From the NCBI GenBank assembly GCA_018061145.1, contig JAGOUR010000006.1, positions 1-57,020 of the forward strand: a stretch of DNA of 57,020 bases, in the 5' to 3' direction. Source of the stretch: Minisyncoccota bacterium. GTDB lineage: Bacteria > Patescibacteriota > Minisyncoccia > Phycocordibacterales > UBA9973. How positions within the stretch are numbered: position 1 is the first letter of the stretch; every line of letters starts with the position of its first letter. This document shows positions 1 through 57,020 of the stretch, one piece after another. The position numbers and the translations under genes were made by a program. The notes beneath the pieces are model-generated. The model had not been told where the DNA came from. It searched no databases and saw only the letters and a program-made list of their open reading frames with translations.

Positions 1-118
1 GCCGAAGGCGGGAATCCGAATTCATTGGCGAATTCATTGGCGAAAACGGGCGAAACAGCGTGGGCGTGCCTACGGCACGCCCACTCCTTGGTTGGTTCTC
101 AACCGCTAAGTTCCATTT
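1..118. other. Window edge, no gene seen
   Basis: No coding region is supported here. The sequence holds a perfect 12-bp tandem duplication at 17-28 and 29-40 (CGAATTCATTGG), and then a GC-rich hairpin at 60-84 with an 11-bp stem and a 3-nt loop. The hairpin lies downstream of the minus-strand tRNA-Val. It could be a terminator or processing hairpin, but it has no T-tract. Confidence 0.4.
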
Positions 119-194
119 TGGTGCGCGATGAGGGACTTGAACCCCCGACCTTCCCGGTGTAAACGGGTTGCTCTACCAACTGAGCTAATCGCGC
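119..194 (-). tRNA. tRNA-Val (anticodon TAC)
   Basis: The reverse strand folds into a full cloverleaf: acceptor GCGCGAT paired across positions 188-194 and 123-129, a GCTC/GAGC D-stem, a seven-base anticodon loop TTTACAC and a GGTTC-type T-arm. The anticodon TAC reads valine GUN codons. The 3' CCA is encoded in the DNA (119-121), unlike tRNA-Ser, tRNA-Arg(GCG) and tRNA-Lys in this window. A possible promoter lies upstream: TTGAAA on the minus strand at 241-236, followed 16 nt later by TATTAA. Confidence 0.95.
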
Positions 195-370
195 ATAAAA
201 ACTTGAAAACAATTTAATAGATAAACAATAACCTATTTCAAGACTTTTTTCAAGTCCTCCTTGCGAGAAAGTTAATTTTAAGGTATTTTAAGTAAATATC
301 CTTGTAGTGTATAAGATATAAACCGTACATACTGTAGTCAAGGTTTTGGTGTTAAATGTAGTAAATATAT
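195..370. promoter_or_regulatory. Divergent promoter region between two tRNA genes
   Basis: This A+T-rich gap separates the minus-strand tRNA-Val from the plus-strand tRNA-Arg and must hold both promoters. The minus-strand pair TTGAAA/TATTAA is the clearest. No ORF with coding character is visible. A small GACTT/AAGTC hairpin is present near 240-258. Confidence 0.4.
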
Positions 371-445
371 GCCCTTGTAGTTAAATGGATATAACTGCGG
401 ACTTCTAAGCCGTTATTGCAGGTTCGATTCCTGCCGAGGGCACCA
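371..445 (+). tRNA. tRNA-Arg (anticodon TCT)
   Basis: Cloverleaf with acceptor GCCCTTG/CGAGGGC, D-stem GTTA/TAAC, anticodon loop CTTCTAA and T-arm GCAGG/CCTGC. Anticodon TCT reads AGA/AGG, the arginine codons expected to dominate in an A+T-rich genome. CCA is encoded at 443-445. A strong terminator follows directly. Confidence 0.95.
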
Positions 446-452
446 TACAAAT

Positions 453-481
453 AAAACACCTCCCCACAGGGGAGGTGTTTT
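453..481. terminator. Bidirectional terminator
   Basis: Perfect 13-bp stem (AAAACACCTCCCC and its complement) with a 3-nt loop and A/T tails on both sides. It ends tRNA-Arg on the plus strand and the pilus operon on the minus strand, overlapping the last base pair of the latter. Confidence 0.9.
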
Positions 482-806
482 ATTTGTTGAATCGAGGATC
501 TTCTAAAGAGAGTCCATCATTTTGCAAAGATTCCATTTTTTTAGCTTTTATATCAAAATAGCTCTTTACATTATTCAACAATTTTTCATTCCTAGAAATC
601 AAAGTATTTTTTGAAGAAAACTCCAAACTTTTATTTAAAAAATTATCATTTTTTATTTCATACAAAAGGTAAAAGCTTGATATGACCAAGATAAGGAGTA
701 TTCCAAAAAAAGAATAGAGCATAAGAACCCAATGCTTGTGTGGATTCATGCACACAGATTTTTTGTGGTGTTTACTGAAAAAATATTTTAGATTAAATTT
801 ATTCAT
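480..806 (-). CDS. Small single-pass membrane protein at the end of the pilMNO cluster
   Basis: About 108 residues from the preferred start (MNKFNLKYFF), one base after the stop of the PilO-like gene; a start at 827 would overlap that gene. A basic N-terminus of about 30 residues is followed by one hydrophobic segment (VLMLYSFFGILLILVISSFYLLY). A charged region rich in Asn, Lys and Ser with coiled-coil character comes next. It is the last gene of the pilus operon and ends in a bidirectional terminator. The one-pass topology resembles PilN/PilO-type inner-membrane alignment proteins, so I infer a pilus-assembly accessory. I do not recognise the family. Confidence 0.6.
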   Translation of the reverse strand: MNKFNLKYFFSKHHKKSVCMNPHKHWVLMLYSFFGILLILVISSFYLLYEIKNDNFLNKSLEFSSKNTLISRNEKLLNNVKSYFDIKAKKMESLQNDGLSLEDPRFNK

Positions 807-807
807 A

Positions 808-1362
808 TTAAAAAGTATATACTTCAAATAATATATCTGCGGACCATGGTTGCCAGACTTCTCCCTTTTTCAGAGCCTGAGCGGGAGTTCCATCCCTATT
901 AACTATATTGGCACTTATATTTAAAGATTTTATATTTACGATATAAGGTATGCTTTCAATCATTCTTATTGATTTGAATACAGACACGAAGCTACCCTCC
1001 ACAGACAATCCTACATTTATAATCCTCTTATCTACATTTGAAAATTCCACAGAAGACACAGTTGTTTTATTGCCCAGACTATTTGAATCTTTTTCGAGAC
1101 CAGAAACAAAGTCATCAATGGAATCTGGATTAATAAAATAAGAATCCACAATCTTATTATCATCAACAGCTTCTTTTATATTTTTAGACAAAATAGATCC
1201 TTGCTGTTTTTGCATAATCTTTTCATCCAAAGTCGCCTGCATCGCACTTGTATGAATATTTTTATTCACAATAACAGTAAATAGGAACACAAAAAAACCT
1301 ACTGAGATAATCATCAGGATAGAAGAAACTATGAGCAAAATATTTGTTTTTGATTTTTTCAT
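808..1362 (-). CDS. pilO: Type IV pilus inner-membrane protein, PilO-like
   Basis: 184 residues: a short basic N-terminus, one transmembrane helix (about residues 8-32), a short helical stretch, then an alpha/beta domain ending in FEVYTF. This is the PilO plan: a bitopic protein that pairs with PilN and links the cytoplasmic PilM ring to the pilus. Sequence identity in this family is low, so the call rests mainly on size, topology and its place directly after PilN and PilM. The late segment (VSVFKSIRMIESIPYIVNI) resembles the PilO core. It sits one base after the pilN stop and is probably translationally coupled. Confidence 0.7.
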   Translation of the reverse strand: MKKSKTNILLIVSSILMIISVGFFVFLFTVIVNKNIHTSAMQATLDEKIMQKQQGSILSKNIKEAVDDNKIVDSYFINPDSIDDFVSGLEKDSNSLGNKTTVSSVEFSNVDKRIINVGLSVEGSFVSVFKSIRMIESIPYIVNIKSLNISANIVNRDGTPAQALKKGEVWQPWSADILFEVYTF

Positions 1363-1363
1363 A

Positions 1364-1903
1364 TTATTTCAACACCAATATCATATTAAAATCTATATCC
1401 TGTGGTTTTATAAAATTAGAGATAGGTAAATCTACAGACAAAAAAGCTGGATCAGCAGACAAGGCATCCTTGAAGGTTCGCAGTGCAGCCCTATCCACAG
1501 CAGTGCCAACTACCTGCACTGTTATCTTTTTAGGATCTAAGGCGCTATAAGATACCTGACTAAACACTATACCCCGGGTCCTAAGAGACAGCATTTTTTC
1601 TAGTACATCTTCAGATATATACCTATCATTTTTCTTTGAAATTATGAAAGATAATTTTTCATTGGTTTTTAAAATTTCATTATTTAATTTATCAATATCA
1701 ATTTGCGGATTTTGTGCATTAAAAATTTCAAGATTAGACTGAGATATAGACTCTCTTAGTACTGAATACTTATATGATGGGGCGATAAACAGTGAAGCCA
1801 CAGCAGAGAGGATTGATATCATAAAAAAAGAAACAATCAAAAGTCGGAATATATATTCTTGCCTTAATTTGTCTTTATTTTTTTTAGGTAATAAATTAAT
1901 CAT
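1364..1903 (-). CDS. pilN: Type IV pilus inner-membrane protein, PilN-like
   Basis: 179 residues beginning MINLLPKK, the N-terminal signature of PilN, which docks into PilM. A transmembrane helix follows (about residues 19-41), then a coiled-coil-like linker and a C-terminal ferredoxin-like domain. In characterised pili, PilN binds PilM through its cytoplasmic N-terminus and pairs with PilO in the envelope. Its start overlaps the end of pilM by 8 bases, consistent with one operon pilM-pilN-pilO. No PilP or PilQ follows, which fits a cell without an outer membrane. Confidence 0.8.
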   Translation of the reverse strand: MINLLPKKNKDKLRQEYIFRLLIVSFFMISILSAVASLFIAPSYKYSVLRESISQSNLEIFNAQNPQIDIDKLNNEILKTNEKLSFIISKKNDRYISEDVLEKMLSLRTRGIVFSQVSYSALDPKKITVQVVGTAVDRAALRTFKDALSADPAFLSVDLPISNFIKPQDIDFNMILVLK

Positions 1904-2975
1904 AGATATAATCTCCCAGGGCGAGACCTAGAACTGTTAAATAAGACAATGATTCTTTTGCTGACATATATGGCACAGATTCATCCATATTTGATATATT
2001 GGTCCATGCATTTGCATATTCGACACGAGTCTTGAAGCTCACAGATAGATATGACGCCAATCCTGGAATATTTGATCCCCCTCCACAAAGAATAATCTTG
2101 GATATTGGATTTCTACTCTTCCCACTTTCAGACTTGTGAGTAGCCCAATAAACAAAATGCTTATTTAGCTCATCACGTAAAACTGCCACCACATTTAAAA
2201 CTGCGGGGAAAATATCTTCACCACTCTCAAGACCAAGCTCTCCAAAGGCATATTTTTTCTTCTCAGCCTCTTCGATAGAAATATGATAATGCTTGGATAT
2301 CATTTCAGTAAAAGTATCTCCACCTATATCAAAAGTAGAAGTGAAAACTATTTTTCTATTTACAGCTATAGAGATACCTGTGCGAGTCTCCCCAAAATCT
2401 ATTATCATAGTAGTCCCTATTTCATCTAGTGGTACGACAGCTTCAGCGATAGATTGAGCCTCAAGCTCAAAAGATATAGGCACTAATCCTGCGCGCTCAA
2501 AAACAAAAAGGTAGTCATCGACAACCTCAGAAGAAATAGCGACCACCTCTAGCGTCACATGTGTTTCAGTCTCTGATAAAATCTCGTAATCAAAAAGAGT
2601 GGATTTTGCAGAAAGAGGAATATGGTCTTCGAGTTGCAATAAAATTGTATCCCTCAGATCCCCCTCTTCTATTTTTACAATAGATAAAGTAAAAAGATAT
2701 ATCTGCTCCTCGGGTAGGGCCACCCGGACAAATTCCATATTTTCTTTTTCTTTTAATCTACTCAAGATAGAGATTAATTCTTCTGGGTCTTCTATCCTAC
2801 CTGACTTTATTATACCGCTATCAATTTTTTCCCTGCCATACTTCCCTAGCCTCAATCCAGAAGGAGACATCTTTAATTCACCGTATTTGATAGAGTGATC
2901 AGATATGTCCATAGAATACGAAAACATACCGAGTAGTTTAGGTGTAGGAAAATGCTTGCTGTATAATTGCTTCAT
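1896..2975 (-). CDS. pilM: Type IV pilus assembly protein PilM (actin-like ATPase)
   Basis: 359 residues with the actin/FtsA fold signatures of PilM: an N-terminal phosphate-1-like segment (SMDISDHSIKYGELK), the phosphate-2 strand TMIIDFGETRTGISI around residue 188, and the adenosine-binding IILCGGGSNIPGL near residue 290. PilM is a cytoplasmic ATPase that forms the ring to which PilN attaches. It is the first gene of the pilus operon. A TATAAT box on the minus strand (2990-2985) lies 9 nt before the ATG, so the mRNA is probably leaderless or nearly so. The motor ATPase PilB is encoded separately at 29637. Confidence 0.88.
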   Translation of the reverse strand: MKQLYSKHFPTPKLLGMFSYSMDISDHSIKYGELKMSPSGLRLGKYGREKIDSGIIKSGRIEDPEELISILSRLKEKENMEFVRVALPEEQIYLFTLSIVKIEEGDLRDTILLQLEDHIPLSAKSTLFDYEILSETETHVTLEVVAISSEVVDDYLFVFERAGLVPISFELEAQSIAEAVVPLDEIGTTMIIDFGETRTGISIAVNRKIVFTSTFDIGGDTFTEMISKHYHISIEEAEKKKYAFGELGLESGEDIFPAVLNVVAVLRDELNKHFVYWATHKSESGKSRNPISKIILCGGGSNIPGLASYLSVSFKTRVEYANAWTNISNMDESVPYMSAKESLSYLTVLGLALGDYIYD

Positions 2976-2984
2976 CGTATTTAT

Positions 2985-2990
2985 ATTATA
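2985..2990 (-). promoter_or_regulatory. -10 box of the pilM operon
   Basis: TATAAT on the minus strand, 9 nt from the pilM ATG. No clear -35 was found. It is one case of the short -10-to-start spacing seen throughout the window. Confidence 0.5.
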
Positions 2991-3014
2991 CGATAGATAC
3001 TATCAATATAAAAG

Positions 3015-3611
3015 TTATTTATTCTTGGATAAATAATTTCTAATTAGAGTTGCCAGTACTGGGATCAAAGACAAGAATACGATACCTACAACTACAGGGA
3101 TTATGTATGTGTCTGGATTAGGAATTAAATTCCCAAAGAAATACCCGAGCGAGAGTAATGAGGCAGACCAAAGGATTCCCCCAAAAATATTGTAAGAGAT
3201 GAATGTCTTGTAATCCATCCTAGCAACTCCAGCAACTATAGGGGCAAATGTACGGATCACAGGGATGAACCTTGCTAGTATTATCGTGTACTTGCCATGC
3301 TTTTCATAAAAATGCTCAGCCTGATGCAATCTCTTTTTCTTAAAGAAAAAACCCGCTTCTTTTTCAAATAAAGATCTGCCCATACTCTTTCCTGACCAGT
3401 ACCCCACACTATCCCCTAGTATCGCTGCGATAGCACAAAGTATTAAAAGCAATCTAATATCCAAAAATCCTTGAGATGCGATGAGGCCTGCAGTGAATAG
3501 CAGAGAATCTCCTGGGAAAAAGAACCCAAAGAAAACACCGGATTCCAAGAATACGATGACCACTATTCCGATTAAGCCCACTGTCTGTATTAGATTTATA
3601 GGATCTAGCAT
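3015..3611 (-). CDS. DedA-family membrane protein
   Basis: 198 residues with the DedA/VTT (SNARE-associated) pattern. It has hydrophobic segments at both ends and the conserved motifs FFGFFFPGDSLLF (about residues 27-39), AILGDSVGYWSGK, and the Arg/Pro-rich FARFIPVIRTF..-type stretch (ARFIPVIRTFAPIVAGVARM). DedA proteins are cytoplasmic-membrane transporters or scramblases implicated in undecaprenyl-phosphate and phospholipid recycling. The downstream gene in its transcript is in the next transcription unit (pilM), about 40 bp away. It probably shares a transcript with the tRNA-binding gene 4 bases upstream. The substrate cannot be read from sequence. Confidence 0.88.
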   Translation of the reverse strand: MLDPINLIQTVGLIGIVVIVFLESGVFFGFFFPGDSLLFTAGLIASQGFLDIRLLLILCAIAAILGDSVGYWSGKSMGRSLFEKEAGFFFKKKRLHQAEHFYEKHGKYTIILARFIPVIRTFAPIVAGVARMDYKTFISYNIFGGILWSASLLSLGYFFGNLIPNPDTYIIPVVVGIVFLSLIPVLATLIRNYLSKNK

Positions 3612-3615
3612 AAAA

Positions 3616-3990
3616 TTATCTTATCTTGGAACCATTATCTACTTCGACTTCAGGTGTTATAAACACTGGTGCTCCATCTTTACCATCCACAGCCATGAGC
3701 ATCCCCTGACTCTCGAAGCCTTTTATCTTTCTCGGCTCCAAGTTTACGATATATAATATTTGTTTACCGATTAACTTCTCGTAGTCAGGATAAAATTCAC
3801 GAATACCAGATACTATTTGTCGAAGTTTTGGCTCTGTAGTTTTCTCTTCTCCTTCCCCTACTTCTACTGTCTCACCGAAATCAATCTGGCAACGCAGCAG
3901 TTTGTCTGTATCAGGAACAGGCTCGACTTCCTTAATCGTGCCAAATCTTATATCCATTTTTTTAAATTCATCGTATGTTATGTATTCCAT
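3616..3990 (-). CDS. tRNA-binding OB-fold protein, MetRS beta-like (Trbp111/CsaA type)
   Basis: 124 residues matching the C-terminal tRNA-binding domain of bacterial methionyl-tRNA synthetase, here free-standing. The landmarks are YDEFKKMDIRFGTI at the N-terminus, PDTDKLLRCQIDFG, RQIVSGIREFYP, and NLEPRKIKGFESQGMLMA near the C-terminus. Such homodimeric OB-fold proteins bind the outside corner of tRNA and can act in trans to MetRS. A separate MetRS catalytic gene is not in the window. A chaperone-like CsaA role is the alternative. Confidence 0.85.
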   Translation of the reverse strand: MEYITYDEFKKMDIRFGTIKEVEPVPDTDKLLRCQIDFGETVEVGEGEEKTTEPKLRQIVSGIREFYPDYEKLIGKQILYIVNLEPRKIKGFESQGMLMAVDGKDGAPVFITPEVEVDNGSKIR

Positions 3991-4009
3991 TTATTTATTT
4001 TAATTATTT

Positions 4010-4990
4010 CTAAAGCATATTAACTAACTTATCTTGAGACGATATGTCACCATCCAATTCTCCAATTTTACGAAAAGTACCAGCACCAAATGTTTCATCC
4101 ACTAATCTTCCTATAGGCAAAATATTTCCAGTTATCATTCCCTTAAAAAACATATCAAAAACTTCTTCTTTATCTTGAAATTTATCAAAATTCTTCTGAA
4201 AAATTTTATCAACTAAAGTGTGCAAAAATTTTCTCTCTTGCTTATAGGTAAATCTTTCTGTATTTATTTTAGTACCGTAAGTCTTTCCAAGCAAACGCCC
4301 CACTGACTCTCTCCATAATTTATCATTATTTATCTCTGCATAAAATGTATCCTCATCAAAAAGTGGCTTACCAGGCTCGATAATAGCTTGTGGGTGTTTA
4401 GATATTATTTCTTTTGTCTGATTTGATTCATCAATAAAAAGTTTATTATCTAGAATTTTCAATACAGTCCTTTTTGTCATCTCTTCTGTAACTGCTTCAT
4501 TGAGATTTGTAAAATATATTTTCTCTCCATCTCTAGTCTGAACAGTTAAACCTATCCGATATTCTATTAACTCAGGATTTTCTTTGTTGGTAACCTGGAG
4601 TGCGCTATATGATTTAAAATGCAACATTTCATGAAAAACTTTAGCAGTGAATGCTAGATTAGAAAAATTCTCACGCATAACAACACCTTGCATGCCTGAA
4701 TTAAAATAAGCTGTACCTTTTTTGTCTGACCATTTTTCATCAGAAACAACATGAATATTATCCGGCGGTACGTCAAAATTTTTTACGCCATATTTTTGTC
4801 TAATTTCATTTGTAAGATTATTAACCATATCAATAATCTGCAACTCATTTGATGTTTTTTTTCTTTCGACTCTCTTTAAATGGTTAAAAACTTGATCGTT
4901 AAATGATTCTCCGCTATGCCCAAGAATTTGCTCTTTTTCTTTTTCTGAAATTTTTCCGACCACTCGATCAATTGATGAAAATTTTTCCAT
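4010..4990 (-). CDS. Putative zinc metallopeptidase-like protein (HEMLH motif)
   Basis: About 326 residues from the preferred start (MEKFSSIDRV). A longer start at 5056 would overlap the upstream gene by 44 bases. An HExxH zinc motif (FHEMLHF) lies around residue 120. About 40 residues later comes LNEAVTEEM, whose Glu resembles the third metal ligand of gluzincin-type peptidases. The rest is soluble, helical and lysine-rich, without signal peptide or membrane segment, so it should act in the cytoplasm. It follows the two large cysteine-rich genes on the same strand. A metal-dependent peptidase is an inference from the motif pair; I do not recognise a named family. Confidence 0.6.
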   Translation of the reverse strand: MEKFSSIDRVVGKISEKEKEQILGHSGESFNDQVFNHLKRVERKKTSNELQIIDMVNNLTNEIRQKYGVKNFDVPPDNIHVVSDEKWSDKKGTAYFNSGMQGVVMRENFSNLAFTAKVFHEMLHFKSYSALQVTNKENPELIEYRIGLTVQTRDGEKIYFTNLNEAVTEEMTKRTVLKILDNKLFIDESNQTKEIISKHPQAIIEPGKPLFDEDTFYAEINNDKLWRESVGRLLGKTYGTKINTERFTYKQERKFLHTLVDKIFQKNFDKFQDKEEVFDMFFKGMITGNILPIGRLVDETFGAGTFRKIGELDGDISSQDKLVNML

Positions 4991-5012
4991 ATATTTATTT
5001 ATATCATAAAAA

Positions 5013-6764
5013 TTAGATAACCTCCTGTTGGTAACACTTTTCGCAATAGAGAACAAAGTCCTGCTTTGGGTTTAACATTGAATCTATTACATTTTTACAT
5101 CTTCTACACGTTGTTTTGTATTTTTTTGAAGTAGGTTTTAAATCCGCAAAAACTCTCATTCTAGGAGTTGGGTGTACTGTCGGAAGAGGTATGTTCATAG
5201 TCCGATAAAATTCCAATTCTGGAGCAACTATTCTAAATGGCCGCCCTGTAACTTCACAACGAATCGCTTTGTTTAAAATATCATCAGTAACATCCTCTAT
5301 TGTTTTAGGTATTTCTTCTTTTTCTAAAATAACCATATTCTCAGCATTTGTCTCTGGGTCATTCAGACTATAACCACCCAAATCTTTTATCTGTTCATCG
5401 GAGAGCGGGTATGTACTACCTGCACTTGAAAAATTATACGGCTGAGCTGAAAAAGCAAAACCTAATCCATCACCATATTCCCCATCGTTAATCATCTTGG
5501 TTTTTATCTTATCGACAATTTTGAAATATTCTTCAGGTTCATATTGTGTATTTAAAATACAATATGATTTATTCTGTAAACCAAAACACATAAAACAATT
5601 TGAAAGATTCTTTGAGTTAAACACAAACTCGGAATCAGTACAAAATTTTGAGGAAACAGAAAATTTTACATTTGAAGATTGCGAGCCGACATTAGTCGTA
5701 TTGTATAAATTATGAGAATGACCACCAGAAAAAAGAATATCCATAGAATCTTTGTGAGACATGGCCCCGTCGGCATAACGAGTATGCTGACTTTTATCAG
5801 AATCCACCGAATCATACACGTCTTCACAATTCACAATGCCTACACCAGATACATTCTTTGACCCTATATTGTGTGAGGCATTCATGGGGAGTATTCGTAT
5901 TAAATCCCAAAACTTTTTTTCATACTCTCTCAATGTGTCCCTTGAAAGGGGGTACAAATTTTTAATGAACATTTCATATTCATCTTTTGTTAGCTGTTCA
6001 TTAAATACACAATATTTTTTATTACGGAGATTTACGCAACCAAAACAATAATCACAATTCCTGCAATCAAATAAAAACATACTCTCGACGATATGTGTTG
6101 AAAAATAAATATAAGATGATTTATATAGATAATCCGAGGCCAAACTATTGTAAACAAATTGTGAATGGCGAATAGCTCGAGAATCACCAATATCTTTACT
6201 CTTTAAAATCAGATTTGAATATCGTACATCTTCTGAATCAAAACAACCAAAGGCATAGTATCCATTTTTTAAATTTCTTCCCCCGTTTGTGTATTCACTA
6301 TTGATACTCAACGAGTCGCGATTCAAGAAAGACGGCATTGGGAATATTCTTCGTAGTGAGAGAAGTGTCTGCATTGGAGACACTTCATCCTGAAAAGAAG
6401 CAGAAAACATGAACGGATCAAATTCATCAGAAATAAAATACAGATAATCATAAACAGGAAAAGGACATTCTTGTGGCAGAATTGAAATCATCATCTCAGT
6501 ATGATTAGTCGCACTGCAAGAACGCTTGAAGAATCGATTACTCCCCATAAAAGCCAACCTGCGGATTCGACGACATGTCGGGCAATAATTTGGAGGAGGA
6601 ACTCGGAGTAATTTCAAGAATTCAATATCTTCATCTGTAATATTAAATTCATTTTCACAGTGATCATGCTTGCCTGCCCATGTGCACTGTCGCACATGAG
6701 GAACTAGATTCAAAAGAATTTGATCCATCACTGCGTCGTATTGTGGGGTTTTGTTTGGTTCCAT
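5013..6764 (-). CDS. Large cysteine-rich four-module protein, copy 1
   Basis: 583 residues, paralogous to the neighbour at 6768 and to 35540. The N-terminal zinc module contains NYCPTCRRIRRLAF. Two central cysteine-rich repeats end in CFGCVNLRNKKYCVFNEQL and CFMCFGLQNKSYCILNTQY, and a C-terminal module ends in LYCEKCYQQEVI. This copy is the most divergent: it has a longer N-terminus, and in the C-terminal module the usual CPxC pair is VHPTPR, so one metal site appears lost. No transmembrane segment or signal peptide is visible. It lies 3 bases after copy 2, as a tandem duplicate in one operon. CPR homologues often carry an uninformative CAIB/BAIF label. Function unknown. Confidence 0.8.
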   Translation of the reverse strand: MEPNKTPQYDAVMDQILLNLVPHVRQCTWAGKHDHCENEFNITDEDIEFLKLLRVPPPNYCPTCRRIRRLAFMGSNRFFKRSCSATNHTEMMISILPQECPFPVYDYLYFISDEFDPFMFSASFQDEVSPMQTLLSLRRIFPMPSFLNRDSLSINSEYTNGGRNLKNGYYAFGCFDSEDVRYSNLILKSKDIGDSRAIRHSQFVYNSLASDYLYKSSYIYFSTHIVESMFLFDCRNCDYCFGCVNLRNKKYCVFNEQLTKDEYEMFIKNLYPLSRDTLREYEKKFWDLIRILPMNASHNIGSKNVSGVGIVNCEDVYDSVDSDKSQHTRYADGAMSHKDSMDILFSGGHSHNLYNTTNVGSQSSNVKFSVSSKFCTDSEFVFNSKNLSNCFMCFGLQNKSYCILNTQYEPEEYFKIVDKIKTKMINDGEYGDGLGFAFSAQPYNFSSAGSTYPLSDEQIKDLGGYSLNDPETNAENMVILEKEEIPKTIEDVTDDILNKAIRCEVTGRPFRIVAPELEFYRTMNIPLPTVHPTPRMRVFADLKPTSKKYKTTCRRCKNVIDSMLNPKQDFVLYCEKCYQQEVI

Positions 6765-6767
6765 AAA

Positions 6768-8510
6768 TTAAATAACCTCTTGCTGATAACATTTTTCACA
6801 ATAAACTTTAAAAGACTTCCCGGGTGGATTCATGGTCTCGAACTCAACTTCACACAGACCAACATGACTGTGATTTTGCAAATCACACATACAAGCACGC
6901 TTATAAAAACGGAAAGGATTCTTCAATTCCAAGCGAGAATGGTAACGACAGTTTGGGCAATATCGTGGAATCGGTAAATTCATCTTACGATAAAAGGCTA
7001 GATCGTCGGGAAGTATTCTATATGCGGAAGTACACTGCATATCCACATTGCCATCATTTGGACAAGCTATAATTTCGCTACAAATATCATCATTTACTTC
7101 TTTTATATCATCGGGTATTTGATCGATGGTTACAGTAGTTGAGTGAGATTTTTTCTCCATTTCTTTCCATCTATAACCAGAACTTAAAACTTCATCGCGA
7201 GAAAGTGGGCACTCAGTAAAGGCTGCAGTCTCATTGTATGCAAATGGAGAAATTTCAGTTGGGAAATATTCACCAAATTTATACACCCTGCCGATCTTAT
7301 CTATGTATGGCATATCATCCATATGTTTTTTTATCTCTTCTATTTTTCTAAAATACTCCTCCTTTGTAAACTGCTTGTTGAAAATACAATATTGTTTTTT
7401 ATTTAAACTCACACACCCAAAACAATCCGAGCACCCCTTGCAGTTATCGGAATAAAATACATTGTTACTTCCCCCACCACAACTAAAAGCAAAAGCTACG
7501 TGACTAGCTCCCCCACCACCATTTGTAAATTCATAACACCCCTCAACTAAACCAGCAAATATAGCATCCTGAGAATCCTTCATAACATTTACACCGAAAA
7601 AAATGTTTTTAACATTTTCGGCATTAACAAGACCAAAACAATGGTATGCATTTTTAGAATTCTCCACAAAATCTCCCACAGTATCCACCGTATTTTTTAG
7701 GTGAGAAAACTTATGAATAGACCCAGAGACTAATTCAGTAAAAATATTTTGCGCATTTACTTGCCCTGAATAAGAACCTAGGTTCAGCTCCCCTACTGCT
7801 TTTTCATATTCTTGTTTTGTTAACTGCTGATTGGCAAAGACAAAGCTTTTATTTCGTAAATTTGATGACATGCAACAATTTGTACAATTCACACAATCAT
7901 ATAGAAAAGTAGAATCAATACACTGTTCACTCTCAATCAAAAAAGATGAATTGTAATTTGAGCCAGAAGATACTAACTCATAACACCATTCATTCTTTTT
8001 AATAATCATGGAGTCAAGACAGTTTTTATTGTGTTTAAAAACATAATTTGAATATTTTATATTTTCAGAATGATGCACATTGAATGATAAATAAATATCT
8101 TTACTCGTATAACAAAAATTTGCATATTCGCAACCTGTTCCGTTTCTCTTATTCTGATCTAGGGCCCTATGAGGCACCCGGTCACGAAGCTCTTTGAATT
8201 GTTCAAAAAATGAGCGGTTGAAATCATAATCTTGACCATATTCAAGACAGTCCCATTCATCGCTTATGTGGCATTTTGTACACCACACTGGCATTGGAGA
8301 TTCGGGCGCGTACATGGATATTATAGACTTGGAGCATTTCCCACATTCCCTCTTGTACATAAATCGCTCGTTCTTTGAAGACAATCGTCGCATGAATCTG
8401 CAATCTGGACACCAAGTCGGAGCTGGTACCCCCAGTTTTTCGTAGAAAGAAAAATCATCAGCCTCAATGACGAAATTTTGTTTACAGTTTTGGCAATTTC
8501 GATTTTCCAT
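6768..8510 (-). CDS. Large cysteine-rich four-module protein, copy 2
   Basis: 580 residues. CxxC pairs sit at residues 6-9, 34-37, 56-59 and 77-80, in a module with DDFSFYEKLGVPAPTWCPDC. The same module recurs near the C-terminus as DDLAFYRKMNLPIPRYCPNC, followed by KRACMC and VYCEKCYQQEVI. Between the two lie two Asn/Ser/Cys-rich repeats, each closing with a CxxCxxCxxC-like run and an LRNKxYCxxNxQ(x)TKxEY motif. The short repeating Cys/Asn/Ser periodicity suggests a beta-solenoid, which I infer rather than see. The termini look like zinc ribbons. It starts 2 bases after ruvX. Biochemical role unknown. Confidence 0.82.
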   Translation of the reverse strand: MENRNCQNCKQNFVIEADDFSFYEKLGVPAPTWCPDCRFMRRLSSKNERFMYKRECGKCSKSIISMYAPESPMPVWCTKCHISDEWDCLEYGQDYDFNRSFFEQFKELRDRVPHRALDQNKRNGTGCEYANFCYTSKDIYLSFNVHHSENIKYSNYVFKHNKNCLDSMIIKKNEWCYELVSSGSNYNSSFLIESEQCIDSTFLYDCVNCTNCCMSSNLRNKSFVFANQQLTKQEYEKAVGELNLGSYSGQVNAQNIFTELVSGSIHKFSHLKNTVDTVGDFVENSKNAYHCFGLVNAENVKNIFFGVNVMKDSQDAIFAGLVEGCYEFTNGGGGASHVAFAFSCGGGSNNVFYSDNCKGCSDCFGCVSLNKKQYCIFNKQFTKEEYFRKIEEIKKHMDDMPYIDKIGRVYKFGEYFPTEISPFAYNETAAFTECPLSRDEVLSSGYRWKEMEKKSHSTTVTIDQIPDDIKEVNDDICSEIIACPNDGNVDMQCTSAYRILPDDLAFYRKMNLPIPRYCPNCRYHSRLELKNPFRFYKRACMCDLQNHSHVGLCEVEFETMNPPGKSFKVYCEKCYQQEVI

Positions 8511-8512
8511 TT

Positions 8513-8938
8513 TTATTTATTTAAATTTTTCTTTTCGAGATATCTCTGCAGTATAAGAGCGGCGGCAGAGGCATCGGCAGGATTTTGTTTTTCTTTTGCT
8601 GTTTTGCGGGCGTTGTTCACCTCTTTGCCACCCCTACCCCGAGCCTCTACTGTAGTCATGAATTCTTTTTGAAGATACACAGGAAGATCACACTCTATCT
8701 CTATATTCTTTACAAAAGTCTCGATGCTACCCATTATCTTGTTTGGCTTGCCAGATAGATCATGGGACTCACCCACGACTACAGCAGTCACATTTTCTTT
8801 TTCTACAATATTCTTTATCCCACTTATCAAATCCATATTATTGGCGATGATAGTATGGGGAAAAGCCATAGTCCCACCATCGTCAGAGATAGCCACCCCC
8901 ACCCGCTTTGCTCCATAATCAATTCCTAGATATTTCAT
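8513..8938 (-). CDS. ruvX: RuvX/YqgF-type putative Holliday junction resolvase (pre-16S rRNA nuclease)
   Basis: 141 residues, full length for YqgF. The RNase H-like fold starts with YLGIDYGAKRVGVAISD (catalytic Asp), continues with VTAVVVGES and a middle EFMTTVEA region, and ends with NPADASAAALILQRYL, which carries the second conserved Asp. In most bacteria YqgF processes the 5' end of 16S rRNA; junction resolution has been proposed as well. It is the first gene of a minus-strand unit that includes both cysteine-rich proteins. The canonical RuvC resolvase is separate, at 33520. Confidence 0.88.
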   Translation of the reverse strand: MKYLGIDYGAKRVGVAISDDGGTMAFPHTIIANNMDLISGIKNIVEKENVTAVVVGESHDLSGKPNKIMGSIETFVKNIEIECDLPVYLQKEFMTTVEARGRGGKEVNNARKTAKEKQNPADASAAALILQRYLEKKNLNK

Positions 8939-8966
8939 ATATATAGGATAGCATAAAACTCATGCG

Positions 8967-8995
8967 TTGCGATAAAATACTTTTTTTGCTATGAT
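8967..8995 (+). promoter_or_regulatory. Promoter of the DUF5652-like gene
   Basis: TTGCGA (8967-8972), 17-nt spacer, TATGAT (8990-8995). The expected start of transcription falls at or next to the ATG at 9003, which is why I prefer that start and infer a leaderless mRNA. Confidence 0.65.
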
Positions 8996-9002
8996 AATCC
9001 CT

Positions 9003-9236
9003 ATGGCAATAAGTATAATAAAAATAATAGTTATTGTGTTAATGCTAGCTTGGTTATTGTTTTGGAAGGGATATTCAGTTTGGACTGCAGCGAGAAATGG
9101 ACAGAAAAAATGGTTCATAGCTCTAATAGTTCTAAATACCCTATCAATCCTTGATATATTTTATGTTTTTTATGTAGCACACAAAAAACCAGAAGATATA
9201 AAGAATGCAATAGTTAGAGCTTTTACTTTTAAATAG
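9003..9236 (+). CDS. Small two-helix membrane protein, DUF5652-like
   Basis: 77 residues from the start at 9003, or 81 if translation began at 8991 inside the -10 box. Two hydrophobic helices flank WKGYSVWTAARNGQKKWF, a Trp/Arg-rich motif typical of the DUF5652 family common in CPR genomes. The second helix (IALIVLNTLSILDIFYVFYV) is followed by a short basic tail. It is predicted to be a cytoplasmic-membrane protein. The family has no known function. It is a single-gene unit transcribed divergently from ruvX. Confidence 0.75.
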   Translation: MAISIIKIIVIVLMLAWLLFWKGYSVWTAARNGQKKWFIALIVLNTLSILDIFYVFYVAHKKPEDIKNAIVRAFTFK

Positions 9237-9248
9237 TAAAAAATAAAG

Positions 9249-9409
9249 CGAGGAGGTGTGGCTATGAAATGTAAACTTCTTTACATTTCATCCGATCCTG
9301 AATAATTCTAATTCAGGACTGACCATTACGAGCGAAAGCGAGTGGGTCAGAGGGAAGGGTCCGGGAGGACACGAAGCCACACCGACGAGTAAAACGAGGA
9401 GGTGTGGCT
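9249..9409. repeat. Duplicated tRNA-Ser 5' end with nested inverted repeats
   Basis: The 15-mer CGAGGAGGTGTGGCT occurs at 9249-9263 and again at 9395-9409, where it is the start of the tRNA-Ser gene. Between them lie a 12-bp hairpin (9264-9275 with 9280-9291, ATGAAATGTAAA arm), an 8-bp hairpin (9296-9303 with 9311-9318), and AGCCACACC at 9375-9383, which is the inverted repeat of GGTGTGGCT in both tRNA-like copies. The inverted unit 9255-9383 is 129 bp. Its ATGAAATGT hairpin next to one arm recalls the palindromic elements elsewhere in the window, without sharing their CCCGT ends. Confidence 0.75.
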
Positions 9410-9484
9410 GAGTGGTTGAAGGCACTTGTCTTGAAAACAAGAGACCGTTTACGCGGTCCGGGAGTTCGAATCCCCCCGCCTCCG
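9398..9484 (+). tRNA. tRNA-Ser (anticodon TGA)
   Basis: A class II tRNA of 87 nt: acceptor GGAGGTG/CGCCTCC, anticodon stem-loop CTTGT-CTTGAAA-ACAAG giving TGA, a long variable arm (GACCG..CGGTC) and T-loop TTCGAAT. The discriminator base is G, as in serine tRNAs. CCA is not encoded and must be added. Its 5' end is duplicated 146 bp upstream, and a 12-nt reverse-complement match to its T-arm begins each unit of the downstream tandem repeat. Confidence 0.95.
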
Positions 9485-9485
9485 C

Positions 9486-9518
9486 AAAAAAAGAAAACCC
9501 GAAAGGGTTTTTCTTTTT
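9486..9518 (+). terminator. Terminator after tRNA-Ser
   Basis: Hairpin with an AAAGAAAACCC arm, GAAA tetraloop and GGGTTTTTCTTTTT arm directly after the tRNA. This is a typical intrinsic terminator. Confidence 0.88.
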
Positions 9519-9527
9519 GCGTGGCGA

Positions 9528-9549
9528 GAGAGTGACCTGCGTCACTCTC
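9528..9549. repeat. Small hairpin before the tandem repeat
   Basis: GAGAGTGAC, loop CTGC, GTCACTCTC: a perfect 9-bp stem between the tRNA-Ser terminator and the first 134-bp repeat unit. No T-tract follows. Confidence 0.6.
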
Positions 9550-9911
9550 GTGGGGGATTCGAAAGACTTTTCTGTATTTTGTTTACAAAATCAGAAAAGT
9601 ACCTGCCGATGTAGTCGGCGAAAAGCGTACTCGCGGTCCCCCTCTCTCGTATTAGATTCGAAAAGGCTACTGCCGAGTCCCCCGTGGGGGATTCGAAAGA
9701 CTTTTCTGTATTTTGTTTACAAAATCAGAAAAGTACCTGCCGATGTAGTCGGCGAAAAGCGTACTCGCGGTCCCCCTCTCTCGTATTAGATTCGAAAAGG
9801 CTACTGCCGAGTCCCCCGTGGGGGATTCGAAAGACTTTTCTGTATTTTGTTTACAAAATCAGAAAAGTACCTGCCGATGTAGTCGGCGAAAAGCGTACTC
9901 GCGGTCCCCCT
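9549..9911. repeat. Exact 134-bp tandem repeat, 2.7 copies
   Basis: Unit 1 is 9549-9682, unit 2 is 9683-9816, and a truncated third unit is 9817-9911. By eye the copies are identical. Each unit holds an imperfect hairpin CTTTTCTG..CAGAAAAG extended inward by ATTTTGT/ACAAAAT, a GCCGA/TCGGC hairpin, and TTCGAA boxes. The unit length is not a multiple of three, and ORFs that cross it change frame between copies, so it is not coding. A 12-nt stretch (GGGGGATTCGAA) at the start of each unit is the reverse complement of the neighbouring tRNA-Ser T-arm. After the third copy, TCAGAAAAGTACCTG recurs once more. Confidence 0.93.
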
Positions 9912-9996
9912 TATCAGAAAAGTACCTGAATATGTAATAACCGACCCTCCCCCAAAAACCTTTTCCATTTATCATATAAATGCTAATCTTAAATTT

Positions 9997-10662
9997 ATGG
10001 AAAAAAACTATAAATATTTAATTACAATCAGTGTATTCTTTGTAGCAGTATTACTCATATCAAACATTGCTTCAACAAAAATAGTAGATTTTGGATATTT
10101 TACTTTTGATGGAGGGACCCTACTCTTCCCTCTTAGTTATATCTTCGGAGATATCTTAACTGAAGTATACGGATACAAAAATTCTAGAAAAGTTATCTGG
10201 CTAGGATTCTTTTCTGCATTTGTCATGTCTATCGTATTTATCGTCGTAGGTAAATTGCCTGCAGCGCCAGGATGGGATAATCAAGCTGCATACGAAATGA
10301 TCCTAGGATCTACTCCTCGTATAGTGCTAGCTAGCCTAGTAGCATATTTATGTGGAAGTTTCTCAAACTCTATAATAATGGCCAAGATGAAAGTGATGAC
10401 AAAAGGCAAACACCTCTGGGCTCGAACAATAGGATCAACAATAGTGGGAGAATTCGTAGATAGCACACTATTCATACTCGTAGCTTTTGCCGGAGTACTA
10501 CCCTCTGCGCTCATAGTCACATTGATAATCTCAAACTACGTATTCAAGACACTCATCGAGATACTCTTCACTCCAGTGACATACAAAGTGGTAAATTTCT
10601 TAAAAAAGAATGAAGGAGTAGACATATACGACACAGACACAAAATTGAATCCTTTTGCTTAA
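9997..10662 (+). CDS. yhhQ: Queuosine precursor transporter, YhhQ/VUT family
   Basis: 221 residues, the usual length for the family, with about six membrane segments. Family landmarks are SNIASTKIVDFG near the N-terminus, DGGTLLFPLSYIFGDILTEVYGY around residues 38-60, and ARTIGSTIVGEFVDSTLFI in the second half. These proteins import preQ0/preQ1 or queuine for tRNA queuosine synthesis. No queuosine biosynthesis gene and no preQ1 riboswitch-like aptamer was seen nearby, which fits a salvage lifestyle. It is a single-gene unit ending in a bidirectional terminator. Confidence 0.9.
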   Translation: MEKNYKYLITISVFFVAVLLISNIASTKIVDFGYFTFDGGTLLFPLSYIFGDILTEVYGYKNSRKVIWLGFFSAFVMSIVFIVVGKLPAAPGWDNQAAYEMILGSTPRIVLASLVAYLCGSFSNSIIMAKMKVMTKGKHLWARTIGSTIVGEFVDSTLFILVAFAGVLPSALIVTLIISNYVFKTLIEILFTPVTYKVVNFLKKNEGVDIYDTDTKLNPFA

Positions 10663-10663
10663 T

Positions 10664-10694
10664 AAAAAAACAAGCCGTTACGGCTTGTTTTTTT
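10664..10694. terminator. Bidirectional terminator
   Basis: Perfect 14-bp stem AAAAAAACAAGCCG with a TTA loop, flanked by T-runs on both strands. It serves yhhQ and the convergent DoxX-like gene. Confidence 0.92.
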
Positions 10695-10698
10695 ATTG

Positions 10699-11685
10699 CT
10701 ACTTACTAAATAAACTTTTTTGCAAGAACAATCTTTCAGGCAAAACAAAGTGGAAAAACTTTGTTCTTCCGTGCCCAAAGAAGATAAATAATATAGCCGC
10801 AGAGTAGACTACGAGATCCTCTACTTCCCACGCACCAAATTGCATAAACATGGCAGTCACAGAACAGGCAAAGAATATAGCAATTAGTATAGTAGTAGTC
10901 CTGGTCATATACCCCATGATAAATAGAATTCCGAAAATCATTTCCGCAAAACCAGTACTCAATACAAATAAATTATTTGTAAACCAAGGGAAAAATGCTT
11001 GCATGAAATTCCAACTATGAACATCCAGGAATGACATACTAAGCTCTGGGTACAATAGTTTTTCTGTAAAAGCCAGAGTAACTAGTGATATACCTGTACC
11101 AATACGAACTATCTCCACTGCGTGATCTGTCATAAAATTCCGTCTTAGGTTTATGATCAAAAAATACAATGCAAGACTGACGAGTATTGCATTCTCCAAA
11201 AATGAGACAAATCCAAATTTGAAAAATACAACAAAACAAAGAGCGAGTAGAGAGTATGATGCAATCTTTGGATACACATTAAATACATACATCAACCCGA
11301 CCAATATCTGCACATACTGTAGCCCGATAGCAAGAGAATCCTCAACATGAAATTCGGGGACTATTATTATATTCCACAAAAAACTCACAGACACCAGAAA
11401 TAGACCTAGTATCACCTGCGAAATACGATTTATAATTTTTTCATTTCTTAGGCCAAAATTTTCAAGCGATTTTGGTTTTCTGATTTTTTTATCTAAAATA
11501 GCAAAAAATAAAACAACTGCGACAGACACAATAGACCAGACAATCACCTCCCTACTATCCAAAGAATACAAAAAAGATTCACTTGATGTAATTTGATTAC
11601 TATCAACAAACCATTTTACATGAGCAGAAGCGAGCACAGGAATAAAACTGATTAATAATGCAAACAAATAATTAAGATATTTCAT
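10699..11685 (-). CDS. DoxX-like polytopic membrane protein with signal peptide
   Basis: 328 residues. The N-terminus has a signal-like helix ending ASAHVKWF, a motif I have seen in DoxX-type proteins where the mature part begins with HVKWF. About eight hydrophobic segments follow. The C-terminal half (from about residue 190, IVRIGTGISLVTLAFTEKL) fits the DoxX/SURF4 four-helix unit, with the FAEMIFGILFIMGYMTR stretch. DoxX proteins are linked to oxidoreductase and thiol-stress complexes; the role here is unknown. A TATAAT box lies exactly 6 nt before the ATG, so a leaderless mRNA is likely. Confidence 0.72.
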   Translation of the reverse strand: MKYLNYLFALLISFIPVLASAHVKWFVDSNQITSSESFLYSLDSREVIVWSIVSVAVVLFFAILDKKIRKPKSLENFGLRNEKIINRISQVILGLFLVSVSFLWNIIIVPEFHVEDSLAIGLQYVQILVGLMYVFNVYPKIASYSLLALCFVVFFKFGFVSFLENAILVSLALYFLIINLRRNFMTDHAVEIVRIGTGISLVTLAFTEKLLYPELSMSFLDVHSWNFMQAFFPWFTNNLFVLSTGFAEMIFGILFIMGYMTRTTTILIAIFFACSVTAMFMQFGAWEVEDLVVYSAAILFIFFGHGRTKFFHFVLPERLFLQKSLFSK

Positions 11686-11778
11686 ATTTATATTATAACA
11701 CGGGTATTTTAGTTGAATAAACTAAAAATGATGATATTATAAAATATAGATATAAAATTATTATTAATAAATTACATT

Positions 11779-12528
11779 ATGAAAAAATCAACAAAACACA
11801 TACTAACAGGGGCACTAATAATAAATATCCTATTCCCTATTTCTTCTTTTGCCGAGGGGACAACATCCACGACCGTAGCCATCCCAGCCTCTGGTAAATT
11901 CTGTGCAAAATTCAACGAGATTAGCACTAAATTACAAAATCAAATAAACGAAGCTGAGGCAAAGAAAAAAGCAAACGAAATAAAAAATGAGTCAAAGTTA
12001 GCAGAGAAAGAATCGTCGGTAGATGCAAAAAAGGCAGAAGGCAGGATACTCGCCGACGACAAGAGGATAAAGAATTTTGACAAGGCAAACACAAAAGCAA
12101 AAACAGATACACAAAAATTGGCAGTTGAAGTCTATAAAAAATCAATGACGGAGGCAGTAGCAACCAGGAGAACAGCAGTAGACACAGCTACAAAAACTTA
12201 TAGAGATGCAGTAGTGGTATTAATGAATACAAAGAGTACAGATATCGATACCGCAATAGTGACATTCAAGAATACAGTAACAAAGGCCACAGAAAAGGCA
12301 AACACAGACTGCGCAAACAAAGTAGCAAGCAAGACGGTAAGCACAGAATTCAACAAAGCTATAAAGGATGCGAGGGTGGCACTGACAAACAGCAAAAAGA
12401 CTTTTGCAAAAACAACAGAGATGAAAGCATTGAAATCAACGAGAGATACAGCATTCAAAAAAGCAGAGTCTGACTTCAAAAGTGCTACAGACAAAGCCCG
12501 AGCAGACCTACTAATGGCGATGAAATAG
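11779..12528 (+). CDS. Secreted Lys/Ala-rich coiled-coil protein
   Basis: 249 residues. A signal peptide (KHILTGALIINILFPISSFA, likely cut before EGTT) is followed by a long helical region rich in Ala, Lys, Asp and Thr with heptad-like spacing. The mature part has only two cysteines (FCAKF and TDCANK). No catalytic motif is visible. Such exported, highly charged coiled coils occur in Parcubacteria as probable surface or periplasm-equivalent proteins. A structural or wall-associated role is only inferred. It is a single-gene unit with its own terminator. Confidence 0.75.
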   Translation: MKKSTKHILTGALIINILFPISSFAEGTTSTTVAIPASGKFCAKFNEISTKLQNQINEAEAKKKANEIKNESKLAEKESSVDAKKAEGRILADDKRIKNFDKANTKAKTDTQKLAVEVYKKSMTEAVATRRTAVDTATKTYRDAVVVLMNTKSTDIDTAIVTFKNTVTKATEKANTDCANKVASKTVSTEFNKAIKDARVALTNSKKTFAKTTEMKALKSTRDTAFKKAESDFKSATDKARADLLMAMK

Positions 12529-12536
12529 CAGCCTTT

Positions 12537-12568
12537 AAAAATCCACTACAATTTTGTAATGGATTTTT
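12537..12568 (+). terminator. Terminator
   Basis: AAAAATCCACTACA/TGTAATGGATTTTT stem with one mismatch, ATTT loop and T-rich tail, after the coiled-coil gene. Confidence 0.8.
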
Positions 12569-12582
12569 ATTTTTTACACTGA

Positions 12583-12588
12583 TATAAT
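12583..12588 (+). promoter_or_regulatory. -10 box placed 6 nt before a start codon
   Basis: TATAAT (12583-12588), then 6 nt, then ATG at 12595. This places the expected transcription start at the start codon. No -35 is recognisable. Confidence 0.55.
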
Positions 12589-12594
12589 TAAAAT

Positions 12595-13065
12595 ATGGCA
12601 GATCAAAAAATAGAGACAATATCTTGGACTTCACCTGAGTACATACAAAAAGAGAGGTCCATGGACTGGTTCTGGACTATTGGATTAATCTCGGTATTAG
12701 GGGCAATAGCTGCTATATATTTTGGCAACTACATGTTTGCTATCCTTATACTACTATCTGGAGGTATGTTCTTTTTGCTATCTATACACACACCCAAGGA
12801 TGTCCCCTACGAGCTATCAGACGATGGATTGAAAGCTGGAGACAAGGTCTATAAATTAAAAGAATTAAAGTTTTTTGATTTTCAAAAAGACAAAGAATCT
12901 ACAAAGCTACTCATACAGACAGATGGAAAATTCATGCCACTATTAACCATCATCATCGACCCATATATGAAAGATACCTTTGAAAAAGAATTGTCCAAGG
13001 TGGTAGAGAGGAAAGAGATGGAGGAATCATTCTCTCTAAAAGTTATGGACATGCTAGGGTTCTAA
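12595..13065 (+). CDS. Two-helix membrane protein with cytoplasmic C-terminal domain
   Basis: 156 residues. The start contains ISWTSPEYIQKERSMDWFW, an aromatic signature shared by many CPR proteins of this size. Two hydrophobic helices follow (about residues 24-62), then a soluble beta-rich domain (YELSDDGLKAGDKVYKLKEL, later LLIQTDGKFMPLLTIII). This arrangement resembles small PH-like (bPH/YcxB-type) membrane proteins. No enzymatic motif is visible. It is a single gene with a TATAAT 6 nt before the ATG, followed by tRNA-Arg. Function unknown. Confidence 0.72.
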   Translation: MADQKIETISWTSPEYIQKERSMDWFWTIGLISVLGAIAAIYFGNYMFAILILLSGGMFFLLSIHTPKDVPYELSDDGLKAGDKVYKLKELKFFDFQKDKESTKLLIQTDGKFMPLLTIIIDPYMKDTFEKELSKVVERKEMEESFSLKVMDMLGF

Positions 13066-13104
13066 CTTGCCAAATAAGTAATTTTAAGCTAAAGTACGCA
13101 TATT

Positions 13105-13176
13105 GGTTCCGTCGTTCAATGGATAGGACACAACTTTGCGGAAGTTGTGATGCAGGTTCGATTCCTGCCGGAATCA
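13105..13176 (+). tRNA. tRNA-Arg (anticodon GCG)
   Basis: A complete 72-nt cloverleaf: acceptor GGTTCCG/CGGAATC with one G-T pair, D-stem GTTC/GGAC, anticodon arm CAACT-TTGCGGA-AGTTG, variable loop TGAT, T-arm GCAGG/CCTGC. The loop gives anticodon GCG. Most bacteria use ACG, edited to ICG, for this codon box. G34 would read CGC and CGU without inosine. CCA is not encoded. A strong terminator follows 2 bases later. Confidence 0.93.
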
Positions 13177-13178
13177 CA

Positions 13179-13214
13179 TATACAAAAAACACCCATATGG
13201 GTGTTTTTTGTATA
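13179..13214. terminator. Bidirectional terminator after tRNA-Arg(GCG)
   Basis: Nearly perfect 17-bp stem around TATACAAAAAACACCCA with a minimal loop and T-runs on both strands. Confidence 0.92.
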
Positions 13215-13258
13215 CAAACCACCAATCACGCACCGTAGGCGAGATTACCTGCCAACGC

Positions 13259-13525
13259 CTATTTTCCTTCAGCCCAATCCTTAAGCTCTTCATAAGACAC
13301 CTCTCCGCAGACAGTCTTGCCTGTCTTTTTGTTTACAAAGAATGGCACTCCCCCACAAGGCTCAGTATCTAGGCTCTCCATATACTTTAGATTCTCATCG
13401 CTCTTGTCTACCTCTAGTCTTTCTAAAACTATTCCTGTATCTGATTTTAATTTGTCTGCTACTCCTTCCATTGTCTGGCAGTGCTCGCAATTATCCCCAT
13501 AAAAAAACAATAAGTGATTCTTCAT
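13259..13525 (-). CDS. Thioredoxin-like small redox protein
   Basis: 88 residues from MKNHLLFFYG. Upstream in-frame codons to 13582 exist, but a TATACT box exactly 6 nt before this ATG supports the shorter start. The active-site motif CEHC lies near residue 13 (FFYGDNCEHCQTM), and a cis-proline-like GGVPFFVNKKTGKTVCG lies near residues 60-76. This matches a small glutaredoxin/thioredoxin-fold family common in CPR genomes. It has two additional Cys (EPCGG and TVCGE) beside the active-site pair. Thiol-disulfide exchange in the cytoplasm is likely; the partners are unknown. Confidence 0.8.
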   Translation of the reverse strand: MKNHLLFFYGDNCEHCQTMEGVADKLKSDTGIVLERLEVDKSDENLKYMESLDTEPCGGVPFFVNKKTGKTVCGEVSYEELKDWAEGK

Positions 13526-13634
13526 ATAAATAGTATATATTAAAAACAAAGCAAAATAAACTTGAAAAAAATTAAACATCATGATAAAGTCTATTTCGAG
13601 TGTGCGTGTTGTTCACTTATAAAAAAATAGTAAC

Positions 13635-13925
13635 ATGAAAAAAATCATTTTAACTCTTGTGGCATTTTCAATGCTTTCTTTATTGTCTGCAAAAGCTCAG
13701 ACAGGACAAAAACAAGGCGAAGCCGCCTGGAAACCATCCAGGGCCGTATGTGATCCATACAAGGCAGAAAAACAGGCAGAAAATTCAATGAAGCCAGCAG
13801 TAAAATCACTCTACAACGCAGGTCAATCGACCGAAGATAAAAGAGTAAATGCTGCAAAGAACATTTATTGCAATCCACCTGTTAAAACCCAAGCAACACC
13901 AGGCAAAGCAACAATAGCCAGGTAA
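13635..13925 (+). CDS. Small secreted protein, unknown
   Basis: 96 residues with a clear signal peptide (KKIILTLVAFSMLSLLSAKA, cleavage probably AKA/QT). The mature part is about 74 residues, Lys/Ala/Gln/Pro-rich, with two cysteines (AVCDPY and IYCNPP) that could form one disulfide. No domain is recognised. It is a single gene with its own terminator and lies between a thioredoxin-like gene and rpsT. Export is well supported; nothing more can be said about function. Confidence 0.65.
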   Translation: MKKIILTLVAFSMLSLLSAKAQTGQKQGEAAWKPSRAVCDPYKAEKQAENSMKPAVKSLYNAGQSTEDKRVNAAKNIYCNPPVKTQATPGKATIAR

Positions 13926-13951
13926 AAAGATTTTAAAATTAACACAATGAA

Positions 13952-13982
13952 CCCTTTTGTATTTTAAATACAAAAGGGTTTT
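13952..13982. terminator. Terminator
   Basis: AACCCTTTTGTATTT paired with AAATACAAAAGGGTT followed by T-rich sequence, downstream of the small secreted protein. A second hairpin (CCGCCAC/GTGGCG) sits near 14010-14030, just past the rpsT stop. Confidence 0.85.
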
Positions 13983-14034
13983 TGCTTAACATATTTATAG
14001 AATATAAAAAAACCGCCACAAGTGTGGCGATTAT

Positions 14035-14289
14035 TTATTTTGTGATTCTTGAAAGACGTGACTTCTTGCGAGATGCAGTGTTCTTTTTGATAACACCTTT
14101 CTTTGTAGCCTTGTCGATAACACTGTAAACAGATGGGAGATTTTTCTTTGCCTCGGGCTTGTTCTTTTCTTTTACTAGCTTTTCAATCTTTTTGATTGAT
14201 TCTTTCATTAATTTCTTACTGCGATCATTTACTGCCTTCTTGCGAAGTGATCCACGTAGAGCTTTTTTTGCTGATTGTGTAATTGGCAT
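14035..14289 (-). CDS. rpsT: 30S ribosomal protein S20
   Basis: 84 residues, the usual size for S20. It starts MPITQSAKKALRGSLRKK and has the typical three-helix basic composition, with KSVYSVIDKATKKGVIKKNTASRKKSRL-like C-terminal features (VIDKATKKGVIKKNTA). S20 binds the 5' domain of 16S rRNA early in small-subunit assembly. It is a single gene, convergent with the small secreted protein. No leader structure for feedback control is obvious. Confidence 0.93.
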   Translation of the reverse strand: MPITQSAKKALRGSLRKKAVNDRSKKLMKESIKKIEKLVKEKNKPEAKKNLPSVYSVIDKATKKGVIKKNTASRKKSRLSRITK

Positions 14290-14404
14290 AATTTGTGATT
14301 ATTATTGATAAATTTTAATTTAAAACAGATTCAAATCCACCGAGACACGGGAAATGTGAATACATGGATATTAGCACAGAAAATTTAAAAAGTAAATATA
14401 AGCT

Positions 14405-15049
14405 TTAAATTCCAGTTATCAAATTAAACAATACAAAGATGTATGGAGCTATACTGCCCCAGATAAACAATATAAAGAATAACAAGATAAATATCCCCCA
14501 CTGTTCTAGGAATGTCTCTATATATCGCAATCGTGCAGGCAAAAATGAAAATAGAATTTTTGAGCCATCAAGTGGTGGTATAGGTATCATATTGAAAAAT
14601 GCCAGCACAATATTTATCATCACGATAATCATGCTGATTTTGTAAAATGGCAATATATCCATTGGATTAAAAACAGGTAACCCAAAAACATAAGCAAATC
14701 GTATAAAAAGTCCAAAAACTATAGCCACAAAGATATTGGCCAGGACTCCTGCTCCAGCGACGATAACATTACTCCATCTACCCTTTCTGAGGTTATCAGG
14801 ATTGTATGGTACAGGCCTCGCCCATCCTATTACAAATCCGGCATTCGAAAATATTAGCAACAATGGCAATATGACAGAACCAAAAGGGTCCAAATGTTTT
14901 AGTGGATTTAGGGTCAATCGTCCAGATAGGCGTGCCGTATGGTCCCCCAGCAGGTACGCAGCATAACCATGAGAAAATTCATGGATGATAACAGACATTA
15001 TAAGGACTATCACATAAAACAGTCCGTCCATAGATGAAGTAAATTGCAT
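14405..15049 (-). CDS. M50 family (site-2 protease-like) membrane metalloprotease
   Basis: 214 residues with about five membrane helices. The zinc motif HEFSHGYAA lies near residue 23 and the second catalytic motif NMIPIPPLDGSKIL near residue 156; together they define site-2-type intramembrane proteases. The GDHTARLSGRLTLNPLKHLDP stretch after the HExxH helix is typical of the compact YwhC-like subfamily found in many bacteria. It probably cleaves membrane-anchored substrates in the cytoplasmic membrane. The substrate is unknown. It is divergent from rpmB, with the promoters in the 52-bp gap. Confidence 0.9.
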   Translation of the reverse strand: MQFTSSMDGLFYVIVLIMSVIIHEFSHGYAAYLLGDHTARLSGRLTLNPLKHLDPFGSVILPLLLIFSNAGFVIGWARPVPYNPDNLRKGRWSNVIVAGAGVLANIFVAIVFGLFIRFAYVFGLPVFNPMDILPFYKISMIIVMINIVLAFFNMIPIPPLDGSKILFSFLPARLRYIETFLEQWGIFILLFFILFIWGSIAPYIFVLFNLITGI

Positions 15050-15062
15050 ATTGGAGTATCGG

Positions 15063-15091
15063 TTGCATTCCGACTACTTATATGATAACAT
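15063..15091 (+). promoter_or_regulatory. Promoter of rpmB
   Basis: TTGCAT (15063-15068), 17-nt spacer, TAACAT (15086-15091), then 10 nt to the ATG at 15102. The spacing again leaves almost no 5' leader. Confidence 0.5.
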
Positions 15092-15101
15092 AACTCCACA
15101 T

Positions 15102-15347
15102 ATGGCAAAAGTATGCGAAATAACAAAAAAGGGCTCAATTATGGCGGGTGGATACTCGAACATTGTTCGTGCTACAAAATTCAACCCAACAGGTAAGGTC
15201 CGAAAATACCCTAATCTTCAAAAGAAGCGTATTTATGTTCCTGAGCTCAAGAAATTCTTTAACCTAACAATTTCTACTCAGGCAATCAAAACTATCAATA
15301 AGCGTGGTGCCTTCCAAGTTCTTAAAAAAGCTGGAATCATCAAATAA
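15102..15347 (+). CDS. rpmB: 50S ribosomal protein L28
   Basis: 81 residues from MAKVCEITKKGSIMAGGYSN. The longer reading from 15051 would run through the promoter and has no L28-like content, so it is rejected. Typical L28 features follow: TGKVRKYPNLQKKRIYVPEL and TISTQAIKTINKRGAFQVLKKAG. This is a non-zinc form, with only one Cys. The single gene ends in a strong bidirectional terminator shared with the ComEC-like gene. Confidence 0.92.
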   Translation: MAKVCEITKKGSIMAGGYSNIVRATKFNPTGKVRKYPNLQKKRIYVPELKKFFNLTISTQAIKTINKRGAFQVLKKAGIIK

Positions 15348-15377
15348 AAAAATACCGGTTAAAACCGGTATTTTTTT
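15348..15377. terminator. Bidirectional terminator
   Basis: AAAAATACCGGTT, AA loop, AACCGGTATTTTT: a perfect 13-bp stem between rpmB and the convergent hydrolase gene. Confidence 0.92.
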
Positions 15378-16239
15378 ATTTCTGCCAGAGATTTACTCCA
15401 TCAGTATTAAATTCAATAGTACCCTCTTTAAAAGTAGATATATGAGGAATATTTAAATTATTCAATCTATCCATAACATCGGGATGTGGGTGTCCATATT
15501 TATTATTGAGTCCCGCAGAGATAATCGCATACGATGGAGATATCGCAGATAACCATGCGGATCCCGATGATGTATTTGAACCATGATGCCCCAATTTTAA
15601 AATACTAGATTTCAAATCTGTCTTATTCTCATTTTGCAGAATTATATTCTCAGTGTACAAAGTAGCATCCCCTGTGAGCATAACAGAATGATCACCATAA
15701 ACAAGACGGCCGACAACAGAGCCATCGTTAGTCTTCATCTTGGAAACATCCCTATCGGGGAAAAGTATATCTATATAAATATTTTCTTTTTCATCTATGA
15801 CGATATGCATACCCTTTTTAGCAATATCCTTTTTTATGCCCTTATCTATTATTTTTTCCTGTAAAGTTTTATAGATTTTAGTCTCACCCTTGTATCCATT
15901 TTCTAAAATTGTCGAGACCGTATAATTATCGATCACACTATTTAGACCTCCTACATGATCCGCATCTGCGTGCGTAGCTATGAGCATATCTATAGATTTA
16001 TCAAATACAGGCATCACATCAGAGAGGACCGGTAATATCCGAGCATCCGGACCACCGTCTACTAGCACTTGCCTACCGTTTGGAGCTTCGATATAAATAG
16101 AGTCCCCCTGCCCTACATCCAAAAATACTATTTTAAGGTAAGAGCTATTTTCACCATTGGTATTACGAGCATAAAAACCAGATAAAATAAGGATTATCGA
16201 AAGTATTGAGATATAAAAATGTTTCCTATTGAGCCTCAT
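15376..16239 (-). CDS. ComEC/Rec2-like metallo-beta-lactamase-fold hydrolase
   Basis: 287 residues. An N-terminal hydrophobic helix (YISILSIILILSGFY) is followed by a metallo-beta-lactamase domain with FLDVGQGDSIYIE, the metal motif THADADHVGG near residue 90, and KLGHHGSNTSS near residue 217. These match the C-terminal domain of ComEC, which is thought to degrade the non-transported DNA strand in natural competence. Here the domain is membrane-tethered and stands alone, without the ComEC channel. Type IV pilus genes elsewhere in the window make a DNA-uptake link plausible but unproven. Confidence 0.88.
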   Translation of the reverse strand: MRLNRKHFYISILSIILILSGFYARNTNGENSSYLKIVFLDVGQGDSIYIEAPNGRQVLVDGGPDARILPVLSDVMPVFDKSIDMLIATHADADHVGGLNSVIDNYTVSTILENGYKGETKIYKTLQEKIIDKGIKKDIAKKGMHIVIDEKENIYIDILFPDRDVSKMKTNDGSVVGRLVYGDHSVMLTGDATLYTENIILQNENKTDLKSSILKLGHHGSNTSSGSAWLSAISPSYAIISAGLNNKYGHPHPDVMDRLNNLNIPHISTFKEGTIEFNTDGVNLWQK

Positions 16240-16276
16240 GGTATACTCTATATATTAACATGTAATATTTAAATCG

Positions 16277-16882
16277 ATGGAAAAATTTACTGAAAAAACT
16301 TTCAATATAGGAGAGCTCGTAGGAATCGGAGCAAAAAATATAGAGGAGCATCTAAAACTGTATAAAGGCTATGTGACCAATACAAACAGTGTTATCGAAA
16401 AAATTAGTAGCCTAAGCCAGGGATTTTTCCGAGATGGAGAGGATAACGGATATCTGATAGCTGAACTATTCCGCCGTTTTTCTTTTGAGTACAACGGAAT
16501 GAGAAACCATGAAGTATATTTTAGCTCCCTATCTGGCGGAGCAAGAGCATTGAACCCAGAGAGTGACCTAGCAAAGCAAATCACAAAAGAATGTATGTCA
16601 CTTGAAATATTCCTGATGGGATTCAAGAATATGGCATTGACTCGTGGTGTTGGCTGGGCAGTGCTATGGTACGACAAAAAAGACAAGAGACTGATCGCAT
16701 CATGGGTAGACGAGCAACACATAGGTCAGCTAAATGGCTGCGAGATGATACTAGCATTGGATATGTGGGAACATGCATATGTATATGACTACGCAACGAG
16801 TGAAAAGAAAAAGTATATTGATGCATTCTTTGCTAATTTGAACTGGTCTGTAATTGAAGAGAATTTTAAAAACGCACAATAA
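16277..16882 (+). CDS. sod: Iron/manganese superoxide dismutase
   Basis: 201 residues, normal for the Fe/Mn family. Likely metal ligands are His in the first helical motif (NIEEHLKLYKGYV), His in NGMRNHEVYF, and Asp and His in LALDMWEHAYVYDY. The N-terminal motif lacks the usual PLPY start and the HHGKHH run, and is shortened by about one residue relative to E. coli SodB, as in other CPR versions. It converts superoxide to peroxide and oxygen in the cytoplasm. It is followed 2 bases later by ruvA, so the two are probably co-transcribed. Confidence 0.88.
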   Translation: MEKFTEKTFNIGELVGIGAKNIEEHLKLYKGYVTNTNSVIEKISSLSQGFFRDGEDNGYLIAELFRRFSFEYNGMRNHEVYFSSLSGGARALNPESDLAKQITKECMSLEIFLMGFKNMALTRGVGWAVLWYDKKDKRLIASWVDEQHIGQLNGCEMILALDMWEHAYVYDYATSEKKKYIDAFFANLNWSVIEENFKNAQ

Positions 16883-16884
16883 TT

Positions 16885-17463
16885 ATGATCGCACATCTGA
16901 CAGGAACAATTTTATACACGACAGACAAATACACTATCATCGATGTAAATGGTGTAGGTTATAAAGTATTCTTATCTACTACAAACATAGCATCTTGCGA
17001 TACTGGCTCAGAAAAGAAATTCTGGATTTATACAGCCGTCCGAGAGACAGCACTTGATCTATATGGATTTGAAAGTATAAATGAGATGAATTTCTTTGAG
17101 CTACTACTCGATGTTTCTGGTATCGGACCAAAGGGCGCACTAGGTATACTATCCATAGCATCTATCGACTCCCTACAGAGAGCTATAGCTACAGGAGATA
17201 CAGGATACCTAACAAAGGTATCTGGTATCGGACGAAAAACAGCGGAGAAAATCGTGATCGAATTGCGAGACAAACTCAAAGCTCATGCAGGTGTCGATGG
17301 TACGTCTGGAGGATTACGTGAAGAGAGTGACATGATTGAGGCCCTCAAGTCCCTAGGATACAGCCAGAATGAAGCTCGGGATGCATTAAAACAAATCCCC
17401 TCTTCTGTCACAGATATGAATGGCAAAATAAAAGAAGCACTCAAGATCCTCAGTGGAAAATAA
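16885..17463 (+). CDS. ruvA: Holliday junction DNA helicase subunit RuvA
   Basis: 192 residues, full length. The N-terminal OB domain begins MIAHLTGTILYTTDKYTIIDVNGVGY. Two helix-hairpin-helix motifs follow (LLDVSGIGPKGALGIL, then LTKVSGIGRKTAEKIVIEL), and then the C-terminal domain that contacts RuvB (ALKSLGYSQNEARDAL). RuvA binds the four-way junction and positions two RuvB rings for branch migration. RuvB (31783) and RuvC (33520) are present but unlinked. A strong terminator follows directly. Confidence 0.95.
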   Translation: MIAHLTGTILYTTDKYTIIDVNGVGYKVFLSTTNIASCDTGSEKKFWIYTAVRETALDLYGFESINEMNFFELLLDVSGIGPKGALGILSIASIDSLQRAIATGDTGYLTKVSGIGRKTAEKIVIELRDKLKAHAGVDGTSGGLREESDMIEALKSLGYSQNEARDALKQIPSSVTDMNGKIKEALKILSGK

Positions 17464-17496
17464 AAAACCTTACAGGTCGGACCTGTAAGGTTTTTT
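17462..17496. terminator. Bidirectional terminator after ruvA
   Basis: AAAAAACCTTACAGGT, loop CGG, ACCTGTAAGGTTTTTT: a perfect 16-bp stem that also ends the convergent membrane-protein gene. Confidence 0.93.
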
Positions 17497-17498
17497 AT

Positions 17499-17900
17499 TT
17501 ATTTTGCCAATATTCTACCTCTGACAGTTTTCACAGAAAGATAAATAGCCAAGAAAAAGAAAACTGCCATTATTTGATTTATCCAATAGAAATAAAAGTG
17601 CAGAGGGACATCGAGAGATAAATTCATATAGGTATAAACTGCATAGTACTCAAAAGCTATAAAAGCGAGCACCGCAACAATTGTATCCACATATATGATC
17701 CACTTTTGTGCTGGGTTCAAAAATCCACCTAATACAGCCAGTGCTACGATAGATATAATAGATACTGTTATAGGCACACTTACCAGTTCATTAAAAACTG
17801 GCAAGGTAGATACCATCATAAGACCAGTCAATACAAATAATATTCGAATACGATCCCCGTGATAATGATATGATATTTGTTTTTCTTGTGTTGTTTCCAT
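17499..17900 (-). CDS. Four-helix membrane protein, unknown
   Basis: 133 residues from METTQEKQISYHYHGDRIRI. A longer ORF begins at 17927, but a TATAAT box (17912-17907) lies exactly 6 nt before the ATG at 17900, so I chose that start and infer a leaderless mRNA. Four hydrophobic segments with a conserved LNPAQKWIIYVDTIVAV in the second loop. It resembles a recurrent uncharacterised CPR membrane protein family. No catalytic motif is visible. Confidence 0.72.
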   Translation of the reverse strand: METTQEKQISYHYHGDRIRILFVLTGLMMVSTLPVFNELVSVPITVSIISIVALAVLGGFLNPAQKWIIYVDTIVAVLAFIAFEYYAVYTYMNLSLDVPLHFYFYWINQIMAVFFFLAIYLSVKTVRGRILAK

Positions 17901-17965
17901 ATTCATATTATACCCCCACAGACACATAATGTTAATTCATAGGTGCTATGCTATAATCGCCTCGT

Positions 17966-18898
17966 ATGCCAGAACTACCAGAAGTCACTACAACTGTAAA
18001 TGGATTGCAGAGGGTCCTACCAGGGATCACTATTACCGATGTGTGGACAGATCTAGCCAAAGAGAACCAGAGCTACAAGCAATTCCTAAACACTATAAAG
18101 GATGCTGTTTTCTATAAAAAATTCAAGAAGCAGGTCGTAGGTACAAAAGTCAAAAAAGTAGAACGCCGTGCAAAGAATATTTTGATCCATCTAGAAAACG
18201 GCAACACCATATTGATACACATGAAGATGACCGGACACATCATCTATGGTAAGTATGCCTATAACAAAAAAGAAAATAAGTGGGCCCCAGACAAAGATGA
18301 GAGAGCAGAGCTTCATGACCCTTACAATAGATTCATACATGTGGTATTTGAGCTTTCAAATGGTAAGCACTTTGTATTCTGTGATTCGAGAAAGTTTGGC
18401 AAAGTCACCCTACTCCCTACTGTCGACATACATGACAGCATCCACCTGGCAGGTACGGGACCAGAGCCATTGGATAAAGATTTTAGTTTTGAAAAATTCA
18501 AAGAGTGCATTACAAAAAAGAAAAATCAGAAAATCAAAACAGTACTAATGGACCCGTACACCATAGCCGGTATCGGAAATATATATTCAGATGAGATGCT
18601 ATGGATGTCCGGAATTCACCCAGAGACAAAACCAGAAGATATCCCAGATAAAAAATTACGAGAGCTGTATCGCTACATGCAGGATGTACTACTAAAAGGC
18701 ATAGACTTCGGCGGAGATTCTATGAGTGACTACAGGGACATCGATGGAAAACGCGGGGAATTCCAGAATCATCACAATGTCTATCGCAGAATAAAACAAA
18801 AATGTGGCAAGAAAAAATGCGATGGTGTTATAATAAGAAAATCGGTCGGAGCCCGCAATGCGCACTTCTGCCCAGTACACCAAGTTCTGTATAAATAA
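17966..18898 (+). CDS. mutM: Formamidopyrimidine-DNA glycosylase (Fpg/MutM)
   Basis: 310 residues, slightly longer than E. coli MutM. The N-terminus PELPEV carries the catalytic Pro and Glu exposed after Met removal. The helix-two-turn-helix is TIAGIGNIYSDEMLWMSGIHP around residues 197-217. The C-terminal zinc finger is unusual: C-x4-C-x16-C-x2-H (KCGKKKC and FCPVH) in place of the common four-Cys form. The enzyme removes 8-oxoguanine and ring-opened purines, with AP-lyase activity. It is transcribed from a TATAAT 8 nt before the ATG. Palindromic element A begins 11 bp after its stop. Confidence 0.93.
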   Translation: MPELPEVTTTVNGLQRVLPGITITDVWTDLAKENQSYKQFLNTIKDAVFYKKFKKQVVGTKVKKVERRAKNILIHLENGNTILIHMKMTGHIIYGKYAYNKKENKWAPDKDERAELHDPYNRFIHVVFELSNGKHFVFCDSRKFGKVTLLPTVDIHDSIHLAGTGPEPLDKDFSFEKFKECITKKKNQKIKTVLMDPYTIAGIGNIYSDEMLWMSGIHPETKPEDIPDKKLRELYRYMQDVLLKGIDFGGDSMSDYRDIDGKRGEFQNHHNVYRRIKQKCGKKKCDGVIIRKSVGARNAHFCPVHQVLYK

Positions 18899-18908
18899 GT
18901 GGATATGA

Positions 18909-19030
18909 ATCCCGTACGAAATGTGTTTGTCATATTTTTTACGGATTTCAAAAATATAAATTTATTAATCTTTATAATGATAACTATAATTTAATACGGA
19001 AATGTAAACATTTCCTATTTCGTACGGGAT
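18909..19030 (+). repeat. Palindromic start-codon element A (122 bp)
   Basis: Terminal inverted repeats ATCCCGTACGAAAT (18909-18922) and ATTTCGTACGGGAT (19017-19030), a perfect 14-bp match. Inside are an ACGGATTT motif, a TATAAT at 18985-18990 and a hairpin GGAAATGT-AA-ACATTTCC (18998-19015). The last two bases plus the next G form the ATG of the small gene at 19029. It is most similar to element B at 46308, but both arms differ from B by one compensating base. Confidence 0.9.
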
Positions 19031-19199
19031 GAAAAATAAAAATTTAAAAAACAAAGGTTCGTCAGATTTAGGATTACTATTTATTGTGGTCTTGATACTT
19101 TTTCTTTTATGGATTTTTACAGGAGGAACAAACAGGCCAGAAACCCAGGAAGATTTATTTATGAAAAATCCAATAGAAAGATTAGATGTGACACCGTAG
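19029..19199 (+). CDS. 56-residue single-pass membrane miniprotein
   Basis: The ATG is made by the right end of element A. The reading frame encodes a basic N-terminus (MKNKNLKNKGSSDLG), one hydrophobic helix (LLFIVVLILFLLWIF), then TGGTNRPETQEDLFMKNPIE and a short tail, stopping one base before the convergent TrmH-family gene. The helix preceded by Lys/Asn is typical of a real membrane-anchored miniprotein. The fact that the other four elements of this family also end in a gene's ATG supports translation. I do not recognise the family. Confidence 0.68.
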   Translation: MKNKNLKNKGSSDLGLLFIVVLILFLLWIFTGGTNRPETQEDLFMKNPIERLDVTP

Positions 19200-19679
19200 T
19201 TAGCCGAGGACCTGGAACAATACAACTCCACAAGCGACAGAGACATTTAATGATTCTTTTTTCCCGTGCATAGGAATCTCGACGATAACATCGGCGAGAT
19301 TTTTTATTTTCTCTGGTAGCCCTACTGTCTCCTCCCCTACAACAAAAACCATCTTATTAACTTTTTTTACTTTTTTAAAATTCGTAGAATTTTTATCTTG
19401 CTCTATCGCACAAATGGTAAATCCATCTTTTATTAATTTTTTCAAAAGAGGAACGAGTTCTTTTTTGTATTCCCATGGAATCCAAGTCTCGGCACCTAGT
19501 GCTGATTTTGCGATATCTTTTTGAATGCGACCAAATTTATCTGAGGGACAAGGAGTCACCCCCGTGATATAAATCCTAGAAATTCCCACCCCATCTGCAG
19601 TACGAAAAAGAGCTCCTACATTAAGAGCTGACCTTATATCCGGCAGGATTAATATATATTCTTTTTCTGAGTTCTTCAC
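19200..19679 (-). CDS. TrmH/SpoU-family RNA 2'-O-ribose methyltransferase
   Basis: 159 residues, the compact SPOUT form. The three SpoU motifs are present: LNVGALFRTADG near residue 17, VFVVGEETVGLP near residue 113, and IPMHGKKESLNVSVACGVVLF near the C-terminus, the last two forming the trefoil knot that binds SAM. These enzymes methylate the ribose of tRNA or rRNA nucleotides. Whether the target is tRNA (TrmH/TrmL-like) or rRNA cannot be decided. It directly follows tRNA-Lys on the same strand. Confidence 0.9.
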   Translation of the reverse strand: MKNSEKEYILILPDIRSALNVGALFRTADGVGISRIYITGVTPCPSDKFGRIQKDIAKSALGAETWIPWEYKKELVPLLKKLIKDGFTICAIEQDKNSTNFKKVKKVNKMVFVVGEETVGLPEKIKNLADVIVEIPMHGKKESLNVSVACGVVLFQVLG

Positions 19680-19683
19680 TTTG

Positions 19684-19756
19684 TGCCCTCGGTAGGAATC
19701 GAACCTACGACCATCTCCTTAAAAGGGAGCTGCTCTACCGACTGAGCTACGAGGGC
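19684..19756 (-). tRNA. tRNA-Lys (anticodon TTT)
   Basis: Reverse-strand cloverleaf with acceptor GCCCTCG/CGAGGGC, D-stem GCTC/GAGC, anticodon loop CTTTTAA and T-arm GTAGG/CCTAC. TTT reads both lysine codons. CCA is not encoded. The TrmH-family gene starts 4 bases downstream, so the two may be co-transcribed and separated by tRNA 3' processing. Confidence 0.95.
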
Positions 19757-19782
19757 ATTTATTTAACACTTACCTAACAACT

Positions 19783-19825
19783 TCGCTTTGCGGTTGAACC
19801 CGCTACGACAAAGCTACAAGGGCAT
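19783..19825 (-). pseudogene. tRNA-Lys-like 5' remnant
   Basis: On the minus strand, the stretch starting at 19825 reads ATGCCCTTGTAGCTTTGTCG then TAGCGG. It aligns with the first part of tRNA-Lys (ATGCCCTCGTAGCTCAGTCG) at most positions. After the D-arm it jumps to a GGTTCAACC T-arm-like hairpin. No complete cloverleaf can form. It lies just upstream of the intact tRNA-Lys, as the tRNA-Ser fragment lies upstream of tRNA-Ser. Confidence 0.5.
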
Positions 19826-19880
19826 ACCCAATAAATTAACATATTTTGGGTATATTCACAAGTTTTTTAGAAAACAATAG

Positions 19881-21701
19881 CTATTCAACCCTCCCCAACT
19901 TATCCACCCCAGTTATATGTAGCTCTGTGATCGCACGAGTTAGAGATACGTACAAGAGGTCTTTTTGAATCTTCTTCCTCTCTTCTATATGCTCTGGAGA
20001 GACATCAACATGATGAGTCACACTAAACATACAATCTCGTACACCTACGACAAAGACCAAGTCAAACTCGACACCCTGGGACTCATACATAGTTAATACA
20101 TGAATGTTTTTATTCTCATTAAATTCCGTTTTAAATAAAGTCAGATAAGATTCATCTTTTGAGATTATCCCAATGCTTCCCTCTTTGTATCCAGCTATAT
20201 GATCCCTAATATATGAAACCTCTTCTTCTTTTGAATTTATTATCTTTTCTACAACATTAGGTCCATCTTTGACTTCTTTTGGTATTTCTACCTTGTAGCC
20301 CAGACCTTGAATAAACAAAAGAATGTTTTTCGTATTTCGATATACTTTGTTTAGTTTAATATTTCTATCAGGTTGAACTATCTCTCCAAAATCTTCTAAT
20401 TTCTTAAGAGTTCCAAGTTTCACTTGCTGTGCTATATCCCCTACATACACAGTGGAGTCGGTATTCTTGTCAAGGCACGCCTTCATAATACTTAGCTGTT
20501 CGGGAAGATAATTTTGGAATTCATCAACAATAATCAAAGAGAATAGAATTTTTGTTTTTTTAATCTTAGTTACAATTTCGTCTTTTACAAATACATTGTA
20601 TTCTTTTTTCAGCTCAAAATTCTTGTTCTTTTCAAGATATGCTCGCAGCATAAATACCAAATCAAATCTGTCCAACTTTTTTTCTTTCTTTTGCTTTTCA
20701 AATAATTTAGAATTATTCGCAGAAAAATATTTCTCATAATTTAACTGCATTGTCTTAAAAATATTTTTACTCCAGAAGAGTACTGGATTAGATCTCAATG
20801 CTTGGAGTTTTTGATATTCGTACAAATCTTTCTTTTCTTCATCTTCTCCGTATCTATCTACATACGAATATTCTTTCAAATCCAAGGCCGTCATAGCCCA
20901 CTCGTAGAATGTAGTGATCTGTACATTGTTGATCCCTAGACCTGGTAGCAGTGTAGAAAAATATTTTTTTGTTCCCATATCTTGAACAAAAACAATAATA
21001 GATTCTGGTGGATAAAATTCTGAAGTATCTGGAGCCTGCGTCAGATATGCGACACGGTGCAGAGCCAGCGTCGTCTTACCAGATCCTGCTGGCCCAGATA
21101 TGACAAGTGGCCCCCTATGACTAGCACGGATTACTTGATCTTGCGCCTTTTCAATCTGCGCAACAATTTCCGGCAGAGCAAATTCAGATTTTTGTTTTGT
21201 AAAATGTTCCTGATATATCAAGTCGCGAGGTTTATCTAATTCTTCTCTGGAGAAAAATATCACATTGCCTCCTACTATCAAGTGTTGTTCTTTTTCTTTT
21301 ATAAATATTTTTTTACTTGTTCCATCTGGAAGCCTGTAGGACGCATCTCCAGGATTTTCAAAACGAATAGCGGCGACAGGAGAAACCCATGAATAAATAT
21401 TCTCTTCTGATAATTGATGCTTTGAAAGATAAAACTCTTTTTCCTCTTTCTTGTCATCCACAATTTTAAATTTATTGAAATACGGAGAACCTTCAAGATG
21501 CTCCAGCTCTACCACTCGAGTCTGTGCAGCAGCCCTCAGATTCATATATACAGCCTGGTCTTCAGGCTTCATGCGACCGAGTTCTTTTAGGCTTTTATTT
21601 GCCATAATTCTCGTGTTAACCAGCTTTTCACGCACCACACTCTGAACAAAAACAATATGCTTTCTAATGTTATTTAACAGATCTTCTTTATATTTTTCCA
21701 T
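19881..21701 (-). CDS. helD: HelD-like superfamily 1 helicase (RNA polymerase recycling factor type)
   Basis: 606 residues. The N-terminal coiled coil ends in HLEGSPYFNKF, a HelD hallmark, followed by YSWVSPVAAIRFENPGDASY, which matches the HelD 1A entry strand. Walker A is SGPAGSGKTTLALHRVAYL near residue 199, and Walker B is LIIVDEFQNYLPEQ. SF1 motifs YVGDIAQQVK, VYRNTKNI, YESQGVEFDLVFVVG and LLYVSLTRA complete the set. HelD proteins pull stalled RNA polymerase off nucleic acid. UvrD-type DNA repair is the alternative, but the N-terminal signature favours HelD. Upstream lies a possible transcription attenuator. Confidence 0.85.
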   Translation of the reverse strand: MEKYKEDLLNNIRKHIVFVQSVVREKLVNTRIMANKSLKELGRMKPEDQAVYMNLRAAAQTRVVELEHLEGSPYFNKFKIVDDKKEEKEFYLSKHQLSEENIYSWVSPVAAIRFENPGDASYRLPDGTSKKIFIKEKEQHLIVGGNVIFFSREELDKPRDLIYQEHFTKQKSEFALPEIVAQIEKAQDQVIRASHRGPLVISGPAGSGKTTLALHRVAYLTQAPDTSEFYPPESIIVFVQDMGTKKYFSTLLPGLGINNVQITTFYEWAMTALDLKEYSYVDRYGEDEEKKDLYEYQKLQALRSNPVLFWSKNIFKTMQLNYEKYFSANNSKLFEKQKKEKKLDRFDLVFMLRAYLEKNKNFELKKEYNVFVKDEIVTKIKKTKILFSLIIVDEFQNYLPEQLSIMKACLDKNTDSTVYVGDIAQQVKLGTLKKLEDFGEIVQPDRNIKLNKVYRNTKNILLFIQGLGYKVEIPKEVKDGPNVVEKIINSKEEEVSYIRDHIAGYKEGSIGIISKDESYLTLFKTEFNENKNIHVLTMYESQGVEFDLVFVVGVRDCMFSVTHHVDVSPEHIEERKKIQKDLLYVSLTRAITELHITGVDKLGRVE

Positions 21702-21711
21702 AATTTTGCAT

Positions 21712-21825
21712 TAAAAAAACCGCTTTGGGCGGTTACATGATGGTTCCTCGACTAATTTTATTTATATAATAATTAAACGTAAGTAACATAAAAAATATAT
21801 TATCAAATATACAAAATTAAAGCAA
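21712..21825 (-). promoter_or_regulatory. Promoter and attenuator-like leader of helD
   Basis: On the minus strand: TTGCTT (21825-21820), 17-nt spacer, TAATAT (21802-21797). Then comes an 18-codon ORF (21789-21733, beginning MLLTFNYYINK), and a hairpin AACCGC-CCAAA-GCGGTT followed by seven T (about 21735-21712), all before the helD ATG at 21701. The stop codon of the leader ORF (TAA) forms the first bases of the hairpin. An intrinsic terminator between promoter and gene is the layout of attenuation. Confidence 0.5.
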
Positions 21826-21841
21826 CACCATTATTGCCTTG

Positions 21842-22087
21842 TTGCATTTCACAACATCAATGCTGTATAATATAAACAAATGTTTTAATTCTGCAAGATA
21901 GAGGCAGAAAATATAGAGTGCGCAAAAAACACCCTAAACAGGAAAAATTTGTTATTTATGTTTCTCACGTTCTTTAATCAAACTATTATTAAATTAGTTT
22001 ACAATGTTCTTTTAGTGCTAATAGGCTAAAGGCCCAGGAGTTAGTTTTTATCAAATGATAAAGTTTAACTCCTAGGCCTTTTTTCTT
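21842..22087 (+). ncRNA. Candidate orphan non-coding RNA with promoter and terminator
   Basis: TTGCAT (21842-21847), 18-nt spacer, TATAAT (21866-21871), then about 205 nt and a strong terminator: AGGCCCAGGAGTTAG paired with CTAACTCCTAGGCC-like sequence around 22030-22078 and a TTTTTT tail. No ordinary gene lies in between, and the next gene (holA) is on the other strand. Within it are a TTCTGC/GCAGAA hairpin and a AAACTA/TAGTTT hairpin. One 23-codon ORF (21958-22029, MFLTFFNQTIIKLVYNVLLV..) is hydrophobic, so a small membrane peptide is the alternative. I saw no match to tmRNA, RNase P or SRP RNA signatures. Confidence 0.5.
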
Positions 22088-22119
22088 TGTCTGCTCCATA
22101 AAAAAATGGAACAAAATAT

Positions 22120-22749
22120 TTAAGACAAAGATTTCAAAATAAATTGTTCCAATCCTATCTTCATATCTATCTCCCCTGTGTGAGACTTGTGATATATATC
22201 TACGAGTTCCGATGACATATTTTTTAATTTATCATTTGAAAAATTCTTTGATCCGTTCATCAACAAAGTTTTTATCTTCCAAAAAATTACTCCAGAGATT
22301 GCCTCGGGGGCAGCATCATTTTCAATCGCCTGTATATACAGAGACCAAGCGCCGATCTTGTCACGACTGGCAAATGCATCTGTTATAGAAAATACATTAT
22401 AGGCTGGGACAGACTTTACTTCCTTGGCTTCAAATTTTTCTACAGACTCGACATACTTTTTATATTTCTTTTCTTCTGCTGCGAGCATCTTGTCCTCCAT
22501 TAATAAAAATGGTGTTTCAGATTTTTTCATCATTTCTAGCTCATCAACCGAAAGAGCATTTTCTTTTAGAAAATTTTCAACGACAATAGCTTTTGGCTCA
22601 CCAAATAGATTATTGCTCTGTACGTAGTCGAGGACAGATTCTTTCATTGCCCCCTCCCCTAACAAAAAAACAATTTCGTATTTTTTGAAATTCTTTTTTA
22701 TAGAAACTATTTTATTTTTTTGGTCATTGCCTGTGTACAGGTATATCAT
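22120..22749 (-). CDS. holA: DNA polymerase III delta subunit-like protein (HolA)
   Basis: 209 residues, much shorter than E. coli HolA (about 340). The start MIYLYTGNDQKNKIVSIKK matches the delta N-terminus without a P-loop. The middle has ENFLKENALSVDELEMMKKSETPFLLMEDK, and a C-terminal helical collar has AISGVIFWKIKTLLM and KSHTGEIDMKIGLEQFIL. Delta opens the sliding clamp in the clamp loader. The start codon is formed by the end of palindromic element E. Short delta proteins are usual in CPR genomes. The assignment is good but rests on weak similarity. Confidence 0.75.
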   Translation of the reverse strand: MIYLYTGNDQKNKIVSIKKNFKKYEIVFLLGEGAMKESVLDYVQSNNLFGEPKAIVVENFLKENALSVDELEMMKKSETPFLLMEDKMLAAEEKKYKKYVESVEKFEAKEVKSVPAYNVFSITDAFASRDKIGAWSLYIQAIENDAAPEAISGVIFWKIKTLLMNGSKNFSNDKLKNMSSELVDIYHKSHTGEIDMKIGLEQFILKSLS

Positions 22750-22869
22750 CCCGTTAGAAGCAGATACTCTTTAGAGTATCGTACATAACTTAACTAATAA
22801 AATCGAATATAATTAATATCTTAAAATAAAATCCGTAGCTAGAATAACATGTATGGCTTCTAACGGGAT
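22748..22869 (-). repeat. Palindromic start-codon element E (122 bp, divergent)
   Basis: Inverted repeats ATCCCGTTAGAAGC (22748-22761) and GCTTCTAACGGGAT (22856-22869), a perfect 14-bp match. An inner hairpin GATACTCT-TT-AGAGTATC (22763-22780) sits next to the downstream arm, in the position of the GGAAATGT hairpin in the other copies but with different sequence. On the minus strand the element carries ACGGATTT and ends in the ATG of holA (22749-22747). Its other end overlaps the TGA of the upstream methyltransferase gene, so it fills the whole gap between them. Confidence 0.88.
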
Positions 22870-23363
22870 CATAGCCAGTTTTTTACTTTTTTCTTGTAGT
22901 CACGATAAATCTGTCCGTACTTTAATTCTAGTATTTTTTCTTCTCTTGGCAAAAATACAAATTTACTAAATAGTGCAGATACCACAACCAGAGCAGTCAC
23001 AAAGATAGACCCCATGACTAGACCCAAGCCAAAAGTCATAGCTACTAGGCCTACATATGTAGGATTGCGATTGTACTTATATGGCCCACGAGCAAATTCC
23101 CTCTGCTCTCCTTTTTCAAACATTTTCTTTTTAGATTTACCTGTCGTAGACTGCGCCCAATATATCAAGAGAGAAGACACTATGATAATCCAAAAACCTA
23201 CAGCATGTAGGGTGCTATTATTAAAAGAATAATTAGGCAAAATATAATCCAATATCATACCCAATATGACCGGCACAAAATATGTCATATAGGAATATAT
23301 GAGAGTAAAGTGGACAGAGCCTGGATCATTCTTTAATTTTTCATTTTTCTCTTCTGGTGTCAT
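22869..23363 (-). CDS. Isoprenylcysteine carboxyl methyltransferase-like membrane protein
   Basis: 164 residues from MTPEEKNEKL. An upstream GTG at 23381 would add six residues, but a TAGGAT box 8 nt before this ATG favours the shorter form. About four membrane helices, then the ICMT/PEMT signature ARGPYKYNRNPTYVG around residues 90-104 and the C-terminal FLPREEKILELKYGQIYRDY. Family members methylate isoprenylated proteins, phospholipids or small molecules with SAM; the substrate is unknown. Its stop codon overlaps element E, which separates it from holA. Confidence 0.82.
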   Translation of the reverse strand: MTPEEKNEKLKNDPGSVHFTLIYSYMTYFVPVILGMILDYILPNYSFNNSTLHAVGFWIIIVSSLLIYWAQSTTGKSKKKMFEKGEQREFARGPYKYNRNPTYVGLVAMTFGLGLVMGSIFVTALVVVSALFSKFVFLPREEKILELKYGQIYRDYKKKVKNWL

Positions 23364-23433
23364 ATACCAATATCCTACCACAGGGGGTCTTTTTTACAAG
23401 ACATTTAAAAATAAGCAGAAAGTACTCTTTTGA

Positions 23434-25842
23434 TTATTTTAGTTCGCCCCAATTTTTACCTATATCAGACGATACTACGAGGGGCACTGATTCTATGTCT
23501 TTCAAGAACGGTGCTGGTATGGCATTTTCCATAGCTTCTTTGATTATGGGCAATACCCTATCCACATACTTTTCCTCTATTTCAAATATGAGCTCGTCGT
23601 GCACCTGTAGGAGCAGGTGTACATGGAGTGCCAGGCCTGAATCTCTGAGGGCATCATCTACCTTTTTCATTCCAATCTTCACTATGTCAGCTGTCGCTGT
23701 CCCCTGGATAGGTGCATTTGTAGCCATACGCTCTGCCATAGCTCGTACAAATGGTAATGGTGATTTGATCCCAGGGAAATATCTTTTACGCCCAAAGAGG
23801 GTCTCCGTGTATCCATGAGTTTTTGCAAAAGTTTTTATACTTTCCAGATACCCAGCAATACTCGGGAATTGGGCAAAATAGTTGTCGTAAAAAATCTGAG
23901 CATCCTTTCTCTCCCCTCCCAGATTTTCTCGTAGTGCGGTCACTCCCATACCGTACAGAATTCCAAAGTTTATAACCTTGGCACGACGACGCATATCATG
24001 TGTAACTTCCTCTTCACTCACACTGAAAACCTTCATCGCTACAGCAGTGTGAATATCGCGACCCTCTTTAAAAGTATTTATAAAATATTTGTCTTGGGAT
24101 AGTAGCGCTGCGACTCGTAGCTCGATCTGAGAATAGTCAAAAGATGCGAGGCGGTAACCCTCGGAAGCCACAAAGGCATATCGTATCTTTTTACCTTTTT
24201 CTGTCTTGATAGGGATATTCTGTAGATTTGGATCAGCCGATGAGAATCTACCAGTCGTAGTACCCGCCTGGATGAACTTTGCATGAATACGGCCATCCTC
24301 CTTTATCATATTTGGCAGACTGTCGATATATGTAGAGAGTAATTTTTGAAGCTCACGATACTCGAGGACTTTTGATATTATCGGATGAGCGTCTTTGTAT
24401 TTTTCCAATTCACTCTCCTTGGTCGATCGTGCACCACCGGCAGTCTTCTTCATGCGAACACCACTACCCTCGTGAATCTTCATCTCATCAAAAAGTATTT
24501 CCCCCAATTGCTTTGGAGAATTTACATTAAATTCATGCCCCGCTAATTTATAAATATCTTTTTCCAAGATTTCCAATTCTTTGTGATACTCTACAGAAAT
24601 AACACTGAGATATTTTTTATCTACAGATATACCTCTATCTTCCATTGATTTGATAATAGGCATTATAGGTAGTTCTATATTTTCATAGGTATACAAGAGG
24701 CCTTCCTTTTCAAGGTCTTTTTTAATTTGATCAAATGCTTCAGTGAAGGAATTTGAATTTTTGTAATTTGAAATATCTTCGAGGCTCGGATCAGTCCGCT
24801 CGGAATTCAGCAACCAAAATGCGATCTTGGCCCGAGCCAATTCTTCCTCCTCCCCTTTCAGGGGAGGACTGAGGAGAGGTTTTTGATTCACCTCATCCCC
24901 CACCTTCTCCTGGATAGGAGAAGGAGCTCCACCCACAATTTTATCTACTCTCGCATTTAAACTCTTGAATTCCAAGTCGCGTAAAAAGTTTTTTAATTTT
25001 TCAGCGTCGACAGATTCTTTCCATGTCTTCTCGGGAATTTTAAAATCTATCGGGGCGTCGCGACGGATAGTCGCTAGTGTCTTTGAGAATAGAGCCTCAT
25101 CCTCGCCCTCTTTTAACAAGCCAAAAATTCTCTCTGTTATACCCTGTTTTTTTAATTCATCAACATCGTGAACTAGATTCTCATACATCTTTTCGATGGT
25201 GCCATATTTAGATATGAGAGTAGTCGCAGTTTTTTCACCGATACCTTTTATGCCGATTATATTATCCGACGGATCTCCACGTAGGCCTTTGTAGTCCGGC
25301 AGGAATTCTGGCTTGAAATTAAACCTTTCAAAGACTTGCTTCTCGTTGTATATGATCGTGTCGTTGATTCCCTTTTTCAATGTATACACTCGCACACTAT
25401 CACCATCCACTAGCTGTAGTGTATCCATATCTCCTGATGCGATTATCACATCGCACTCCCCCTTTATCTCTTCGGCGATTGTGCCCAGTAGGTCATCAGC
25501 CTCAAAGCCTTCACATTCATAGTAAGGAATGGAGAATGCATTATAAAATTCTCGAGAGCGGATGATCTGTGCGATGAGAGCATCGTCAGTCTTGGCACGG
25601 CCAGCTTTGTAGTCATCGTATGCCTCATGACGAAAAGTTTTCTTTGGCAGGTCGTAGCATGCCACGATGTAGTCTGGTTTTAGATCTCCTATAATCTTAA
25701 ATAGCATAGTCGATAGTCCGTACAGTGCCCCTGTCGGTTCACCATGAGAATTCATAAAATCCGGCAGTGCATGATATGCCCGGTGGATGATAGCGTGAGT
25801 ATCTAGCAGAACTATGATTTTTTTATTGTTTTCACGAGTCAT
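23434..25842 (-). CDS. polA: DNA polymerase I, without recognisable 3'-5' exonuclease
   Basis: 802 residues. The 5' nuclease domain opens with LLDTHAIIHRAYHALP and has EADDLLGTIAEE and GDPSDNIIGIKGIGEKTA. The polymerase domain has motif A (SFDYSQIELRVAALLS), motif B (RRAKVINFGILYGMG) and motif C (QVHDELIFEIEE). Between about residues 290 and 400 the 3'-5' exonuclease domain is reduced and lacks the DEDD residues, so proofreading is unlikely, as in Taq-type enzymes. A Pro/Gly/Glu-rich insert (about residues 306-332) is encoded by palindromic DNA. A TATAAT lies 10 nt before the ATG. Confidence 0.95.
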   Translation of the reverse strand: MTRENNKKIIVLLDTHAIIHRAYHALPDFMNSHGEPTGALYGLSTMLFKIIGDLKPDYIVACYDLPKKTFRHEAYDDYKAGRAKTDDALIAQIIRSREFYNAFSIPYYECEGFEADDLLGTIAEEIKGECDVIIASGDMDTLQLVDGDSVRVYTLKKGINDTIIYNEKQVFERFNFKPEFLPDYKGLRGDPSDNIIGIKGIGEKTATTLISKYGTIEKMYENLVHDVDELKKQGITERIFGLLKEGEDEALFSKTLATIRRDAPIDFKIPEKTWKESVDAEKLKNFLRDLEFKSLNARVDKIVGGAPSPIQEKVGDEVNQKPLLSPPLKGEEEELARAKIAFWLLNSERTDPSLEDISNYKNSNSFTEAFDQIKKDLEKEGLLYTYENIELPIMPIIKSMEDRGISVDKKYLSVISVEYHKELEILEKDIYKLAGHEFNVNSPKQLGEILFDEMKIHEGSGVRMKKTAGGARSTKESELEKYKDAHPIISKVLEYRELQKLLSTYIDSLPNMIKEDGRIHAKFIQAGTTTGRFSSADPNLQNIPIKTEKGKKIRYAFVASEGYRLASFDYSQIELRVAALLSQDKYFINTFKEGRDIHTAVAMKVFSVSEEEVTHDMRRRAKVINFGILYGMGVTALRENLGGERKDAQIFYDNYFAQFPSIAGYLESIKTFAKTHGYTETLFGRKRYFPGIKSPLPFVRAMAERMATNAPIQGTATADIVKIGMKKVDDALRDSGLALHVHLLLQVHDELIFEIEEKYVDRVLPIIKEAMENAIPAPFLKDIESVPLVVSSDIGKNWGELK
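24844..24932 (-). repeat. In-frame palindromic insert inside polA
   Basis: Two adjacent hairpins: CCTCCCC-TTTCA-GGGGAGG (about 24848-24866) and CCTTCTCC-TGGATA-GGAGAAGG (about 24903-24924). They encode APSPIQEKVGDEV and LLSPPLKGEEEE, the kind of peptide produced when REP/RPE-like palindromic repeats sit in a coding region. The insert lies in the degenerate exonuclease region, between the nuclease and polymerase domains, and keeps the frame. Confidence 0.65.
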
Positions 25843-25904
25843 ATATATTTGTATTATAACATTATTTTTTTGATTTTAACCCATATAAATCAACATATTC
25901 TACA

Positions 25905-25933
25905 TTGACAATATATATATAAAGTGATATAAT
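25905..25933 (+). promoter_or_regulatory. Consensus sigma70-type promoter of the lipoprotein gene
   Basis: TTGACA (25905-25910), 17-nt spacer, TATAAT (25928-25933): an exact consensus. Unlike most promoters in this window it lies 19 nt before the ATG at 25953, leaving a short leader without a clear Shine-Dalgarno site. Confidence 0.85.
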
Positions 25934-25952
25934 ATACACAAATTTACAAATT

Positions 25953-26534
25953 ATGATTAAACTTTTCACAGCACTATTAGTCCTCGTATTGGGCTCTTGT
26001 GCAACAACGCAAAAGATGGGCTATGAAGAAACTAGCCCTGAGGATATTATCTTCTTTAATAAACACTACCGTGGAATGTTAACAGATCGTCAAATCCTCG
26101 ACAGGAGGGATGCCACCTTTTTGAACTCGGAGGAAATCAAATTGATAGGTGTCCCAGTTGTAACTAAGGGAGTTTTCTTTAAAGATGATTATCTCATCGA
26201 AGGAAACTGGAAACTAATTACTTTACCAGTGCGCACATATGGCAAAGCCATCCGTGTAAGTCCCGGTATTATCCTAACTCAGCATAGCGAGAGAGACACA
26301 GTTTCTTTCACTTGGATCGAGCGTGGTGATTATTACGACCTGGATTCCGAAAAAGATGAAGCTCCAAAAGTACCAAGGGGCATCAAGGACAAGTACGGCA
26401 TAGGAAAAAACCACCAATACATCGAGTACCTGGGTGGCAAGTTCTACATCATAACTGGCTCTGATGCAAAGTTGGAAGTTCACCACAAGATTTTAGATCC
26501 CGATGAGATTAAACTCAAAGGACTAAGAAAGTAA
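25953..26534 (+). CDS. Putative lipoprotein, unknown
   Basis: 193 residues. The N-terminus MIKLFTALLVLVLGSCATTQ is a lipoprotein signal with lipobox LGSC, so the mature protein begins with a lipid-modified Cys. The rest (about 175 residues) is mixed alpha/beta and charged, with VPRGIKDKYGIGKNHQYIEYLGGKFYII near the C-terminus. I recognise no domain. In a cell without an outer membrane it would be anchored to the outer face of the cytoplasmic membrane. It has an exact consensus promoter and its own terminator, so strong expression is likely. Confidence 0.72.
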   Translation: MIKLFTALLVLVLGSCATTQKMGYEETSPEDIIFFNKHYRGMLTDRQILDRRDATFLNSEEIKLIGVPVVTKGVFFKDDYLIEGNWKLITLPVRTYGKAIRVSPGIILTQHSERDTVSFTWIERGDYYDLDSEKDEAPKVPRGIKDKYGIGKNHQYIEYLGGKFYIITGSDAKLEVHHKILDPDEIKLKGLRK

Positions 26535-26535
26535 A

Positions 26536-26572
26536 TAAAAAGGCGCGACCCACAAGTCGCGCTCTTTTTTTA
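26536..26572. terminator. Bidirectional terminator
   Basis: GCGCGAC/GTCGCGC stem with A-rich and T-rich flanks between the lipoprotein gene and convergent tsaE. Confidence 0.88.
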
Positions 26573-26582
26573 TCTATCTAAA

Positions 26583-27026
26583 CTATTTAACTTCTATCTC
26601 TCTTCTTTCTTCATCTACATGTTTTAGGTTTATTCTGCACACTCCCCCATCGGGTATACACTCGGGCACTAGTTCGGACCACTCTATCAAAATCAAATTA
26701 TTTTGATCAGATAATATTTTTTCCCAACCGAGTTTTAAAAGTTCTTCACTCTTTGTTAGTCTGTAGGCATCTATATGAACTAGATTTTTCCATTTATAAT
26801 TTTTATTTTTAATCTCATAACTTTTCATTATTACAAAAGTCGGAGAGATTACATTTTCTGTCACTCCCAATTCTTTTGCTACAGACTGAGAGAGCGTAGT
26901 CTTGCCGGCACCTAGGTCACCAGACAGCGTGACTACATCTGCACGAGATGAAGCCAAAAAAGATACTTTTTCAAGTATCTTTTTTGCGATGTCTCCTAAT
27001 TCATTTTTAGTGAATATTGTTGTCAT
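26583..27026 (-). CDS. tsaE: tRNA t6A synthesis ATPase TsaE
   Basis: 147 residues, the usual size. Walker A is LSGDLGAGKTTLSQSVAKELG near residue 36. It is followed by the family motif SPTFVIMKSYE and by HIDAYRLTKSEELLKLGWE, then LILIEWSELVPECIP. TsaE powers the TsaB-TsaD complex that makes N6-threonylcarbamoyladenosine at A37 of ANN-decoding tRNAs. Its start overlaps the end of the upstream surface-protein gene by 20 bases, so the two are co-transcribed. TsaB, TsaC and TsaD are not in the window. Confidence 0.93.
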   Translation of the reverse strand: MTTIFTKNELGDIAKKILEKVSFLASSRADVVTLSGDLGAGKTTLSQSVAKELGVTENVISPTFVIMKSYEIKNKNYKWKNLVHIDAYRLTKSEELLKLGWEKILSDQNNLILIEWSELVPECIPDGGVCRINLKHVDEERREIEVK

Positions 27027-28425
27027 GAGTTACTACTGTTGTAGTCTTTGTTTTTGTATTCCCATCGTTTCGATATGTACGAGCCAATAGAATTATAAGC
27101 AAGATTATGATGATTATCAATAACCAGAAGTATGGTCCGTACTGTAGCCACATAGCACTCCAGAAAGCATTGGCACCGAGATTATTTTGAACTGGTTGCT
27201 CTACTGGAACCTCATCTATGATAGGACTAGTATCCTCTACGATAGTAGGTACATATATAGTCTTGTATCTCTTTTGCACTGTTGGCTGTTTGTTTATCAC
27301 CACTGTCTTTGTAGGTGATGTCGTACCGAAAACTTCTATCAATCCTCTCTGTGTACCATTTGAACCTTCAGAGACTGCGCGGTAGTAGTATATAGTACCC
27401 TCTGACAGACCTGTTAGTGTCTCGCTAAAGTTTATAGTGTTGCTATTCCCTAGAGTCTTTGAGCTTGTACGAGACCCCAGACCTACACTTGTACCGTATT
27501 CAAAATATCCATTGAGAGAATAATTGTTTGGATTACTGATAGTACCGTTCATAGTACCGGAATTCCTAGATACATAAGTAGGAGCATTTGTACGTACAGA
27601 AGAATCAGTATCTACTGGATTTGATAGTGCGATAGTGGTAAATGATACGATATTCCCCCTCACAATCTGACTACCATATGTACTCTGCCCTGCAGCACAG
27701 TATGAGTATGTAGTGTTTGGCTTTAGATTGTATACAGTACCAGAAAGATTTGTACTAGAGACACTATATCGATTACCATAATTTGTAGAGTAACATGGGA
27801 ATTCTATCCATGCATTCATAGTACCAGATGAGATACTAGCATAACCATTTAAAACTGCAGAGCCTGTGCCCAAATATGAAGGATTGTATGTAGATACATT
27901 AGGGAGGATGTTTGTATTACCTCCGTTAACTGTGATATACAGATCCTCAGAATCTGTATTGTTGTATCCGTATGCACGTAGAGTGTAGCTATCACTGACA
28001 GTAGGATATATAGTCCTACTACCATAAGTACTCACTGATCCATAGTCAGAGAGATTGGCTTTATAACAATCCCCTGTAGTAATCCATCGTAGAGTGACCG
28101 CTTCACCAGAAGTCACATAATTTCGATTTGATGTAAAACTAGAGATACGACAGTTGTCTACTACCGGCTCAGGTATAGGAGTAGGAACACAGTTCGGATA
28201 CTGTGAACATGGAGACTGTGGCTGTGGAGCAGGCACACAACAAGGATTTGTTGGTGGATAATAAACTGGTTGCTGTGGAGCACAGCAAGGTGTAGGTTGT
28301 ACTACTGGCACTTGCGGAGCGTTGTGACAATAGATATTACAACCTGGCACTGTGACAGCAGAAACAGCATCCCCTACAAATAGGAATGCACCGACTATAA
28401 ACATTGTTATAAATAATTTTTTCAT
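27007..28425 (-). CDS. Exported, C-terminally anchored surface protein with Ig/FN3-like domains
   Basis: 472 residues. A signal peptide (FITMFIVGAFLFVGDAVSA) is followed by a Cys/Pro/Gln-rich segment with CC pairs (TPCCAPQQP and NPCCVPAPQP). Then come Ig-like or FN3-like beta domains (ISSFTSNRNYVTSGEAVTLR; TTYSYCAAGQ; LTGLSEGTIYYYRAVSEG), a linker, and one C-terminal membrane helix (YFWLLIIIIILLIILLA) with a basic tail. This is a wall- or surface-exposed adhesin-like design. I infer a structural or attachment role. Its last 20 bases overlap tsaE. Confidence 0.78.
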   Translation of the reverse strand: MKKLFITMFIVGAFLFVGDAVSAVTVPGCNIYCHNAPQVPVVQPTPCCAPQQPVYYPPTNPCCVPAPQPQSPCSQYPNCVPTPIPEPVVDNCRISSFTSNRNYVTSGEAVTLRWITTGDCYKANLSDYGSVSTYGSRTIYPTVSDSYTLRAYGYNNTDSEDLYITVNGGNTNILPNVSTYNPSYLGTGSAVLNGYASISSGTMNAWIEFPCYSTNYGNRYSVSSTNLSGTVYNLKPNTTYSYCAAGQSTYGSQIVRGNIVSFTTIALSNPVDTDSSVRTNAPTYVSRNSGTMNGTISNPNNYSLNGYFEYGTSVGLGSRTSSKTLGNSNTINFSETLTGLSEGTIYYYRAVSEGSNGTQRGLIEVFGTTSPTKTVVINKQPTVQKRYKTIYVPTIVEDTSPIIDEVPVEQPVQNNLGANAFWSAMWLQYGPYFWLLIIIIILLIILLARTYRNDGNTKTKTTTVVTHDNNIH

Positions 28426-28489
28426 ATATTTGCAATTTTAAATCTTCAATAGGGTTACCTGATAATATATTGAAAACTTAAAAAAGCAA

Positions 28490-28517
28490 GGGAGGAGTTT
28501 TTATAAAAAACCCTCCC
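28490..28517 (-). terminator. Terminator of the 28542 gene
   Basis: GGGAGG/CCTCCC stem extended by A/T pairs; on the minus strand it is followed by TTGCTTTTTT. It separates the two exported-protein genes. Confidence 0.75.
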
Positions 28518-28541
28518 GAGCAATAAATTTCGACAAAAGAA

Positions 28542-29537
28542 CTACTCTGCAGTTGTGGCTATATTGTAGCCCTGAGCAGAAGAACCTCCTGAGGCAATCA
28601 TACGATTCTTTGCCGCGAATCTACCTTCTGGAGCCGGCTGGTTTTGATTCTGATTTCTAGAATTACCACCCTGATTAACAGAGACAGAACTAGAATTAGA
28701 AGTTGATGTGTTTGAACTGGAAGCTGAAGAGTTCCTGTAGTATCTAGTACTACTAGGAGCCTTGTATCCAACAGCCAAACCACCCTGAACACTACTAGAA
28801 GTCTCGCATGAGGCACCTAATCGACCATCAGACTGACGATTACGATTAAAACCACCACCATTAACTCCCAAAGTAAACTGAGCCCCCTCATTAATTTCCA
28901 AAGATTCAATCTCGTTTGAATTTTCTCTCGAATGATTAAACGATTGAGATTGGCTCAAATGGATAGATTGAATTTCGGATTGTCTCCTTTTTTCCTCTTC
29001 AGAATCATCTGTTTTAGGCTTAGGTTCTGGTGCAGGAGTTGGAGCTGGAGTAGGAACAGGTGCAGGTGCTGGTTTTGGAATAGTAGCAATCTGCAATCTT
29101 ACTGGAGTACAGATCAATATGTTTCCGCAATCTTTCTTGATCCACACGATCGACACACCGCTGATATTCACAACGCCCACGACACCTGTGTAGGTTTCTT
29201 GTAAATAAAATAAAATGTTCCCAGTTGCAGAGTCTAACCTAAACGAGTTTTGGAAGAAAGTTATTGTTGTATCCACAAAACGTGTATACAAAATAACACT
29301 CTCCAAATGTTCACGCTTCACCACGGTTTCTGATTGAAAGTTTCTCAATCCAGAGTTTAATGTAAATAACATTTTGTCCTGGAAATCAGAGTTCTCCTTC
29401 ATGTACGAAGTTAGATAACTCTTGTATTTAACCCCTGATGGAGTTGGTGGGACAACAGGCTTGTGCCTGTTTTGTCCAAATACGCTTGTTGTAGCTAAGG
29501 CACCTAGTACCATCACTACTATGATAAGTTTTTTCAA
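28542..29537 (-). CDS. Exported protein with Pro-rich linker and Ser/Asn-rich tail
   Basis: 331 residues from a TTG start (29537-29535). The signal peptide (LIIVVMVLGALATTSVFG) is probably cut before QNRH. An N-terminal folded region of about 140 residues comes first. Next are a PAP-type linker (KPAPAPVPTPAPTPAPEPKP), a charged coiled-coil segment, and a low-complexity Ser/Asn/Gly/Gln-rich tail (NSSASSSNTSTSNSSSVSV). No membrane anchor is seen, so it may be released or wall-bound. I recognise no family. Its promoter probably uses TACAAT on the minus strand (29564-29559). Confidence 0.65.
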   Translation of the reverse strand: MKKLIIVVMVLGALATTSVFGQNRHKPVVPPTPSGVKYKSYLTSYMKENSDFQDKMLFTLNSGLRNFQSETVVKREHLESVILYTRFVDTTITFFQNSFRLDSATGNILFYLQETYTGVVGVVNISGVSIVWIKKDCGNILICTPVRLQIATIPKPAPAPVPTPAPTPAPEPKPKTDDSEEEKRRQSEIQSIHLSQSQSFNHSRENSNEIESLEINEGAQFTLGVNGGGFNRNRQSDGRLGASCETSSSVQGGLAVGYKAPSSTRYYRNSSASSSNTSTSNSSSVSVNQGGNSRNQNQNQPAPEGRFAAKNRMIASGGSSAQGYNIATTAE

Positions 29538-29636
29538 AGCTTTTTGATTTTTCTATATTGTATCATGTTTAGATATAAAAGTCAAGGGGTATTACCCCTA
29601 TTTTTACCTAGAAAAATCAAGTATAATATGCGTATT

Positions 29637-31337
29637 ATGACTATCATTTTTGATGACGAAAAAGAGAATAAAGACTTGGAAGATATACATAAACAAGAGG
29701 AGGAGGATCTGGTGGCGATGCTAGCAGAATCCAAGTACAATATGCCTCATGTAAACCTAGCAAACCTCCCTATCGAGAACGATGCACTCCGTACAATACC
29801 CGAAGCCGATGCTCGAGAGAGAGAATTGGCCCCTTTCAAGATACTAGGCAAGAATCTGCACATAGCGATCAGATCCCCACAGCCAGACAATGTCCAAACA
29901 GCAACAGAATACTTTAAATCCCACGGATATGAGCCACATTTCTATATGGCATCCGAGGCATCATTAGTGAAAGCTTGGAGCAGATACGAAGAGATCTCAT
30001 ACGCGTCAGAGTCCCGAGCTGGCAGTATCGATATATCCGGAGATGTATTGGAGAAGATTGCTTCTAATATAAAAAACATAGTAGACATCAAGGCTGAGAT
30101 TGAAAAAATAGAAAAGGAGAAGACTCATACTACTTCACATATGCTCGAGGTGATCATGGCTGGTGCTATAGCAGTAAATGCTTCTGATGTGCACATTGAA
30201 CCAGAAGAAAATATTGTTCGCCTACGATACAGACTAGACGGTATCCTCCAAGAAGTAGCAGACATCCCTATCGAGATACACAAGTTCATAAACTCTAGAA
30301 TCAAATTACTCTCTGGATTAAAAATAACCTCCCACTCTATCGCCCAAGACGGCAGATTCAGTGTGGTGATAAATGGCGACGAGATATCTCTGCGTGTATC
30401 ACTCATACCAGGTGCATATGGTGAATCCATCGTGATGCGTCTCTTGAATCCAAAATCTATCCGAGTAAAGCTCGAGGATATGGGTATCGAACCAAAACTA
30501 TTCGAAGTATTCATGCGCGAGATCAAAAAACCAAATGGACTCATCCTATTGACCGGTCCTACAGGATCTGGAAAGACCACCACCCTATACTCATTCCTAC
30601 AAAAGATATACTCTAGTGAGATAAAGATAATCACGATCGAAGACCCGGTAGAGTATCACCTACCCGGCATCACACAGACTCAGGTAGATACAGAAAAGGG
30701 CTATACATTCCTAGAGGGCCTAAGATCAGCACTCCGACAAGACCCGGATGTAATAATGGTCGGAGAAATCCGTGACAGCGAGACTGCAAAAATCGCTGTT
30801 GAATCAGCACTGACAGGTCACCTAGTATTTTCTACTCTCCATACAAACAATGCCGCCGGAGTAATCCCCCGCCTGATAGACCTAGATGTGAATCCAAAGA
30901 TTTTAGTATCTGCACTATCACTATCCATCGCTCAGCGTCTGGTACGTAAACTATGTGTAGAATGTAAAAAAGAAAAACAGATACTCGAAAGTGAAAAAAT
31001 AATTATCGACAAGATAATATCAAATGCAGTAGCCCACAAAAAAGATTTAGCAAATTATGGAGTCGATATGGCAAGTCCATTCAAACTATATGAGCCAGTC
31101 GGTTGTGAAAAATGTAATTTTACTGGATACAAGGGACGCATGGGAATATTTGAAGCTGTACACAACAATGCAGAGATAGAGGCGCTAATCCCAAACAATC
31201 CTAGTGAACGAGAAATCAAAGAGGTATCAAACAATCAAGGAAATCTAAATATGGAAGAAGATGGAATAGTAAAGATATTAACTGGAACTACATCTTTTGA
31301 AGAAGTAGCGAGTGTAGTAGACTTTTACGCAGAATAA
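29637..31337 (+). CDS. pilB: Type IV pilus assembly ATPase PilB (GspE family)
   Basis: About 566 residues from MTIIFDDEKENK. The ORF is open upstream to 29544, but a TATAAT at 29622-29627 places transcription start near this ATG (ATG at 29628 is the alternative). An N-terminal MshEN-like domain precedes the core: Walker A LLTGPTGSGKTTTLYS, Asp/His boxes, and Walker B VIMVGEIRDSETAKIA. A tetracysteine zinc motif (LCVECKKE, then GCEKCNFTGYKGRMG) is typical of PilB/GspE. It is a hexameric motor for pilin polymerisation and works with the PilMNO proteins at 808-2975. Confidence 0.92.
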   Translation: MTIIFDDEKENKDLEDIHKQEEEDLVAMLAESKYNMPHVNLANLPIENDALRTIPEADARERELAPFKILGKNLHIAIRSPQPDNVQTATEYFKSHGYEPHFYMASEASLVKAWSRYEEISYASESRAGSIDISGDVLEKIASNIKNIVDIKAEIEKIEKEKTHTTSHMLEVIMAGAIAVNASDVHIEPEENIVRLRYRLDGILQEVADIPIEIHKFINSRIKLLSGLKITSHSIAQDGRFSVVINGDEISLRVSLIPGAYGESIVMRLLNPKSIRVKLEDMGIEPKLFEVFMREIKKPNGLILLTGPTGSGKTTTLYSFLQKIYSSEIKIITIEDPVEYHLPGITQTQVDTEKGYTFLEGLRSALRQDPDVIMVGEIRDSETAKIAVESALTGHLVFSTLHTNNAAGVIPRLIDLDVNPKILVSALSLSIAQRLVRKLCVECKKEKQILESEKIIIDKIISNAVAHKKDLANYGVDMASPFKLYEPVGCEKCNFTGYKGRMGIFEAVHNNAEIEALIPNNPSEREIKEVSNNQGNLNMEEDGIVKILTGTTSFEEVASVVDFYAE

Positions 31338-31376
31338 TAAAAAACAATCCTAATAAAATTAGGATTGTTTTTTATT
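31336..31376. terminator. Bidirectional terminator after pilB
   Basis: Perfect 19-bp stem AATAAAAAACAATCCTAAT with an AAA loop; it overlaps the stop of the minus-strand small ORF. Confidence 0.92.
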
Positions 31377-31527
31377 CAGTAGTAGTGGACACTATTCCGT
31401 TGGATGTCACCTGGATGATAGCACCGTCGGCGACTTTGTATATATAAAATGTAAACATTGCACCGATGATAGTAATAACTAGCGCTGCAAATGGAAAATT
31501 TACAGGGATATGAAGATTGATTTTCAT
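31372..31527 (-). CDS. 51-residue membrane miniprotein
   Basis: MKINLHIPVNFPFAALVITI leads into one hydrophobic helix (about residues 12-30) and a short exposed tail VADGAIIQVTSNGIVSTTTE. It is convergent with pilB and shares its terminator, which overlaps the stop codon. The start lies after an A/T-rich promoter-like stretch. Small size and a lone position make coding status less certain, but the amphipathic tail and the clean stop at the terminator support it. Family unknown. Confidence 0.58.
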   Translation of the reverse strand: MKINLHIPVNFPFAALVITIIGAMFTFYIYKVADGAIIQVTSNGIVSTTTE

Positions 31528-31571
31528 ATTTTTATTTTAACATAAAATAAAAATATCTACCCATATAAAAA

Positions 31572-31714
31572 GACATAAATCTCTAAACAATCCTTTAAAA
31601 ACAAGTCCTAAAGTAATGAGTGTTTGAAGGATGACACCAGTAATATTAAAAATAAACCAGAATGTCCTACGCGCACACATAGAGCACGGGGCTGATTGCT
31701 TAGAGATTTATGTC
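31572..31714. ncRNA. Candidate structured RNA or large inverted-repeat element
   Basis: GACATAAATCTCTAA (31572-31586) pairs with TTAGAGATTTATGTC (31700-31714). After one mismatch CAATC/GATTG extends the stem to about 20 bp, closing a 143-nt unit. Inside are smaller pairings such as AAACA/TGTTT and GTGT/ACAC. It lies in the 255-bp gap before ruvB, upstream of a TATAAT at 31731-31736. A non-coding RNA of the rod type or an insertion element are both possible. Strand not resolved. Confidence 0.45.
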
Positions 31715-31782
31715 CTCTTTGCTTTAATGCTATAATATTGTCATAACCGAATCTGAACAGAGTATATCATAAACAAAAAATA

Positions 31783-32775
31783 ATGTCAAGTACCCCAGAA
31801 ACAAAAAAAGATGAGAGCTTTTTAGACCAGACACTCCGACCGAGTGTGTGGGATGAATATATTGGCCAAGAGAATATCAAAGCCAACCTAAAAATTCTCC
31901 TCCAAGCAGCCGAAGAGCGATCCCACCCTGCAGAACATATACTATTTTATGGTCCTCCAGGTCTCGGCAAGACAACACTGGCCCATCTTGTGGCACACGA
32001 GACACGCCGACAGATCAAGATAACCTCTGGTCCTGCTATAGAAAAGGTCGGAGACCTAGCATCCATCCTGACAAATCTTGCACCAGGAGATATAGTATTT
32101 ATCGATGAGATTCACAGACTAAATAAAATGGTAGAGGAGGTCCTCTACCCTGCTATGGAGTCTGGAGTACTAGATATCATCATCGGTAAAGGGCCGTCTG
32201 CTCGTACTATACAGCTCGAGCTACCACCATTCACATTGATCGCTGCGACTACTCGTATTGCCCTACTCTCATCCCCTCTCCGATCAAGATTCTCTGGTGG
32301 AGTATTTCGACTAGAATTCTACAATCATGAAGAGATAAAAAAGATTCTCGCTCGCTCGGCCCACATCCTCGGAGTCACACTAGATGATGGCGCACTAGAC
32401 GAGATCGCAAAGCGCGCACGATTCACGCCTCGAACTGCAAACTACTTTTTGAAGCGTTGTCGCGACTATGCCCAAGTCCACAAGACTGTTATGGACAAGG
32501 ATGCAGTAAAGAAGGCACTAGCACTACTGGAGATAGACGAGCTAGGCCTATCAGCATCTGATCGTAGAGTATTGGAAATCATAATTTCAAAATTCAATGG
32601 TGGGCCAGTAGGACTAAAGACTATCGCAGCAGCTACTAGTGAAGAAGAGGCTACAATAGAAGAAGTCATCGAGCCATACCTCATACAGCTCGGACTACTC
32701 GAGCGTGGCGCACGTGGACGCACTGTCACCCGCAAGGGATATGACCACCTAGGATACGATCATCCAGAAATGTAA
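31783..32775 (+). CDS. ruvB: Holliday junction branch-migration ATPase RuvB
   Basis: 330 residues, full length. It starts with the RPSVWDEYIGQ segment and has Walker A FYGPPGLGKTTLAHLVAHE (about residues 55-73), Walker B IVFIDEIHRLNK, sensor 1 AATTRIALLSSPLRSRF with the arginine finger, and the C-terminal winged helix ending GRTVTRKGYDHLG. RuvB forms hexamers on either side of a RuvA-bound junction. It is a single-gene unit with a leader of about 45 nt after TATAAT (31731-31736), longer than usual here. Confidence 0.97.
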   Translation: MSSTPETKKDESFLDQTLRPSVWDEYIGQENIKANLKILLQAAEERSHPAEHILFYGPPGLGKTTLAHLVAHETRRQIKITSGPAIEKVGDLASILTNLAPGDIVFIDEIHRLNKMVEEVLYPAMESGVLDIIIGKGPSARTIQLELPPFTLIAATTRIALLSSPLRSRFSGGVFRLEFYNHEEIKKILARSAHILGVTLDDGALDEIAKRARFTPRTANYFLKRCRDYAQVHKTVMDKDAVKKALALLEIDELGLSASDRRVLEIIISKFNGGPVGLKTIAAATSEEEATIEEVIEPYLIQLGLLERGARGRTVTRKGYDHLGYDHPEM

Positions 32776-32808
32776 AAGACGATAAACATTTATGTTTATC
32801 GTCTTTTG
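32773..32808. terminator. Bidirectional terminator after ruvB
   Basis: AAAAGACGATAAACAT, TT loop, ATGTTTATCGTCTTTT: a perfect 16-bp stem. Confidence 0.92.
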
Positions 32809-32825
32809 CTTTTTCTAAAAAATAC

Positions 32826-33416
32826 TTAGTGCTTACAAGAAGCATCAATGGCAAATAATTGCCCGGCCTGACCTTTGATGATATTAGAATCATCAAGATC
32901 CCAAATAACAATTTCAAACTTTTTACCTTTGGTCATAGTTACCCTGTAAACGAATACTCCTTTTTCCTCGATCTTTTTATCCTTTAATTTAACAAAAAAA
33001 TTAATTGTCCGACTCGGAGAATCGTAAATTTCATTCCTCATATCCAGACAACTGCGACTCAAGGATTTAATAATTTGGATAATTCTTAATTTTGGGATGA
33101 TAATTTTTTTTGTTTTACTTATCGAGCGATAAGCTTGCCTCAAAGTAATGTCTCTCAGATCTGGTGTTTGTCTAATTTCGACACTCATTTCAGAATTTTT
33201 TGAGGTCTGATTTACATTTAAATCAAAGCTGGATAGATTTTGAACAGAAATAATTACTTCTTCTTTTTTGGTCTTTTTAACTAATTTCTTTTTAGGGGTT
33301 AAATCGGGCATACAACCGCAATCTACATAGGGTATTCTGTGGTTGCTAATTAGTTTAAAATCTTTTTCAAAATCAAGTTTCTTTGGTGCCTCTTGGGCTG
33401 CTTTTGAATCTGGCAT
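32826..33416 (-). CDS. Cytoplasmic protein of unknown function
   Basis: 196 residues, no signal peptide or membrane segment. The N-terminal third is basic and carries VDCGCMPD, followed by a Lys-rich stretch (KKKLVKKTKKEE). The middle and end are alpha/beta with SLSRSCLDMRNEIYDSPSR and a final IDASCKH. I recognise no family. The pair CGC plus the C-terminal CKH might bind metal, but this is a guess. It is convergent with ruvB and divergent from ruvC. Confidence 0.55.
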   Translation of the reverse strand: MPDSKAAQEAPKKLDFEKDFKLISNHRIPYVDCGCMPDLTPKKKLVKKTKKEEVIISVQNLSSFDLNVNQTSKNSEMSVEIRQTPDLRDITLRQAYRSISKTKKIIIPKLRIIQIIKSLSRSCLDMRNEIYDSPSRTINFFVKLKDKKIEEKGVFVYRVTMTKGKKFEIVIWDLDDSNIIKGQAGQLFAIDASCKH

Positions 33417-33484
33417 GGTTATTAGGTTTTAAATTGTGGAAAGTTTGAGCTCAAGATACCATAAAATACTCATCGAGTCAAAGT

Positions 33485-33513
33485 TTGCAAAACACACCTA
33501 TACCAAATACAAT
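33485..33513 (+). promoter_or_regulatory. Promoter of ruvC
   Basis: TTGCAA (33485-33490), 17-nt spacer, TACAAT (33508-33513), then exactly 6 nt to the ATG at 33520. This fixes the ruvC start and implies a leaderless transcript. Confidence 0.7.
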
Positions 33514-33519
33514 CATATT

Positions 33520-34005
33520 ATGATCATACTCGGCATAGATCCTGGATTCGAGAGAATCGGAATTGCAATAATTGAAAAGGACGGGAAAGGTAAAGAAGTA
33601 CTCCTGTATTCAGAGTGCTTCAAGACGAGTGCCAAGCTCCCCTTTTACGAGAGAATACTACTGATAGGAGAAAAAATAGAGAGTATCTCAAAAGAATATA
33701 AACCAAAAGCCCTAGCAATAGAAAAGCTATTCTTTACTACAAATCAAAAGACAGTGATGGGTGTAGCCGAGGCTCGCGGTGTGATCATATATTCAGCCAT
33801 AAAACACGGACTACAAGTATTTGAATATACTCCCCCGCAAATCAAGATTGCTGTTACAGGCTATGGTAAATCCGACAAGAGTGCAGTTATGAGTATGGTT
33901 CCAAAATTAATAAAGATTGAAAAAGTCATAAAATCGGACGACGAACTAGATGCAATTGCTATAGGATTGACCTGCACAGCCAGCGAAAGATTTCCACAGA
34001 TTTGA
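33520..34005 (+). CDS. ruvC: Crossover junction endodeoxyribonuclease RuvC
   Basis: 161 residues from MIILGIDPGFERIG. The ORF is open from 33436, but the extra 28 codons cross the promoter and are rejected. Catalytic acidic residues are visible: Asp in GIDPG, Glu in ALAIEKLFF, and two Asp in DDELDAIAIGLT near the C-terminus. The segment TNQKTVMGVAEARGVI is typical. It resolves Holliday junctions with RuvAB. UGA is the stop codon. Confidence 0.95.
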   Translation: MIILGIDPGFERIGIAIIEKDGKGKEVLLYSECFKTSAKLPFYERILLIGEKIESISKEYKPKALAIEKLFFTTNQKTVMGVAEARGVIIYSAIKHGLQVFEYTPPQIKIAVTGYGKSDKSAVMSMVPKLIKIEKVIKSDDELDAIAIGLTCTASERFPQI

Positions 34006-34092
34006 CCCCTTGCAAAGAAAAATATATTTTGCTACAAATAATCTATTACAAAACAAGTCGTTTAATAATTTAAACTATCGATAACTTATAAT

Positions 34093-34278
34093 ATGAGTAC
34101 TGATGAAGATGAATTCAAAATAGGGTTTGGCAACGAAGAGGATGATGCTGTTTTTGGTGAAGAAGTAGACCTTGATCTAGACGATGCCCTACTCGATGAT
34201 GATGGAGAGATAATCGATGAAGATGATGAAGAAGGTTTCGCAGAAGAATTCTCTTCAGACGATTCAGACGCTATATAA
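34093..34278 (+). CDS. Extremely acidic miniprotein
   Basis: 61 residues, of which about half are Asp or Glu and only one is basic (Lys9). There is no signal peptide, no membrane helix and no Cys. It begins MSTDEDEFKIGFGNEEDD and ends with a Ser/Asp tail. TATAAT (34087-34092) abuts the ATG, so the real promoter is probably slightly upstream. It follows ruvC by 87 bp and has its own terminator. A nucleic-acid-mimic or RNA-polymerase-delta-like role is possible on charge alone. No homology is claimed. Confidence 0.65.
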   Translation: MSTDEDEFKIGFGNEEDDAVFGEEVDLDLDDALLDDDGEIIDEDDEEGFAEEFSSDDSDAI

Positions 34279-34280
34279 AT

Positions 34281-34306
34281 AAAAAATCCCCACACGGGGA
34301 TTTTTT
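34281..34306. terminator. Bidirectional terminator
   Basis: AAAAAATCCCC, ACAC loop, GGGGATTTTTT between the acidic miniprotein and convergent tyrS. Confidence 0.9.
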
Positions 34307-34308
34307 AT

Positions 34309-35502
34309 TTATCCTATTTTAATTTTACAAAAGCGCTTTTTTCCTATGCGGTATACAGCAGATACAGCCACAGCTGTATGACTATCTATCTTTTTGTCAG
34401 TATCCAGATTTGTGATGGCACCTTCATCTACGAGTCTGCGAAATTCTGTCTTTGAAGCGATTAGCTTGTTTGCGAGGAGCACATCTACTAGTAGTGTCCC
34501 ATCCCCTACTTTTACTTCAGATAGATCTTCTGGTATTTCAGATTTTTGAAATGTAGATATAAAATGATTTTCCGCATCCAATGATTTCTTTTCTCCGTAA
34601 AAAGTATTTACCACCGCACGAGCTAGGCGCATCTTTAAATCACGAGGATTCATACCCTTGGCCATATCAGTAGCCATAGCCTCCATATCTTCGAGAGATA
34701 CTGTAGTACACAATTCAAACCCTGGGAGGATCATTCCGTCAGCCCAGCTCATGACCTTACCGTACATCTCCTCTGGTGTGTCTGATAAGGCGACCATATT
34801 CCCCTCGGTCTTACCCATCTTTTTACCACTACTATCTTCGAGGAGTTTTACTGTGATGACAAATTTTTCTTTATTCTTGAGAGTCTTCATCAGGTTGCGA
34901 CCTTGGAGCATGTTGAAAGTCTGATCATTGCCCCCGATCTCTCCATCCACATCCATAGCTACAGAGTCATAACCCTGCATCAGTGGATACATGAATTCAT
35001 GAATAAATATTGGCTTACCCTCGTTCATTCGCTTTGAGAACATATCACGTTCTAGCATCTGCTGAACTGTCATATTTGAAGCGAGATTTAACACATCTGC
35101 AAAATTCATCTTGCCGAGCCACTTTGAGTTGAATTTTATCTCAGCTGCATTCTTTCCAGAAAATGAAATAATTGAGCTTGCCTGCTTTTTGTAATTTTTC
35201 AAATTCGCCATCACTTGCTTGTGAGTTAATGGCACACGAGCAGTACCTTTGTCTGTCGGGTCACCGATCATCGCAGTGAAATCTCCCATGAGGAGGATAA
35301 TCTTGTGTCCAGCTTTTTGGAATTCTGAAAGCTTGAGCAGTGGTATAGCGTGCCCGAGATGTAGTGTCGGACCAGTAGGATCTACCCCTAGATAGATAGT
35401 GAGCTTTTCACCCTTTGCAATACGAGATTCTAGGTATGCTTTTGAAGGGTAGATATTCTCTATCCCCCGATTTAGCAATTCATTTGTATCATTCTTTATC
35501 AT
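34309..35502 (-). CDS. tyrS: Tyrosyl-tRNA synthetase
   Basis: 397 residues. Class I signatures: the HIGH-type motif in YLGVDPTGPTLHLGHAIPLL near residues 37-56, and the KMSKS-type motif as KKMGKTEGN near residue 230. The C-terminal S4-like RNA-binding domain (VDVLLANKLIASKTEFRRLVDEGAI) binds tRNA-Tyr. The KMGKT version suggests the TyrZ-like subgroup. It charges tRNA-Tyr with tyrosine in the cytoplasm. It follows the third cysteine-rich protein by 37 bp on the same strand. Confidence 0.95.
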   Translation of the reverse strand: MIKNDTNELLNRGIENIYPSKAYLESRIAKGEKLTIYLGVDPTGPTLHLGHAIPLLKLSEFQKAGHKIILLMGDFTAMIGDPTDKGTARVPLTHKQVMANLKNYKKQASSIISFSGKNAAEIKFNSKWLGKMNFADVLNLASNMTVQQMLERDMFSKRMNEGKPIFIHEFMYPLMQGYDSVAMDVDGEIGGNDQTFNMLQGRNLMKTLKNKEKFVITVKLLEDSSGKKMGKTEGNMVALSDTPEEMYGKVMSWADGMILPGFELCTTVSLEDMEAMATDMAKGMNPRDLKMRLARAVVNTFYGEKKSLDAENHFISTFQKSEIPEDLSEVKVGDGTLLVDVLLANKLIASKTEFRRLVDEGAITNLDTDKKIDSHTAVAVSAVYRIGKKRFCKIKIG

Positions 35503-35539
35503 ATTTATACTTTACCACAGAAGGGTTAAAACATAAATA

Positions 35540-37321
35540 TTACGCCACCTCTTGGGAATAGCAGTGTTCGCAATATACGATCCGGCCACTCTCTGGCGGA
35601 ACCCCAGTCTCAAACACTCTTTCGCAGGGACTTGCCCCATGGTCATGAGTGGCCTGGTTTTTATAAACTAGATCTTTTGATCCATCCCCTGCACACATAC
35701 ACTCTGTCTTGTATAAATCCAACTTGAGTCTAAAATCGAGGCGCTCCATAGTACGACAAGCCGGACAAAGCGTCGGTAGTGGGATATTGTTCTTCTTGTA
35801 AAAAGTAAGTTCATCCGGCATCACACGAAATGCCTTGGTGCAATTGTGTCCGCATGTCGTCCGGTGTGCACACTCAAAAATCTCACCAGTTATTTTTTCA
35901 TCTACTGTATTTATATCGTCGGGAATATTCTCTGCCAAAATTGTCGGCACGTAATTCCTAGTCTCTGCATCACGCCAAGTATAACCCGCTGCCTCTGCCT
36001 GCTCTTTTGTCAGAGGGAAAAATTCTTGAGCGAGAGTCTCATTGTATGCCCATGCACTGAATTCTATCGGAAGGAATTCTCCATATTTATACACTCGGCC
36101 GTTCTTGTCCACATATGGCATATCTGTCATATGCTTTTTTATTTTCTCGACGAGCTCTGCATATTCTTCTTTGCTATACTGCTTGTTCAAAATACAATAT
36201 TGCTTTTTGCGCAAACCTACACAGCCAAATAAATCCGATCCTCCATTGGAACAGTTCACAGTATATTCTGTATCATGCATATTCTCCTGAGTAAATAATC
36301 CAAATTTCACATTTTGAATTCCCGTACCACAAGAAGAAGATTCATATACCAGTTCAGCTGCATCGCCCCAGATGGAGTAATCGTAGCAATCCTTACATCC
36401 GGGAATCTCCTGTAGAGATTGGCAGTAGCGGATATTCTCCCCTTCTCGGACGAGAAAGCTGTCTTTTGTATTTTTAGAATTAGACACGTATGACCCAGTA
36501 GAATCAACATTCTTAATACCTTGATGATTTTTATTTGGAAATTTATTCCAGAAATTATGAGCATCATTTTTTGCACGCTCTACACCCTCGCGTGTGTTTA
36601 ATTTGTATTCTGCTACACGCGCTAGATAATCTTCACGAGAGAGTTGCTCGTTGAAAAAACAATAATTTTTATTACGTAGGTTTACAGAGCCAAAACAATT
36701 CATACAGCCCTGACAATCCCGACAGAATAGTAGGTCTGAAGATTCCACGCACTGTGAAGAATAATTTACTCTATAACAAGATGTCAGCCAAAAACTCTCG
36801 TAGCAAGATTCAGCTTTTGATACATGAGACACATCAAAACATTCCTTAGAAAAGTTTATCCCATTAGAATACATGCACTCCTCTGGATTAGTAGCATTGA
36901 AAACCAGGAAGCAATTCTTTGGATCAGTAGCATTATTTGAGTATTCACTACCTGTACCACGAATGACATTCACAGCCTTGTATGGGACTGCGATCATTAG
37001 TTCATGTAGCTGGGCTAGGAATGGTCGTGACCAATCTATATCCATACCATAGTCCATCGGATCCCATGCATCCGATAGCCATACATCACGCTCGTAAACT
37101 TTTACAGGTGAATCAGGTGAGAACATAGAAAATATTTCTTTTCCAGAATAATCACTCTTTCTCTTGTAGAGACCTCTTTCATTTCGAAAAGCAAGTCTCC
37201 TCTGTGCACGGCACATCGGGCAAAAAGTTGGCGCCGGTACCTGCATCTTTTCGTAAAACGAAATATCATCTGAATCAATATTGAAATCTTTTTTACAATT
37301 CTGACATGTAGTTGTTTGCAT
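35540..37321 (-). CDS. Large cysteine-rich four-module protein, copy 3
   Basis: 593 residues, same plan as copies 1 and 2. The N-terminal module has TCQNCKKDFNIDSDDISFYE and PTFCPMCRAQRRLAFRNER, but the second CxxC pair of copy 2 is missing here (KRKSDYSGKE). Two cysteine repeats end in CFGSVNLRNKNYCFFNEQL and LFGCVGLRKKQYCILNKQY. The C-terminal module has DELTFYKKNNIPLPTLCPAC, TECMCAG and VYCEHCYSQEVA. It is transcribed divergently from the TrmB regulator, with TACAAT (37335-37330) 8 nt before its ATG. Function unknown. Confidence 0.82.
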   Translation of the reverse strand: MQTTTCQNCKKDFNIDSDDISFYEKMQVPAPTFCPMCRAQRRLAFRNERGLYKRKSDYSGKEIFSMFSPDSPVKVYERDVWLSDAWDPMDYGMDIDWSRPFLAQLHELMIAVPYKAVNVIRGTGSEYSNNATDPKNCFLVFNATNPEECMYSNGINFSKECFDVSHVSKAESCYESFWLTSCYRVNYSSQCVESSDLLFCRDCQGCMNCFGSVNLRNKNYCFFNEQLSREDYLARVAEYKLNTREGVERAKNDAHNFWNKFPNKNHQGIKNVDSTGSYVSNSKNTKDSFLVREGENIRYCQSLQEIPGCKDCYDYSIWGDAAELVYESSSCGTGIQNVKFGLFTQENMHDTEYTVNCSNGGSDLFGCVGLRKKQYCILNKQYSKEEYAELVEKIKKHMTDMPYVDKNGRVYKYGEFLPIEFSAWAYNETLAQEFFPLTKEQAEAAGYTWRDAETRNYVPTILAENIPDDINTVDEKITGEIFECAHRTTCGHNCTKAFRVMPDELTFYKKNNIPLPTLCPACRTMERLDFRLKLDLYKTECMCAGDGSKDLVYKNQATHDHGASPCERVFETGVPPESGRIVYCEHCYSQEVA

Positions 37322-37423
37322 ATATCTATATTGTATAACTTATATAATAAGTTTATAAACGACACACAAATCATATCACTTTATTACTATATTGTCAATA
37401 TAAATACAACAAAAATACCTATA

Positions 37424-37455
37424 TTTATCAAGATATTTGCCTTATTTTTGATAAA
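37424..37455. promoter_or_regulatory. Inverted repeat, candidate TrmB operator
   Basis: TTTATCAA (37424-37431) and TTGATAAA (37448-37455), 16-nt spacer, just upstream of the trmB -35 box and inside the divergent promoter region shared with the cysteine-rich gene. Binding by the TrmB regulator is inferred. Confidence 0.4.
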
Positions 37456-37459
37456 AGTG

Positions 37460-37487
37460 TTGACAATTTTTCAACAAATATGATACT
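37460..37487 (+). promoter_or_regulatory. Promoter of the TrmB-like gene
   Basis: TTGACA (37460-37465), 16-nt spacer, GATACT (37482-37487), then 8 nt to the ATG at 37496; probably leaderless. Confidence 0.6.
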
Positions 37488-37495
37488 ATATACTT

Positions 37496-38254
37496 ATGTT
37501 AGAAAAAGTACTTCACCAATTAGGATTGGGAAACAAGGAACAAATAGTATACAAGCTTATTTTAGAGCATGCCAAAATCGCTCCGGCTCTTTTGGCGAGA
37601 CTAGCCAAGATAAACAGAACTACTGTATATAGTGTGGCAAAAGAACTCAAAGAAAAGGGGCTAATTGTTGAAGACCTAGGTGGACGCACACTGTACTATC
37701 TCCCCTCTCGAGCAGATGAACTCTCTAAAATAATTTCTGAGGAAAAAGAAAAAACTAAACAAAAAGAAAATTCAATAAAAGAATTGCAGGAAATTCTAAA
37801 AAGCTCACCTGAATCAAAAACATACTCTGTACCAAAAATAAGATTTGTGGATGAAATAGATATGGAAAAATATCTTTATGAGGCAGCTCCTCGTTGGATC
37901 GAGAACCAACAAAAGACAGATACTACATGGTGGGGATTCCAGGATCATACATTTGTTGAACATTTTGAGGATTGGATAGTCTGGTTTTGGAAAAATGCTC
38001 CAAAAGAAATAAATTTGAAACTATTTTCAAATGAGTCCAGCATTGAATCACAAATGAATAAAAAACAAATAGACCGCCGTGAAATAAAATTCTGGAAAGA
38101 ATCAGAGGGGTTTACTGGTACCCAGTGGGTAGTCGGTTCATATATCATCCTTATCGTCACAAAAGAAAGACCATTTTATCTAGTAGAAATACATGATGCT
38201 GTCATGGCTCAAAATATGCGGGAAGTATTTAAGAAACTTTGGGGGAAGGAGTAG
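37496..38254 (+). CDS. TrmB-family transcriptional regulator
   Basis: 252 residues. An N-terminal winged helix-turn-helix (LGLGNKEQIVYKLILEHAKIAP, then INRTTVYSVAKELKEKGLI) matches TrmB. A coiled-coil linker follows (ISEEKEKTKQKENSIKEL), and then an alpha/beta C-terminal domain with RFVDEIDMEKYLYEAAPRWI that may sense a ligand. TrmB proteins usually control sugar or stress genes; in CPR genomes their targets are unknown. The gene is divergent from cysteine-rich copy 3, and an inverted repeat lies between them, so control of itself and of that gene is plausible. Confidence 0.85.
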   Translation: MLEKVLHQLGLGNKEQIVYKLILEHAKIAPALLARLAKINRTTVYSVAKELKEKGLIVEDLGGRTLYYLPSRADELSKIISEEKEKTKQKENSIKELQEILKSSPESKTYSVPKIRFVDEIDMEKYLYEAAPRWIENQQKTDTTWWGFQDHTFVEHFEDWIVWFWKNAPKEINLKLFSNESSIESQMNKKQIDRREIKFWKESEGFTGTQWVVGSYIILIVTKERPFYLVEIHDAVMAQNMREVFKKLWGKE

Positions 38255-38305
38255 GGTGCGTCCACTCACCCTTCTAGACACCCCTCATCGGGAGAACAGT
38301 CTATG

Positions 38306-38336
38306 TGTCACCTATTGGGAATAGCAGTTTTGCAGA
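38306..38336 (-). pseudogene. Possible relic of the cysteine-rich family C-terminus
   Basis: On the minus strand this stretch contains CTGCTATTCCCAATAGGTGAC. It matches the coding DNA for the CYSQEVA end of copy 3 (CTGCTATTCCCAAGAGGTGGC) at 19 of 21 bases, in the same orientation as the other members. The frame is broken. Nothing upstream is clearly homologous. Confidence 0.4.
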
Positions 38337-38381
38337 TGAAATAAAATATTATTAATAATCTAAATGATCATTCGACAATAA

Positions 38382-38410
38382 AAAAAACCCAACATTAAAT
38401 TGGGTTTTTT
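38382..38410. terminator. Bidirectional terminator
   Basis: AAAAAACCCAA, 7-nt loop, TTGGGTTTTTT between the trmB region and the convergent LOG-like gene. Confidence 0.88.
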
Positions 38411-38425
38411 ATTTTTCTTGAAAAA

Positions 38426-39001
38426 TTACTGGAGTGATTCTATTTCTTTAATTGTGCTCAGAGGTGAATTATCTATATTAAAATTTACCTTACCCATTTT
38501 GCCCCAATCCTCTTTTTTAATATGTTCTTTTAAAACACGTTGTGTGGAATAAAAAACATCTAAAGGGTTATTTTCCCAAAAGATAGAGAAGGGTTTTTTA
38601 TTTTTAATTGCAAAAATTAAAATACTCTCTATTTTAGACAAAAAATAAACTTCATCATAAAAAAATATAAAAAAATCACTAGGTGTAACACTATTATGGT
38701 ATTTTTTGTCGTTAATAGGGATTTCTATTTTTACATCCGAGTACTCAAGAATCTCATCAGAATATAAACTTTTTGGTAGGATGCTGGTGGTTAGACACTT
38801 GTTGTTTACTATTTTAGTCTCTTTTAGCACTAATCCAATCATCTCAATGTTGGAACCACACACAACCAAATTCCACTCTTTTTCAGAAATCAACCTAGAT
38901 ATTTCTTTGGCGATAGTGATAATTTTTGAATTAGCATTAGTTTCAACAGAACAAAAAACACAAACTGTTTGTATTCTTTGTATTTTGCTAGAATTTTCCA
39001 T
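38426..39001 (-). CDS. LOG-like Rossmann-fold protein, probably without LOG activity
   Basis: 191 residues. The first half has the LOG (lysine decarboxylase-like) layout: TVCVFCSVETNANSKIITIAKEISRLI, then WNLVVCGSNIEMIGLVLKE where LOG proteins have a GGG..GLMG loop. The second signature PGGxGT is absent; the corresponding place reads TPSDFFIFFYDEVYFLSKIE. So cytokinin-type phosphoribohydrolase activity is unlikely. It could be a diverged nucleotide-binding sensor. It is a single gene, convergent with trmB. Family membership is tentative. Confidence 0.5.
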   Translation of the reverse strand: MENSSKIQRIQTVCVFCSVETNANSKIITIAKEISRLISEKEWNLVVCGSNIEMIGLVLKETKIVNNKCLTTSILPKSLYSDEILEYSDVKIEIPINDKKYHNSVTPSDFFIFFYDEVYFLSKIESILIFAIKNKKPFSIFWENNPLDVFYSTQRVLKEHIKKEDWGKMGKVNFNIDNSPLSTIKEIESLQ

Positions 39002-39112
39002 TTTATTTTAATTTATAGGTTTTCTTTAAAAATACATTAAAAAAATAGTAATGTCAACAAAACTCTCTTGTTTGCCATATTTATAGAATATAGTATGTTA
39101 TCATATACATAT

Positions 39113-41626
39113 ATGAAGAAAATTAAGTTTAAATTTAATAAACACCAGCTCAAAAATTGGATTTTGGGTATTTTTGGTTTTGGACTATTGGTCGTAGGGA
39201 TACTAGTAATCTGGACTAGTACATTACAATTACCAGACTTTAAACTCTTTACAGAGCGCAAGATAGCCAGCTCTACAAAGATATATGATAGGACTGGAAC
39301 CATCATATTGTATGACGTACATAGCAATATAAAGCGTACAGTCATCCCCTATGAGTCTATGGGCACATATAGCAAGAATGCCACTGTTGCCATAGAAGAT
39401 TCTGAATTCTACCAACATCACGGAGTTAGATTAAAGTCTCTGATTCGTGCTGTGTGGGCAAATATGACTGGCGGGAAAATCCAAGGTGGATCGACTATCA
39501 CTCAGCAGATTATAAAACAGACATTGCTGACATCAGAGAGGACTGTGACCAGAAAGATAAAAGAATGGATCCTGGCAATCAAGCTCGAAAAGGTAATGAA
39601 CAAAGATGAGATCCTAGCATTGTATCTAAACGAAGCCCCTTATGGTGGAAATATTTACGGGATAGAAGAAGCTTCAAAAGCATTCTTTGGTAAACAACCG
39701 ATAAATCTTACTCTAGCTGAATCTGCATATCTAGCAGCTATACCAAATGGTCCTACATACTACTCCCCCTACCGAGGTCGCACACGTCTAGATACAAGGA
39801 AAAATCTAGTATTAAAAAGGATGCTGGATTTAAAGTTTATAACAGAAAAAGAATACACCGAGGCTGTATCAGAAAAAGTAGAATTCCTTCCAGCCCAACC
39901 AATGTATATAGCAGCTCCACACTTTGTATTCTTCATAAAAGATTACTTGGAAAAGAAATACGGAGTAGAGATGGTGGAGAATGGTGGATTAAAAGTTACC
40001 ACAACTCTTGATTTTGAATTACAGAAAAAAGCAGAAGCTATAGTCCTAGAAAGAGCTCTAGACAACGAAAAGAATTGGGATGGAAAAAATGCAGCCGCAG
40101 TAGTTATAGATCCAAAAACTGGCCACATACTATCTATGGTCGGATCACGAAATTATTTTGATAAAAACATAGATGGAAATTTCAATGTAGCCACTGCAGA
40201 GAGACAACCGGGATCATCTTTCAAGCCTATAGTATATGCAGCCGCATTTGAAAAGGGATACACAAAAGACACAGTACTATTCGATGTACCCACAGAATTT
40301 TCTACAAGTTGCGATGCATATAGTAATCCAAAAGGTAAAAACAAAAAAACAGATTGCTATAATCCAGACAATTATGACAATGCATTCCATGGACCGATGA
40401 CACTCAAAGACGCCCTAGCACAATCCATAAACGTAATAGCAGTAAAACTGCTATACCTAGTAGGAGTACAAGATGCGATAAAGATGGCTCACGACCTGGG
40501 TGTGACTACACTCAATGACGCAAATAGATATGGATTGTCTCTAGTAATCGGAGGTGGAGAGACAAAGCTCTTGGATATGACTTCTGTATATAGCGTATTC
40601 GCTACAGAAGGTATCAGACATCCAAATACAGGAGTACTCTCAATATCAGATGGTGCAGGAAATATCTTGGAAGAATACAAAGACAGACCAGAGCAAATAC
40701 TGAATCCAAATACAACAAGAATTTTGGCAGACATTCTCACTGACAACAATGCTCGTATCCCTACATATGGAGCAAATTCAGCTCTCGTACTACCAGAAGG
40801 TATCCAAGCTGCAGTAAAGACCGGTACCACAAATGACAACAAAGATGCCTGGACTATAGGATACACCCCATCTGTGGTGGTGGGTGTATGGGTGGGTAAC
40901 AATGATAATATACCAATGAAAAAAGGTGGTGTATCTCTCGCTGGACCAATCTGGAACCAAATAATGATGCAAGCATTAACAAAACTACCCAAAGATGAAA
41001 CATTCAACAGGTCAGATGAAGTAGATCCAAATTTGAATCCCCTGCTCCGAGGATACTGGCAAGGTGGTGATACATTCAAAATAGATAAAAAATCTGGAGG
41101 TCTCGCTACTGAATTCACACCAAAAGAAAGTATTGAAGAAAAATCATTAACTAATGTTCATACTATCTTGTATTGGGTAGATAAGAAAGATCCGAGAAAC
41201 AATAAAACTCCAGGACCATCAAATGATTCCCTGTATGATCATTTTGAGATAAGTGTACAGAACTGGTGGTCAAAAAATTCTTACAAATATAAATATGTGG
41301 GGCTAAAAGACAAGCCACTCTTTTATGACAATATCCACAATTCATCAACAAAACCAAGTTTTACAATTAAAAACTTACTAAACACACCCTACAATAAAGA
41401 TGAAACAATATCTTTTGAGGTAGAGGCAAAGAGCCAGAGTCCAATACAAAAAATAGATATATTTATAAATAACAATTACCTAACTTCATTAAAAAATTAT
41501 CCTTATGGTGTATCATTTATCCCTAGTGAACTAGGTATAGATGGTGGAGGAAATACAATACTAGTAAAAATATATGATGTGGATGGTGGTACAAGTCAGC
41601 AAAAATTAAACTTCTACGTGAAGTAA
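39113..41626 (+). CDS. Class A penicillin-binding protein (PBP1A-like)
   Basis: 837 residues from MKKIKFKFNKHQ. The longer ORF from 39068 overlaps the promoter. A membrane anchor (WILGIFGFGLLVVGILVIW) is followed by the glycosyltransferase domain (AIEDSEFYQHHGV, GGSTITQQIIKQ) and the transpeptidase domain. The catalytic motifs are SSFK in RQPGSSFKPIVYAAA, SxN in AQSINVIA, and KTGTTNDNKDAW. A C-terminal Ig-like extension of about 130 residues is present. It polymerises and cross-links peptidoglycan outside the membrane. It is the main wall synthase visible in the window. Confidence 0.95.
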   Translation: MKKIKFKFNKHQLKNWILGIFGFGLLVVGILVIWTSTLQLPDFKLFTERKIASSTKIYDRTGTIILYDVHSNIKRTVIPYESMGTYSKNATVAIEDSEFYQHHGVRLKSLIRAVWANMTGGKIQGGSTITQQIIKQTLLTSERTVTRKIKEWILAIKLEKVMNKDEILALYLNEAPYGGNIYGIEEASKAFFGKQPINLTLAESAYLAAIPNGPTYYSPYRGRTRLDTRKNLVLKRMLDLKFITEKEYTEAVSEKVEFLPAQPMYIAAPHFVFFIKDYLEKKYGVEMVENGGLKVTTTLDFELQKKAEAIVLERALDNEKNWDGKNAAAVVIDPKTGHILSMVGSRNYFDKNIDGNFNVATAERQPGSSFKPIVYAAAFEKGYTKDTVLFDVPTEFSTSCDAYSNPKGKNKKTDCYNPDNYDNAFHGPMTLKDALAQSINVIAVKLLYLVGVQDAIKMAHDLGVTTLNDANRYGLSLVIGGGETKLLDMTSVYSVFATEGIRHPNTGVLSISDGAGNILEEYKDRPEQILNPNTTRILADILTDNNARIPTYGANSALVLPEGIQAAVKTGTTNDNKDAWTIGYTPSVVVGVWVGNNDNIPMKKGGVSLAGPIWNQIMMQALTKLPKDETFNRSDEVDPNLNPLLRGYWQGGDTFKIDKKSGGLATEFTPKESIEEKSLTNVHTILYWVDKKDPRNNKTPGPSNDSLYDHFEISVQNWWSKNSYKYKYVGLKDKPLFYDNIHNSSTKPSFTIKNLLNTPYNKDETISFEVEAKSQSPIQKIDIFINNNYLTSLKNYPYGVSFIPSELGIDGGGNTILVKIYDVDGGTSQQKLNFYVK

Positions 41627-41665
41627 AAAAAATAAAAACCTCGAAATTTTCGAGGTTTTTATTTT
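41627..41665. terminator. Bidirectional terminator
   Basis: AAAATAAAAACCTCGAAA paired with TTTCGAGGTTTTTATTTT, between the PBP gene and the convergent dciA-like gene, whose stop it overlaps. Confidence 0.9.
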
Positions 41666-41922
41666 ATATCCAAAAAATTTGTACCTGGAATATTTGTACG
41701 CAATTCGTTTAAAATCTTTTCTTTCTTCATCAGTAGTTCCCCTTTTACGAGAGGTGACGTATTTATTTTAATATAGCCACCCTTAAAATTTATATTTTCT
41801 TTTTCTATTTTAAGATTTGTATGTTTATAGATCACAGAAGATATCTCACCTAATACAAGATCACCCTTGGAGACCATCTTTACAAATTTCTCTAGAAATT
41901 TATTTATATGATTATAATCCAT
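41659..41922 (-). CDS. DciA/DUF721-like small protein
   Basis: 87 residues, directly downstream of dnaN (4-bp gap). The segment DLVLGEISSVIYKHTNLKIEKENINFKGGYIKIN followed by SPLVKGELLMKKEKILNELR fits the C-terminal KH-like core of DUF721/DciA, the common bacterial loader of the replicative helicase DnaB. Only this core is present; the usual basic N-terminal region is short. The position in the dnaA-dnaN operon supports a replication role. Activity is inferred from family and context. Confidence 0.6.
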   Translation of the reverse strand: MDYNHINKFLEKFVKMVSKGDLVLGEISSVIYKHTNLKIEKENINFKGGYIKINTSPLVKGELLMKKEKILNELRTNIPGTNFLDIK

Positions 41923-41926
41923 AATT

Positions 41927-43027
41927 TTACTGACGATTCATAGGCATCACGAGATACATAAAAGATGAGTCCCCGACTACACGGATTATGATAGGTCTAT
42001 TACTACCATTGAATTCTAGTGTCACACTATCCCCATTTATAGACTGAAAACAATCCACAATGTATTTATAATTTATATTTACACTCACCTCTTCCCCAGA
42101 CAGAGCACTCTCTATGTGTGTAGTATTCTCACCTATATCATTATTTTTTGAATCCACTTCAAAAACTTTTTCACTTGGCTTTAAGTTAAAAGTAATTTGA
42201 TTAAATTTATCAGATAAAATATTTGAAACTTTTATTGCATACAATAAATCTTGTTTGAGGAGTGTGGCTTGAGTTTTAGACTCTCTAGGGATTATCTGTT
42301 TGTAATCTGGGAACGTACCATCTATAACCCTAGATGTGATATATATACCATTCACAGATAGAGATATCTGATTTTTATGTAAAATTATTTTTACATCATC
42401 ATTCACACCATCCAAAATACGAATTATTTCTGTAGCATTTTTTAACGGCAATAATATTCCATCAAAATTAAGTTCTTTTTTAATCTTTACTTTCTTTTCT
42501 GCTAGACGAAAAGAATCGGTAGCTACGAATACCAGCATATCGTCCTGTGGGTAGATATAGACGCTCCCAATCTCTGGTTTGATGTCTGACACCGCTGCAC
42601 TATAATAAACTGCCTTGAGGCCCTCCACGAGCTTTACAGAGGGTACTGTAATCTCTTCACCAGAGAGTATTGGAATAGTTGGAAAATCTTCATAAGGAAT
42701 AGTGTTCAATAAAATATTATTTGATTTTGTTTTAACAGAAAAATTAGAATCAATTAATTCAAACTTAACAGTAGAGTCACCATGCAGTAGAGAAAACAAA
42801 GAAGAAAGAATATCACCCTTCACAGCCACTACACCCTCCGTTTCTATCTTTGCCGGAATTTCAATCTCAATACCAATGTTTAAATTTGTAGCTCTAAGTT
42901 TTAAAACTTTATTTGAAGCCACCCAAAGTACAGATCCTAAAACTGGAAGAGTGAGGTTTTTACCAGTGATTCTCTCTGCTGTTATTAGTGCATCTTTTAT
43001 CTTTTCTATTGAACATTCTAGTTTCAT
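41927..43027 (-). CDS. dnaN: DNA polymerase III sliding clamp (beta subunit)
   Basis: 366 residues, normal length, with the three-domain clamp pattern. It begins MKLECSIEKIKDALITAERI; later come PYEDFPTIP, SGVYIYPQ-like GSVYIYPQDDMLVFVATDSFRLAEK, DGTFPDYKQIIPRES and the C-terminal VVGDSSFMYLVMPMNR. The clamp encircles DNA and holds polymerases by the terminal hydrophobic pocket. It lies downstream of dnaA with the candidate origin between, as in Bacillus and many other bacteria. Confidence 0.96.
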   Translation of the reverse strand: MKLECSIEKIKDALITAERITGKNLTLPVLGSVLWVASNKVLKLRATNLNIGIEIEIPAKIETEGVVAVKGDILSSLFSLLHGDSTVKFELIDSNFSVKTKSNNILLNTIPYEDFPTIPILSGEEITVPSVKLVEGLKAVYYSAAVSDIKPEIGSVYIYPQDDMLVFVATDSFRLAEKKVKIKKELNFDGILLPLKNATEIIRILDGVNDDVKIILHKNQISLSVNGIYITSRVIDGTFPDYKQIIPRESKTQATLLKQDLLYAIKVSNILSDKFNQITFNLKPSEKVFEVDSKNNDIGENTTHIESALSGEEVSVNINYKYIVDCFQSINGDSVTLEFNGSNRPIIIRVVGDSSFMYLVMPMNRQ

Positions 43028-43251
43028 ATATTCTTTCTTAATTAATTATTAAATAAACTCTATTACTAATACTATTCCTGTGGATATGTGGATTACTTTT
43101 TTCGACTATATAAAGTAAGCTTTTTATCTCTTTTTTAAAATTCTTATAAAACATGTCATCTGTATACTTTACTGTGGATTAGTTTTGTTTATGTTTTTGT
43201 GAACATCTTGTTAATTTCTAGCCCCCTACTTATTAACAAGTTTATCCACAG
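43028..43251. other. oriC: Candidate replication origin (dnaA-dnaN gap)
   Basis: A 224-bp gap with four DnaA-box-like 9-mers: TGTGGATAT (43079-43087), TGTGGATTA (43087-43095 and 43173-43181) and the exact consensus TTATCCACA (43242-43250). An A+T-rich stretch near 43040-43070 could be the unwinding element. A fifth exact box lies upstream of dnaA at 44673-44681. No ORF is present. Location between dnaA and dnaN is a classical origin site. Confidence 0.7.
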
Positions 43252-44604
43252 CTATTTGAACATGATTCTGATCCTTTCTATCTCTTGGAGTAGGCTCGGA
43301 TTCGTCTTTAAATCTTCTTTTATTTTGAGGTGTGAGTGTATGACTGTGGTGTGATCTCTACCCCCAAACTTTTGACCTATCAGTGGGTAAGATATATTGA
43401 AATCTTCTCGTAGCAGATACATAGCTACTTGTCGAGCTTGGACTATTTCTTTTCTTCTAGTCTTCTCGTATACATGAGCTTCAGGGATATTGTAATAATC
43501 AGCAATTATTTTGATAATATCTTTTATGGCAACGTTTTTCTTTGGTCTGATATTATTCTTTATTAGATTTTTTGTCTCATTTAGTGAGAGTGATTTATCT
43601 TTCAGTTGAGATTGGCAGATGATTGTATTTAGACTACCCTCCAGTTCTCGTATATTCCCCTCTAACACCTCTGCAAGGTAGGAAATGACTGGTTCATCCA
43701 CTATTATATTTGTCTTCTGTAGCTTGGCTTTTATGATAGCTACACGAGATTCATAATCTGGTTCTGTTATCTGGACTGTCATACCAGAAGCGAATCTAGA
43801 TTGTAGGCGCTCTTCTAATCCTTGGATAAAGTTTGGATGTTTATCTGAAGAAAAAACAATTTGCTTATTGTTTTCATGAAAGATGTTGAATAGATGGAAC
43901 AGTTCTTCTTGTGTCTTTTCTTTTCCTGATATGAATTGGATATCGTCCATAATTATCACATCGTATTTTCTGTATTTCTCCTTAAAACCATTTGGATTTT
44001 TGTTTTGAATTGAGTTTATGTAGTCAATAGCAAATTTTTCAAGACTTACATAATAAATCTTTTTATTTGGAAATTTATTCTTGATACTATTCCCTATCGA
44101 TTGGATCATATGTGTCTTACCTAGACCCGTACCTCCATATACAAAGAATGGATTGTATGTCTCCCCTGGTGTTGTGATGATAGCTTGGGAAACTGCATAT
44201 GCAAGCTCGTTGAATGGTCCAACAATAAAATTATTGAATGTATATTTAGGATTTAAGTTGTCGTCCTTGTTTACGTAGAGATCAGCCAGTGGCAGTTCTT
44301 TGTTTATAGATACAGGGGCTTGTTCATTTTCTGTTTTTGGTTTTACTACTTCGTGTTTTGTGATTATGTATTCTATATTGCGTACACTATCCTCATAATT
44401 CATTAGAGTTTTAAGGATTAGCTTGTGAAATTTATTATTCAACCAGTCTTTTACGAATTCATTTGGTACTCCTATAAATAGTACTCCCTCCTCTTCTTTT
44501 ACTATCTGTGTATTTTTAAACCAGGTTGTAAAATTTGCTTTTGAAATGGATAATTCGATTTCCGCCAAACAGCTTTCCCATAATTTTTTTGTATCTGATA
44601 CCAT
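43252..44604 (-). CDS. dnaA: Chromosomal replication initiator DnaA
   Basis: 450 residues with all four domains: the N-terminal interaction domain (LWESCLAEIELSISKANFTTWF), a short linker, AAA+ with Walker A VYGGTGLGKTHMIQSIG and Walker B YDVIIMDDIQFISGKEKTQEE, and the C-terminal box-binding domain with IGQKFGGRDHTTVIHSHLKI. DnaA opens oriC in its ATP form. DnaA boxes flank the gene on both sides, so autoregulation is likely. Confidence 0.97.
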   Translation of the reverse strand: MVSDTKKLWESCLAEIELSISKANFTTWFKNTQIVKEEEGVLFIGVPNEFVKDWLNNKFHKLILKTLMNYEDSVRNIEYIITKHEVVKPKTENEQAPVSINKELPLADLYVNKDDNLNPKYTFNNFIVGPFNELAYAVSQAIITTPGETYNPFFVYGGTGLGKTHMIQSIGNSIKNKFPNKKIYYVSLEKFAIDYINSIQNKNPNGFKEKYRKYDVIIMDDIQFISGKEKTQEELFHLFNIFHENNKQIVFSSDKHPNFIQGLEERLQSRFASGMTVQITEPDYESRVAIIKAKLQKTNIIVDEPVISYLAEVLEGNIRELEGSLNTIICQSQLKDKSLSLNETKNLIKNNIRPKKNVAIKDIIKIIADYYNIPEAHVYEKTRRKEIVQARQVAMYLLREDFNISYPLIGQKFGGRDHTTVIHSHLKIKEDLKTNPSLLQEIERIRIMFK

Positions 44605-44672
44605 AGTTCCTATTATACTAGTTAAGATTTATAATCGTCCTGTTTGAATTGTGTGCAATCCTGTGTATATCG

Positions 44673-44719
44673 TGTGGATAACTTTATGGGTTGCATAATG
44701 CACCATTATAGTATATATT
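44673..44719 (+). promoter_or_regulatory. DnaA box and rpmH promoter
   Basis: TGTGGATAA (44673-44681) is an exact DnaA box. It is followed by TTGCAT (44691-44696), a 17-nt spacer and TATATT (44714-44719), and rpmH begins 7 nt later. DnaA bound here could affect both dnaA and the ribosomal-protein operon. Confidence 0.65.
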
Positions 44720-44726
44720 AGACATT

Positions 44727-44867
44727 ATGTCTCAAACATATCAACCAAACAAACGTAAAAGAGCTAAAACACATGGTTTTCTTGTACGTACAAAGACAAA
44801 AAATGGCCGCAAGGTCACTGCCCGCCGACGCCAAAAAGGTCGCGCTAGTGTATCTATAAAGAAATAA
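44727..44867 (+). CDS. rpmH: 50S ribosomal protein L34
   Basis: 46 residues starting [20 protein letters not shown], with [20 protein letters not shown] next: a textbook L34, although the family start is usually MKRT. It sits at the head of the conserved rpmH-rnpA-yidD-yidC-jag cluster next to dnaA. rnpA starts one base after its stop. The promoter places transcription start at or next to the ATG. Confidence 0.95.
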
Positions 44868-44868
44868 C

Positions 44869-45204
44869 ATGCTTTCCAAGAAGTATCGTGTTAATAAGGG
44901 GGTTTTTGAAGCCATTATGAAAGAAGGAAAAATGGTCTCAAGCCCTCTTTTTACTTTCCGGTATATACCCTCCACTGATGGTGTGGTTCATTTTGCTGTA
45001 GTTGCCCCAAAAAGCGTTGTAAAAACAGCTGTTTTAAGGAATTCTCTCAGGAGAAAGGGTTATCGTATGGCTGGCCCATTACTGGCAAAGCCTTTTATTG
45101 GTGCTCTTTTCTTTAAAAAGGAGGCTTTAAAAGCTGAAAATGATCAAATATCTGAAAATATAACGTTTTTATTTAAAAAAGCAGGATTATACTTGTCCCG
45201 TTAG
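44869..45204 (+). CDS. rnpA: Ribonuclease P protein component
   Basis: 111 residues. It begins LSKKYRVNKGVFEAIMKEGK, and the RNA-binding signature is in VVKTAVLRNSLRRKGYRM around residues 50-67 (family consensus RNRxKRxxR, weaker here). The protein assists the RNase P RNA in removing tRNA 5' leaders. The RNA subunit gene was not seen in the window. Its TAG stop (45202-45204) lies inside the left arm of palindromic element C. Confidence 0.88.
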   Translation: MLSKKYRVNKGVFEAIMKEGKMVSSPLFTFRYIPSTDGVVHFAVVAPKSVVKTAVLRNSLRRKGYRMAGPLLAKPFIGALFFKKEALKAENDQISENITFLFKKAGLYLSR

Positions 45205-45314
45205 AGATGTGTTATTTGTGTTTTTTTATATAGGTTTGCTTATAAATAAGGTTGTATTTATTAATTTAAATTAAAAAGAAACGGAAATGTAAGCATTTCC
45301 TATCTCTAATGGGA
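45196..45314 (+). repeat. Palindromic start-codon element C (119 bp)
   Basis: Arms TCCCGTTAGAGAT (45196-45208) and ATCTCTAATGGGA (45302-45314) pair with one G-T wobble. The inner hairpin is GGAAATGT-AA-GCATTTCC. The left arm contains the TAG stop of rnpA and the right arm provides the first base of the yidD ATG (45314-45316), so the element exactly bridges the two genes. Confidence 0.88.
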
Positions 45315-45520
45315 TGGCTAAAATAATTATTTGGTTGATAGATATATATCAAAAAACTCCTTTAAAATCGCACTATTCTTGCAAGTTCCTGCCTACTTGC
45401 TCTGAGTATAGCAAGCAGGCCTTTGAAAAATATGGATTTTTTAAGGGTTTTTATTTGTCTGTTTGGCGTGTGCTCCGATGCCACCCATGGCAAAAACATA
45501 GCTATGATCCTGTGAGGTAA
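45314..45520 (+). CDS. yidD: Membrane protein insertion efficiency factor YidD
   Basis: 68 residues, typical length. The three-Cys signature is KFLPTCSEYSKQAFEKYG preceded by SHYSCK and followed by LRCHPW, with YDPV at the end. YidD is a small peripheral membrane protein that helps YidC-dependent insertion. Its ATG is formed by the right end of element C. yidC follows 29 bp later. Confidence 0.94.
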   Translation: MAKIIIWLIDIYQKTPLKSHYSCKFLPTCSEYSKQAFEKYGFFKGFYLSVWRVLRCHPWQKHSYDPVR

Positions 45521-45537
45521 TCATCATAATTTTATGC

Positions 45538-45543
45538 TACAAT
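45538..45543 (+). promoter_or_regulatory. -10 box of yidC
   Basis: TACAAT, then exactly 6 nt to the yidC ATG at 45550. It suggests an additional leaderless transcript inside the cluster. No clear -35 was found. Confidence 0.5.
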
Positions 45544-45549
45544 AGACGG

Positions 45550-46293
45550 ATGAGCGCACTATGGAATACATTTTTTTATCAGCCTATATATAATATGCTG
45601 GTTTTTTTAATAGATAAGGTTACTTTTGGGGATATTGGTTTTGCTATTATCATTTTGACTATACTCGTAAAACTCATCCTCTTCCCTCTTGCTAAAAAGT
45701 CTATACAGAGTCAGATTTACATGAAAAAGCTTGAGCCAGAACTCAAGAAATTGAAAACTGATTATCCAAACAAAGAAGAACAAGCAAAAAAACAATTTGA
45801 ATTGTATAAGAAATACGGAGTGAACCCATTCTCTGGTTGTTTGGTTGTTTTACTCCAACTGCCCGTTATATTCGCTCTCTACTATGTATTTATTAATTTC
45901 AAGATAGACAGTAGTATCATTTATAGTTTTATAAATGTACCGGTTGTCATGAATACAAATTTCTTGGGATTATTTGATCTTTCTTTGAATCACAGCATAT
46001 TTCTAGCTCTATTGGCTGGTATTTCTCAATATTTCCAGGCATACCTAGCTACTCCAAAGAAGACTATCAAGGATGTAGAGGTGGTATCAGATAATACCAA
46101 AAAGACTTTTCAAGAAGAATTGGCAAGTAGTATGCAGTTAAATATTCGTTATGTATTGCCGGTGTTTGTAGCATTTATCGCTTATACTTTCTCTGCAGGG
46201 GTTGCATTATACTGGATTGTGAGTAATATATTCACTATAGGTCAGGAATGGTACGTAAGAGACCAAATAGCCAAAAAAGAAAATAACTTCTAA
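45550..46293 (+). CDS. yidC: Membrane protein insertase YidC/Oxa1
   Basis: 247 residues: the short Oxa1-type form without the large periplasmic domain of proteobacterial YidC. Five membrane segments. The family core includes LVKLILFPLAKKSIQSQIYM, the cytoplasmic hairpin PELKKLKTDYPNKEEQAKKQ, and LVVLLQLPVIFALYYVF. The positive residue expected in the hydrophilic groove is probably Lys in TILVKLILFP. It inserts small membrane proteins with or without Sec. Element B follows 14 bp after its stop. Confidence 0.95.
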   Translation: MSALWNTFFYQPIYNMLVFLIDKVTFGDIGFAIIILTILVKLILFPLAKKSIQSQIYMKKLEPELKKLKTDYPNKEEQAKKQFELYKKYGVNPFSGCLVVLLQLPVIFALYYVFINFKIDSSIIYSFINVPVVMNTNFLGLFDLSLNHSIFLALLAGISQYFQAYLATPKKTIKDVEVVSDNTKKTFQEELASSMQLNIRYVLPVFVAFIAYTFSAGVALYWIVSNIFTIGQEWYVRDQIAKKENNF

Positions 46294-46307
46294 TTAAACG
46301 TATATGG

Positions 46308-46427
46308 ATCCCGTATGAAATGTGTATGTAATATTTATACGGATTTTACAAAATAAACTTAGTCGGTATTATTAATGATAATATAATTAAATACGGAAAT
46401 GTAAACATTTCCTATTTCATACGGGAT
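46308..46427 (+). repeat. Palindromic start-codon element B (120 bp)
   Basis: Arms ATCCCGTATGAAAT (46308-46321) and ATTTCATACGGGAT (46414-46427), a perfect 14-bp match. Internal TATAAT at 46382-46387, ACGGATTT motif, and the hairpin GGAAATGT-AA-ACATTTCC. The last two bases start the khpB ATG (46426-46428). It is very similar to element A along its length; the one arm difference (C to T) is matched by G to A in the other arm. Confidence 0.9.
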
Positions 46428-46893
46428 GGATAAAGATTCTATTAAAAAAATTGTTGAAGAGATATTTACACATACAGGATGTACTCTTTCTGGTTGTGAG
46501 ATCACAGAAGATGCGGGTATGACATGGGTAGCCATAAGTACTCCAGACTCGAGATTCCTTATTGGCCGTGAGGGAGATACTCTCCGGTCTTTGAATCATC
46601 TTGTTCGCAAGCTTTCTGAAAAGAATCACACAGAGGAAGCCACCTCTGCCCTGTTCGTAGATATCAATGGTTATCAGAAGAAAAGATTTGATAATCTAAA
46701 AGCCACTGCATATATGCTCGCAGAGCGTGCTAGATACTTCAAGAGTAATATAGAGGTAGATCCTATGCCAGCTTCAGAGAGACGCATAATTCACATGTTT
46801 TTAGAGAATGCAAAAGATGTGACCACTGAATCTACTGGATTTGGACCAAATAGAAAAGTCGTTATAAAGTACGTTGGAAACGATACAATATAG
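46426..46893 (+). CDS. khpB: RNA-binding KH-R3H protein (Jag/KhpB/EloR type)
   Basis: 155 residues. It lacks the long Jag N-terminal domain and linker of Firmicutes. A KH domain (ISTPDSRFLIGREGDTLRSL) is followed by an R3H domain (PMPASERRIIHMFLENAKDV, then STGFGPNRKVVI). KhpB binds mRNAs and small RNAs and affects cell elongation in Gram-positives. It stands in its usual place after yidC. Its start codon comes from element B. Confidence 0.93.
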   Translation: MDKDSIKKIVEEIFTHTGCTLSGCEITEDAGMTWVAISTPDSRFLIGREGDTLRSLNHLVRKLSEKNHTEEATSALFVDINGYQKKRFDNLKATAYMLAERARYFKSNIEVDPMPASERRIIHMFLENAKDVTTESTGFGPNRKVVIKYVGNDTI

Positions 46894-46896
46894 ATA

Positions 46897-46933
46897 ATAT
46901 AAAAACCGCAACATTGTTGCGGTTTTTATATTA
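46897..46933. terminator. Bidirectional terminator
   Basis: AATATAAAAACCGCAAC, ATT loop, GTTGCGGTTTTTATATT, ending the khpB unit and the convergent secretion locus. Confidence 0.93.
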
Positions 46934-48250
46934 TTGTAGGTTCAAGCTCCAGAGAGTGTAGTCTTTTTTATTTATAAAGAATAGTGTCCTTTCTGCTTCA
47001 TCTACTGCCAGTTTCGTTGCATCTATTGGTGTTTCGTATATTGAGTTCGATATCTCGCTAGATGTCCCTATCTCTGTATTTATTCTTATGAACTTGTCAT
47101 CAAATGAGACCTTGCCCTGATACCATATATCTGGATACGCACTCCCCTCTGTTGTGTTTGGTATAGCGCAGTATATCCTAATGCTGTCATTTGTCCATAC
47201 ACATTTTTCTGGTAGTCCAAATAAATTCAGTGGAGTATATTTGTTTGTAGATATTGTATATATACCGAGTATTGGACCATTGTTTGTACTACTACTGTAT
47301 AGCACTTTATCTCCGGATGGAGACACTAGTGTAGTCAATCCTTTTATCCCACCTATGATTTTTCGTAGGCTCCCCTTTATCGTTGGCAGTGAGTATATAT
47401 AACCCTCCGTATTATACGATGCTTTTGTTGTTATAAAGATGGTTTGATTTACTGGCCATTGGGCTAACCACTCAGAGAATGTTGAGTTTAGTATTAAAGT
47501 TCTTTTCACTTCGGTAAATGACCCTATTGTTCCAGTCGAACCATTTGTATTTTTCTGTAAATAAAAGAAATTATCTCCGTTTGGTGCTATTGATACATCT
47601 ATCACATTGTCTGGTAGGAATCCACTCTTGCTACCTCCTAGTGTGCCTGCTACAGTTTTTATCGTTAATCCATCTTCACCCAAGAGTCTATATATTACAT
47701 TGTTCGCATTTGAGCCAAAGATTCCTTCGTGGATTTCTGGTATTGTTGAGTTTGATATTTTACCAGTAGCTTTAGTATCTAGATATGTCTGATAGATGTG
47801 ACCGCTACTCTTCTTCATATATCTTATCGATGGAACTTTTTCTGTTGTTGGTTCTGGGGGTGTAATCGTCTTCGTTACCTTTGTTGTTTTGCTCTTTGCT
47901 ATTTCTTCTATTTTCTCTTCTATCGGTTTAGGTGGGAGAGGTCTCTCATCTATGAAAAATGTCACCCCTGATACAGCAAAATCAGTGAGCTGTGTAAACT
48001 TTGAATTTATATTTATACCACTGACTATATTTTTTATGGCACTGCCTAGGGCATCTGTAGGGCTAGGTGTCGAGTCATTGTTTGCTTTAGAGCCAAAGCC
48101 AAAAGGAGAAAATATTCTATTTATTGTTGAGGTGTCACCAGGGTTATTTATATCCCCTGCTGGTTTGTTCATGGCATAGTAAATATATCCACCACCCACA
48201 GAGGCGATAGCTATAAATCCTATTATCATTAATATTGTATTTCGTGACAT
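46931..48250 (-). CDS. Membrane-anchored protein with beta-propeller-like repeats
   Basis: About 439 residues from MSRNTILMII. The longer ORF to 48289 overlaps the upstream gene. One N-terminal membrane helix (ILMIIGFIAIASVGGGYIYYA) is followed by a Pro/Lys-rich stalk (EEKIEEIAKSKTTKVTKT). A C-terminal domain with recurring strands such as IDVSIAPNGDNFFYLQK, LVSPSGDKVLYSSS and LAVDEAERTLFFINK looks like a WD40/TolB-type propeller. It is the last gene of the type IV secretion-like locus. Role unknown; an extracellular scaffold or sensor is possible. Confidence 0.65.
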   Translation of the reverse strand: MSRNTILMIIGFIAIASVGGGYIYYAMNKPAGDINNPGDTSTINRIFSPFGFGSKANNDSTPSPTDALGSAIKNIVSGININSKFTQLTDFAVSGVTFFIDERPLPPKPIEEKIEEIAKSKTTKVTKTITPPEPTTEKVPSIRYMKKSSGHIYQTYLDTKATGKISNSTIPEIHEGIFGSNANNVIYRLLGEDGLTIKTVAGTLGGSKSGFLPDNVIDVSIAPNGDNFFYLQKNTNGSTGTIGSFTEVKRTLILNSTFSEWLAQWPVNQTIFITTKASYNTEGYIYSLPTIKGSLRKIIGGIKGLTTLVSPSGDKVLYSSSTNNGPILGIYTISTNKYTPLNLFGLPEKCVWTNDSIRIYCAIPNTTEGSAYPDIWYQGKVSFDDKFIRINTEIGTSSEISNSIYETPIDATKLAVDEAERTLFFINKKDYTLWSLNLQ

Positions 48251-48261
48251 ATTTTTATATT

Positions 48262-50463
48262 TTAGTGTCCAGTTGTTGACCAGTGCCAAGGTTCACTAGA
48301 TAAATTTTTAAGATTATATTTACTTGCATTTGCTTTTAGCCAGAGGAAGCATTTGTTGTCTTTGGTTGCTATCTTTGAACCTTCGCATCTAAAGTCAAAA
48401 GCAAGACCACTCTCGTGCATTGAAGTCCCCGGGATTGCTGTGTCTGGCTTACATCTTGCATTTTGCTTGTATACATTTGCTGCTCCACAATTTTGTGCAC
48501 GCAATTCTTCTTGTCTAGTTTTTGACCTAAATCCAAAACCTGTAATTTTAATATTCTGACTCCATGCCAGGTCTATCATCTTTTTTAAGTTATCTTGCAT
48601 TGTTTTGCATACAGGGAACGATCCTCCTGCAGTCTGAACTTGGTATATCCCCTCTGGGCATCTTGCTACTGCTGTTCCTAGTGGTGGCAGAGCATCGTTT
48701 TCACTCATAGCATCTTCTTCTACCTCTATATTTGCTTGTCCGATATTGAGCTCTCCTCCTAGTAGGTCTGGATTTATAGTATTTAGTAGCATCCAAGATC
48801 CTAATGCTAGCACTAGTCCCATCAGTGCTCCACCTATCTTTTGCTTTGATTCTGTCTTTGCAAAAATAGATTCTGATCCCATCCATTGTATGCCATATAT
48901 GACAATCATTATCACAGCCAATGCGCCACATATACCTAAGAAAATTTTCACTATTAGGTTTATGTAGTCTCCTAATTGTTTTGTGTTATCTATCGATTTT
49001 ATCTCACCGATTGGAGCCAGGAGATTGTACTCATCATTTGCTATGCGTGGGTTTATTGCCCCTGGGTCTACGGTGTCTTCTTGGGACCCTGATTGTTCCC
49101 AGTCTTCATCACAAGCTCCTACGCACTCATAATATATCCTACCCCCTACACGATCCACAGATGACCACTTTTCCCCATCTGGAGTGGCTAGTTCAAAGTA
49201 ATAAAGACAATCATATCCATCTGATATATCGATCAATCCAGAACCTATAGTTTCGCACTCTTCTTCTCCTGCTATGTAGTTTAGTGTGACTGCCTCGGTA
49301 GCTGGCATTATTATTGTTTTATTTTCCAGCCCTGAACTACTCAGTGCGTTGTTACAGTTGAAATTTGGGATAGAGCTAGCTGGACAGCTGTCCATTTCTT
49401 TTACTGTTAGTTGCAGTTCTTTGTTTGCACAATTAACAGTCTGAATCACGATACTTACTTTTGTACTACCCTCTTTGTAGAAAGTATCACCAGTTTTACC
49501 ATAAGGGTAAAAATTCGCCTTGTCTACAATACAATTATTACTAGAAGTATCCCCTGCAACAATTCCCGAAGCTGTCCATCCCACTGGTTTTGCTGGAGGG
49601 GATGAACTTTTTTCACAACTATCAATAATAATTAATGCTGGGTCACTTTTTTCTGATGACTGACATAGTGCTAAAGATTCAAAAGCTTTAGATCTGCTCC
49701 ACTTTTTATCAGACTCTTTGTATCCAGTATAGAAAAACATATCCTTCTTGGTTGTCCATGCAACCCCATAGGCCTGCATCCTCAAAGTAAAATCAGTTTT
49801 TGTTGGGATAATGGTTTGTTCAAAACAAATTGAAAATGAAGTAGCTTTGGTCTTGTCAGCATACATATTAAAGACAGCTGTGTCATGAGCTAGAGTACAA
49901 GCATCTTCACTGCTAAATCTATGAAAAGATTTAGACCTGTTTGTATCGAAGTAATCACTTAATTCAAGCGCAGATGCATAGTACCAATTCCCAGAACCCC
50001 CTACTCTGGTATCTGTGGCTACTGTTTTGAAATTAACTACAGCTTTATATGTATTAATCCCATCTAAGTCTAATTCCCTACCCTCAATCTCTATTTGATA
50101 TAAACTATTTCTAATTAAACTCTCTACTCCATTTATAGGAAGGTCAAATGACATCAGGCTTGTCAGGTCTTTTAGGTCTGGATAAAATTTACCACTTAAA
50201 ACAGAATTTATAGAGGATCTTTTCCCTACTGCGTCTAGTTTATATACTTTGTAATTTATATCCTCATCTCGTGTTGTCGCGGTTACCTGTACATTTATGG
50301 TTACTCTAGACTCTTCTACCTTGGGGCTCCCGTTTATTCCTAAAGCATAAACTGTGTTTGAAAAACACAAAAAAGCAAAAAAGATAAAAATAACCTTATG
50401 AAAAAATACATTTTTAAATATAGATATAAATTTATATTTTTTTGTTTCTTTTTTTGTTTTCAT
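48262..50463 (-). CDS. VirB2-like membrane hairpin fused to a VanY-type D,D-carboxypeptidase
   Basis: 733 residues. N-terminal signal-like helix (VIFIFFAFLCFSNTVYALG), then an exported region of about 450 residues with several Cys. Next come two membrane helices (INLIVKIFLGICGALAVIMI and IGGALMGLVLALGSWMLL) with the spacing of VirB2/TrbC-type pilins. The C-terminal M15B peptidase has the zinc motif SMHESGLAFDF and the final EPWHWSTTGH. VanY enzymes trim peptidoglycan stems. Within this secretion-like locus I infer local wall remodelling around the channel. Confidence 0.8.
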   Translation of the reverse strand: MKTKKETKKYKFISIFKNVFFHKVIFIFFAFLCFSNTVYALGINGSPKVEESRVTINVQVTATTRDEDINYKVYKLDAVGKRSSINSVLSGKFYPDLKDLTSLMSFDLPINGVESLIRNSLYQIEIEGRELDLDGINTYKAVVNFKTVATDTRVGGSGNWYYASALELSDYFDTNRSKSFHRFSSEDACTLAHDTAVFNMYADKTKATSFSICFEQTIIPTKTDFTLRMQAYGVAWTTKKDMFFYTGYKESDKKWSRSKAFESLALCQSSEKSDPALIIIDSCEKSSSPPAKPVGWTASGIVAGDTSSNNCIVDKANFYPYGKTGDTFYKEGSTKVSIVIQTVNCANKELQLTVKEMDSCPASSIPNFNCNNALSSSGLENKTIIMPATEAVTLNYIAGEEECETIGSGLIDISDGYDCLYYFELATPDGEKWSSVDRVGGRIYYECVGACDEDWEQSGSQEDTVDPGAINPRIANDEYNLLAPIGEIKSIDNTKQLGDYINLIVKIFLGICGALAVIMIVIYGIQWMGSESIFAKTESKQKIGGALMGLVLALGSWMLLNTINPDLLGGELNIGQANIEVEEDAMSENDALPPLGTAVARCPEGIYQVQTAGGSFPVCKTMQDNLKKMIDLAWSQNIKITGFGFRSKTRQEELRAQNCGAANVYKQNARCKPDTAIPGTSMHESGLAFDFRCEGSKIATKDNKCFLWLKANASKYNLKNLSSEPWHWSTTGH

Positions 50464-50464
50464 A

Positions 50465-51451
50465 CTATAGATTTATCTTTAGACTTTGTGTTGCCGACTG
50501 AAATAATTTTAAGGTGTTTTCTATGTATAGATTTATCTCTGCGTATCCCCCGCGGGCTGTGGGCTTTATAGTGAGCATATTTTTCTTTCTTGGTGTTGGT
50601 ATGGTGTCCCCGTTTATCTTCCATTCGTATATGTGGGCTTGAGTGTTTGTTGTGTCACCCATAAAGTATGGTTCTGCCTTGATAGTCATCTCTTCTGATT
50701 CAAGTGGGATTTCTTTGTCTAGAATCTTGTTGTAGTAAATACCTTCTACTGGATCTTTTTTGTAGAATAATATTTGAGGGTTTACTCCAGATATTTTGAT
50801 TATTCCCGTTGAGTTTGTGTTATCTGTGCTAGACATAGAAACCACCTCTACGGTATCCTCGAGTTCATTTGTTAGATTAAATATAAAAGAATTTTTTTTG
50901 TATCCTGATTGAGATTGATCAGTCTTGTCGTTTAGCTTCCAGTTGTATGTCGCACTGTTTGCTTGGATTCCTTTTGGTCCACTGGGTATGGCTATGATTT
51001 TGACCCTACCCTCTTTGGGTGGCAGGGCTTTGCCTCTATAGAATGGTGGCACATATGAATCTAGTGATTGCCACAATATATCCATATCTCCTGGGCTTAA
51101 AATTATTCTTTTCTGTATGATGTCTCCTTCTACTGTCGTGATTTTTATATCCAGTAGGGATTTTGTCCCCAAGGCTCCCATTTTAAAAGAAAAATCTTTT
51201 ACTCCAGTATTTTTTAATAGAATTTTTTCCCCACTCCTCCACTCTATCTGAGCTCTGTTTAAATCTGTGGCATAGCTCTCTAATGTGATGGTCACATCTT
51301 CGTAGGGTTTTGGGTTCTCTGGTGCAACAGTGGCCACTATATCTAGTGCTTTTGTTTCTGCATATATTTTTATATTATGTGCACTGAAAAATAAACTAAT
51401 TATAAGAATTAGAAATATTGACTTAGATAGGATTGGAGAATTTTTACTCAC
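50465..51451 (-). CDS. Exported Ig-like protein of the secretion locus
   Basis: 328 residues from a GTG start, with TATAAT (51463-51458) exactly 6 nt upstream. Signal peptide: SKSIFLILIISLFFSAHNIKIYA. The rest is beta-rich with Ig-like repeats: PENPKPYEDVTITLESYATD, IPSGPKGIQANSATYNWKL and IYEWKINGDTIPTPRKKNML. No membrane anchor after the signal. It lies one base upstream of the VanY fusion gene, so the two are co-translated. An extracellular structural partner of the secretion machine is inferred. Confidence 0.7.
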   Translation of the reverse strand: MSKNSPILSKSIFLILIISLFFSAHNIKIYAETKALDIVATVAPENPKPYEDVTITLESYATDLNRAQIEWRSGEKILLKNTGVKDFSFKMGALGTKSLLDIKITTVEGDIIQKRIILSPGDMDILWQSLDSYVPPFYRGKALPPKEGRVKIIAIPSGPKGIQANSATYNWKLNDKTDQSQSGYKKNSFIFNLTNELEDTVEVVSMSSTDNTNSTGIIKISGVNPQILFYKKDPVEGIYYNKILDKEIPLESEEMTIKAEPYFMGDTTNTQAHIYEWKINGDTIPTPRKKNMLTIKPTARGGYAEINLYIENTLKLFQSATQSLKINL

Positions 51452-51486
51452 TCCTTTATTATATGATACATTTAGAATTCAAACAA

Positions 51487-53322
51487 TTATTGTTGTGCAC
51501 TACTTGCATCATCTTTGGCTTTTTTGATGGCCAATATCTGAGACGGGTCGGAAGTGATTATCTGGTCTTCTGTGTATGAAGCGATTGTCTTTACTGCAAC
51601 GTGTTTTAAGCCAGCAAAGAATATACCCTCCCCTACATTTGCCTCTAGAAGTAGATATTTCTCTTCGTCTGTTAGGTTGAATGTTTTCTGCAGTACGTCT
51701 ACTGTAGATGGAGATTGTTTTAATAGTAGTTGGATAGATGAGTTGGTCACTATTGGTACACCATATGGGCTCTTCATAAAGTCCCCTACGTCTTGGGTTA
51801 TAGTAGCTAGACCTAGATAATACTTACGTCCTCTTTTTGCTATTGAGTATAGGAATGAAGCAGTATCTTCTGATTTCATCATCCACCAGGCCTCATCCAC
51901 CACTAGGAGTCTCTTTTTAATGTTCTTGCGCACAGCGTTCCATATATAGTGTGTGACTATATACATAGCCACTGGCTTGAGCTCATCCTCCATATCACGC
52001 ACAGAAAATACTACAAATTTTTTATTTATATCTACATTTGATGGCTTGTTTAGGAATGATGCCCATGATCCACGAGTGTATTTTGCTAGTCTTTGTATGA
52101 TAGACTCGCTACCCTCCATACCAGAGAGCACCATTTCAAAGTCTGATAGTAGTGGTGGCTCTATGTTTCTAAAATCTGATTCAGGTGTGATGTCTTTTAG
52201 TGCGTATGTTTCGGTAATAGCTCTGTCTATTATGGAATCTTCTTCTGGTGTGAGCCCCCCTAGCATGATACGGAATAAACCTACTAGATTTATCGTATTT
52301 GAACGCAATACATCTCCGCCAGTCTCGTCTGCTGATGGTATAGGTAGGTCAAAAGGATTGATGTGGTGGTCAGAAGAAAGTGCAATATTGAAATACCTAC
52401 CCCCTACTGCTTCTGCTAGGTATTCATACTCACGCTCTGGGTCGATAACGATGACCTCTGTATCAAACATGAGAGTACGGATAATCTCAAGTTTTGTTGC
52501 ATATGATTTACCTGCACCAGACGTAGCAAATGTAATCGAATTGTAGTTTGGTAGTGAAAAACGGTCGAATATAATAAGACTTGAATTGTGTCTATTTACT
52601 CCATATAGGATACCCTGATCTGAGGTAAGGTCAAAAGATACAAATGGGAATATTGATGATAGAGGCTCTGTATTTAGCTTCTGGTGAATCTCTAGTAGAT
52701 CTGTGCCTGTAGGTATGACACTCTTGAACCCTTCTTCTTGTTGGAATAGGGCTGGTTTTAGATATATGAGCTTAGATTCGAGGATAGATTTTATCTCATT
52801 TTCTGTCTTGAAGAGTTCATTCTCATTGTCTGCATATATTGTGATATATAGGCCTACGTTAAACATCTTTTCTTGGGCTTGCAGTAGATTGTCACGAAGA
52901 CCCTCTAGGTCCTGGTATGCTGTATCTAGTATTGGGTCGCGAACTAGTCCCTTTGATTCACGTATGGCTACCTGACTCTGTACCTCAGCCACCTTCTTCT
53001 CAAATGTACGTAGGATCTCTGTAGTCTCTATTGGGTGTATGTTTATAGATACATCAAAGACCTTGTCTAGGTTGATTATAGGAGAAAACCAATTATCTAC
53101 TAGATATCTAGGGTATGATATGACAAAGAAAGTACGAGCAATCTTGTCCCCTAGGTTTAGAGATTTTGGTGTTATTTGTAATGCCGAAGGGGCTATTACG
53201 TCTTGGAGCTCTAGTGTCGCCGCACGGTAAATCTCCTTTGGTAGTATCGGCATGACACCACTACCCTGCTTGTTCTGCTGGTTGTTGTTGCCTCCCCCAA
53301 ATAATGATGAAAAAATTCCCAT
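51487..53322 (-). CDS. virB4: VirB4/TraC-type secretion ATPase, main part
   Basis: 611 residues. Walker A is in NSITFATSGAGKSYATKLEI near residue 263, Walker B in KRLLVVDEAWWMMKSED near residue 465, and the DEAW box and a Q-rich ATP-sensing stretch (LGLATITQDVGDFM) follow. The C-terminal HAS-barrel-like region is normal, but the usual first 200 residues are encoded by the separate upstream gene. VirB4 is the universal energiser of type IV secretion and conjugation. A Gln/Asn-rich N-terminus (GGGNNNQQNKQGSG) is unusual. Confidence 0.88.
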   Translation of the reverse strand: MGIFSSLFGGGNNNQQNKQGSGVMPILPKEIYRAATLELQDVIAPSALQITPKSLNLGDKIARTFFVISYPRYLVDNWFSPIINLDKVFDVSINIHPIETTEILRTFEKKVAEVQSQVAIRESKGLVRDPILDTAYQDLEGLRDNLLQAQEKMFNVGLYITIYADNENELFKTENEIKSILESKLIYLKPALFQQEEGFKSVIPTGTDLLEIHQKLNTEPLSSIFPFVSFDLTSDQGILYGVNRHNSSLIIFDRFSLPNYNSITFATSGAGKSYATKLEIIRTLMFDTEVIVIDPEREYEYLAEAVGGRYFNIALSSDHHINPFDLPIPSADETGGDVLRSNTINLVGLFRIMLGGLTPEEDSIIDRAITETYALKDITPESDFRNIEPPLLSDFEMVLSGMEGSESIIQRLAKYTRGSWASFLNKPSNVDINKKFVVFSVRDMEDELKPVAMYIVTHYIWNAVRKNIKKRLLVVDEAWWMMKSEDTASFLYSIAKRGRKYYLGLATITQDVGDFMKSPYGVPIVTNSSIQLLLKQSPSTVDVLQKTFNLTDEEKYLLLEANVGEGIFFAGLKHVAVKTIASYTEDQIITSDPSQILAIKKAKDDASSAQQ

Positions 53323-53323
53323 A

Positions 53324-53977
53324 TTATAATTTCATTCCTTGGCTTATGTCACCAGGATTAAATGTTTTATAAAATAATTCTACTACTTCCTCTGTTTTTA
53401 GTTGAGAAGTTCTGATCCCCATTCCCGAAAGTCCTGATGCTACTACACTCACACGCTGATCTAGTTGGGATCTGGTCTCTTCGAACTCAGCCATTTCTGT
53501 TTCTTTTTTGGAAAGCTCTGCAGGAGCAGACATACCCACCCTACTACCTGTAAGCTTATCAAATATTCCCTCTGTGGGTTTTATTATTGTAGAGCTGTAT
53601 GGTATTACGATAAAGAATGACTTTGTCATTATATTCACCTCGTCAGTAAAAGATCTTATAAAGTCTATGTATTCCTTGGTCTGCATCTTAAGCAGTGGCT
53701 CTACTTGATTCTTCATTCTGTCTTCGAGTGTCATTAAATACGGACGGATATCTAATCTTCGAGACTGCACTACTATTTCTACGGAAAAATCCAGACTATT
53801 TAGAAATGTTTGGAATTGATTTATTATTGCTACTTGCTCATCGCTAGACTTTAGAGATAAATTTATCGAAGAAGCTATCAGTATTGCCCGATATCCCCCA
53901 TCTTTCAGGATGATCACTCCATCACGGATTTCTTTTATTGGTACAAATTCTTGAGATTTTTCTGCATTGATTGCCAT
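53324..53977 (-). CDS. VirB4 N-terminal domain as a separate protein
   Basis: 217 residues. It resembles the N-terminal domain of VirB4/TraC: FVPIKEIRDGVIILKDGGYRAIL, then EQVAIINQFQTFLNSLDFSVEIVVQSRRLD, a segment PYLMTLEDRMKNQVEPLLK, and a conserved FFIVIPYSS. It ends one base before the ATPase gene, so a split of one ancestral gene, or a stable two-subunit form, is likely. A TATAAT (53989-53984) lies 6 nt before the ATG. This arrangement recurs in CPR genomes as far as I recall. Confidence 0.8.
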   Translation of the reverse strand: MAINAEKSQEFVPIKEIRDGVIILKDGGYRAILIASSINLSLKSSDEQVAIINQFQTFLNSLDFSVEIVVQSRRLDIRPYLMTLEDRMKNQVEPLLKMQTKEYIDFIRSFTDEVNIMTKSFFIVIPYSSTIIKPTEGIFDKLTGSRVGMSAPAELSKKETEMAEFEETRSQLDQRVSVVASGLSGMGIRTSQLKTEEVVELFYKTFNPGDISQGMKL

Positions 53978-54013
53978 TTTTATATTATATCATCAATTTT
54001 TATTTTTAGTGCA

Positions 54014-54041
54014 AAAAAACCTCTACTACGAGAGGTTTTTT
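54014..54041 (-). terminator. Terminator inside the secretion locus
   Basis: AAAAAACCTCT/AGAGGTTTTTT stem, overlapping the last codons of the PrgI gene. It separates PrgI from the VirB4 pair, which has its own -10 box. Confidence 0.8.
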
Positions 54042-54439
54042 GAGTTATCTTCTTCTTTCATGTCGAGTCCCCATGCAATATCTTTTAATTTACTTTGAGA
54101 CATTTTAGGTACGACAGAGGTTTGTTTTATTTCTTCTTCGACTTCTTCATTTTTTTCTTGGATTCTCTGTTTCCATATATATAGTTTATTTCCGAGTGCA
54201 TATGTGATCGCTGCCTGGAGATAATATATGAATGGCTGATTGTTTATCTTGTAAAAAACTAAAGCCAATACTAACCCCGCAATAGGTATAATCAGGAATA
54301 TGCCTATCCACAATGGCATCGTTTTGTATATTAAAAATACAATACCAGCTCCCCCAGCTAGGTATGAGAATTGTTTGAACGTAAAAGGTCCAAATAATTT
54401 ATCTTCTATATCTATGAATTGTGGGACTTTGAATTGCAT
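54026..54439 (-). CDS. PrgI-family membrane protein
   Basis: 137 residues with the PrgI pattern: MQFKVPQFIDIEDKLFGPFT at the N-terminus, two close membrane helices (about residues 27-67), then NNQPFIYYLQAAITYALGNK and a charged tail. PrgI proteins, first known from conjugative plasmids of Gram-positives, work beside VirB4 in the cytoplasmic membrane, as VirB3 does. It is the middle gene of the secretion-like locus. Confidence 0.88.
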   Translation of the reverse strand: MQFKVPQFIDIEDKLFGPFTFKQFSYLAGGAGIVFLIYKTMPLWIGIFLIIPIAGLVLALVFYKINNQPFIYYLQAAITYALGNKLYIWKQRIQEKNEEVEEEIKQTSVVPKMSQSKLKDIAWGLDMKEEDNSKNLS

Positions 54440-54454
54440 ATATATGATTGGTGT

Positions 54455-55612
54455 TTATATTTGCTCATGATACGGATCATGAATTACTGACTTTGTTGTG
54501 TTTTGTGTAGGTATATTTGATATTGGTTGATTGCTTTTGGATACTCCACTTGCTGTTGCTCCTTGGAGCTTCATATTTAGTATTGATTTTGTTGATTGGG
54601 GATTCTCTATTCCGTACAATACTGATTTTTGTGTTTCTTTGCTCGGTATGATGTGTGATTCCTGAGGACTACTACCCTCCTCTACTACCGAGACCCCAGA
54701 TTTTACCATTATATTGTCTTCTTTTATTGTAACTTTTTCTTCGTCTGCTTTTTCTTCTGTATTCTCGTCTGCTAGTATCTCTATCCCCGATATTTTCATG
54801 CCATCACTGGTCTCTTTCTTTTCAAATTCTGCGATTGGTAAATTTGATGGAACGAATGGCTCTGTTTTCTTGTATGGGGGTGTCGGGATGTTTGATTTCT
54901 TGTATGGGGGTATCGGTATCTCTATTTTTTCATTTTCAGCGTCATCTCTTTTTGTATTTTGAATTAGGAATGACCTTATATTTTTAAAAACCTGTTCATT
55001 CACCTCTGATACTATGAGATCTATATTTTCTGGTGAAGCTTGGACCCCTACTGACAGTTCATTCCTGTAGTTTTCACTTGGGATTATCCCTAGCATGACT
55101 TTTGTGGTTACTTCATCTAGGGTGCTCATGCTCGGCATGTTTAATTTGTACTTACTGGCTATATTGTATAGGTTCTTTTTGTAATTGGAATTTGTTATAG
55201 CTTCTTGAACTGCAGGTGGCAACCCTTTGAATCTATCGTCGATATTCTGGGCTCCGCCGTATTTGTTTTTTGCTATGTTCTCTATGTTTGATTCAAATGT
55301 ATTTTCTAGGGCTGGGCGGATAGATGCGAATACCTCCCTATCTAGCTCAGATATCATGGGTGATATCTTTTCTTTAGGGAGAGTGAGTTCTTGGATTAAG
55401 ATATCCTCATATTGATTCAAGTGTATGACTCCTAGGAGTGCCAGACTAGTCTCTGTTATTAGGGATTTTAATTGGTCCTCTGTCAGATTATATCTATTTC
55501 CTATTTTTTCTGTCTGATCTATCCAGGCCATACTACTAAAAATAGCAGCAGCTTCTGGTGGTAGCTTTGAAAAGTATTCTGCTATTTGTTTTTGTAGTTC
55601 TGTTTTGTCCAT
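54455..55612 (-). CDS. Helical cytoplasmic protein of the secretion locus
   Basis: 385 residues. The N-terminal 210 residues are all-helical, with a repeated two-part pattern (YNLTEDQLKSLITETSLALLGVIH and YKLNMPSMSTLDEVTTKVMLGIIP), which looks like an internal duplication of about 95 residues. The C-terminal half is disordered, Pro/Glu/Ser-rich, with tandem IPPYKKSNIPTPPYKK. No membrane segment. The start ATG is formed by element D. It resembles uncharacterised proteins beside PrgI/VirB4 in CPR; function unknown, perhaps a cytoplasmic adaptor. Confidence 0.65.
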   Translation of the reverse strand: MDKTELQKQIAEYFSKLPPEAAAIFSSMAWIDQTEKIGNRYNLTEDQLKSLITETSLALLGVIHLNQYEDILIQELTLPKEKISPMISELDREVFASIRPALENTFESNIENIAKNKYGGAQNIDDRFKGLPPAVQEAITNSNYKKNLYNIASKYKLNMPSMSTLDEVTTKVMLGIIPSENYRNELSVGVQASPENIDLIVSEVNEQVFKNIRSFLIQNTKRDDAENEKIEIPIPPYKKSNIPTPPYKKTEPFVPSNLPIAEFEKKETSDGMKISGIEILADENTEEKADEEKVTIKEDNIMVKSGVSVVEEGSSPQESHIIPSKETQKSVLYGIENPQSTKSILNMKLQGATASGVSKSNQPISNIPTQNTTKSVIHDPYHEQI

Positions 55613-55732
55613 CCCGTTAGAGATATGAAATGTTTACATTTCCGTATCTTATTAATTTTTGTTTATAATATTTTTTTGATTATTAATTTTACTTTGTTCT
55701 CTAAATTTGTAACAACATATCTCTAACGGGAT
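55611..55732 (-). repeat. Palindromic start-codon element D (122 bp)
   Basis: Arms ATCCCGTTAGAGATATG (55611-55627) and CATATCTCTAACGGGAT (55716-55732), a perfect 17-bp match and the longest of the family. On the minus strand the hairpin GAAATGTAAACATTTC sits next to the downstream arm, which ends in the ATG (55612-55610) of the next gene. It fills all but 18 bp of the gap after the VirB6-like gene. Confidence 0.9.
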
Positions 55733-55750
55733 CCATTTTTTTATTTATTA

Positions 55751-57020
55751 TTAGTGACCTCCATGTCCGTGGTCGTCGTGTCCTCCCCCATGATCGTCAT
55801 GTCCTCCCCCGTGTCCACCACCTGAGGATTCTAGTTTAAAGTTTGCACCTTTTAATGCTTCTGAAAAGATGCTCTTCATGTCGTCTTTAAAAGTTCTAGC
55901 TCCTATGCCCATATTCATTTGTGGGACATTCTTCATCCCAGTTCGCATACCTGAAGCTATCGCACTCGTGATTCCGAAAATTAATGCTGTGGACAAAGCG
56001 TCATTCTTAGTTGATTGCAATTTTGAAAGACTGAGTGGGTTGTATGATCCACTCGGTGCGTCCGAGGTGATGCGATCCTTAAAGCTAATTTTTTCTGATG
56101 CACCTTCCATTGTATGAGTAAAGTCGTGGGAAAGCTTATCTTTTAGTGCTGGTTCAAGTGTGACTGTTTTATAGTCATTTGAAAGCTTGGTCTCAAGCTT
56201 GTTCTTGTCTTCTGTTGTGGGTGTGTGTCCGGCTGCTGCCCATGCTGCTGTTTGTACGTTTCTTTCCCTTGTCTTGTAGTCAGCTTCACTTTCAGTACCA
56301 TCAACAAGACCATTTTTTATCTTAGTTTCAAATTTAGATTTGTTTAATGAGTAGAATGACTTTTTCATGTTTCCCTTCTCTATCTCACTTAGTTCATTAA
56401 ACTTTCTTTTTGGATCTATATGTGCCTCTTTTGCTGTTTCTTCGTAATCATGTACCGCGTGATTGACCCCCCCCACTTTTTTCTGGGATTTGTTTATTGC
56501 TCCACCGATACCACCTTGGACACCGCCAACTGATGCCGTATTGGCTATTCTCCTGCCTCGCTCGTCTACAGCAGCTGTTACTTGTGTTTTACCAAACACC
56601 TTACCAAGTTGCATTTTAGATCCAATATTTCCTAGAATTTTTTCTTTTTTAGATAGTGCGTTGTATAAAGAAGGATCTCTTCCTCCTGCTGTTGTTAGCG
56701 CTGCTTTGGCTGCCTCGTATTTTTGTGTCGCTGTTGTTCCAGAAGAAGCTTTTGCCATTGTTTTACCGATAACATTTCTTCCTGCCCAGCCTACACCCGC
56801 ACCTGTCAGTCCCAATGCTGCAACACCAGCCACCTTTAGACCTGTAGTCACAGAGCTAGCTACCCCTTTTGACATATCGGATGCTACACTCTTCGCTTGC
56901 CATAGTAGTATCATTATCACGATGAATGGTACAAGGGTCTGCAATACGAATTCTGCTCCTTGTGCATTTGTGTAGAACAATCCCATGAATCCCTTTGATA
57001 GGAATAGGAGTATCAGATAC
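55751..57020 (-). CDS. VirB6/TrbL-like membrane protein (5' end beyond the window)
   Basis: The frame stays open to the window end: codons upstream of the first ATG (56986) encode YLILLFLSKGF, so the protein is longer and more membrane segments are expected. Visible are a helix FVLQTLVPFIVIMILLWQAK and a second region VTTGLKVAGVAALGLTGAG. A long charged cytoplasmic tail then ends in a Gly/His/Asp-rich stretch (GGGHGGGHDDHGGGHDDHG). VirB6-like proteins form the inner-membrane channel of type IV secretion systems. The histidine-rich end may bind metal ions. Confidence 0.72.
   Translation of the reverse strand, partial: YLILLFLSKGFMGLFYTNAQGAEFVLQTLVPFIVIMILLWQAKSVASDMSKGVASSVTTGLKVAGVAALGLTGAGVGWAGRNVIGKTMAKASSGTTATQKYEAAKAALTTAGGRDPSLYNALSKKEKILGNIGSKMQLGKVFGKTQVTAAVDERGRRIANTASVGGVQGGIGGAINKSQKKVGGVNHAVHDYEETAKEAHIDPKRKFNELSEIEKGNMKKSFYSLNKSKFETKIKNGLVDGTESEADYKTRERNVQTAAWAAAGHTPTTEDKNKLETKLSNDYKTVTLEPALKDKLSHDFTHTMEGASEKISFKDRITSDAPSGSYNPLSLSKLQSTKNDALSTALIFGITSAIASGMRTGMKNVPQMNMGIGARTFKDDMKSIFSEALKGANFKLESSGGGHGGGHDDHGGGHDDHGHGGH

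What the first reader, a model, noticed from the sequence alone, without database searches (positions are those of the whole stretch)
5013..8510. Cysteine-rich giant proteins with mirrored four-module architecture
Seen: the proteins at 5013-6764, 6768-8510 and 35540-37321 (580-593 residues) share a plan. The N-terminal zinc module (DDxxFYxKxxVPxPTxCPxC) recurs at the C-terminus (DDLAFYRKMNLPIPRYCPNC in copy 2). The two central repeats each close with CFGCxxLRNKxYCxxNxQxTKxEY. So the protein is module-repeat-repeat-module, from two internal duplications. The central Asn/Ser/Cys periodicity suggests a beta-solenoid with cysteine ladders that could bind metal or Fe-S clusters. Three copies in 57 kb of a reduced genome signals importance. 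CPR homologues are labelled CAIB/BAIF by transitive error as far as I recall.
Basis: partly seen in the sequence, partly recalled or inferred. Interest (0 to 1): 0.8.

Follow-up and report, generated by a model that had tools for sequence, protein, structure and literature searches.

The report
Zinc-capped double-solenoid protein arrays
Some tiny host-dependent bacteria (Patescibacteria) carry up to two dozen different copies of an undescribed zinc-ended, coil-shaped protein, and in every genome searched these copies come with, and usually lie near, one particular motor ATPase, which points to an uncharacterised molecular system.

Summary
The three ORFs are real (minus strand) and the claimed plan holds: zinc module, repeat 1, repeat 2, linker, zinc module. 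Profile comparison supports both internal duplications (E 1e-22 and 2e-37). Each terminal module is a treble clef plus a CxxC-x17-CxxC-like ribbon. The repeats are predicted as tight 12-residue-per-coil beta-solenoids resembling Tenebrio antifreeze protein. I found no enzyme-family match.

The genome has 12 copies, not 3. About 8% of sampled Patescibacteria genomes carry the family, with 1-27 copies, often in tandem arrays. The copies are old paralogues. Between orthologues the solenoid is the most conserved part; between paralogues it is the most divergent. This suggests a fixed, copy-specific role for each solenoid.

The main new result is a link to one VirD4/HerA-type ATPase clade ('ATPaseS'). 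It occurs in all 51 genomes with clear family members and in about 5 without. It lies within 10 kb of a copy in 23 of 29 genomes (1.9 expected), whereas other ATPases of the same type show no linkage. ATPaseS lacks a membrane anchor. TrmB-type regulators sit divergently beside many copies.

Best reading: a cargo or cargo-adaptor repertoire served by a dedicated ATPase. The partnership is well supported genomically; the biochemical role and any secretion are inferred.

The parts
5013..6764 (-). family copy 1 (P0001, 583 aa)
   Evidence: member of 12-copy family (L012)
6342..6758 (-). copy 1 N-terminal zinc module; first tetra-Cys site intact, second lost (CTDY)
5484..6341 (-). copy 1 solenoid repeats 1 (5946-6341) and 2 (5484-5888)
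5016..5279 (-). copy 1 C-terminal module; first site degenerate, second (last) site intact
6768..8510 (-). family copy 2 (P0002, 580 aa), modelled by AlphaFold2 (pLDDT 87.5, pTM 0.89)
8175..8510 (-). copy 2 N-terminal module: treble clef C6 C9 C34 C37 plus ribbon C56 C59 C77 C80
   Evidence: (PF13451 25.8 bits, over cut-off)
7776..8174 (-). copy 2 solenoid repeat 1, closing with CVNCTNCCMSSNLRNKSFVFANQQLTKQEY
7311..7718 (-). copy 2 solenoid repeat 2, closing with CSDCFGCVSLNKKQYCIFNKQFTKEEY
7086..7310 (-). copy 2 conserved linker (GEYFPTEISPFAYNETAA)
6771..7085 (-). copy 2 C-terminal module: sites C483/C493/C518/C521 and C540/C553/C571/C574
35540..37321 (-). family copy 3 (P0003, 593 aa); second N-terminal site replaced (SSEV)
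37496..38254 (+). TrmB-type transcriptional regulator (PF01978), divergent from copy 3, 175 bp away; same gene type recurs beside family copies elsewhere
37322..37495 (.). intergenic region between copy 3 and the regulator; short AT-rich inverted repeats only, operator not identified

Best explanation
A Patescibacteria-specific family of soluble proteins: two tandem tight beta-solenoids capped at both ends by duplicated zinc modules. They work with one dedicated soluble ATPase of the VirD4/TraG-HerA superfamily ('ATPaseS'). The constant zinc ends most likely dock the proteins to a shared partner, possibly ATPaseS, while each solenoid holds a fixed, copy-specific binding surface. The array is thus a repertoire of cargo or cargo-adaptors that the ATPase moves or remodels, perhaps into the T4SS. 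Shown by computation: architecture, array organisation, ancient paralogy, solenoid constraint, co-occurrence and linkage with ATPaseS, divergent TrmB regulators. Inferred: physical docking, ligand binding, movement by the ATPase, any link to secretion.
For: Co-occurrence: all 29 clear carriers in the phylum sample and all 26 in the own GTDB family have ATPaseS; non-carriers with it: 2 of 348 and 5 of 34. ATPaseS clade: 23 carrier and 2 non-carrier rows, SH-aLRT 99. Linkage: within 5 kb 19/29 (1.2 expected), within 10 kb 23/29 (1.9 expected); other T4CP-type paralogues 3/60 and 4/60 (2.5 and 4.0 expected); own family 15/20 within 10 kb, several at 64-223 bp. Regulators: 20 of 23 TrmB genes within 2 genes of a copy, p 1e-9, 15 divergent. 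Paralogue-specific solenoid: orthologues 92% identical in solenoid vs 82-86% in modules; paralogues 35% vs 45-51%; dN/dS 0.06 in solenoids; nearest relative in another genome for 117 of 147; collinear arrays in G135 and G377. No signal peptide-like or TM segment in nearly all copies.
Against: ATPaseS lacks the N-terminal TM anchor of a classical coupling protein. It is not linked to virB4 in the own genome (window C16 vs ATPaseS on C3). Five own-family non-carriers keep ATPaseS, so it has, or recently had, a role without the family. No physical interaction, translocation or ligand has been shown. Docking through the zinc ends is a guess from their constancy. Linkage alone could reflect joint inheritance. 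The p-values are not corrected for phylogeny.
Confidence: 0.4

Rival explanations
1. Nucleic-acid-binding repertoire: the zinc modules bind DNA or RNA and the HerA/VirD4-type ATPase is the translocase that acts on that nucleic acid (uptake, processing or packaging).
For: ATPaseS matches DUF87/HerA and TrwB DNA-binding models over cut-off; treble-clef and ribbon folds often bind nucleic acids (general knowledge); Patescibacteria are thought to need external nucleotides (PMC12102498).
Against: No known nucleic-acid-binding domain beyond generic zinc modules; the variable, specificity-bearing part is the solenoid, not the zinc ends; no nuclease, relaxase or polymerase recurs beside the arrays.
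Confidence: 0.25
2. Host-directed effectors or attachment proteins exported through the Patescibacteria T4SS, each copy recognising a different host structure.
For: VirD4-type ATPase partner; T4SS genes are near-universal in the phylum with no known substrate (PMC12102498); multi-copy repertoire in host-dependent bacteria; beta-solenoid resembles adhesins and tailspikes in shape (Z below 8).
Against: Solenoids are under strong purifying selection between orthologues (dN/dS 0.06), unlike an arms race; ATPaseS is soluble; the family occurs in only about 8% of the phylum although the T4SS is near-universal; no secretion signal was tested.
Confidence: 0.17
3. Metal or redox proteins: the Cys-rich solenoid stores zinc or carries Fe-S clusters.
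For: 22-50 Cys per protein; Cys recur at 12-residue spacing in repeat 1; CutA (divalent-cation tolerance family, by sequence resemblance) beside some arrays (8 of 78 loci).
Against: Solenoid Cys positions are mostly only partly conserved (26-78%; exceptions near the closing motifs), unlike the end-module ligands; no known Fe-S motif; CutA neighbours are confined to few lineages.
Confidence: 0.08
4. Family and ATPaseS are only co-inherited neighbours in an island, without working together.
For: Both are patchy and physically linked; the tests used here do not remove shared ancestry.
Against: Copies at many separate places in one genome still come with ATPaseS; the dependence is one-way (no clear carrier lacks ATPaseS); other ATPases in the same genomes show no linkage; concordant presence/absence within genera g84, g248 and g330.
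Confidence: 0.1

Closest known systems
zf_Tbcl / zf_Tbcl_2 (PF13451, PF23477) and TIGR04272 CxxC-x17-CxxC small zinc proteins
   Same: The terminal modules match the same two kinds of zinc unit
   Different: The known entries are short domains; here the pair is duplicated at both ends of a 300-residue double solenoid
Tenebrio molitor antifreeze protein (1ezg), 12-residue-per-coil beta-solenoid
   Same: Predicted repeat 1 superposes over 82 of 82 residues, rmsd 2.4, Z 7.1; hydrophobic period 12.0
   Different: 8% identity, no TCT ice-binding motif in copy 2, soluble bacterial protein; Z below 8, so shape similarity only
VirD4/TraG coupling ATPases of Patescibacteria (PMC12102498)
   Same: ATPaseS matches T4SS-DNA_transf, TrwB_AAD_bind and TraG-D_C over cut-off; T4CP homologues are abundant in the phylum and mostly far from virB4
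   Different: A separate clade limited almost entirely to family carriers, without TM anchor, linked to solenoid arrays
Pentapeptide-repeat proteins (Qnr, MfpA, AlbG)
   Same: Cytoplasmic beta-solenoids; appear in the fold list at low score
   Different: 12-residue rather than 5-residue period, zinc caps, tandem duplication
phrog_15341 (phage, function unknown)
   Same: Matches solenoid repeats in 13 of 27 members, E down to 6.6e-8
   Different: No zinc modules in the match; may reflect similar Cys/Asn-rich repeat composition

Membership tests
zf_Tbcl (PF13451) | score over the curated cut-off with CxxC...CPxCR | tested here: met
   3 of 12 own copies over 24 bits, 5 more at 18.7-20.4 bits; four ligands present in 95 of 95 members
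TIGR04272 CxxC-x17-CxxC | two CxxC pairs about 17 residues apart, model match | tested here: inconclusive
   8 of 27 members match at E<=0.01, best 5.9e-6; not compared with the curated cut-off per protein
Tenebrio-type antifreeze proteins | 12-residue coils | tested here: met
   hydrophobic period 12.0 (0 of 200 shuffles) and 12.25 (p 0.005), none in control regions; 12-residue strand spacing in the model
Tenebrio-type antifreeze proteins | TCT ice-binding motif | tested here: not met
   no TCT in copy 2
VirD4/TraG coupling protein (ATPaseS) | P-loop ATPase with T4SS-DNA_transf and TraG-D_C domains over cut-off | tested here: met
VirD4/TraG coupling protein (ATPaseS) | N-terminal transmembrane anchor | tested here: not met
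   no N-terminal segment with KD19 >= 1.6 in 11 of 11 ATPaseS; present in most paralogues tested
VirD4/TraG coupling protein (ATPaseS) | couples substrates to a VirB4 T4SS channel | not testable with these tools
   own ATPaseS is on another contig than the window's VirB4
T4SS effector | translocation into a target cell | not testable with these tools
   needs experiment
CaiB/BaiF CoA-transferase | match to a CoA-transferase III model | tested here: not met
   no such match in Pfam or NCBIfam for the 3 window copies or 27 members
Pentapeptide-repeat proteins | 5-residue repeat | tested here: not met
   dominant hydrophobic period is 12
Known anti-phage defence proteins (PADLOC) | confident model match of a family member | tested here: inconclusive
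   none better than E 0.0088 for the family; ATPaseS matches mad8/HerA models only as a superfamily relative

The most novel reading that the evidence does not exclude
Patescibacteria carry an undescribed translocation or effector system: a repertoire of zinc-capped double-solenoid cargo proteins, each with its own fixed ligand, served by a dedicated soluble VirD4/HerA-type ATPase and controlled by TrmB-type regulators, possibly delivering the cargo to the host cell through the relaxase-less T4SS whose substrates are unknown.
Probability: 0.22. Interest if true: 0.9.

Novelty: new variant of a known kind. Interest (0 to 1): 0.7.

Why it matters
The T4SS and the many VirD4-type ATPases of Patescibacteria have no known substrates, although T4SS genes are reported essential for epibiont growth (PMC12102498). 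This finding names one ATPase clade and a concrete protein family that always comes with it, so the question of what such an ATPase handles becomes testable by pull-down. It also shows that genomes of 0.5-1.4 Mb can devote up to about 5% of their length to old, individually conserved paralogues of one undescribed fold, which argues for an important non-redundant role.

Tried and rejected
(1) Known enzyme or family: no usable match in Pfam, NCBIfam, PHROGs or PDB sequence for whole proteins. (2) Recent selfish expansion: rejected; copies are old, mostly intact, and nearest relatives are in other genomes. (3) Antigenic variation or arms race in the solenoid: not supported; solenoids are the slowest part between orthologues. 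(4) Gene conversion of the modules as the cause of that pattern: tested; modules still match their orthologue best in 23 of 26, solenoids in 26 of 26. (5) DnaK/DnaJ/GrpE and CutA neighbours: in own-family genomes this synteny exists without family copies (G132, G307) and it does not recur across families, so dropped. (6) Phage or plasmid origin: no match for P0002 in phages or plasmids, one partial hit in viral contigs. (7) Whole-chain fold search: no hit; the solenoid-only model gives generic beta-solenoids. (8) A search with the window's own TrmB gene alone was too divergent to show linkage; a profile did. (9) Literature on CAIB/BAIF labels or this family: nothing found.

Full report
1. Observation. 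The three ORFs exist at the given coordinates, on the minus strand. Their plan is N-module (about residues 1-112 of P0002), repeat 1 (113-245), repeat 2 (265-400), a conserved linker (401-475) and C-module (476-580). In profile-profile comparison the N- and C-modules align with probability 99.5 (E 1e-22) and the two repeats with 99.95 (E 1.8e-37); the eight cross pairs give at most 2.4. The duplications are real.

2. The modules. Each end holds a treble clef (CxxC...CPxCR) followed by a CxxC...CxxC ribbon. PF13451 passes its cut-off in three own copies, PF23477 matches 11 of 27 members and TIGR04272 8 of 27. The first N-terminal and last C-terminal tetra-Cys sites are complete in 95 of 95 members, the first C-terminal site in 89. 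The second N-terminal site has all four Cys in 51; the window and own copies without it have lost three or four ligands together (SSEV, DTEY, DNDD, CTDY). That is how a metal site is lost. Zinc itself is inferred.

3. The repeats. Hydrophobicity in the 95-member alignment has period 12.0 in repeat 1 and 12.25 in repeat 2, absent in control regions; Cys in repeat 1 correlates at lags 9, 12 and 15, but its power spectrum alone is not significant. AlphaFold2 on the full chain gives pLDDT 87.5, pTM 0.89; on the two repeats alone pLDDT 81.9, pTM 0.72, with strands spaced 12 residues apart. Repeat 1 superposes on Tenebrio antifreeze protein over 82 of 82 residues (rmsd 2.4, Z 7.1); repeat 2 on antigen 43 (Z 7.6). 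All Z are below 8, so this says 'tight beta-solenoid', not kinship. No enzyme family is implied.

4. Copies and distribution. The window's genome (734 kb, 97.9% complete) has 12 copies on five contigs, about 21 kb or 3% of the genome. In a 380-genome sample of the phylum 32 have a match; 29 are clear, with 1 to 27 copies, some in arrays of about 14-23 within 32-60 kb. In the own GTDB family 26 of 60 genomes have it, up to 23 copies. The best relatives in one genome for each of 84,980 species carry Patescibacteria or unspecified-bacterium titles, except one filed as Burkholderiales whose gene order looks patescibacterial. No match in phage or plasmid records.

5. Evolution. In a tree of 147 copies the nearest relative lies in another genome for 117; only 3 have an array neighbour as nearest relative. 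Two genomes of one genus (G135, G377) share 13 orthologous pairs at 80-96% identity, largely collinear. Between these orthologues the solenoids are 92% identical and the modules 82-86%; between paralogues of one genome the solenoids are 35% and the modules 45-51% (Mann-Whitney p 6e-23; pairs are not independent). dN/dS is 0.06 in both repeats, 0.08-0.12 in the modules and 0.14 in the linker; dS is high, so these are rough. Gene conversion of modules explains little. Each copy therefore seems to keep its own solenoid surface for a fixed purpose.

6. Neighbours. Flanks from 23 genomes of 10 GTDB families were clustered. Only two gene types recur near copies in as many as 8 families: VirD4/TraG-type ATPases and TrmB-type regulators; the next best recur in 3. 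TrmB genes: 20 of 23 within two genes of a copy (p 1e-9), 15 of those 20 divergent. In the window the regulator at 37496-38254 is divergent from copy 3.

7. The ATPase. Every carrier genome examined has three or four such ATPases. One clade, ATPaseS, is special. In the tree it holds 23 carrier rows and 2 non-carrier rows (SH-aLRT 99). By score and clade all 29 clear carriers have it and 2 of 348 non-carriers do. In the own family all 26 carriers have it and 5 of 34 non-carriers do; the five lie in genera that otherwise carry the family. Together that is 51 of 51 distinct carriers. Presence and absence agree inside genera g84, g248 and g330 (with two g330 exceptions that keep a diverged or partial ATPaseS). 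ATPaseS is within 10 kb of a copy in 23 of 29 genomes against 1.9 expected; the other ATPases 4 of 60 against 4.0. Lists of copies were truncated, so these are lower bounds. Three weak matches (G194, G266, G335; fragments or with stops) were not counted as carriers. ATPaseS passes the cut-offs of T4SS-DNA_transf, TrwB_AAD_bind and TraG-D_C but lacks an N-terminal membrane segment in 11 of 11 tested.

8. Mechanism. The dependence is one-way: copies do not occur without ATPaseS, while ATPaseS sometimes occurs without copies. That fits a motor and its cargo or adaptors. Constant zinc ends suggest a common partner; copy-specific, conserved solenoids suggest one ligand each; separate regulators suggest conditional expression. 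Whether the ATPase remodels, moves or exports these proteins is not shown. Patescibacteria have a relaxase-poor T4SS and thousands of VirD4 homologues of unknown use, mostly far from virB4 (PMC12102498). Delivery to the host is the most interesting extension, but it is weakened by the missing membrane anchor and by strong purifying selection.

9. Verdict. The metal/Fe-S idea for the solenoid is unsupported beyond Cys content. The genome-wide repertoire with its own ATPase clade is the finding of value. The zinc units, the solenoid class and the ATPase superfamily are each known; their combination appears undescribed in the sources I could search. I therefore file it as a new variant of a known kind.

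Noticed in passing
window 4010-5056 (-): 348-aa protein directly downstream of copy 1 with FHEMLHFKS (HExxH, zincin-like) and no Pfam or PADLOC match; might be a protease.
   Followed up: partly
window 43252-57020: dnaA followed by a T4SS-like cluster (VirB4-like 51487-53322, PrgI/VirB3-like 54026-54439), matching the dnaA-proximal T4SS described in PMC12102498.
   Followed up: no
window 808-2975: PilM/PilN/PilO-like genes lie 3-4 kb from copies 1 and 2; another own array (L127:4587-8059) lies beside CutA- and PilB/PilC-like genes. Not a recurrent neighbour elsewhere.
   Followed up: partly
L009 (G000:C5:2189-3730): Own copy truncated at 521 aa without the last zinc ribbon, likely frameshifted or degenerating; it lies near a third VirD4-type ATPase (L129:4615-7341).
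   Followed up: no
L085 (JAMPXW010000002.1): Contig filed as a Burkholderiales MAG carries the patescibacterial family, ATPase and DnaJ synteny; probably misbinned.
   Followed up: no
G194:C19:9073-10235: Distant relatives (27-32% identity, partly with stops) lie about 2.2 kb from that genome's best ATPase match (C19:5557-6840, 1028-aa frame), possibly a sister system.
   Followed up: no
L128:2234-4783 (-): A second VirD4-type ATPase carries the same zf_Tbcl_2 zinc unit (38 bits) that caps the solenoid proteins; similar ribbons occur in relatives (L044, L072, L119).
   Followed up: partly
phrog_15341; Campylobacter and Vibrio phages: Phage proteins of unknown function, some annotated 'insect antifreeze', resemble the Cys/Asn solenoid repeats.
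   Followed up: partly
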